IMG/VR virus record: IMGVR_UViG_3300022200_007389
Span: 1 to 20,562 of that record
Length of the DNA: 20,562 nt
Direction: 5' to 3' (one strand)
Source of the DNA: a virus
The notes under the pieces: model-generated
Database searches by the model: none
What the model was told of the DNA's origin: nothing
Seen by the model: only the letters and a program-made list of their open reading frames with translations
Position numbers and translations under genes: made by a program
Shown: piece after piece, positions 1 through 20,562 of the stretch
Position numbering within the stretch: position 1 is the first letter of the stretch
Layout of the letters: each line of letters begins with the position of its first letter

Positions 1-880
1 GGTCAGCGCCTGGCACTTGCTTAAACAGCTCCGGTAAATCTTCAATATCTACCCCGTATCCGAACACCGCATAATCAATATAAAACTTTTTATCCCGAAT
101 AAACCCTCGCGTGATTGCTGTCGGGTCTTGCGCAAAACCCCAGTCTGCGCCGAAGAAAAAACGCTCCTCTTTGCCCGCTGTAAATTCCTGAACCGTCCAT
201 TTGTCTTTTAAAATTTGTGCATCACTGTTTGACCAATAATACCCATCCCAAATATGCGCATACAACCCAGAATCCATTGTCTTTTGTGCGTGCTGCCGCT
301 GTTCTTCCAGCACATCTGGAAACCACGGATTATCTGAGTAATTGACCTTCGCTATCGCACTGCGCGGCGGGGTGTTTTGAATAAAACGTTCATCGACGGG
401 GCTGTTTTCGGTGCGTGGGTTCCAGATGACCCAGATTTCAGACTTTGGCGCTCGGATGGTGGGTTCTAAATCCAACCAACTGGCCTCAGGAATATCCTCA
501 GCTTCTTCGACAATGCAAAGGTCAATCTGAGCCATCGACTTAATACTCCCCATATTATGACGCAAACCCCGAAAGATAAACTCCGTGCCGTTTTTACCGC
601 GCAGATAATCCACGCCAATCTCATAATGCGCTTCTAAAAATGGCACCGATTGAATCGCGTTTTTTAATTCGGCATGAAACGATTCTTTAATCGAAACCTG
701 CAACTCTCGAGTACATAAAATCCGCAACTTTTCCCGATACCCAGCCAAAGCCGCCATGAGCGCGAAGGCATACGACTTGCCTGACCCCCTCCCCCCATAA
801 GCACATCGGTATCGAACCGCCCCGCGTTCCGGCAAAAAGACATCAGCAAACACATCACCCAACTTAATCTGGTCGGACAA
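1..880 (-). CDS. terL: Terminase large subunit (3' end beyond the window)
   Basis: This is the ATPase-nuclease motor that packages DNA into the prohead. The first 293 residues are visible and the gene runs off the left edge. A Walker A motif, GGRGSGKS, lies at residues 29-36, a Walker B-like LCIVEEAED at about 121-129, and a coupling motif, VIWNP, at about 151-155. The nuclease domain begins with FGADWGFAQDPTA near 244-255, whose Asp is the usual first metal ligand. The layout fits the PBSX/Terminase_3 type. No ATG is available because an in-frame stop lies just upstream. I chose TTG at 880 because GAGGTGG sits 5-6 nt before it; TTG at 892 or 862 are alternatives. The start overlaps the end of the small subunit gene by 17 nt, which suggests translational coupling. 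Confidence 0.93.
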   Translation of the reverse strand, partial: MSDQIKLGDVFADVFLPERGAVRYRCAYGGRGSGKSYAFALMAALAGYREKLRILCTRELQVSIKESFHAELKNAIQSVPFLEAHYEIGVDYLRGKNGTEFIFRGLRHNMGSIKSMAQIDLCIVEEAEDIPEASWLDLEPTIRAPKSEIWVIWNPRTENSPVDERFIQNTPPRSAIAKVNYSDNPWFPDVLEEQRQHAQKTMDSGLYAHIWDGYYWSNSDAQILKDKWTVQEFTAGKEERFFFGADWGFAQDPTAITRGFIRDKKFYIDYAVFGYGVDIEDLPELFKQVPGAD

Positions 881-1250
881 ACACCACCTCAACCGGTCTT
901 AAACTGCCATCGCTGTTCGTAATATCATGCTTAACGGGTTCATTAAAACCATGCATGGCGTTAATCTCTTTAACTGCGGCCACCCGATCTGAGTTCTTAT
1001 CCCCATGACTGGCAATCTCAGCTAAAATCTCAACCGATTGCGCCCGCGTCCAAATTCCTTGTTCCGCCAGTTCTTGCTTAATCTCATCTATCCTTGGTGA
1101 AACCTTAGACGCCAATGCCGAAGCATTTGACCAAATCGTATTCTCTTTTAAATCACTGGCATTCTTTTTAATTTGTCGATAAGCGTCTGAATAACTGGTT
1201 CCATTCGCCACTAACTGCGCAAATCTTTCTTCTCTCGCATTTAGTTTCAT
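864..1250 (-). CDS. terS: Terminase small subunit
   Basis: A 128-residue protein directly upstream of and overlapping the large terminase gene. The N-terminal part (residues 1-60: LNAREERFAQLVANGTSYSD and following) has the form of the Terminase_2 helix-turn-helix that recognises the packaging site: a 'reerFa.lva.G.s.sdAYr' helix followed by a 'NAsaLaskv..RI.Elk' segment. The rest is a helical region (about 70-100: AEIASHGDKNSDRVAAVKE) resembling the oligomerisation part of these proteins. Family knowledge says it forms a ring and loads the large subunit on DNA. The start ATG overlaps the stop of the upstream zinc-ribbon peptide (ATGA). Position and sequence agree, so I am fairly sure of the role. 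Confidence 0.88.
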   Translation of the reverse strand: MKLNAREERFAQLVANGTSYSDAYRQIKKNASDLKENTIWSNASALASKVSPRIDEIKQELAEQGIWTRAQSVEILAEIASHGDKNSDRVAAVKEINAMHGFNEPVKHDITNSDGSLRPVEVVFVRPD

Positions 1251-1381
1251 CGCTGATGCTCAATCTTCGGCAGGTCTTTAATGCTGAAATACTGCTCACA
1301 CGGCACACAGTACGCCTGGTTGCTGCCGTAAAAGTACGACAAATTTTTATTGCCACACTTTGGGCATTGATGTTCACTCAT
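1247..1381 (-). CDS. Small zinc-ribbon protein (44 aa)
   Basis: A short gene coding for a 44-residue protein, MSEHQCPKCGNKNLSYFYGS and onward. Two Cys pairs, CPKC near residue 6 and CVPC near 25, are spaced as in a zinc ribbon. It ends in ATGA overlap with terminase small and starts in overlap with another zinc-ribbon gene, so four genes in a row (1520 to 1) are coupled. The function is unknown. Small zinc ribbons beside terminase are common in phages and may bind nucleic acid or a host protein. The overlaps at both ends and the paired cysteines are the evidence that it is real. Confidence 0.72.
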   Translation of the reverse strand: MSEHQCPKCGNKNLSYFYGSNQAYCVPCEQYFSIKDLPKIEHQR

Positions 1382-1520
1382 GATCCATTTCCTCTGGATA
1401 ATCTTCATGGCCGCAATACGGGCATTTAAGCTTCTGCAACACGAAATCCCCGATGCTCCACCACATTGAACACTTCATGCACATGAAATGATGCAGTTGT
1501 TCGACGCTGTACTTAATCAT
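1374..1520 (-). CDS. Small zinc-ribbon protein (48 aa)
   Basis: Encodes 48 residues starting MIKYSVEQLHHFMCMKCSMW. Cys pairs CMKC (about 14-17) and CPYC (about 33-36) suggest a second zinc ribbon, different in sequence from the one that follows. The start has GGTGAT about 4-9 nt upstream and overlaps the stop of the preceding membrane peptide. The stop overlaps the start of the 44-residue zinc-ribbon gene (ATGAGTGA). The cysteines and the chain of overlaps support it as a real gene; no function can be assigned. Confidence 0.7.
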   Translation of the reverse strand: MIKYSVEQLHHFMCMKCSMWWSIGDFVLQKLKCPYCGHEDYPEEMDHE

Positions 1521-1632
1521 CAAAATCACCAAAAAAATGACGATAGAACAGATTAATCGCTAAAACCGCCACAAGTGGTAGGGCAATCAACAAAAACGCC
1601 GCTATGCTTAAAAATTTAAGAATTTCGTGCAT
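1513..1632 (-). CDS. Single-span membrane peptide (39 aa)
   Basis: A 39-residue peptide with one hydrophobic stretch of about 20 residues (FLSIAAFLLIALPLVAVLAI, residues 7-26), then a short tail with basic residues and an acidic end (FGDFDD). It should insert once in the inner membrane. Its stop overlaps the start of the 48-residue zinc-ribbon gene. A tiny membrane peptide could be a holin-like, superinfection-exclusion or leader peptide, but nothing here decides between these. Confidence 0.5.
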   Translation of the reverse strand: MHEILKFLSIAAFLLIALPLVAVLAINLFYRHFFGDFDD

Positions 1633-1634
1633 AA

Positions 1635-1694
1635 TCACCACGCCCAATAAAAAACAACAGATGCAATCAATACAAAAACCACAACATTATTCAC
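1635..1694 (-). CDS. Possible 19-aa hydrophobic peptide, GTG start
   Basis: A GTG codon inside the last codons of the dUTPase gene opens a 19-residue reading frame, almost entirely hydrophobic (VVVFVLIASVVFYWAW), ending 2 nt before the start of the next membrane peptide. The tight packing fits the operon style here, but it is short, starts with GTG and lacks a strong ribosome site. It may be an artefact. Confidence 0.22.
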   Translation of the reverse strand: MNNVVVFVLIASVVFYWAW

Positions 1695-2136
1695 CAGTGC
1701 TTCCAAAGCCACCCTCCCCGCGTTCGGTTTCTTGACTGAATGATTCAACTTCGGTGAAATAGCTCAGACTGGTTAACGCCGGCGCAATCATCAATTGCAC
1801 GACACGAGCATCCGGTTGAATGGTGACAATTTCATTCGATAAATTAATTAACGTTGCTAAAATCTCACCCTGATAGTCTGCGTCAATGATTCCAATTCCG
1901 TTGGCTAAACTAATCCCACGAGCACCCCAGCTTGAACGGATCGCCAACTGACCCATTAACGACCTGTTTTTAATAAACATTGCAATGCCAGTCGATAGCT
2001 TAAAAATTTGACCCGGATACAACGTCAGCGGTTCATCAATCATCGCGTGTAAATCCACCGCCGCGCTATCTTTGCTTCCGCGTGTTAATTTAGCGCGCGC
2101 GTCTAATTTCTTAAATTCGATTCTGTGTATTTGCAT
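1687..2136 (-). CDS. dut: dUTP diphosphatase (dUTPase)
   Basis: Hydrolyses dUTP to dUMP and pyrophosphate, keeping uracil out of phage DNA and supplying dUMP for thymidylate synthesis. It is a trimeric cytoplasmic enzyme. All five family motifs are recognisable: I, SAAVDLHA (about 24-31, slightly divergent from AGxDL); II, IRSSWGARG (about 67-75); III, GIGIIDADYQGEI (about 80-92), with the catalytic Asp; IV, RVVQLMI (about 111-117); and V, the C-terminal arm RGEGGFGSTG. About 149 residues is the normal length. Two adjacent ATGs exist (2139 and 2136); the second is better spaced from GGGGG. It overlaps the stop of the DUF6378-like gene. Confidence 0.95.
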   Translation of the reverse strand: MQIHRIEFKKLDARAKLTRGSKDSAAVDLHAMIDEPLTLYPGQIFKLSTGIAMFIKNRSLMGQLAIRSSWGARGISLANGIGIIDADYQGEILATLINLSNEIVTIQPDARVVQLMIAPALTSLSYFTEVESFSQETERGEGGFGSTGE

Positions 2137-2510
2137 CATTCCCCCGTCAATTCTTTATCCACCAGCGTGGCGTAACCGGCAATATCCCGCCATGAATCAA
2201 AATAATCCGGATCACCATTGAGAATACGCCCGATCTTATGCGCAATCATTTCTAACGCTTCGGTTTGATACGGGGCCAAATCATTCCAGCGCCGTCCGCT
2301 TTGCATCACGATTTTGATGTTTTGCGTCAAAACCGCATGGTCGCAGAAATCACCGTACCGATTGCCACGTTCTTTCAGCGTCGCTTCCAACTCGCTGTCT
2401 TGTTTCATCTTCGACTCATAACGCCATGCTTCTTCTGTCATTTCAATCCTCGGTACGTTGTACAAGTTCACCGGCGGCAACCAAAAATCAGGCCACTTAA
2501 TGCTCATCAT
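2136..2510 (-). CDS. DUF6378-like phage protein
   Basis: A 124-residue protein. The segment from about 46 to 120 (KERGNRYGDFCDHAVLTQNI, then EALEMIAHKIGRILNGDPDY and DSWRDIAGYATLV) matches a pattern I associate with DUF6378, common in phage and prophage nucleotide-metabolism or replication regions. The biochemical role is not known. The conserved E..D/H..D residues in helices recall all-alpha NTP pyrophosphohydrolases, and the dUTPase neighbour fits that, but this link is inference. Start codons at 2510 or 2507 are equally possible. It overlaps the neighbours at both ends. Confidence 0.8.
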   Translation of the reverse strand: MMSIKWPDFWLPPVNLYNVPRIEMTEEAWRYESKMKQDSELEATLKERGNRYGDFCDHAVLTQNIKIVMQSGRRWNDLAPYQTEALEMIAHKIGRILNGDPDYFDSWRDIAGYATLVDKELTGE

Positions 2511-2658
2511 CTAAACGACTGACTAGCAAATCGACTGCAAAAACGATTTGTTCAAAAATCTGGCTGGTAAAATCATCCCCGCTTCGCATCAAATACCCCT
2601 CAACCTGCGATAGCACCCGCACAATATCCATCGCTTCTTTTCGATCCAGCTCAATCAT
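2497..2658 (-). CDS. Small acidic protein of unknown function (53 aa)
   Basis: Encodes 53 residues, from MIELDRKEAMDIVRVLSQVE to a strongly acidic LVSRLDDEH. It appears all-helical, with an amphipathic pattern and no known motif. Its start overlaps the stop of the 21-residue membrane peptide (ATGA type), and its end overlaps the DUF6378-like gene by 14 nt. Consistent overlaps in a compact operon are the main evidence. I do not recognise the family. Confidence 0.6.
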   Translation of the reverse strand: MIELDRKEAMDIVRVLSQVEGYLMRSGDDFTSQIFEQIVFAVDLLVSRLDDEH

Positions 2659-2720
2659 AAATTAAACATCCCCCATAAAATCCCAATTGCAATCGCTGAC
2701 ACCCACACACACACGGCCAT
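2655..2720 (-). CDS. Tiny membrane peptide (21 aa)
   Basis: The rusA stop codon and this ATG overlap (TGATG). The frame gives 21 residues, MAVCVWVSAIAIGILWGMFN and a final Leu, nearly all hydrophobic, enough for one membrane span. The stop overlaps the next gene's ATG. It closes a gap that would otherwise be the only unused stretch in this part of the operon. Very short, so confidence is limited. Confidence 0.4.
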   Translation of the reverse strand: MAVCVWVSAIAIGILWGMFNL

Positions 2721-3073
2721 CAGCAAATGACCTTCAAACACAACTCGATTCTCGGATTTGTCTTGTCCGGTTTTTCTCTTTTGATCCACAATTCCTCCAC
2801 TTGCTTGTCATCCACCCACACCCCCGCCAGCGTTAACGCATCAAACACCGCTTTTGGGTAATTATCTAAATCTCGTTTCCTTCTATCCTTCGGGAACACC
2901 CGCATAGACACCGATACCGGCTCACTTAAACCTGGCGCCACTTTACCCAGTAATTCCACCATCGTTTTTTTATACGCCTTGCCCTCCGGACTGATCACCG
3001 TATGCCCCCTAAAATGGCGGTAATAGCGGTTATTGCTCGGTGGGATCGGGATCGATGCCTCAAAGGTGGTCAT
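2720..3073 (-). CDS. rusA: RusA-type Holliday junction resolvase
   Basis: A 117-residue dimeric endonuclease that cuts Holliday junctions symmetrically. In phages it resolves branched replication and recombination intermediates before packaging. The N-terminus has the typical IPIPPSNNRYYRH strand. The active-site region RRKRDLDNYPKAVFDAL (about 64-80) followed by GVWVDDKQV (84-92) carries the Asp residues at 68, 70 and 88/89 and the Lys at 74, equivalent to the essential acidic residues and lysine of E. coli RusA. Length is standard. It partners logically with the RecE/RecT genes of the other operon. The start overlaps the previous gene by 14 nt. Confidence 0.94.
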   Translation of the reverse strand: MTTFEASIPIPPSNNRYYRHFRGHTVISPEGKAYKKTMVELLGKVAPGLSEPVSVSMRVFPKDRRKRDLDNYPKAVFDALTLAGVWVDDKQVEELWIKREKPDKTNPRIELCLKVIC

Positions 3074-3272
3074 ACAGTTGTAGATTGATGTAATCGTTAA
3101 ACGTATCCTGACGCGCCACGGTCAGCGGATCAGGTGATTCATACAGACAACTGGCTAAACGAATCGCCACCCGTTCTGCAAACGCTTCTCGCACCGCATA
3201 ATTCGGCGCTGGCCGGCCCGCTTTTTTACAGCGAGCCACAAACCAGGCAATGTCTTGTTCCCAGGCGTCCAT
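3060..3272 (-). CDS. Hypothetical helical protein (70 aa)
   Basis: A 70-residue protein beginning MDAWEQDIAWFVARCKKAGR. It looks helical, with many Ala, Arg and Glu residues, and carries no recognised motif. ATG at 3272 was chosen over an in-frame TTG at 3278. An AGG lies about 9 nt upstream. The gene begins right after the HNH gene stop and overlaps rusA by 14 nt. No function can be assigned; a partner for RusA or a small nucleic-acid-binding protein are possibilities only because of position. Confidence 0.65.
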   Translation of the reverse strand: MDAWEQDIAWFVARCKKAGRPAPNYAVREAFAERVAIRLASCLYESPDPLTVARQDTFNDYINLQLYDHL

Positions 3273-3274
3273 GA

Positions 3275-3751
3275 TCAAAAACCTATGGCATCATTTTCTT
3301 TATGCCATGCTCGATGACATTCAGAACATAACCATCGAACAGACAATGGTTGATTGTAATCATCATGATGACCTTCAATCCTCACTCCCGTCTTTCCGCA
3401 TTCAGAACACATTTTTTGTTTCATTAAATTTCCCTTCTTAATCGCATTATTTACCTGATTAATCACTTGTCGTTTTTTCGAATTATTTAAAACCCATTTT
3501 CTTTTTGCCCTGTTATGGGCCTCCTTGCCCTGTTCTGTATTTGAATAGGATTGTCTGGCTTCCACTCTATCTGGATTGTTTGCCCTGCTTCTGTCATATT
3601 CAAGATAATAATCTAAGTTTTTAAGTCGATTTTCTTGAGTATCTTTTTTATTGCATTCCTTACACTTGTTTAAATGACCATCACCCATAGCCTTATGTTT
3701 ATAAAAATCATTTAATGGTTTTTTCTCATTACACTTAAAACAAGTTTTCAT
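3275..3751 (-). CDS. HNH-type zinc-finger protein, AT-rich insertion
   Basis: A 158-residue protein with two Cys-rich ends. The N-terminus (MKTCFKCNEKKPLNDFYKHK, then CKEC) is a zinc-ribbon found in many phage HNH proteins. The C-terminus has MCSECGKTG, IEGHHDDYNQPLSV and LCSECHRAWH, an HNH-like layout with HH-D and two CxxC pairs. The middle (about 40-105) is basic with many Asn and Lys codons and probably binds DNA. Base composition is clearly more AT-rich than in the genes on either side, so it may be a later arrival (homing-type or moron gene). ATG at 3751 follows AGGTG by 6 nt; GTG at 3760 is less likely. It may be a nicking or homing endonuclease, or a non-catalytic DNA-binding protein. 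Confidence 0.8.
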   Translation of the reverse strand: MKTCFKCNEKKPLNDFYKHKAMGDGHLNKCKECNKKDTQENRLKNLDYYLEYDRSRANNPDRVEARQSYSNTEQGKEAHNRAKRKWVLNNSKKRQVINQVNNAIKKGNLMKQKMCSECGKTGVRIEGHHDDYNQPLSVRWLCSECHRAWHKENDAIGF

Positions 3752-3802
3752 CCTATTCACCTAAAATCATTTAATTTTTTAACCGTCGCTAAATGTAACG
3801 AC

Positions 3803-4111
3803 TTAGTTAAAAGGTATATCATCTTCAAAGTCTTCATCTTTCGCCGGTGCGGATTCTGATCCATTGCTTTTTGCCGGTGCATCGTCATCGTCAAAAATCG
3901 ACACCATCAAGTTATCGCGGATGTCTTTGCCGTTTTGACGGTTCATGATGTTTTGCAGCATCAAACAACCGGCCAGATTCACCGTCGGGTCAATCAACAC
4001 AAACTCGTTATCGTCTTTTTTGATGATTGATCCCAAACGCACATAGCGCCCCTTTTTCTCCCCGTCTCGGTTTGTGTATTCACCGGTTTTAATCACTAAG
4101 CGTTTAGCCAT
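3803..4111 (-). CDS. SSB-like single-stranded DNA-binding protein
   Basis: A 102-residue protein beginning MAKRLVIKTGEYTNRDGEKK. The first 75 residues look beta-rich, with an IKTGEY..RDGEKKGRYVRLG pattern seen in small phage ssDNA-binding-like proteins. A flexible Ala/Ser/Lys segment follows, then an acidic tail EDFEDDIPFN. This resembles the DDDIPF tail with which bacterial SSB recruits partner proteins, with an added Asn at the end. It is therefore probably a ssDNA-binding protein that recruits replication or recombination factors. ATG at 4111 has AAGG at a suitable distance; an upstream TTG at 4138 would add nine residues and is unlikely. It overlaps the previous gene by 8 nt. Confidence 0.68.
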   Translation of the reverse strand: MAKRLVIKTGEYTNRDGEKKGRYVRLGSIIKKDDNEFVLIDPTVNLAGCLMLQNIMNRQNGKDIRDNLMVSIFDDDDAPAKSNGSESAPAKDEDFEDDIPFN

Positions 4112-4385
4112 TGAGTGTGCCTTTTTTGCGTGGAGCAAATCGCCCCTGTTTTAAAATTAACTCGCCGTTCATTTCGACCGCCAGCGCCTCCGGTTTCCCG
4201 AAGGTCGCATTGAAAGCGGTTAAAAACTCAGCGAGTGGTGGTTCTTCGGTTTGTATCCGGCTCCAGACCTCGGCCCGATTTGTGCGTTCAGCCTGTACCG
4301 CCTGTGCAGCGGCTTCGGCTTCTCGCTCGGCCTTGATTCGGGCTTTGGCTTGGAGTCGGGTTAAGCTTTCTTGCAGACTATCCAT
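4104..4385 (-). CDS. Hypothetical protein with N-terminal coiled coil
   Basis: A 93-residue protein. Residues 1-50 are rich in Ala, Glu, Arg and Gln (LQAKARIKAEREAEAAAQAV) and should form a helix or coiled coil. The C-terminal half (PPLAEFLTAFNATFGKPEAL, then GRFAPRKKG) ends in basic residues. The start is well supported by AAGGAG 5 nt upstream, inside the last codons of the HTH gene. The next gene starts within its last codons. I do not recognise a family; a small accessory protein of replication is the simplest reading from context. Confidence 0.65.
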   Translation of the reverse strand: MDSLQESLTRLQAKARIKAEREAEAAAQAVQAERTNRAEVWSRIQTEEPPLAEFLTAFNATFGKPEALAVEMNGELILKQGRFAPRKKGTLNG

Positions 4386-4662
4386 GCATCTCCTTCAAAA
4401 TGGCATCCGCTAAATCCATGCTGAACTCAACCCCGAATTTATCAATGATCTTTTCAGCGGCGGTTGTGGGTTTCGTGTACTGCGTGATCCGATAGCCATC
4501 CACTTTGCGTTTAGGTTTTTGTTCCATTTTTGAAGTTATAACTTCATTTTTGGAACAATCCCTATTGATGGTTGCAACACCAACACCCAACACCTCAGCC
4601 GCTTCCCGTTGAGTCATGCCGTCATTTATAACTTCTATTTGGATTTCCTGAAAAATCTTCAT
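4378..4662 (-). CDS. Small helix-turn-helix protein
   Basis: About 94 residues if started at ATG 4662 (MKIFQEIQIEVINDGMTQRE). Residues 16-34, GMTQREAAEVLGVGVATINR, read clearly as a helix-turn-helix, like those of sigma-type or ParB-like proteins. After a basic linker (KPKRKVDG) comes a helical end, KIIDKFGVEFSMDLADAILK. An upstream ATG at 4725 would add 21 hydrophobic residues lying fully inside the preceding gene, so I prefer the shorter form, which still overlaps that gene by 41 nt. It probably binds DNA. The target is unknown, although the adjacent methyltransferase and nuclease-like genes make it a possible controller of that group. Confidence 0.7.
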   Translation of the reverse strand: MKIFQEIQIEVINDGMTQREAAEVLGVGVATINRDCSKNEVITSKMEQKPKRKVDGYRITQYTKPTTAAEKIIDKFGVEFSMDLADAILKEMHG

Positions 4663-5185
4663 AAATGGCCGCCCATAAATCACGTCTAGGCACAAACACA
4701 CATTCGGAATGGTAATTATTTCCATTGCTTCTATATGTTTTTTGTTTTGCCTTCTTATAAACTTTTGACCATGCTGTAACTCGTTTAGAAAAAGCAGCCA
4801 ACAACATAGGAAACGGAATCAACATCCAACGCCCTGTCTCTTTCCAAAACCATAAAATATAATCTGTCCTTTTTTCCTGGTTTAACGTCCAACCTTTGAT
4901 ATTTTTTTCGACAACCGAAAATGTTTCTAAGGCAATATCATCAAATCCTTTGAGCGCCCAATCTTCTTCTCTAACTTTACAATCAATACCTAAATGCTTT
5001 CCGCTTTCATGCTCAACCCAAAAGTCAACGCCATTCCGATCATTCTTCTCGTGTGATGGGTTTACATTAAGCGCACCTGGAATCTGATCTAACAGTATTT
5101 TTTCAATGGATATGTTTTCAGAAGCACCTTGACTCATTGCCAGTCTTTCATCAAATTCATAAACAATCGGCTTACTTAATTCCAT
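4622..5185 (-). CDS. PD-(D/E)XK nuclease-like protein
   Basis: A 187-residue protein starting MELSKPIVYEFDERLAMSQG. The centre, NDRNGVDFWVEHESGKHLGI followed by DCKVRE (residues 48-73), fits a PD-(D/E)XK active site: Asp54 on one strand, then Asp68-x-Lys70 on the next. An N-terminal helix carries Glu residues, and a later WFWKETGRWMLIPFP segment (about 112-126) looks like the following core strands. Family knowledge links this fold to restriction, repair and junction nucleases, so endonuclease activity is inferred. The start has GGGGGG 3-4 nt upstream and overlaps the end of the adenine methyltransferase gene by 14 nt; a longer in-frame start would lie well inside that gene. It may be the cutting partner of the methyltransferase, or a DNA-processing nuclease. 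Confidence 0.62.
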   Translation of the reverse strand: MELSKPIVYEFDERLAMSQGASENISIEKILLDQIPGALNVNPSHEKNDRNGVDFWVEHESGKHLGIDCKVREEDWALKGFDDIALETFSVVEKNIKGWTLNQEKRTDYILWFWKETGRWMLIPFPMLLAAFSKRVTAWSKVYKKAKQKTYRSNGNNYHSECVFVPRRDLWAAIYEDFSGNPNRSYK

Positions 5186-6314
5186 TTTCCCCCCACGAAG
5201 ACCAGTCTTTTCTATCTCCCCTTGAAAACAGTTCCAAATATGGCCCATGACTACAAGACTCGACCAAATCATAAAATTCAACCGGTTTTGAGCTATGGCC
5301 ATTTTCACCTCTCGGTGCATCAAATCGAGTTCCAACATCTTTCCTTTTCAGTTCCAATGATCCTTTAACACCAAACAAAACATGCTCAGTTTGCCCCCTA
5401 AAATAATTTCCCATACCAAATGATGGTTTGACCCAAGTTAAACATGTGATATATCTAAAGCCCCATTTTTCTAATAGCTGAAAACCTTTTGGCAATGACC
5501 TATTTGTGATCCATAAATAGATATGCGAATCATCCATTGCCAAATCGTTAACCGGTAAATCCATCAATTTATGAATAGACAATGTTTGATAATCCGGTTT
5601 TGCCCGTCCTAATTGATCGTTATCCCCTTCATCTCCCCAATCCCATGGCGGGTCAATGACAATCGTTGGAAACTTTGCATCTATCTTTAAAATGTCAGAA
5701 TCAGCACGAGACTCAATTTTTTCCCGGTTTTCTTGCCTTTTTTGCTCACGCTGTTCTTCTTTCATTTCGCGTTTTGCTTGTGGCAATGTTTTTTCACCAT
5801 CTTTGATTTGCTTAAAAACTTCAGGTCTTTCTTGCTGAATTTTCTTTGCATCGGACACATACTTGCCACCAACTCCAACGGCTTTGGCGGCTTGGTCGCG
5901 TGACTTGGTTTGTTCTTTCGGTTCTGGTGTGGATTCACTTGGTGGCAAAATTGCCACAATGTTATCTTTCTTCAAATCAGTCCGCTCACCCTGCCTTTTC
6001 TTCGCCTCGGCTTCAAACAACGGCAACAATTCAACAGCGGCGGTGGCTTTTTGGCTTTGGCTCAAATGGCGACGTTTTAAATTCAAAGAAACAACAAAAT
6101 TTAATGGATCATCCCCTTCATAATCTTTAGTGACAGGATCAACACCCACATCTTGACAGGCTTTAAACCTATTTCTTCCGTCTAAGATTTTTCCTTCATA
6201 GAGACAGATCGGCTCTAGCAATCCGTTTTGTTTAATGTCTTGTTTTAATGCAACAAACTCATCAGGAGACATTAACGGAAAAATATCAGCGTATGGATGT
6301 GTTTTATATTGCAT
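5172..6314 (-). CDS. ParB-like / MT-A70 adenine N6-methyltransferase fusion
   Basis: A 380-residue two-domain protein. Residues 1-90 form a ParB/sulfiredoxin-like domain (PLMSPDEFVALKQDIKQNGL, then GKILDGRNRFKAC). The middle (about 100-205) is a charged linker with a KorB-like helix-turn-helix region (DQAAKAVGVGGKYVSDAKKI). Residues 215-370 are an MT-A70 type methyltransferase with catalytic DPPW at 221-224, IYLWITN near 266-272 and a late SSKPVEFYDLVE motif. It should methylate adenine N6 in DNA using S-adenosylmethionine. Similar fusions are common in phages, where they can protect DNA against host restriction or alter regulation. The start is preceded by AGGA at 7 nt, and the gene is overlapped by a 21-codon upstream frame. 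Confidence 0.9.
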   Translation of the reverse strand: MQYKTHPYADIFPLMSPDEFVALKQDIKQNGLLEPICLYEGKILDGRNRFKACQDVGVDPVTKDYEGDDPLNFVVSLNLKRRHLSQSQKATAAVELLPLFEAEAKKRQGERTDLKKDNIVAILPPSESTPEPKEQTKSRDQAAKAVGVGGKYVSDAKKIQQERPEVFKQIKDGEKTLPQAKREMKEEQREQKRQENREKIESRADSDILKIDAKFPTIVIDPPWDWGDEGDNDQLGRAKPDYQTLSIHKLMDLPVNDLAMDDSHIYLWITNRSLPKGFQLLEKWGFRYITCLTWVKPSFGMGNYFRGQTEHVLFGVKGSLELKRKDVGTRFDAPRGENGHSSKPVEFYDLVESCSHGPYLELFSRGDRKDWSSWGENGIK

Positions 6315-6369
6315 AACTATTTCCTGTCATTGTTTCAATTCCGGTTGTTTGATATATTTCTTCTGTCAT
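6304..6369 (-). CDS. 21-codon leader frame before the methyltransferase
   Basis: A reading frame of 21 residues (MTEEIYQTTGIETMTGNSYA, then Ile) with an excellent ribosome site, GAGGTG, 6 nt before its ATG. Its stop lies 8-10 nt inside the methyltransferase gene. The arrangement fits translational coupling: ribosomes ending here would reinitiate at the methyltransferase ATG. Peptide function, if any, is unknown. Confidence 0.4.
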   Translation of the reverse strand: MTEEIYQTTGIETMTGNSYAI

Positions 6370-6402
6370 TAGTTACACCTCGTGTGTGTAGTTGATGAAA
6401 GT

Positions 6403-6432
6403 CTGCGGCGGTGATGACTGCACTTGCCGCAG
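6403..6432 (-). other. Inverted repeat in the P-methyltransferase gap
   Basis: Arms CTGCGGC (6403-6409) and GCCGCAG (6426-6432) are perfect 7-bp complements with a 16-nt loop, just after the P-like gene stop. No T run follows on the minus strand, so it does not look like a full intrinsic terminator. It may be an mRNA processing or stability hairpin. Confidence 0.35.
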
Positions 6433-6435
6433 GCG

Positions 6436-6876
6436 TTATAAAACCGCCTTAATCCCCCGAATCGCCTCCAAAGCCGCTTCCTTGTTCCTCGGTTTCGGCA
6501 ATCCGCGTTTAAAATACCGATACGCCGCGCCCTTATGTCGCCAGTCTTCTGGGTTTCTCGGTTTTGCCAATTCGATAAACTCCGCAATCGACGGGGGCCA
6601 GGTTTTTTCTTTGCGGCAACGGTACAAACCCAGCTTGATTTCATCACCGGTTAATTCCGCTAAGGCTTCGCCCCATTCCTGGCGATGCTTGACCATATCG
6701 GTCTCCGATTCAAACTGCTGCAAAAAGCGATTGCCATAGATGGCTTTAAACCGGTCAAAGAGAGCCGTTTGCCAATGCTCCGGCAATGGCTTCTCGGTGG
6801 TGCTGGTCGATGGCCGCGCTGATTTTTGATCGCTGATCGCGTCGGGTTTCTTGATGAGTTGTTGAATGGGTTTCAT
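6436..6876 (-). CDS. Lambda P-like replication protein (helicase loader)
   Basis: A 146-residue protein. The segment EHWQTALFDRFKAIYGNRFL, then QEWGEALAELTGDEIKLGLY and KTWPPSIAEFIELAKP (about 34-108), follows the pattern of the phage lambda P family, including the characteristic TWPP. By family knowledge, P captures host DnaB helicase and delivers it to the origin bound by O. It is shorter than lambda P (233 residues), as in many phages. The gene lies directly after the O-like gene and overlaps it by about 122 nt in another frame. The start has GGAAAG about 6 nt upstream, and there is no good later start before the conserved region, so the long overlap seems real. Confidence 0.78.
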   Translation of the reverse strand: MKPIQQLIKKPDAISDQKSARPSTSTTEKPLPEHWQTALFDRFKAIYGNRFLQQFESETDMVKHRQEWGEALAELTGDEIKLGLYRCRKEKTWPPSIAEFIELAKPRNPEDWRHKGAAYRYFKRGLPKPRNKEAALEAIRGIKAVL

Positions 6877-7666
6877 AATGCTTTCCGTTGACTTTGTTTC
6901 TGTCTTGTTCTTTGGCTAACCAGTTCGTGATAAATGCCTTAACGCCGGTTTTCGTCTTTCGGCGTTTTTGATTTGAATCTAACCAGCCAATCATCTTGCG
7001 GATTTCTTGCGACACATCGACCGCCGGATAAAGCTCGGTGTAGTAGTCAATGTCGTGCTGGGTAATCGCGTGGTAGGTGTGTTTTTGATTGAGCGGTAAA
7101 TTAAAAATAATCGGGCTGTCGTCTTTGTCGGTCTTGAGCGGTAGCTCAGGACAAGAATTCTCCGTAGGAGAATTACTCTCTGGAATCAGGTTAAGGGAAT
7201 CAGGAATCAGGGCGTTCTTGTCTGATTCTTGCACCGTGCTTGCACCGTTCTTGTCTTGTGCTACGGTTTCACCCTTCTTAAAAAGCCTTATTTTTCCTGT
7301 GCATAGACCATTTTTTCCCCGCTCGTGCGAAGTATAAAAACCGTCCTTATCAGGTAAGTCTGAATCTTGTTCTTTACCGTGTGGTGTTTGATGTTCTAAA
7401 AAATTTAGGATCACAATCACTTTTTTTCCGTCTGCGACATACCTTTCGATAAATCCCCAATGCTCTAACTCTTGCAAGCACTGTTCTATATCCATATTGT
7501 CATACGGGAATAATTCGCCTTTGATCCGTTTAGGCCGATCTTCTAAACGACCCTCTCTGTCAGCCAGCATCCACAGCCCTGGGAACATTAATCTCGTCCA
7601 TAAAGAACACTCGGCCAAATCTTCATTTTTATAAAACCCTGGTTTTATATTTCTACTTCTAGCCAT
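6755..7666 (-). CDS. Lambda O-like replication initiator
   Basis: A protein of about 303 residues. Residues 1-95 (MARSRNIKPGFYKNEDLAEC, LMFPGLWMLADREGRLEDRP, then QELEHWGFIERY) form the winged-helix N-terminal domain common in phage replication initiators and replisome organisers. A low-complexity Ser/Pro/Asn/Glu linker spans about 145-190. The C-terminal part (DIDYYTELYPAVDVSQEIRK, VKAFITNWLAKEQ) resembles the DnaD/O-type helicase-loading region. It should bind the phage origin and recruit the P-like protein encoded next. I chose ATG 7666 because family members begin MAR..NIKPGF; ATG 7675 is also open. DNA repeats in the linker-coding part suggest an internal origin, as in lambda. Confidence 0.8.
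   Translation of the reverse strand: MARSRNIKPGFYKNEDLAECSLWTRLMFPGLWMLADREGRLEDRPKRIKGELFPYDNMDIEQCLQELEHWGFIERYVADGKKVIVILNFLEHQTPHGKEQDSDLPDKDGFYTSHERGKNGLCTGKIRLFKKGETVAQDKNGASTVQESDKNALIPDSLNLIPESNSPTENSCPELPLKTDKDDSPIIFNLPLNQKHTYHAITQHDIDYYTELYPAVDVSQEIRKMIGWLDSNQKRRKTKTGVKAFITNWLAKEQDRNKVNGKHYETHSTTHQETRRDQRSKISAAIDQHHREAIAGALANGSL
7155..7248. other. Candidate replication origin inside the O-like gene
   Basis: In about 95 bp there is an 8-bp perfect inverted repeat, AATTCTCC (7156-7163) and GGAGAATT (7167-7174). Three copies of GGAATCAGG follow at 7182, 7196 and 7203 (the last two overlapping by 2 bp), then two copies of CTTGCACCGT at 7228 and 7239 in an 11-bp tandem. They lie in the part coding for the flexible linker of the initiator, the same relative place as the lambda iterons. 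The repeats are seen directly; origin function is inferred. Confidence 0.45.
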
Positions 7667-8210
7667 GTTCACCATCCGCTTCTTTTCTTCTTTGGCGAAT
7701 CTTTTTCAACCTTTCTTTTGTATATTCTTTGAAATCATCTATGCATCCGGATATTCGATCTGGGTATTTATCAATAATGAAATACAACAAATTTTTTACA
7801 TCTGCTGGATATAAATCATTTTCAATAAGTGCTTTTGTAAAAGCAGGGCTACATGTGCCTAAATCGGTAGCGTCAATGCAATTTTGAAAGGGTAAATAAT
7901 CACACTCTCTACAATAGCCAAATAGTCTTATTACAATATCTATTGCCTCATACACGTCGATATTAAAAAATTCTCTTTCTTTGTTAATACGCAGGTGGCT
8001 TATTTCGTCATGCACATCTTCTTCTAGCGAATAACAGTCTTCGCAATAAATCTCAAATTCGAGATTAAAAGGCATAGGGATACCTGATTTTCCTGCGCTA
8101 TATAACTCCTTAGCCCTATTTCTCCCACCGTGCTTTGATCTGCCAATTTTCACAATACCTGGCATTGCCGGATTGCTCAGGATGTAAACGTATCCGTTAT
8201 ATTTATTCAT
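7659..8210 (-). CDS. T5orf172 (GIY-YIG-like) domain protein
   Basis: A 183-residue protein starting MNKYNGYVYILSNPAMPGIV. Residues 5-90 follow the T5orf172/MUG113 pattern, a GIY-YIG-related domain: GYVYILSNP, then PGIVKIGRS, an Arg helix, a PMPFNLEFEIYCEDC strand, EEDVHDEISHLR and EREFF. The C-terminal part has further Cys residues (GYCRECDYLPFQNC) and ends in a basic helix, KERLKKIRQRRKEADGEHG. This domain is frequent in phage regulatory and DNA-binding proteins, and nuclease activity is uncertain. The gene is more AT-rich than its neighbours, which suggests later insertion between the early regulator and the replication genes. ATG 8210 has GGTGAT upstream; a GTG at 8219 is possible. Confidence 0.78.
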   Translation of the reverse strand: MNKYNGYVYILSNPAMPGIVKIGRSKHGGRNRAKELYSAGKSGIPMPFNLEFEIYCEDCYSLEEDVHDEISHLRINKEREFFNIDVYEAIDIVIRLFGYCRECDYLPFQNCIDATDLGTCSPAFTKALIENDLYPADVKNLLYFIIDKYPDRISGCIDDFKEYTKERLKKIRQRRKEADGEHG

Positions 8211-8213
8211 CGT

Positions 8214-8266
8214 TATCACCGTTCTAACACCGTAAAAAAATAATGCGGAAATGCGTTACGGTGATA
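8214..8266. promoter_or_regulatory. Inverted CACCGT motifs before the T5orf172 gene
   Basis: TATCACCGT (8214-8222) faces its inverse ACGGTGATA (8258-8266). Inside lies another inverted pair, CACCGTAA (8228-8235) and TTACGGTG (8256-8263). The half-site resembles the TATCACCG half of lambda operators. The outer copy overlaps the ribosome site of the T5orf172 gene. It could be an operator or an mRNA hairpin; no promoter is obvious. Confidence 0.35.
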
Positions 8267-8306
8267 CGCACGTTCGGGAGCTACCCTATCCGCATTAGTT
8301 AAAAAC

Positions 8307-8516
8307 TCAGTTCTGATCGTTCTTAGAGTTCTGTAGATTTCCAAACGCTTTTGACATAAGCTCAAACTGACGCTGTTTTTCATTGAGGTATTGGTCAATG
8401 ATGTGTTCGCCCATTTCAGATAACGACTTGTTTTCCAGCTCCGCTAAAACCAGCACCCTGGCTTTCTTCTCAGATGAAATGTGGATATTGATGGATTCAG
8501 TTTTTTTATCGCTCAT
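8307..8516 (-). CDS. Ribbon-helix-helix-like small regulator
   Basis: A 69-residue protein, first gene after the tR1-like terminator. Residues 5-45 (KTESINIHISSEKKARVLVL, then ENKSLSEMGEHIIDQYL) have the strand-helix-helix form of Arc/MetJ-type proteins: a short beta strand of alternating polar residues, then two helices separated by a Ser turn. It probably binds DNA as a dimer. Its place, right after cro and its terminator, is that of cII in lambdoid phages, but the fold is not that of CII, so an analogous role is only a guess. About 90 nt without a gene follow before the next start. Confidence 0.65.
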   Translation of the reverse strand: MSDKKTESINIHISSEKKARVLVLAELENKSLSEMGEHIIDQYLNEKQRQFELMSKAFGNLQNSKNDQN

Positions 8517-8527
8517 CAGTCAGTTCC

Positions 8528-8553
8528 AAAAAAAAGACCGCATCCTTGCGGTT
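8528..8553 (-). terminator. Intrinsic terminator after the Cro-like gene
   Basis: Read on the minus strand: stem ACCGCA, loop AGGA, stem TGCGGT, one C, then eight T. It is a clean Rho-independent terminator 50 nt after the Cro-like gene and just before the next gene, matching the position of lambda tR1. Genes beyond it would then need read-through or antitermination; no N- or Q-like gene is seen. Confidence 0.85.
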
Positions 8554-8604
8554 AACGAAGGTCATATGAAACGCGCCGACTATTACCGCCGCCGGCTGGG
8601 CGGT

Positions 8605-8808
8605 TTATTCTGATAACTCTTTACACACGCTAACGAGTTTGTAAGCGTGGAGCGGTGGCACAAATTGCCGCTTTCTTTTTATCCAAATCGAAATATTGTT
8701 CGGATCGATACCCAGCAACCGACTCAGATTGGCTTTACTTCCAGCAAATTCAATGGCCCGGTCAACTCTCACTTTGGGCGCTTCAATAGGGGTTTGTATC
8801 TCTTTCAT
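8605..8808 (-). CDS. Cro/YdaS-like repressor
   Basis: A 67-residue helix-turn-helix protein. The core, RAIEFAGSKANLSRLLGIDP then NNISIWIKRKRQFVPPLHAY (about 17-57), fits the Cro/YdaS family: a short helix, a Ser-Arg-Leu-Leu-Gly turn and a recognition helix with Asn-Ile-Ser-x-Trp. The first minus-strand gene after the divergent promoter region, it is best read as the Cro-type early repressor binding the intervening palindrome. No CI-like gene sits on the other side of the promoters, where lambda carries one. It could equally be the only repressor of this region. Confidence 0.82.
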   Translation of the reverse strand: MKEIQTPIEAPKVRVDRAIEFAGSKANLSRLLGIDPNNISIWIKRKRQFVPPLHAYKLVSVCKELSE

Positions 8809-8838
8809 CTAAACTTCAAAAAAATTAAGATCGATTCA

Positions 8839-8844
8839 ATTATA
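8839..8844 (-). promoter_or_regulatory. Leftward early promoter, -10 box
   Basis: On the minus strand TATAAT, a perfect -10 hexamer, lies about 30 nt upstream of the Cro-like ATG. No good -35 is seen at 16-18 bp; the matching stretch is AT-only. This is the likely start of the whole leftward operon. Confidence 0.55.
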
Positions 8845-8857
8845 CACAAAAGCAATT

Positions 8858-8879
8858 AAAATAAAATAAGTTTTATTTT
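8858..8879. promoter_or_regulatory. Palindrome between the divergent promoters
   Basis: AAAATAAAA (8858-8866), spacer TAAG, and TTTTATTTT (8871-8879) form a perfect 9-bp inverted repeat. It covers the -35 zone of the leftward promoter and ends 4 bp before the -35 of the rightward promoter, so one bound dimer could block both. It is a likely operator for the Cro-like protein, although AT-rich sequence makes such palindromes easier to meet by chance. Confidence 0.42.
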
Positions 8880-8883
8880 TTCT

Positions 8884-8912
8884 TTGACAAGTTATAAAAT
8901 TTATTTTAATAT
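8884..8912 (+). promoter_or_regulatory. Rightward early promoter
   Basis: A perfect -35 TTGACA (8884-8889), 17-bp spacer and -10 TAATAT (8907-8912). Transcription would begin near 8919, so the first GCANN array lies in the untranslated leader of the rightward operon. This is the clearest promoter in the window. Confidence 0.72.
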
Positions 8913-8933
8913 TTTAACCCATGGATCAGGAAA

Positions 8934-9051
8934 GCAGGGAAATGCAGGGCAGTGCATCGCACTGCATCGCAGGGCAATGCAAAGCATAGCAACTCAAAGC
9001 AACGCGGATTACCGATTCGCTGAGTCGGTAATACCGAGTCGGTTTTGACTC
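8934..9051 (+). repeat. GCANN array plus two-hairpin core, copy 1
   Basis: An interrupted 5-nt array (GCAGG, GAAAT, then ten GCANN units from 8944 to 8993) ends in TCAAA-GCAAC-GCG (8994-9006). Hairpin 1 follows: arms ATTACCGATTC (9008-9018) and GAGTCGGTAAT (9022-9032), loop GCT, 11 bp with one G-T pair. Hairpin 2: GAGTC (9036-9040) and GACTC (9047-9051). The ribosome site TGGAG of the next gene comes 2 nt later. There is no second array in this copy. It lies in the leader of the rightward transcript. Confidence 0.8.
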
Positions 9052-9064
9052 ATGGAGATATAGC

Positions 9065-9235
9065 ATGGATGCAGCTCATCACACAGGTGATTCAGCCGGG
9101 CCGATTGTCACGCAAATCCAAACCCGGCAGTCAGCGATGGAGTCACTACCTTGCAGAACGTACTCCAGCTCCAGGCGCAAACCGATTAGCCCACGTTACG
9201 GGCGGACATTCACGGCCACGGATGGCGACTTTTGA
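9065..9235 (+). CDS. Small basic protein of unknown function (56 aa)
   Basis: Encodes 56 residues, MDAAHHTGDSAGPIVTQIQT and onward, with a basic Arg-rich second half (LPCRTYSSSRRKPISPRYGR) and an acidic end. The ATG follows GGAG by about 8 nt, directly after hairpin 2 of the repeat element. Its stop (TGA) runs into GAGGAG, the ribosome site of the next gene, so the two genes look coupled. A different frame is also open here (from 9045) but has no ribosome site. I do not recognise the family. As first gene of the operon it could be an early host-takeover or regulatory peptide, but that is only from position. Confidence 0.6.
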   Translation: MDAAHHTGDSAGPIVTQIQTRQSAMESLPCRTYSSSRRKPISPRYGRTFTATDGDF

Positions 9236-9245
9236 GGAGAAGATC

Positions 9246-9509
9246 ATGGCTAAATTTGAAACGACGGTCATCGTTAATGACCAAGAACACGAGGCCGAGG
9301 TTGAGTTTTACCACCAACCCGAAGAACAACAAACACTGGAACACCCAGGCTGTGATGAAAGCGCGCATATCGAGCGCGTCATTATCTGGATCGGTGCTTT
9401 GAAGGTCGATCTGCTTGATCCCATGTACGCATGGATTCTGAACGCTGACGACCTGGCGCTGCTGGAAACCGAAGCCCTTGAATCGGTAACGGATCAGGAG
9501 TGCTACTGA
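9246..9509 (+). CDS. Hypothetical acidic protein (87 aa)
   Basis: An 87-residue, strongly acidic protein beginning MAKFETTVIVNDQEHEAEVE. The N-terminal half appears to form beta strands (FETTVIVNDQEHEAEVEFYH, then IERVIIWIGALKVDLL) and the end is helical (ADDLALLETEALES). ATG at 9246 has GAGGAG 7 nt upstream, a very good site; the in-frame extension upstream to 9045 is therefore not used. The stop overlaps the next start (TGATG). Acidic proteins of this size in early phage operons are sometimes DNA mimics or anti-defence proteins, but nothing in the sequence proves it. Confidence 0.75.
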   Translation: MAKFETTVIVNDQEHEAEVEFYHQPEEQQTLEHPGCDESAHIERVIIWIGALKVDLLDPMYAWILNADDLALLETEALESVTDQECY

Positions 9510-9718
9510 TGGACATGAGCAAAGCAACGGCCAAACAAAAAATCAATCTGGCTTTGGATGAAGTGCGTCAAGTGCTGATGGAGTTAGGCCACACAGACGC
9601 CAGAATCAATCTGGCGGAAATGGAGATCGCCGGACAGGCCGCGCTTGATCTGCTGCAACACGAAGCCATTGAAGAACAGGCCAGAATATTAACCAGTTTT
9701 AGGAGTATGTCAGCATGA
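9509..9718 (+). CDS. Hypothetical helical protein (69 aa)
   Basis: A 69-residue protein, MDMSKATAKQKINLALDEVR and onward, predicted by eye to be all helical with regular Leu/Ala/Glu spacing. The start overlaps the previous stop (TGATG) and has AGGAG 8 nt upstream; the end overlaps the next start (ATGA). No family recognised. Its place in a run of small genes before recE is typical of early phage genes of accessory function. Confidence 0.7.
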   Translation: MDMSKATAKQKINLALDEVRQVLMELGHTDARINLAEMEIAGQAALDLLQHEAIEEQARILTSFRSMSA

Positions 9719-9873
9719 CCGTCATTACACAAAAACAAGCCGACGGCTGGATGGTCGTCTGTCACAACCAAAGCAAAACCATTTTTTCACGCTGCAAAGA
9801 CAGCGACCGCAAACGGGCGTTTAAATTAGCGGCTCGTGGATTCTGGCAACTGGTCAATGGGGAACACGCATGA
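9715..9873 (+). CDS. Hypothetical small basic protein (52 aa)
   Basis: Encodes 52 residues, MTVITQKQADGWMVVCHNQS and then a basic middle (SRCKDSDRKRAFKLAARGFW). A strand followed by a helix is likely. It is joined to both neighbours by ATGA overlaps, with AGGAG about 13 nt upstream of its start. The overlaps and its composition support a real gene. I do not recognise it. Confidence 0.62.
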   Translation: MTVITQKQADGWMVVCHNQSKTIFSRCKDSDRKRAFKLAARGFWQLVNGEHA

Positions 9874-10043
9874 ATCAAAAAACCATCACAATCAAATATA
9901 CATCATACAAATCTGGACATGATCCTAAAGACATGCTGGAGCTGGTTGGCGAGATGATCGAAAAAGAAATTGATGAAGGCCATTTGAATGACGGATTCAG
10001 TTTAATCAACTGGAAAACTACAAAGGAAGCAGACCATGACTAA
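9870..10043 (+). CDS. Hypothetical small acidic protein (57 aa)
   Basis: A 57-residue protein, MNQKTITIKYTSYKSGHDPK and then MLELVGEMIEKEIDEGHLND. It looks like one strand, a long acidic helix and a terminal strand. The start overlaps the stop of the preceding gene, and it ends 8 nt inside the recE-like gene, whose ribosome site (GGAAG) lies in its last codons. Probably translated together with recE. Function unknown. Confidence 0.62.
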   Translation: MNQKTITIKYTSYKSGHDPKDMLELVGEMIEKEIDEGHLNDGFSLINWKTTKEADHD

Positions 10044-10809
10044 CATGGCGCTGGGACTGCGCCCCATGACCAATGCTGAATACCACGCATCCGAAGGCAT
10101 CAGCAGCAGCAATTTAAAACTGCTCGCTGAGTCGCCGGTGCATTTGAAACACAAACATCTGTTTCAGATGAAATCCAGCGCGTTTGACTTCGGATCACTG
10201 GTTCATGCTTTGGTGCTTGAACCGGAAACGGTGGATGATGAATTTGCCATCCTGCCAAAGTTTGACCTGCGCACCAAAGCCGGAAAGGAAGCTAAAACCG
10301 AATTTGAAGCCCTTCACGGCACGAAAACCATTTTAACCACCGAAGACATGGTCACGGCTGAAAAAATGGCTCAAAACGTCACAGCGATAGCCGGCGGGCT
10401 TTTAATGAACGGCGTCGCTGAACAGTCGTTTTTTGCCGAAGAAGACGGGCTGATTCTCAAATGCCGTCCAGACTATTACATCCAGTCTGCTGGCGTGGTG
10501 GTGGACTTAAAAACCACAGCGGATATTAGCGAGTTTGGCATCCGTAAAAGCCTGACGAATTATAACTATCACTGGAGCGCGGTTTGGTACATGAAAGCAC
10601 TAAACATGCTTTCTTTGCCTGCAAAGAAGTTTGTGTTTGTGTTTGTCGAAAAGACAGCGCCGCACATGGTCAAGATTCGCGAACTCACACCCGACACCTT
10701 AGAAACCGCCCACTTTGAAATTGAGCAAATGCTGGACGGCTACCGAGATTATTTAAAAACAGGCCGCTGTAATGTCGTGAAACCTGCGGCTATTTTTGGA
10801 GAACAATAA
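10036..10809 (+). CDS. recE: RecE-like 5'-3' exonuclease (exonuclease VIII type)
   Basis: A 257-residue nuclease that degrades the 5' strand of duplex ends, leaving 3' tails for the RecT annealase encoded next. The N-terminus MTNAEYHASEGISSSNLKLL (11-30) and FDFGSLVHALVLEP (50-63) are typical of the exodeoxyribonuclease VIII / DUF3799 family. The PD-(D/E)XK core is visible: Glu129 in AEQSF, LKCRPDYY (141-148) with the first Asp, and VVVDLKTTAD (154-163) with Asp157 and Lys159. YHWSAVWYM (178-186) is the later conserved helix. It corresponds to the nuclease domain of the much longer E. coli RecE. It ends directly before recT, so the two form a double-strand-break annealing system. Confidence 0.92.
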   Translation: MTNMALGLRPMTNAEYHASEGISSSNLKLLAESPVHLKHKHLFQMKSSAFDFGSLVHALVLEPETVDDEFAILPKFDLRTKAGKEAKTEFEALHGTKTILTTEDMVTAEKMAQNVTAIAGGLLMNGVAEQSFFAEEDGLILKCRPDYYIQSAGVVVDLKTTADISEFGIRKSLTNYNYHWSAVWYMKALNMLSLPAKKFVFVFVEKTAPHMVKIRELTPDTLETAHFEIEQMLDGYRDYLKTGRCNVVKPAAIFGEQ

Positions 10810-11508
10810 ATGACTCAAACAAACCTGATCGCATCAGATACCACCATCGGATTTAACACCCAAGCCAGTTTTGAACTGGTACAACGCGCCGCAAAAATGT
10901 TGGCCAGCTCCACTTTAGTACCCAAAGACTATCAAGGCGCAGCAGGCATGGCCAATTGTGCAATTGCCCTCAATATGGCGCAACGGATGGGAGCCGACCC
11001 GCTCATGGTGTTACAAAATCTGGTCATTGTGCATGGCCGTCCCACTTGGAGCAGTCAATTCTTAATTGCCACTTTCAATTCCTGCGGTCGTTACTCATCA
11101 CTGAAATTTGAGTTTTTTGGCGACAAAGGAACCGATGATTACGGCTGTCGAGCGACCGCTAAAGAATTATCTACGGGCGAGGTACTCACTGGGCCAGATG
11201 TGACCATTGCCATTTCAAAAACCGAAGGCTGGTATAACCGCAACGGCAGCAAGTGGAAAACCATTCCTGAACTCATGCTCAGATACCGAGCTGCCGCATG
11301 GTTTATCAGAACCGTCGCACCGGAATTATCAATGGGCCTGCATTCATCTGAAGAAATCCGCGACATGGAAGAAAAAGAAATTAATCCGCGTCCGGTCAGT
11401 AAAGGCCCATCGATTAACGATCTGATTAATCAGAGCATCGATGCTGAAACCGGAGAGATTCAAGAAGCAGAACCGGTGGACTTAGACGAAATTGCGAACT
11501 CAGTTTAA
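10810..11508 (+). CDS. recT: RecT-family single-strand annealing protein
   Basis: A 232-residue recombinase that coats 3' single strands and pairs them with complementary DNA. It begins right after the recE stop. The family core is clear: NCAIALNMAQRMGADPLMVL (about 49-68), then HGRPTWSSQFLIATFNSCGR (about 75-94) with the 'G.p.wsa.f..a..N..G' pattern, and LMLRYRAAAWFIRTVAPELS (about 155-175) near the end of the folded part. The tail (after 190) is acidic and poorly structured. Length is a little under E. coli RecT (269). It probably acts with RecE, the SSB-like protein and RusA to form concatemers for packaging. A repeat element begins 46 nt after its stop. Confidence 0.93.
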   Translation: MTQTNLIASDTTIGFNTQASFELVQRAAKMLASSTLVPKDYQGAAGMANCAIALNMAQRMGADPLMVLQNLVIVHGRPTWSSQFLIATFNSCGRYSSLKFEFFGDKGTDDYGCRATAKELSTGEVLTGPDVTIAISKTEGWYNRNGSKWKTIPELMLRYRAAAWFIRTVAPELSMGLHSSEEIRDMEEKEINPRPVSKGPSINDLINQSIDAETGEIQEAEPVDLDEIANSV

Positions 11509-11554
11509 AGACTCCTCAACGTCCTCGGCAAGGCGTTAAAAGGCCGGTTTGGAT

Positions 11555-11773
11555 GCAGCACATAGCATTGCAGTGCACTGCATAGCAAAGCAGGGCAAGG
11601 CAAATCAAAGCAACGCGGGCAGCCGATTCACTGAGTCGGTTGTACCGAGTCGCTTTTGACTCAAGGGAAGCAGTGCAGGGCATCGCAATGCATAGCAGTG
11701 CAGCGCAGCGCAATGCAAAGCATCGCAGGGCATTTGAAAGCAACGCGACCTGAGCAAGTCACTAAAAGGCTCA
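11555..11773 (+). repeat. GCANN array plus hairpin core, copy 2
   Basis: This fills most of the 289-nt gap after recT. Array A is GCAGC, ACATA, then eight GCANN (11565-11604), TCAAA-GCAAC-GCG. Hairpin 1 has arms CAGCCGATTC (11620-11629) and GAGTCGGTTG (11633-11642), loop ACT. Hairpin 2 is GAGTC (11647-11651) and GACTC (11658-11662). Array B has thirteen GCANN (11670-11734), TGAAA-GCAAC-GCG. A third hairpin has TGAGC (11751-11755) and GCTCA (11769-11773). GGAG and the next ATG follow at 11787 and 11798. Because GCANN contains almost no stop codons in any frame, long false reading frames cross it on both strands. Confidence 0.85.
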
Positions 11774-11797
11774 TTCACTTAAAATCGGAGAAAAAAA

Positions 11798-12391
11798 ATG
11801 ATAAGAAACGCAACCATCAAAGTCATCGGCTTTCAGCCTTTATTGCAATCCAACCCAACCACAGTAGATCGCTTTCATCCGATCTCTAAACGCATGGCCG
11901 CGATTAACGCCAGAAAAACCCGCCGCACCGATGAAGATTATTTGGAATTAAGAGAGCTGGAAATCAAAGCAAAAACCTATTTTGATGAAAAACTTGGCGT
12001 CTATGTCCCAGGCAGTTGGTTAATTGAAAGCTTTGGCAAACATTCGCACGCAATGGCAAAAATTCCTAAAGCGGAAATACGCGGCTCCATGTTTGTGGCC
12101 GATAAATTAAAACTGGTTTACAGCGGTATGGATCGGGTCAAAACCTTAGAAGATATTGTCAAAAATGATGAGTTTCATCATTTGATGAATGTCAAACAAG
12201 GTCAAGTCAGAGTCATAAAAGCCTGTCCCATCTTTAACGATTGGAGCTTTGAAACCGAATTAGAATTTGATGACAAAATTGTGGATAAAACCGATATTGA
12301 TCGAATTTTTAAACATGCGGCTCGCTTAGGCGGTTATGGTGATTTTAGACCGACCTTTGGCCGCGCCAATGTGGAGATTACGCATGGTTGA
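11798..12391 (+). CDS. Conserved-looking phage protein, function unknown
   Basis: A 197-residue protein, starting 7 nt after GGAG. The N-terminus, ATIKVIGFQPLLQSNPTTVD, looks like a beta strand followed by a 'plL...' turn. A middle segment, FDEKLGVYVPGSWLIESFGK, is followed by basic helices. The end, DRIFKHAARLGGYGDFRPTF then GRANVEI, carries a G.GDfRP.fGr.. pattern that I associate with a widespread phage protein family of unknown function, often written G(I/L)GDWRPKYGRF. The fold recalls ferredoxin-like RAMP proteins but that is a guess. It overlaps the next gene by 8 nt, and the pair is bracketed by copies 2 and 3 of the repeat element. Confidence 0.72.
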   Translation: MIRNATIKVIGFQPLLQSNPTTVDRFHPISKRMAAINARKTRRTDEDYLELRELEIKAKTYFDEKLGVYVPGSWLIESFGKHSHAMAKIPKAEIRGSMFVADKLKLVYSGMDRVKTLEDIVKNDEFHHLMNVKQGQVRVIKACPIFNDWSFETELEFDDKIVDKTDIDRIFKHAARLGGYGDFRPTFGRANVEITHG

Positions 12392-12827
12392 TTTATATGA
12401 AATATTGAATGAAAAAGGGCTGATTTATTATGGATCACATTTGTCTGGCGATCTAATCCGGCACATTGCCGGCATTGAAGAAATTAAAGACGATGAGTTA
12501 AAAACAATGGATGTAAAAACCATCAGAGAGCGCATTAACACACAAGAATTAGCCGAATTAAATGTCACGGGTGCATTAAGAATGGATTTATTAGAACGTG
12601 GCATGTATTTAAAAAAAACCGGTCTCGATTACCGGATTTTATTACCGTCAGAAAATGCCGATCAAGTGAAAAGTTATCTGAAATCATCAGACAAAAAGTT
12701 AAAACGAGCGGCGTTATTACAAGCCAATACACCGAAACAAATCGGCAATAAACCCAATCAAGAAATCACCCGTTTGCAGATGAAAATGCAATCAAATCAG
12801 GAATGGGCGGATCGAATAAGTTTGTAG
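12384..12827 (+). CDS. Hypothetical phage protein, partner of 11798-12391
   Basis: A 147-residue protein starting MVDLYEILNEKGLIYYGSHL. ATG 12384 lies within the last codons of the preceding gene; an upstream in-frame start at 12336 lies inside that gene and is not needed. Residues 60-125 (ALRMDLLERGMYLKKTGLDY, RILLPSENADQVKSYLKSSD, KKLKRAALLQANTP) form a charged region with an 'R.LlPSEN..Qv..Y...sdkKlkRA..L' pattern familiar from phage early proteins. The end is basic and Gln-rich. Function unknown; a DNA- or RNA-binding role fits the charge. The repeat element begins 13 nt after its stop. Confidence 0.7.
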   Translation: MVDLYEILNEKGLIYYGSHLSGDLIRHIAGIEEIKDDELKTMDVKTIRERINTQELAELNVTGALRMDLLERGMYLKKTGLDYRILLPSENADQVKSYLKSSDKKLKRAALLQANTPKQIGNKPNQEITRLQMKMQSNQEWADRISL

Positions 12828-12839
12828 TTATTTTTGAAG

Positions 12840-13104
12840 GCAATGCAGTGCATCGCAAGGCATTGCATCGCATCGCAAAGCATCGCAAGGCATTGCATCG
12901 CAAAGCATCGCAACTCAAAGCAACGCGGGCAGCCGATTCACTGAGTCGGTTGTACCGAGTTTTTTTGAAACTCAAGGGAAGCAAGGCATCGCATCGCATT
13001 GCACCGCAGCGCATCGCATCGCATGGCAGTGCAAAGCATCGCATTGCAAAGCATCGCAGAGCATTTGAAAGCAACGCGACCTGAGCAAGTCACTAAAAGG
13101 CTCA
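12840..13104 (+). repeat. GCANN array plus hairpin core, copy 3
   Basis: The longest and most regular copy. Array A has fifteen GCANN (12840-12914), TCAAA-GCAAC-GCG. Hairpin 1 has arms CAGCCGATTC (12930-12939) and GAGTCGGTTG (12943-12952). Hairpin 2 is GAGTTT (12957-12962) and AAACTC (12968-12973), where copies 1 and 2 have GAGTC/GACTC, a paired change. Array B has seventeen GCANN (12981-13065), TGAAA-GCAAC-GCG. The third hairpin is TGAGC (13082-13086) and GCTCA (13100-13104). AGGAG and the next ATG follow at 13117 and 13127. The core and tail are almost identical to copy 2, while the arrays differ in length and in the variable bases. Confidence 0.87.
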
Positions 13105-13126
13105 TCACACTTTCACAGGAGAAAAA

Positions 13127-13408
13127 ATGGCAACAGAACAACAATTTTACGCAGCCGCACCGGGCAACTTAAAACAAAAACTGGATGAAAAAAACCAGCT
13201 AAGCGATATGAATGAATTGTTGATTGAACAGATGCAGCTTTTAGCATCGATCGATACCGATGAAGTGACGCCAGAACAACTGACCAAAGCCACACAACGG
13301 TCAGCCGCATTAGCCGCGTTAGCCGATAAGGTCATCAGTTCTGAACGATTGCTGTTTGATCAGAAAAAAGAATTTTCTATTGTTTCAACCCAGAAGTTAA
13401 TCGGATGA
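13127..13408 (+). CDS. Hypothetical helical protein (93 aa)
   Basis: A 93-residue protein starting MATEQQFYAAAPGNLKQKLD, with AGGAG 5 nt before its ATG. The sequence is helical with Gln, Leu and Glu rich stretches (MNELLIEQMQLLASIDTDEV, then SAALAALADKVISSERLLFD). Small proteins of this look, with a final '..vIssekl.ldqkk' helix, are common before HNH or terminase genes in phages and may be scaffolds or DNA-binding adaptors, but I cannot name the family. Its end overlaps the start of the first HNH gene (ATGA). Confidence 0.7.
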   Translation: MATEQQFYAAAPGNLKQKLDEKNQLSDMNELLIEQMQLLASIDTDEVTPEQLTKATQRSAALAALADKVISSERLLFDQKKEFSIVSTQKLIG

Positions 13409-14169
13409 CCTTTAAATATACGACAGAAATGATTGATTGGTTGCGATCGCATCAGCACTTAAAACGTCCGGATCAGCAAAAGCAATTTAACGCCACGTTT
13501 GGCTTAAACAAAAGCTTAGGTGCAATCAACAACATCTGTCGTCATCACGGGTTTAAATCTGTGATTCATCCTAAAAACTGGATAACAGATGAGCAACTGG
13601 CGTTTTTAGAAACCATTCAGCATTTAGAACGCAAAGATCAAGCGGTGAAGTTTAATGAAAAGTTTGGCACTCAAGTCACTTCGAAACAGCTAACCAATCA
13701 TTGCTATCACAGAAAAATTAAGTCTGAATTTCAGCGTGAAGATGTGTTTAAAAAAGGCCATAAAACTTGGAACAAAGGCAAAAAAGGCATTCATTTATCA
13801 CCCGATTCGGAATTTAAAAAAGGCTGTTTGCCACCGTCTTATAAACCCATTGGTTCGGTTACATTTGACGGCCAGGCTAAGCAATGGTTGATTAAAGTTG
13901 AAGACCCCAATGTCTGGCGGAAAGCCTCTCACATCATCTGGGAAAAAGCACACGGCAAAAAAATGGAAGAAGGCGGTTTGATTTTATTTTTAGACGGCAA
14001 TAAAAATAATCTGCATTTTAGCAATCTAAAGTACGTTAATCGTGCTGTTTTTGCCGGCCTCATGCGAAAAAAGGCCCATCATGATGCACCTGAACACAAA
14101 GAAATTTTGATTCATGTCTTGCAACTGCAACAGCAAATTAAAGAGTTAACCGATGAAATACCGTCCTGA
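13405..14169 (+). CDS. HNH-type endonuclease with two N-terminal DNA-binding repeats (first of tandem pair)
   Basis: A 254-residue protein. Two repeats of about 45 residues at 6-50 (IDWLRSHQHLKRPDQQKQFN) and 56-105 (LAFLETIQHLERKDQAVKFN) each end in a Cys/His and a 'glKs' motif and look like small helical DNA-binding units. A linker, FKKGHKTWNKGKKG, leads to the HNH part: PIGS, a WLIKVEDPNVWRKASHIIWE strand-helix and LILFLDGNKNNLHFSNL. The DGNKNN...NL core matches the phage HNH family in which the first His of the classical motif is not evident. It probably cuts or nicks DNA; homing and packaging roles are both known in the family. It overlaps the paralogue by 17 nt. Confidence 0.85.
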   Translation: MTFKYTTEMIDWLRSHQHLKRPDQQKQFNATFGLNKSLGAINNICRHHGFKSVIHPKNWITDEQLAFLETIQHLERKDQAVKFNEKFGTQVTSKQLTNHCYHRKIKSEFQREDVFKKGHKTWNKGKKGIHLSPDSEFKKGCLPPSYKPIGSVTFDGQAKQWLIKVEDPNVWRKASHIIWEKAHGKKMEEGGLILFLDGNKNNLHFSNLKYVNRAVFAGLMRKKAHHDAPEHKEILIHVLQLQQQIKELTDEIPS

Positions 14170-14908
14170 ACACGATCAATTTTTAAAACAACATCAGCAC
14201 ATAAGTCGTGCAGAGTTAGCGGCAATGTTCAATAAAAAATTCGGCACAAACATCAGTGTCAATGCGATGGGTAAACGTTGTTTGTCGTTAGGGTTATCGT
14301 CAACTTATACCTGGTATTTCAAACTGACCGACGAACACATTCAATACCTGCGCGATCATCAGCACTTAACTCGTCCAGTCTTGCTGGCGCAGTTTAACGC
14401 AAAGTTTTCGGCAAACTTAACGATGGACGGGCTAAGTACCCGTTGCTATCGCTTAAAAATCAAATCAACTGCGCAGAAAAAACCGAACAGCGGTTGTTTT
14501 AATAAAGGCTTAACCCCGTGGAACAAAGGTAAAAAAGGATTGAGAGTTTCACCCGCCAGCGAATTTAAAAAAGGCAATTTGCCAGCGCAAACCAAACCCG
14601 TCGGCTCCATGCGCCGCACGTTGCGAGATAACATCTTGCAAATCAAAATCGCCAATCCAAAGGTCTGGCGTGATGTGCATAAACTGATCTATGAAGAACA
14701 CCACGGCCCGATCCCCAAAGGCCATGTGATCATCTTCTTAGACGGCGACAAGAATAACTTTGACGTGCAAAACTTAGCCTGCATCAGTCGTGGCGTGCAT
14801 TCGCAAATGTGCAGGGACGGTGTGTATAAGCTGAAAAATGTTGATCTGAAAGAGACGCACATCAACGTCTATAAACTGAAAGAAAAAATTAGGACGCTGG
14901 CATCATGA
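14153..14908 (+). CDS. HNH-type endonuclease, tandem paralogue
   Basis: A 251-residue protein with the same build as the preceding gene. Two N-terminal repeats (HDQFLKQHQHISRAELAAMF at 7-26; HIQYLRDHQHLTRPVLLAQF at 61-80) are followed by FNKGLTPWNKGKKG, then PVGSMRRT, a VWRDVHKLIYEEHHGPIPKG segment and HVIIFLDGDKNNFDVQNLAC. This copy keeps the HHGPIPKGH and DGDKNN pattern better than the first, so it may be the active one. Clear but not close similarity indicates an old duplication. The start lies inside the end of the first gene, and its stop overlaps the next gene (ATGA). Confidence 0.85.
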   Translation: MKYRPEHDQFLKQHQHISRAELAAMFNKKFGTNISVNAMGKRCLSLGLSSTYTWYFKLTDEHIQYLRDHQHLTRPVLLAQFNAKFSANLTMDGLSTRCYRLKIKSTAQKKPNSGCFNKGLTPWNKGKKGLRVSPASEFKKGNLPAQTKPVGSMRRTLRDNILQIKIANPKVWRDVHKLIYEEHHGPIPKGHVIIFLDGDKNNFDVQNLACISRGVHSQMCRDGVYKLKNVDLKETHINVYKLKEKIRTLAS

Positions 14909-15285
14909 ATAAACGATTGCATGAAGTCGTTGCAGAATCGCTAAAGCGAAACGGCCCACAAACCGCTTATGAGCTGGAAGCATCCACCGGGATCAGTATT
15001 AAATCGGTACGCGATGCTTTGAATTTTGCCATGAGCAAAGGCGTCGTTAAAAAGTTCCGTGGCCAGATTAAATATTCAGTGCATAAAGAACTGACGACGA
15101 AGAAAAAGAATTTAACGTATTACCGAATAGCGAATGAAACCCGATTGCCAGCCGTTTTCAAGCATCCTGCACCACCGGCAAAAACGAAGAAACAACGCTT
15201 TATTCCGGCCAGTTTGGAAGATGAGAACTTAAGACTGCTGTTTTTAGCGTTTAACGTAGCGAATGAATACTGGAGAGAACCATGA
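14905..15285 (+). CDS. Winged-helix DNA-binding protein
   Basis: A 126-residue protein. Residues 1-60 (MNKRLHEVVAESLKRNGPQT, AYELEASTGISIKSVRDALN, then KKFRGQIKYSV) read as a winged helix: helix, helix-turn-helix with the recognition helix SVRDALNFAMSKG, and a beta wing. The C-terminal part has a basic linker (HPAPPAKTKKQRF) and a short helix, LRLLFLAFNVANEYW. It is probably a transcription or replication regulator of the phage, possibly turning on late genes, but nothing shows its target. It overlaps both neighbours by 4 nt. Confidence 0.72.
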   Translation: MNKRLHEVVAESLKRNGPQTAYELEASTGISIKSVRDALNFAMSKGVVKKFRGQIKYSVHKELTTKKKNLTYYRIANETRLPAVFKHPAPPAKTKKQRFIPASLEDENLRLLFLAFNVANEYWREP

Positions 15286-15512
15286 CATCCAAACTCACAA
15301 GCCCTGCCATGAAAAGGGCTTCAGCAAACTACAAAACACGAATTGAAGGCGAAGGCATTAAGCGTAAAAGCCTGTGGATTAAGCCTGTTGACCACGCGCT
15401 AATTGACAAAATCGCAACAGAGCGCAGCAACAACACTGGCAGCAAAAAGCCAAGCTGTATGGCTGACATTATTTCAGAGGCTTTGGCAATGTATTTGAAA
15501 AGCCAAGCCTAA
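15282..15512 (+). CDS. Small basic protein, possibly ribbon-helix-helix
   Basis: A 76-residue basic protein, last gene of the rightward operon. The segment RKSLWIKPVDHALIDKIATE (about 29-48) followed by CMADIISEALAMYLKSQ (59-75) has a strand-helix-helix order like ribbon-helix-helix proteins, with a basic N-terminal arm (KRASANYKTRIEGEGIKRKS). DNA binding as a dimer is likely but not proven. The start overlaps the previous stop. A strong hairpin lies 20 nt after its stop. Confidence 0.6.
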   Translation: MTSKLTSPAMKRASANYKTRIEGEGIKRKSLWIKPVDHALIDKIATERSNNTGSKKPSCMADIISEALAMYLKSQA

Positions 15513-15531
15513 CGCAGAGCTCAGGCGCGGA

Positions 15532-15554
15532 ACGGGGCGGCCCGTTCGCCCCGT
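15532..15554. terminator. GC-rich hairpin between converging operons
   Basis: Arms ACGGGGCG (15532-15539) and CGCCCCGT (15547-15554), a perfect 8-bp GC-rich stem with a 7-nt loop. It lies between the end of the rightward operon and the end of the late leftward operon. No T run follows directly on either strand (a T-rich stretch begins near 15579 on the plus strand), so it may be a weak or Rho-assisted two-way terminator. Confidence 0.55.
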
Positions 15555-15588
15555 GCATAACTATAAATTGATCCATATATTTCTTTCT

Positions 15589-15801
15589 TTATTTTTTCAC
15601 TTTCTTCTTCTGCTGTTTCGCAATCGCAGAGATATTTTGAAACTCAATCTCTGCGATGCGTTCGGCTTTTCTGGGATTCATGCTTTGATCCCCTATCCTT
15701 TCTAAACCCATTAAAAAATGATTCAAAGCCGATGCCAATGGTCGATCGGTCAGTTGATCAGATAAATCTGCAATTTGTTGTAATTCGTTTTGACTAAACA
15801 T
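15589..15801 (-). CDS. Hypothetical protein at the end of the late operon (70 aa)
   Basis: A 70-residue protein, MFSQNELQQIADLSDQLTDR and onward, all helical by eye, ending in a very basic tail (KQQKKKVKK). ATG 15801 follows GAGA at about 7 nt and overlaps the preceding gene by 8 nt. An upstream in-frame start at 15843 lies inside that gene and is unlikely. No family recognised. It is the last gene of the tail module, just before the hairpin. Confidence 0.65.
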   Translation of the reverse strand: MFSQNELQQIADLSDQLTDRPLASALNHFLMGLERIGDQSMNPRKAERIAEIEFQNISAIAKQQKKKVKK

Positions 15802-16012
15802 AATACGTTCTCGATGGTGCAGGTGTTTTAATGGCCACGCCATTTTTAAGGGTCACTCGGTCGCCAATGGCTAAAGTATCTAACGAGGCAACCGTTTTTA
15901 ATCCGTTGGGCGTGGCGATTTGATACGCACCGTTACGGATGCCCATGACGACGCCTAAAACGCTTTGTGATGGGCTTAAAAGCTGTCTGAGTTCGTTGAT
16001 AACAAAGGTCAT
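15794..16012 (-). CDS. Small tail-module protein (72 aa)
   Basis: A 72-residue protein. The part VLGVVMGIRNGAYQIATPNG, then SLDTLAIGDRVTLKNGVA (about 18-61), forms a small beta barrel pattern ('GvV..v.nG...vaT..G......l.iGDrV.v..G.a') that I have met in phages next to tail-tip genes. Function is not known; a structural or assembly role follows from position. The start overlaps the stop of the gene before it (ATGA), and the downstream gene starts within its last codons. Confidence 0.7.
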   Translation of the reverse strand: MTFVINELRQLLSPSQSVLGVVMGIRNGAYQIATPNGLKTVASLDTLAIGDRVTLKNGVAIKTPAPSRTYYV

Positions 16013-16305
16013 TGCGGTTGCTCACATTGAATATTAGCTTCAATCTGGCCTCGGATATAACGAATCCGAATGCCGGTGATTTTTGCTTTATAGCTTTCAG
16101 CGGTGGCAGGATCGGACACGCTGACGAGCTGCCCTAGGCGCAAACCATCCCGATAGATCACATCCAAATTATGATGCACAATCGGATGTGCGTGAGCGTT
16201 CATTTCGGCTTTGCCCCGCACCAACAGCATTTCATCACTCAGCATGGGTTCTGTGATGGGATCGCCATCGATGTCACCTAAGCCGCGCTGGACTTCAATA
16301 ATCAT
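16009..16305 (-). CDS. Tail-module protein (98 aa)
   Basis: A 98-residue protein, beta-rich, starting MIIEVQRGLGDIDGDPITEP. The final KAKITGIRIRYIRGQIEANI stretch resembles a 'g.v.gv...v..G.....v..e.P' ending seen in tail-tip associated proteins. The middle has several His residues (NAHAHPIVHHN). The exact role is not known. It is linked by ATGA overlaps on both sides, so it is expressed with the other tail genes. Confidence 0.68.
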   Translation of the reverse strand: MIIEVQRGLGDIDGDPITEPMLSDEMLLVRGKAEMNAHAHPIVHHNLDVIYRDGLRLGQLVSVSDPATAESYKAKITGIRIRYIRGQIEANIQCEQPQ

Positions 16306-16811
16306 TCTTGCACGGCGGTTGTTCCGCTGATGACGACCAAAACGCTGAAATCTGTTAATCCGCCTAAGCTTGCTGGCGATGTTAAAGCCACAACAACAGC
16401 TGTTGTCAGATAATCTACTTGAGCTACGGCAACACCTTCTGAATCAGATTTAACAGTTTGCTTATCGGCTTGCAGCGTGATACTGCCTAAGCTACGTCCG
16501 AACCATTGGCTGCTGACAATTGAATCCGCGGGCGTGCTTAAACTGGCGCTGTCTTCTTTTTCAAAGAAAACCTCATCGGTTTTAGTGACAATCTCATAAC
16601 CGGTTTGTGCCACAGAACCCGCTGAAGCTTCTAAATCGGTCAATGTCACGTTGTCGGATTTGTAAACCAAAATATAAACCGTATCACCTGGATTAAACGA
16701 TGTTTTACCGCCATTTAATCCATCGGCACGTCTATCAATCTCAGCGGATAAATGCCCGCCTAATCCGTCTGGGTCGCCAAATTGCACTCTGATGGTTGCT
16801 GAACTTGCCAT
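16302..16811 (-). CDS. Tail-module structural protein, Ig-like character
   Basis: A 169-residue protein with many Ser, Thr, Val and Asp residues and alternating beta strands. The first part, IRVQFGDPDGLGGHLSAEID then FNPGDTVYILVYKSDNVTL, recalls an immunoglobulin-like or bacterial beta-sandwich domain of phage tails. The second half (SLGSITLQADKQTVKSDSEG, VAVAQVDYLTTAVVVALTSP) may be a second sandwich. A role in the tail tip or as a decoration is likely from composition and context. The start lies 2 nt after the previous stop. Confidence 0.7.
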   Translation of the reverse strand: MASSATIRVQFGDPDGLGGHLSAEIDRRADGLNGGKTSFNPGDTVYILVYKSDNVTLTDLEASAGSVAQTGYEIVTKTDEVFFEKEDSASLSTPADSIVSSQWFGRSLGSITLQADKQTVKSDSEGVAVAQVDYLTTAVVVALTSPASLGGLTDFSVLVVISGTTAVQE

Positions 16812-16813
16812 AA

Positions 16814-17794
16814 TTAACTATCCATTATAATAAATTGAACTTCTTCTACCGAATCAACGGCCCAAGCTAAATAATCCACGCGGTAATTGATGACCGCTAA
16901 GCTATACCCGCTTTGGGTTTTAAGCGTTTGTTTGTTAAACGTCACGTTGCCTAAATCGGTATGCTGCCAAGTGATGCTGATGATAGCAGCCACCGGATAA
17001 GCCGTTTGCGCTTGCCCTTCAACAAACTCAACCGTTTCTGTTTCGGTGCGTGAGACCGATCCTAATGCCGTGATTTGTGTGCTTGGATGCCCCGAATGCA
17101 CGAGCGTGACTGCACGATTGCGACTTAAATATGCTCTCACTTCTTTGCTACCGTTCTCTAAAACAATCTGCTCTAAACGATCAGCGCTTTCTGTGCTTGA
17201 ATCGGTTTCGTTGCTCACAGTAACGCGATTAAACTGCATCAACGCTTGATAGTTAGATGACGATGCAAAGACTTCACTATCAAATAATTCAAACGCAGCC
17301 GGTGCCGCTTTATAATCCGGCACGTCAATCGGATGCAATAAACGACAAAGTACCGACCCATCGGGCAAAGATTCAATCACTCCTCCCGCAGATTCAACAA
17401 TGCGTCGGGCGGCGGATAACGGGGTAAGTCCGGTTAATGCAAGTTCTGGAATCCACCAGTCCGGCAAAAGCCAATTGACTGATCCGATCAGACTTTCAAC
17501 CGTGGTTCGAGCATCGACCGGCACTTCGCTGTAAATCTCCGTTGTTTGCGCAAATGGCGCATCGAATAACGCAACCGGTGATAAGGCCGAAATAGCATAG
17601 GTTGGAACTGGATCACGACTGAGCGTTTTACTATCGACAATCAAGTTAAAGGTTTCTCCCATCACCGTGATGGATAACGCTTGACCTAATGCTAACGAGG
17701 CAAATTCGGCCGCATCCGAAGTCTGTAACGTACACAGATAATACGGGGATTGCTCATCGGCTGATAAGTCACAACTGATAATCTGATTAGACAT
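16814..17794 (-). CDS. Probable tail hub or tip protein
   Basis: A protein of 326 residues, the largest of the visible tail genes. The middle (LTPLSAARRIVESAGGVIES, LPDGSVLCRLLHPIDVP, about 120-160) has an 'A.RIve.aGgvi.S.pDGs...r' pattern seen in siphophage tail-tip or hub proteins. The end, ISITWQHTDLGNVTFNKQTL followed by GYSLAVINYRVDYLAW, is a beta-rich domain. By analogy it may form the hub below the tail tube and contact the cell surface, but this is inference. ATG 17794 overlaps the preceding gene; TTG 17803 is a weaker start. Confidence 0.66.
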   Translation of the reverse strand: MSNQIISCDLSADEQSPYYLCTLQTSDAAEFASLALGQALSITVMGETFNLIVDSKTLSRDPVPTYAISALSPVALFDAPFAQTTEIYSEVPVDARTTVESLIGSVNWLLPDWWIPELALTGLTPLSAARRIVESAGGVIESLPDGSVLCRLLHPIDVPDYKAAPAAFELFDSEVFASSSNYQALMQFNRVTVSNETDSSTESADRLEQIVLENGSKEVRAYLSRNRAVTLVHSGHPSTQITALGSVSRTETETVEFVEGQAQTAYPVAAIISITWQHTDLGNVTFNKQTLKTQSGYSLAVINYRVDYLAWAVDSVEEVQFIIMDS

Positions 17795-18182
17795 TGACTG
17801 CAAAGACCGGATTAATAATGCGAAAGGATGGGTCAGGTTTTAGCGCATAAGCTAAGGTCAGAGACTTTCTAAGCGTTGTATTTTCTTTGATGTCATAGTT
17901 GATTTGCAATTGTGTTTGATTAGATTCATTGAGCGAATAAACACAGTCTAAAGCCGCTTGATATTGCGTTTTATCTTCATAACGCAGCGTTAAAGACTGG
18001 GTGACTGATTTAACTTCCCCATAGCTCAAAGTCACCGCTTGACTAACGACCGGTGCATCCCCATAACTCAACGTCACCGCTTGACTGTTTTGGCGAGTCA
18101 AGTTATACGCCAACTCTAAAGCCGCCGATACGACCGGTGTTTCGGTGACGACTAAAATACGAGCATACAGACTCTGATACAT
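17787..18182 (-). CDS. Tail-module protein made of short beta repeats
   Basis: A 131-residue protein built from about seven units of 14-15 residues: AALELAYNLTRQNS, QAVTLSYGDAPVVS, QAVTLSYGEVKSVT, QSLTLRYEDKTQYQ, AALDCVYSLNESNQT, QLQINYDIKENTTLR, KSLTLAYALKPD. Each has a strand of alternating hydrophobic residues ending in Tyr, suited to a beta solenoid or stacked sheet. Two units are nearly identical in DNA too (18016-18044 and 18058-18086, a 42-bp period), so the repeat number may change by slippage or recombination. Probably a tail-tip or fibre-like part. It joins the preceding gene by a TAATG overlap. Confidence 0.7.
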   Translation of the reverse strand: MYQSLYARILVVTETPVVSAALELAYNLTRQNSQAVTLSYGDAPVVSQAVTLSYGEVKSVTQSLTLRYEDKTQYQAALDCVYSLNESNQTQLQINYDIKENTTLRKSLTLAYALKPDPSFRIINPVFAVNV

Positions 18183-19012
18183 TAGATCACATCAATCGTA
18201 ACAGGACGCGATACAGCATAATCGGGGTCAACAGCATCCCCGGTAAACACAAACAATCCTGGGGCCGGCGCATCGCCTTGCGTCCAATTTTTAGTCGCAA
18301 TATACACATGTTCACATTCCCCAAAGACACAGGCCGCAATATCGAATCCAGAGGCCGGAATAGAGTTAACCACCATCGGGGCGACAGGATGACCCACAGG
18401 AATCCAACCCGATTCAGCTCTGCCATCGCCCAATGGGGAAAAGGTATTTGTAGAAGTATTGGTCAACTCAACACCATCAAGGTCTGTCATATACGAGAGG
18501 CCGAAATTATTCCAGACACTCCAGATACCATACCGACACGCAACACCTTGGCTTAAATCAGCGGGATATCGCTTTGTCTTGGTAAACGAACACATGCCGA
18601 CCATCGTTTTAGGCAAAATATCACCGGGTTGATCGGCATGAAAATGAACAAATCCGGTCTGTGCGTTACAAAAAAAATAAACGGTTAAATCTTTAAGTGC
18701 ATCCGGCCAGGTGATATTAATCGCAGCTTCACTGTAATTTTTAGCACCGACATCGGCATAGTCAGCCCCATAAACAGAATAAGCGGTCAAGACACCCAAG
18801 GTATCATCCACAATTGCAAAATGCGGTAAATCGTCATCGATGGTTCCGGTAGCCACGCCAGCCGGATAAAAATCAATGGCCGTTGCGGTGTTGATTTGCA
18901 CATTAAAACCGGCATTGACCAAATAGGTTTTGATGCTGCCAAATAATGCCGTACACGCAGCGGCATCAAACGTGCCAGCCGTGTAAGTCTTTTGAAATCC
19001 TAAAAAGCTCAT
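18182..19012 (-). CDS. Phage structural protein (276 aa), probably tail or tail tip
   Basis: A 276-residue protein, MSFLGFQKTYTAGTFDAAAC and onward. It has many aromatic residues (YGIWSVWNNFGLSYM), Gly, Thr and Asp, with two Cys-containing stretches (ITWPDALKDLTVYFFCNAQT; FDIAACVFGECEHVYIATKN). The composition fits an extracellular or virion beta-rich protein. I do not recognise a named family. Overlap with the genes on both sides (ATGA and TAATG) places it in the tail operon; it may be a receptor-facing or tube-associated part. Confidence 0.68.
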   Translation of the reverse strand: MSFLGFQKTYTAGTFDAAACTALFGSIKTYLVNAGFNVQINTATAIDFYPAGVATGTIDDDLPHFAIVDDTLGVLTAYSVYGADYADVGAKNYSEAAINITWPDALKDLTVYFFCNAQTGFVHFHADQPGDILPKTMVGMCSFTKTKRYPADLSQGVACRYGIWSVWNNFGLSYMTDLDGVELTNTSTNTFSPLGDGRAESGWIPVGHPVAPMVVNSIPASGFDIAACVFGECEHVYIATKNWTQGDAPAPGLFVFTGDAVDPDYAVSRPVTIDVI

Positions 19013-19944
19013 GCGCTTTCCCCTTCAACCGCCAAATTCACCGTATTATTCGCCAGGGTTGTGGTCCCTGCGGGGACTTTACGATAAAACCATAACGGCA
19101 GTTGCGCTGGATTCGTATCAAACGTCACGGTATCGCCTGCCACAAACGTTCCACCCCAAGCACTGGCTTGAATCGTAAAATAAGGACTGCTGGTCGATGG
19201 ATTCGATGGGGTGTAATCAGAGCCTATATCGCCCCCCGTCACACTGCCAGCGGCCACACCCGCTGCCGTAAATGCCGTGGCGCTGGTAAAAGTCAGCGTC
19301 CAACTGTCGTAAATACTGCCTTTGTTATTCACTTTAATGGCAGATAGCGTTCCAGCGGTACTGGTCACGGTTAAATTAGCCATATCGCCCTGAATGTCTG
19401 CCGGTTGATAAACCGAACTGACAATCGTATTGGTCAATGAGTAGTTATTATCAATGGTTCCAACTGTGGTAATGGTTGCCACCGCTCCGACATAACTGAT
19501 CGTATCAATCACTGGCCAGTCGGTATTGGTTCCGTCGCTAATCCGGATCATATCCCCGACTTTAAACGGCTCTAGGGTGGCGTAGTCAGCATGTTCACCG
19601 GTGACGGTTAAACCGGACGCGCCTGATGTGATATTGCTTTGTAATACGCCTACGCCGTAATGGCGACCGGTGGACGTGGTATCGTCAAACGTACCGGGCG
19701 TCAAGGTGACAAAGTCCAGTGCGGGCGTGAGTGCGGTCAGATACAGTTTCGGATTAATCAGCGGGCTGAATCCGGTGGCGTTCAGATGTAAAAACGCCTT
19801 TTTCCAAGTGATTAATCCAGCGGTTCGGTCGTCTTTGCCTACATCGGAAAACAGGTTATTTTTAACACCGGTCACCACGGAAGTATAAGCCATGCGGCCA
19901 TTGATATCGGGTCTGAAAACCAGTTCTGCGTTCGTTAATGCCAT
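19009..19944 (-). CDS. Phage structural protein (311 aa)
   Basis: A 311-residue protein. The N-terminus NAELVFRPDINGRMAYTSVV then TGVKNNLFSDVGKDDRTAGL (about 5-44) follows a pattern found at the start of a conserved phage structural protein ('..R...vvsgvKNN.fpdV...eR.aG...yrK.F'), and YGVGVLQSNITSGASGLTVT (about 96-115) is its second typical stretch. The rest is rich in Thr, Ser, Gly and Ala and beta-rich. I recognise the pattern but do not know its exact place in the virion; a tail-associated role is likely. The stop and next start overlap (ATGA). Confidence 0.74.
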   Translation of the reverse strand: MALTNAELVFRPDINGRMAYTSVVTGVKNNLFSDVGKDDRTAGLITWKKAFLHLNATGFSPLINPKLYLTALTPALDFVTLTPGTFDDTTSTGRHYGVGVLQSNITSGASGLTVTGEHADYATLEPFKVGDMIRISDGTNTDWPVIDTISYVGAVATITTVGTIDNNYSLTNTIVSSVYQPADIQGDMANLTVTSTAGTLSAIKVNNKGSIYDSWTLTFTSATAFTAAGVAAGSVTGGDIGSDYTPSNPSTSSPYFTIQASAWGGTFVAGDTVTFDTNPAQLPLWFYRKVPAGTTTLANNTVNLAVEGESA

Positions 19945-19945
19945 A

Positions 19946-20323
19946 TTAAATACTCATAAGTTTTAAGGTGACGGTGTAATAATCGTCGTGTTCGGTGTAA
20001 CCGGTGACCGGTCGAGCATCAAAAGCCGGTGGGTCATCGTGTTTAAACACCACGTTTAAGCTTTGTCCGTTGGCTTGCAACACATACACGGCCCCCGGTG
20101 CATCGGCTTTGGCTTGAATGGCTTGCACCTCGGCTAAGGTTAGCCAACAACCGTTACTGTCTGATGTCAGGGTAATGGTTTGCCCAGCGGTCAGGCTTTG
20201 TGCAAACACAACAACTTGTCCGTTTAATGTTCTGCGACTGCTTTGGGCCACGTTGACCTTTGAAAATTCATCTTGCCAGATGAGGCCATTGGGTAAGGTG
20301 ATGTCGTCTAGGATTAGGGTCAT
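19946..20323 (-). CDS. Tail-module protein (125 aa)
   Basis: A 125-residue beta-rich protein: MTLILDDITLPNGLIWQDEF, then RTLNGQVVVFAQSLTAGQTI, a helix CWLTLAEVQAIQAKADAPGA, and TGYEHDDYYTVTLKL-like strands near the end. The order of strands, one helix and a final strand, together with 'dDi.LP.gl.W.dEf', is common in a small protein next to siphophage tail genes. The exact role is unknown. The start overlaps the stop of the gene before it, and the next gene starts right after its stop. Confidence 0.7.
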   Translation of the reverse strand: MTLILDDITLPNGLIWQDEFSKVNVAQSSRRTLNGQVVVFAQSLTAGQTITLTSDSNGCWLTLAEVQAIQAKADAPGAVYVLQANGQSLNVVFKHDDPPAFDARPVTGYTEHDDYYTVTLKLMSI

Positions 20324-20562
20324 AAGGTGTACATTTCCAAGCTATCAATAAATCCAGTTTCATTGGCCCCGTTCATATTCCGAGTGGAATCCGACAATGG
20401 ACAACCAAAATGATTGTAAACACCACAATCCCCGCTGACAAAATCAATGGTATTAGCCGCAATAAAGGCATTCAATGCAGCAATCACATCTGCGCTTGTT
20501 ACAGCAGAATCCGTCAATGTGTAAACCGTTTCAACCACAACATCTTGTGTTGTACTGGCTTG
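20320..20562 (-). CDS. Structural-module protein, 5' end beyond the window
   Basis: Eighty residues of an open frame that enters from the right edge without an obvious start; a GTG at 20538 lies inside an open frame (QASTTQDV precedes it), so the gene probably begins outside. The visible part has VETVYTLTDSAVTSADVIAA, NTIDFVSGDCGVYNHFGCPL and a final TGFIDSLEMYTL. Two Cys residues lie about eight residues apart. No family recognised; it overlaps the next gene by 4 nt and belongs to the tail module. Confidence 0.62.
   Translation of the reverse strand, partial: QASTTQDVVVETVYTLTDSAVTSADVIAALNAFIAANTIDFVSGDCGVYNHFGCPLSDSTRNMNGANETGFIDSLEMYTL

Follow-up and report, generated by a model that had tools for sequence, protein, structure and literature searches.

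This locus raises the question of what the two-hairpin cores following its pentamer arrays are, and whether their fold is kept by selection. The window, i.e. the whole stretch of DNA analysed here, is the entire virus record IMGVR_UViG_3300022200_007389 (20,562 bases). Our best explanation, to which we give a probability of about 0.9, is that each core forms the structured 3' tail of a vrRNA in a phage-borne VIPR-type system, within a mostly GCA/NN clade of 44 proteins. VIPR, reported in 2026, has been proposed to be ancestral to CRISPR; in the available text of the preprint (PMC13142463) it combines a phage-encoded RAMP protein (Vipr) with an accessory gene and vrRNAs, and the systems described come from Escherichia phage SUSP1 and a Pseudomonas fulva prophage. 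According to the same text, a vrRNA carries 9-16 pentamers, in which GGY is fixed and NN varies, and then a structured tail, which is pseudoknotted in the SUSP1 clade, and NN reads double-stranded DNA with a one-nucleotide skip. A function is assigned to the cores here because of the associated genes; the first-pass annotation of this DNA gave none. The three cores (copies 1 to 3), labelled according to this reading, are located as follows.

9006-9051, plus strand: tail of vrRNA 1; hairpin 1 at 9006-9018/9022-9035 with bulged A9033, hairpin 2 at 9036-9051 (sequence and fold)
11617-11662, plus strand: tail of vrRNA 2a; hairpin 1 at 11617-11629/11633-11646, hairpin 2 at 11647-11662 (fold)
12927-12973, plus strand: tail of vrRNA 3a; hairpin 1 at 12927-12939/12943-12956, hairpin 2 at 12957-12973 (fold)

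Sequence and folds agree with the first-pass annotation on the existence of the three cores after pentamer arrays, on the position and arm sequences of all copies, and on paired changes between copy 1 and copies 2 and 3. In copy 1 the arms annotated for hairpin 1 lie at 9008-9018 and 9022-9032 around the loop GCT (9019-9021); the position stands, and the extent has to be enlarged by two pairs (GG 9006-9007 with CC 9034-9035, next to the bulged A9033). RNA folding gives 13 pairs and a bulged A for hairpin 1 in each copy, with hairpin 2 abutting without a linker. The folding z-scores of copies 1, 2 and 3 were -3.84, -3.60 and -4.01, and none of 200 shuffles was as stable. The 17-base motif at the tip has three perfect matches, all on the plus strand of the window, with 0.06 occurrences expected by chance (up to three mismatches allowed). 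Rfam scans yielded no match in the window (gathering cut-offs) or in five related loci (E <= 1).

The 17-base motif was also found in 29 viral contigs, which proved to be a false lead: apart from L022, which is 99.97% identical to window positions 1-9940 and carries the same array and core 1, no arrays were present in its context. Seven of these loci (L003, L006, L007, L012, L019, L027 and L028) have in common an array-less element consisting of the same 17-base hairpin and a second hairpin, the latter being GGTGCAATGTCGCACC in six of them.

Between copy 1 and copies 2 and 3, two pairs of hairpin 1 are changed on both sides (U-A to A-U and U-A to C-G) and two further pairs become G-U, while hairpin 2 of copy 3 is altered on both sides. 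Because hairpin 1 is identical in copies 2 and 3, the evidence within the window amounts to one comparison, with two double changes in hairpin 1 and one in hairpin 2. By itself this covariation is thin, and the support comes from the tails of other phages. The first-pass annotation had proposed that the folded structure is under selection and had named a covariance model and a covariation statistic among its checks; both were run, and the larger alignments show covariation, the opposite of the outcome that was to speak against the proposal.

Alignment A3, made from sequence alone, comprised 26 tails drawn from the window and 11 contigs. Hairpin 1 was 93.8% paired, compared with 66.2% in shuffled and at most 56.1% in slid alignments, a percentage that is favoured by the choice of the seed by eye from clear examples; 11 of the 13 pairs showed double-sided changes. 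The covariation score was 0.725 (shuffled, 0.209 ± 0.024) and was reached by none of 500 shuffles. Alignment A4, again by sequence only, took a single model match per contig (23 contigs), and 11 of its 23 rows came from non-seed contigs. Here hairpin 1 was 90.5% paired versus 64.2% when shuffled, with double-sided changes once more in 11 of 13 pairs, and the score was 0.710 versus 0.219 ± 0.027 for shuffled and at most 0.202 for slid alignments; the bulge shifts the window row by one position, and this misplacement counts against covariation. The covariance model found tails at E < 1e-3 in non-seed contigs, including L150, L162, L166, L169, L182 and L191-L194. (Note that its match at 8999-9051, the tail of vrRNA 1, is a seed sequence, as are the tails of vrRNAs 2a and 3a.) A U-G wobble at the third pair from the loop was kept in 25 of 26 tails in A3 and in 21 of 23 contigs in A4. 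That the tail is a folded RNA kept by selection is strongly supported by these alignments. Tandem repeats and imperfect palindromes in an early region could also act as DNA, i.e. as iterons, an origin, or cruciform or transposon ends, but the conservation of a U-G pair at one position (21 of 23 contigs) suits RNA better than a DNA palindrome and the arrays lie almost solely on the sense strand of the gene, so that we regard a DNA element as extremely improbable.

A further interaction is predicted between the 5' flank of hairpin 1 and the loop of hairpin 2.

11607-11611, plus strand: AAAGC, 5' side of a predicted pseudoknot, with the partner GCTTT (11652-11656) in the hairpin-2 loop (fold with flank, and cross-contig permutation)

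In the minimum-energy fold of copy 2 including its 5' flank, TCAAAGC pairs with GCTTTTGA around the hairpin-2 loop; drawn as a nested structure this pairing excludes hairpin 2, whereas the pseudoknot drawing keeps both. Within the window the full five-pair AAAGC/GCTTT pseudoknot is confined to copy 2. By eye, the partners in flank and loop change together among phages: AAAGC/GCTTT (window copy 2, L161, L089), AAATA/TATTT (L037), AGAGA/TCTCT (L132), CATC/GATG (L049, L161) and CAAC/GTTG (L071). For a statistical comparison the model gave 132 rows, those in seed contigs matching by construction, of which 70 with E <= 0.0048 were taken; rows repeated because a contig occurs under two locus ids were left out, as were one incomplete row and its twin. 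Removal of one row without hairpin 2 and of three duplicates left 66, and a stricter parse retained 56 tails from 23 loci, some of them closely related (L037/L072, L033/L125); it dropped five rows scored without hairpin 2 and five that lacked the hairpin-1 fold. In the 56 tails the longest Watson-Crick stretch joining flank and loop averaged 3.61, compared with 2.75 ± 0.10 when loops were swapped between contigs (0 of 2000 permutations as high), although at least four retained rows (L191, L169, L150 and L162 at 4642) have a misplaced hairpin 2, which should weaken rather than help the test. With one tail per contig the values were 3.51 and, for exchanged loops, 2.75 ± 0.17. Judged from these sequence comparisons, the alternative pairing that is conserved is that of the 5' flank with the hairpin-2 loop, a predicted pseudoknot. 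The switch originally suggested, in which GAGTC of hairpin 1 pairs with GACTC of hairpin 2, did not hold up: it is complete in only two of the 56 parsed cores, both from the window.

The arrays and the two genes next to them are arranged as follows.

8934-9003, plus strand: variable region of vrRNA 1, 14 pentamers in register, 12 of them GCANN
11555-11614, plus strand: variable region of vrRNA 2a, 12 pentamers, 10 GCANN
11670-11744, plus strand: variable region of vrRNA 2b, 15 pentamers, 14 GCANN, then a different, weakly folding tail at 11735-11774
11798-12391, plus strand: Vipr-like protein gene, 197 aa, phrog_4652, predicted Cas7/RAMP fold
12384-12827, plus strand: putative accessory (vap-like) gene, 147 aa, mostly helical, without significant PDB match
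12840-12924, plus strand: variable region of vrRNA 3a, 17 pentamers, 16 GCANN
12981-13075, plus strand: variable region of vrRNA 3b, 19 pentamers, 18 GCANN, then the alternative tail of 2b at 13066-13105

The array of vrRNA 1 ends in the units TCAAA GCAAC, which form the constant 5' portion of the tail. Starts of (GCANN)5 number 43 on the plus strand of the window and none on the other strand, and none was found for the reversed pattern. A structured 3' tail after the repeats, as in VIPR, is observed. The alternative 40-base tail common to arrays 2b and 3b stands directly before gene starts and folds no better than shuffles; the two arrays stop shortly before the genes 11798-12391 and 13127-13408 begin. 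In other loci, too, the last tail before a gene differs. Long open frames arise from the array of copy 3 on either strand (12803-13084, plus; 12766-13074, minus); they probably reflect the repeat rather than genes. Besides the pair 11798-12391/12384-12827, the neighbours in the window are exonuclease VIII-like and RecT-like recombination genes and two HNH proteins, and vrRNA 1 stands about 2.7 kb away from the protein genes, upstream of the recE/recT-like genes. A tandem repeat scan and a reading of the window revealed no direct-repeat/spacer CRISPR array, and Pfam and PHROG scans of ten window proteins revealed no cas family.

A scan of viral contigs for (GCANN)8 gave at least 118 stretches. 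Among the 117 loci examined, a relative of 11798-12391 occurred in 22 and one of 12384-12827 in 23 (the underlying table additionally counts the window and two of its own fragments), and recT and the other window genes tested showed no comparable sharing among these loci. An origin as chance or satellite repeats was considered and rejected: many of the stretches are plain satellites (GCACA, GCAGG) that lack the two genes, and only heterogeneous arrays were used; these often precede two hairpins. The reverse search by protein yielded 44 loci, several from contigs already found by the array scan, and in 37 of the 44 sense-strand GCANN arrays lie within 1000 bases upstream or 1500 bases downstream of the gene. 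There were 678 GCANN triples in the 102.8 kb near the gene versus 8 in the remaining 127.0 kb, and 9 on the other strand. The exceptions are L159 and its twin L160 (degenerate arrays, clear cores), L155 (core-like hairpins by eye), L191 (core matches), L190 (GAANN arrays), and L156 and L175, for which two array counts gave no array (L175 has a weak core match only, E 0.97). The arrays travel with the two adjacent genes across unrelated phages.

This linkage bears on a reading of the core as a cis-acting antitermination or processing element unrelated to the protein, like HK022 put. As far as the available descriptions go, putRNAs are about 70 nt long and form two adjacent stem-loops in the phage early region, which resembles the cores, one of which is found upstream of recE/recT-like genes; putRNA, by the same descriptions, acts on RNA polymerase and is without arrays or a partner protein gene. 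The cores studied here follow guide-like arrays, with up to five in a row (L168), and are linked to a Cas7-fold gene in many phages, which makes a put-like element highly unlikely.

Heterogeneous GCANN arrays without a recognised Vipr-like gene in the stretch examined were also seen, with T-run spacers in L059, L061 and L113 and with CCATCGCCA-like spacers in L081, L092 and L133; these are possibly further types.

The 197-aa product matched phrog_4652, a family listed with unknown function. Pfam gave no family for the window copy, and weak unrelated rows in one or two of 19 relatives. Its AlphaFold2 model (pLDDT 90.8, from 19 aligned sequences) was compared with known structures using Foldseek, and all 50 matches listed were effector-complex subunits of CRISPR types III or VII (best E 1.8e-5). 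VIA-align gave Z 12.1 to type VII Cas7 (8yhe_F; 152 residues, rmsd 3.5) and Z 11.8 to the Csm chain 9ash_F. The product is accordingly modelled with a Cas7/Csm3 fold. The likeness to the Cas7 proteins of class 1 CRISPR (Csm3, type VII Cas7) lies in this predicted fold, with Z 10-12 over about 150 residues, whereas sequence identity in the VIA rows is 8-14% and the window is without a CRISPR array; moreover, class 1 systems disrupt pairing at every sixth position in the available text of the preprint (PMC13142463), compared with a window repeat of five.

By tblastn the protein is 32.4% identical to a product of coliphage SUSP1 (E 9e-24, 95% of the query covered). Among annotated phages 129 records were matched, mostly felixounavirus-type phages at about 32%, with further matches in Vibrio, Listonella, Gordonia, Mycobacterium and Pseudomonas phages. 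In wV8, likewise of the felixounavirus type, the SUSP1-type homologue is flanked by GGTNN arrays. From the fold and these flanking arrays we infer that the matched SUSP1 gene is the vipr of the preprint (PMC13142463). The window thus encodes, as VIPR systems do, a phage protein with a predicted RAMP fold, and this protein is homologous to the SUSP1 gene product.

For the accessory protein, Foldseek found no match at E <= 0.001. Its profile matched 44 of 54 loci with distinct Vipr-like proteins, some of which had been used to build it, and gave no match to the neighbour gene of wV8 (SUSP1 group) or to any GGY locus. The vap families differ by VIPR type in the preprint (PMC13142463).

The repeat triplet varies among homologous loci. 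Counted as period-five triples, GGT occurs in wV8 (12) and GGC in LittleE (25), Trine (10) and L130 (47), the GGY array of MakoManhole is weaker (4 triples), and no clear array was found in Medea1 (1 triple), prophiBWHA-1 (0) or the Azospirillum plasmid (2). Positions 3602-3960 of L190, which separate the Vipr-like gene from the accessory one, hold GAANN arrays (34 triples) with hairpin-like stretches scattered among them. In a tree of 53 proteins (L089 was omitted as a fragment, and eleven loci had too few period-five triples to be labelled), the window falls in a group of 44 rows with support 100/100, behind a branch of 2.02. The group contains 35 GCA rows, 8 with too few triples to label and one GAA (L190); all labelled GGY rows lie outside it. 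L039 has GCA triples, yet stands outside on a long branch. Since the window and most of its clade have GCA, where GGY is found in wV8, LittleE, Trine, MakoManhole and L130, the system is called a GCA/NN variant and not a plain member of VIPR.

In actinophages with GGCNN arrays, the hairpin unit resembles a tRNA acceptor/T-arm minihelix (TTCGA loop, GG in a D-loop-like spacer), as in L199 (1651-1691 and about 2983-3143), L197 (3692-3735) and L201 (3850-3890). Rfam at E <= 1 gave no tRNA or tmRNA match for these units, and their folds differ: that of L199 is as expected, L197 has an extra small hairpin and L201 is without the T-arm.

Compared with VIPR as presented in the available text of the preprint, the window shares a phage-borne RAMP-fold protein of about 20 kD with an adjacent putative accessory gene, pentamers with a fixed triplet and hypervariable NN in several arrays around the protein genes, and a structured 3' tail with a pseudoknot, here predicted. 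It differs in the triplet (GCA instead of GGY), in a tail of two hairpins with a covarying flank-loop pseudoknot, in an accessory protein not detectably related to the wV8 neighbour, and in having one guide RNA remote from the protein genes. Repeat RNAs of the TRAP type likewise combine a triplet with about two variable nucleotides; in the window the linked protein has a predicted Cas7 fold. The preprint distinguishes seven types with GGY/NN 'or a related consensus' (fig. S17), and neither 'GCA' nor 'covariation' appears in its main text (PMC13142463); in a literature search no second VIPR paper was among the matches listed. The kind of system is therefore already covered by the preprint, which admits a related consensus, and the GCA variant is unnamed in its main text. 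That the GCA/NN clade is a separate, undescribed VIPR type, recognising GCA (GAA in L190) instead of GGY, with a distinct two-hairpin tail and covarying pseudoknot and with guides that may be located away from the protein genes (in the window, upstream of recE/recT-like genes), is a tentative proposal, somewhat short of an even chance.

Among close relatives GCA is constant and NN and repeat number vary, with flanks, tails and genes alike (identity around the arrays 92% for L057/L119, 85-89% for L074/L144 and 95-98.5% for L037/L072). Tandem pentamers with a fixed triplet and variable NN, as in VIPR, are present. For each of the five guides in the window, targets were sought in all viral contigs, using its eight central units as an exact query with a one-nucleotide skip. 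Guides A to E gave 5, 13, 3, 74 and 36 eight-unit matches, none with a convincing extension into the remaining units (about 20-34% of the flanking bases matched, chance being about 25%), and under these settings no target of the five guides was found in the viral contigs. For 124 guides against the collected loci there was no excess over shuffled guides at skips of 0, 1, 2, 4 and 5, nor at skips of 0, 1, 2 and 4 when more loci were included.

Guide D matches L252 over 12 contiguous units, but in an acidic coding stretch with a biased pattern, and this match is not counted. The eight middle NN pairs of guide C match a RecT-family gene (L205, 3391-4446, minus strand; PHROG RecT, E 2.7e-46) at 4274-4296, with the skipped base at codon position 3; its flanks do not match, so that it is no more than a lead. 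A 19/20 match at a skip of two within L161 is one case among 124 guides and several skips. A codon-wobble signature is unsupported, since NN composition is fitted better by independent bases (r 0.718) than by codon positions 1-2 in both senses (0.521).

These searches bear on the reading that the RNP of the GCA clade no longer targets foreign DNA and that the Vipr-like protein and the vrRNAs form an autoregulatory or RNA-directed particle. It would agree with the missing DNA targets and with arrays placed directly before genes of the same locus, as are 2b and 3b; against it, NN turns over between close relatives while GCA is kept, as expected of guides, and targets were sought in a single virus collection, with exact eight-unit cores and a single skip length. 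We consider such a particle unlikely.

With the architecture, covariation, gene linkage, predicted Cas7 fold and homology to the SUSP1 gene established here, a VIPR-like mode of working is well supported. Each guide RNA would consist of a run of GCANN followed by a two-hairpin tail, in which the hairpin-2 loop may pair back to the bases immediately 5' of hairpin 1. The Vipr-like protein would cover the pentamers with one subunit on each repeat, holding GCA and keeping NN free for reading the target, and the neighbour gene 12384-12827 would be the accessory. By analogy with the SUSP1 work, an RNP would form with the tail as end cap, and DNA may be targeted with a one-nucleotide skip, against competing phages.

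The natural variation of the triplet (GCA, GGC, GGT, GAA) beside homologous proteins with a predicted Cas7 fold offers a comparative handle on repeat recognition by RAMP proteins, and the covarying tail provides a structural model for finding guides in unannotated phages. If the one-skip code also holds for GCA/NN, the guides of many more phages would become readable.

Follow-up and report, generated by a model that had tools for sequence, protein, structure and literature searches.

The five degenerate pentanucleotide arrays of this viral DNA are very probably vrRNA guide genes of a VIPR system that belongs to the phage or prophage and would work as in the published systems. The window, i.e., the whole stretch of DNA that was analysed, is a virus record of 20,562 bases. 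VIPR (Viral Interference Programmable Repeat), described in a preprint of 2026, is a relative of CRISPR and its proposed ancestor (PMC13142463). It pairs the Vipr protein with vrRNAs, which consist of alternating GGY/NN pentanucleotides and a structured tail; successive NN pair with double-stranded DNA with one skipped base between them, and the complex represses transcription (PMC13142463). Natural VIPR guides point at satellites and prophages, and the vrRNA tail of the SUSP1 clade contains a pseudoknot (PMC13142463). In the window and related loci, we found the arrays on a single strand, hypervariable NN, a covarying tail structure, a protein homologous to Vipr with a matching predicted fold, and a linkage of the arrays to its gene. 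The assignment to VIPR rests on the protein, the guide tract, the tail, and the accessory gene, and a mode of working like that of the GGY systems would hold by analogy.

All five (GCANN)n arrays are located on the plus strand: A1 (8934–9003), A2a (11555–11606), A2b (11670–11734), A3a (12840–12914), and A3b (12981–13065). The uninterrupted runs given in a preliminary description of this DNA were reproduced exactly by a strict-run count, namely 10 GCA units at 8944–8991, 8 at 11565–11602, 13 at 11670–11732, 15 at 12840–12912, and 17 at 12981–13063. The variable dinucleotides are GG GT TC CT TC GG AT AA TA, then AC, in A1; TT GT CT TA AA GG AG in A2a; and GT GG TC AT TA GT GC GC AT AA TC GG TT in A2b. 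Six-unit GCANN matches number 38 on the plus strand and 0 on the minus strand, with 0 in dinucleotide shuffles (n = 100), and the reversed-pattern control gave 0 matches. The common in-phase terminus T(C/G)AAA-GCAAC-GCG, also noted earlier, was found in five of five arrays. Each array is followed on its 3′ side by a constant tail, which is structured in three of the five. A Cas7-like gene (11798–12391) is bracketed by two array pairs, A2a/A2b and A3a/A3b. A promoter-like site, TTGACA-17-TAATAT, lies directly upstream of A1 (8884–8912, plus strand) and is a consensus match only (10/12). A coding role of the arrays was considered and rejected: TA in the NN position creates TAG, a stop in one reading phase, and is not strongly avoided (0.039 vs. 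0.045).

The GCA triplet is retained while the NN dinucleotides turn over. In 1154 units from related loci, the column entropies of the triplet are 0.29 (G), 0.39 (C), and 0.22 (A) bits, and those of the two variable positions are 1.89 and 1.98 bits; this contrast is partly by construction, as the units were chosen by triplet. When the paralogous arrays A2b and A3b are right-aligned, GCA is changed at 0 of 39 positions and NN at 11 of 26 (p = 9e-6), with 1 change in 41 tail positions. Between the phages L181 and L182, which are 91% identical, the upstream arrays have 25 and 13 units, respectively, and the NN are largely different, while the flanks are conserved. The unequal change of GCA and NN was a check proposed in the preliminary description, and its claim of selection on the triplet rather than neutral slippage proved largely right. 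In the phages L182 and L183 (99% identical), the upstream arrays near 3870–3950 share the 3′ units and differ in the 5′ units, which suggests a polarised renewal of guides. As a separate observation, in the related contigs L082 (1–340) and L085 (1–330), one L082 array resembles a fusion of two L085 arrays (CT-AA-AG-TA-CC-CG + GC-AA-GA), possibly caused by recombination between guide cassettes.

The structured tails contain two hairpins and a pseudoknot. They are located on the plus strand at 8996–9052 (A1), 11607–11663 (A2a), and 12917–12973 (A3a), with z values of −4.6, −3.9, and −4.5, respectively. A covariance model (R1) scored them at 47.6 bits (E = 2e-12), 54.2 bits, and 53.4 bits, which are matches by construction, as these three are among the 27 tails used to construct it. 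In total, the model has 108 matches, 79 of them distinct, from 44 sources, with three in the window. A compensatory change can be noted in hairpin 2, where GAGTTT/AAACTC of A3a corresponds to GAGTC/GACTC of A2a. Helix 1 of the tail is paired in 94.6% of cases, and a one-column slide reduces this value to 44–45%; double-change cells in both helices number 254 vs. 80 expected from shuffles (0/500), these helix figures being favoured by an alignment fitted to the tested structure. The pseudoknot pairing, formed by the last in-phase unit AAAGC and the hairpin 2 loop GCUUU, lay outside the covariance model. Its cells are 91.7% paired, and it shows 43 double changes vs. 12 in shuffles (0/500), for example, AAAUA with UAUUU. 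Thus, the shared end motif in A1, A2a, and A3a is explained by its being the 5′ side of the tail pseudoknot.

The pseudoknot-type tail was not seen at A2b and A3b. The alternative tail B of A2b (11735–11775, plus strand), directly upstream of vipr, has no stable fold (z = +0.8), and the tail B of A3b (13066–13106, plus strand), upstream of the ORF at 13127, has no stable predicted fold; the two are identical at 40 of 41 positions. Tail-less arrays ahead of gene starts are also present in the loci L172, L174, L181, and L194. No informative match came from Rfam, PADLOC, or NCBIfam.

The vipr gene (11798–12391, plus strand) encodes a Cas7-like RAMP protein of 197 aa, assigned by its PDB 36pp match and predicted fold. 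Its product is homologous over its length to PDB chain 36pp_D, the "SUSP1 Vipr protein" (E = 2e-26); the identity of the two is 32%, and a profile comparison with hhalign gave a probability of 99.8. The protein belongs to phrog_4652, a family of unknown function, and a Pfam scan of it revealed no match. An AlphaFold2 model of Vipr constructed from 35 relatives has a mean pLDDT of 92, and the PDB structures closest to it in fold are RAMPs of the Csm3/Cas7 type, from type III and type VII CRISPR complexes, together with Cas7-11 (Z reaching 11.8). The Vipr protein of the window is therefore predicted to fold like Cas7/Csm3 RAMPs. The next gene (12384–12827, plus strand) encodes a vap-like accessory protein of 147 aa, homologues of which adjoin vipr in the close Vipr loci examined. 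Its match with the product of the SUSP1 gene following vipr is weak (hhalign probability 84.5, E = 7e-6). Among the rightward genes near the arrays are exonuclease VIII-like and RecT-like genes and two HNH endonuclease genes. The latter, at 13405–14169 and 14153–14908, downstream of the VIPR operon, are tandem paralogues (phrog_1891). On the minus strand, at 5172–6314, a 380-aa protein is encoded whose N-terminal part matches ParB-type proteins and whose C-terminal part matches phage DNA methylase proteins.

Linkage of the arrays to vipr was analysed in viral loci. A single-sequence search of viral contigs with the Vipr protein of the window found nothing, and a genome search for Vipr loci returned only two MAG loci. 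An alignment-query search by the Vipr protein alone gave 40 viral loci; since the query alignment was built from loci first found by their arrays, this sample is array-blind in the search step only. Strict GCANN arrays are present in 28 of the 40 loci, 75 arrays in total, and all 75 are on the strand of vipr, spanning about −650 to +1710 nt from its start. In-phase arrays on the sense strand of other phages, which the preliminary description had proposed to look for, were thus found, and near vipr. Most of the other 12 loci contain imperfect or degenerate arrays, and one of them, L195, has GAANN. With a stricter definition (free-NN arrays with any triplet), arrays were detected in 27 of the 40 Vipr loci vs. 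0 of 208 control viral loci comprising 1.85 Mb (p = 1e-26). As a method control, the same scan of SUSP1 revealed one GGT array upstream and three downstream, matching the published description (PMC13142463).

If the system works as published, transcription of each array from the plus strand would yield an RNA with a GCA-NN pentanucleotide tract, followed in three cases by a folded tail. Vipr would form a polymer along this tract, with one subunit for every pentanucleotide, and each subunit would grip one GCA as its scaffold. The two exposed bases of each unit would pair with DNA, so that a 15-unit array would address about 30 target bases with a 3-base pitch (NNx). Binding of the RNP would repress or otherwise disable competing phages, prophages, or satellites, with the help of the vap-like protein. 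We infer from the published work on SUSP1 and P. fulva that an RNP is formed and that it targets DNA with a skip of 1 nt, and we take the biological role from the same work.

Under the 1-nt skip (x = any base), the predicted protospacers are GGxGTxTCxCTxTCxGGxATxAAxTAxAC for A1, TTxGTxCTxTAxAAxGGxAGxAA for A2a, GTxGGxTCxATxTAxGTxGCxGCxATxAAxTCxGGxTT for A2b, ATxGTxTCxAGxTTxTCxTCxAAxTCxAGxTTxTCxAAxTCxAC for A3a, and AGxTCxTCxTTxCCxGCxTCxTCxTGxGTxAAxTCxTTxAAxTCxGAxTT for A3b. Neither the IMG/VR scans for A3b, A2b, A1, and A3a nor the scans for A3a and A3b in 369 genomes from the class to which one Gammaproteobacteria MAG belongs revealed a significant site. The highest-scoring candidate is a site of A3a in L261/L256, which matches at 25 of 30 positions, is in frame, and places the skipped base at the wobble position. 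This site was rejected as a real target, being compatible with chance (expected about once per seven such searches). A reverse-strand reading of A3b as a helix–turn–helix (HTH) motif (LTQEEAG) was also rejected, as 0 of 36 seed hits extended beyond chance. A comparison of 106 guides with the DNA of the collected loci, allowing skips of 0–3, revealed no excess of matches. Separately, if a skip of 2 nt is allowed, the guide array at L167:3633 agrees in 19 of 20 NN letters with a site at L167:1786 (plus strand) of the same contig, which is borderline given the number of tests. The codon-phase coherence of NN within loci is best for positions 1–2 (z = 2.6, 6/1000 shuffles), compared with 2.1 and 0.05 for the other phases; this preference is weakly suggestive and leans towards the wobble skip described in the published work. 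Because no natural target could be shown, the reading of DNA and the anti-phage use are only inferred.

Several observations speak against the VIPR reading: the triplet is GCA and not GGY, no significant 1-nt-skip target was found, the codon-phase preference is weak, and A2b and A3b lack a stable tail. In a different reading of the same RNP, Vipr of the GCA clade would bind the arrays, but the NN would guide it to RNA targets, the skip would be other than 1, or the RNP would serve as a decoy or autoregulator of its own operon. The failure of the 1-nt rule to give a DNA target points in this direction, as do the arrays without a stable tail directly before gene starts, with A2b directly before vipr. 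On the other hand, double-stranded DNA read with one base skipped is what the characterised relatives recognise (PMC13142463), and the NN fit codon positions 1–2 slightly better; we consider this reading unlikely.

The remaining explanations would dispense with guides. The preliminary description had compared the arrays with the targets of TRAP, and a TRAP-like ring or another regulator that reads GCA in an early mRNA leader, with NN as spacers only, would agree with the conserved triplet, the sense strand, and the leader-like positions. The window and the TRAP/trp leader have in common repeated triplets, 2-nt spacers, and, as predicted for the window, RNA bound by an oligomer. What stands of that idea is, most likely, an oligomer reading GCA in RNA, consistent with the sense-strand position of all arrays and with an adjoining protein of a type that polymerises on RNA. 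The kinship with TRAP does not: no TRAP family (MtrB) match was found in the ten operon proteins scanned, and the protein encoded beside the arrays is a homologue of Vipr, a RAMP of the Cas7 type with a different predicted fold. Nor do free spacers, since NN are guide sequence in the published VIPR system; here, they turn over between conserved flanks, as expected of guides, and cassettes of array and tail are duplicated and reshuffled in the fashion of crRNA units. This explanation is thus very improbable. Equally improbable are sites acting at the DNA level, either iterons or proteins arrayed along the helix with a contact every 5 bp, as at a replication origin. The regular 5-bp pitch fits such sites, but this alternative, also raised earlier, is disfavoured because of the strict strand bias (75 arrays on the strand of vipr, 0 on the other) and the covarying RNA tails with their compensatory changes and pseudoknot. 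Least credible of all are neutral microsatellites produced by slippage, although A3a contains an internal near-duplication of 25 nt and monotonous GCANN repeats occur in other contigs. The absence of free-NN arrays from the control loci and the unequal change of GCA and NN argue against them.

Among known systems, the closest to the VIPR locus proposed here is VIPR type II of Escherichia phage SUSP1 and the P. fulva prophage. The common features are a homologous Vipr RAMP with an adjoining small vap-type gene, the location in phage DNA, several vrRNA cassettes of about 100 nt upstream and downstream, and a pentanucleotide tract with a constant triplet, hypervariable NN, and a pseudoknotted 3′ tail. 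The window differs from SUSP1 in the triplet (GCA instead of GGT), in the low identity of Vipr, in the weak vap match, and in having two arrays without a stable tail. Class 1 CRISPR-Cas systems (Cas7/Csm3 RAMP with crRNA) share with the window the predicted Cas7-like fold and the combination of a variable guide with a constant structured RNA handle. In contrast to them, the guides of the window contain constant triplets, there is one small RAMP, and no contiguous foreign spacers are present; in place of an array of identical repeats with cas genes, the window has (GCANN)n arrays, and Pfam and PHROG scans of the ten operon proteins revealed no cas gene. The Vipr clade of the window and the GCA code with free NN are shared by phiHSIC, by Vibrio phage 1.266.O, and by some 40 phages of IMG/VR (phrog_4652); the guides and the number and order of arrays are different, and none of their Vipr proteins exceeds about 55% identity to that of the window.

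The published work allows GGY or "a related consensus" (fig. S17), and GCA is not mentioned in its main text (PMC13142463). Nearly all of the 95 Vipr homologues in the collected loci have an array nearby, with GCA, GGC, GGT, or GAA as the triplet. In a Vipr tree of 68 rows, the window is placed inside a clade of 41 rows (support 99/93), which comprises 37 GCA users, two GAA users, and two members without a called array. The other GCA users, L040, L046, L047, and L085, lie outside this clade, the first three among GGC users. Because of these and of GAA inside the clade, the triplet appears to have changed several times; two cautions apply, namely that a GCANN pattern was used to collect many of the loci and that L085 is not placed with certainty. 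The GAANN arrays of L195 (4634–4950; 13, 13, and 14 units) accompany a Vipr of the clade of the window and, judging from the sequences, represent a change of code word within it. A search for a Vipr residue tied to the triplet showed that signatures track the clade and not the word. Tentatively, and with less than even confidence, we propose a VIPR lineage with another code word, in which the triplet would have switched repeatedly (GGC/GGT, GCA, GAA) with co-evolution of Vipr and the RNA scaffold, and in which the GCA clade may read its target by a rule of its own.

VIPR has been put forward as a programmable DNA binder that is very small and needs no PAM (PMC13142463). This locus and its approximately 40 relatives, a branch of Vipr that uses a different code word (GCA, or GAA in the case of L195), allow one to ask how a RAMP recognises the scaffold triplet and whether different words are orthogonal; they also open the question of how guides are renewed, given the agreement at the 3′ end and the differences at the 5′ end in L182/L183. 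In addition, the GCA arrays of L190 are followed by an array of the GGC type (5670–5750), although a single Vipr was found in this contig.
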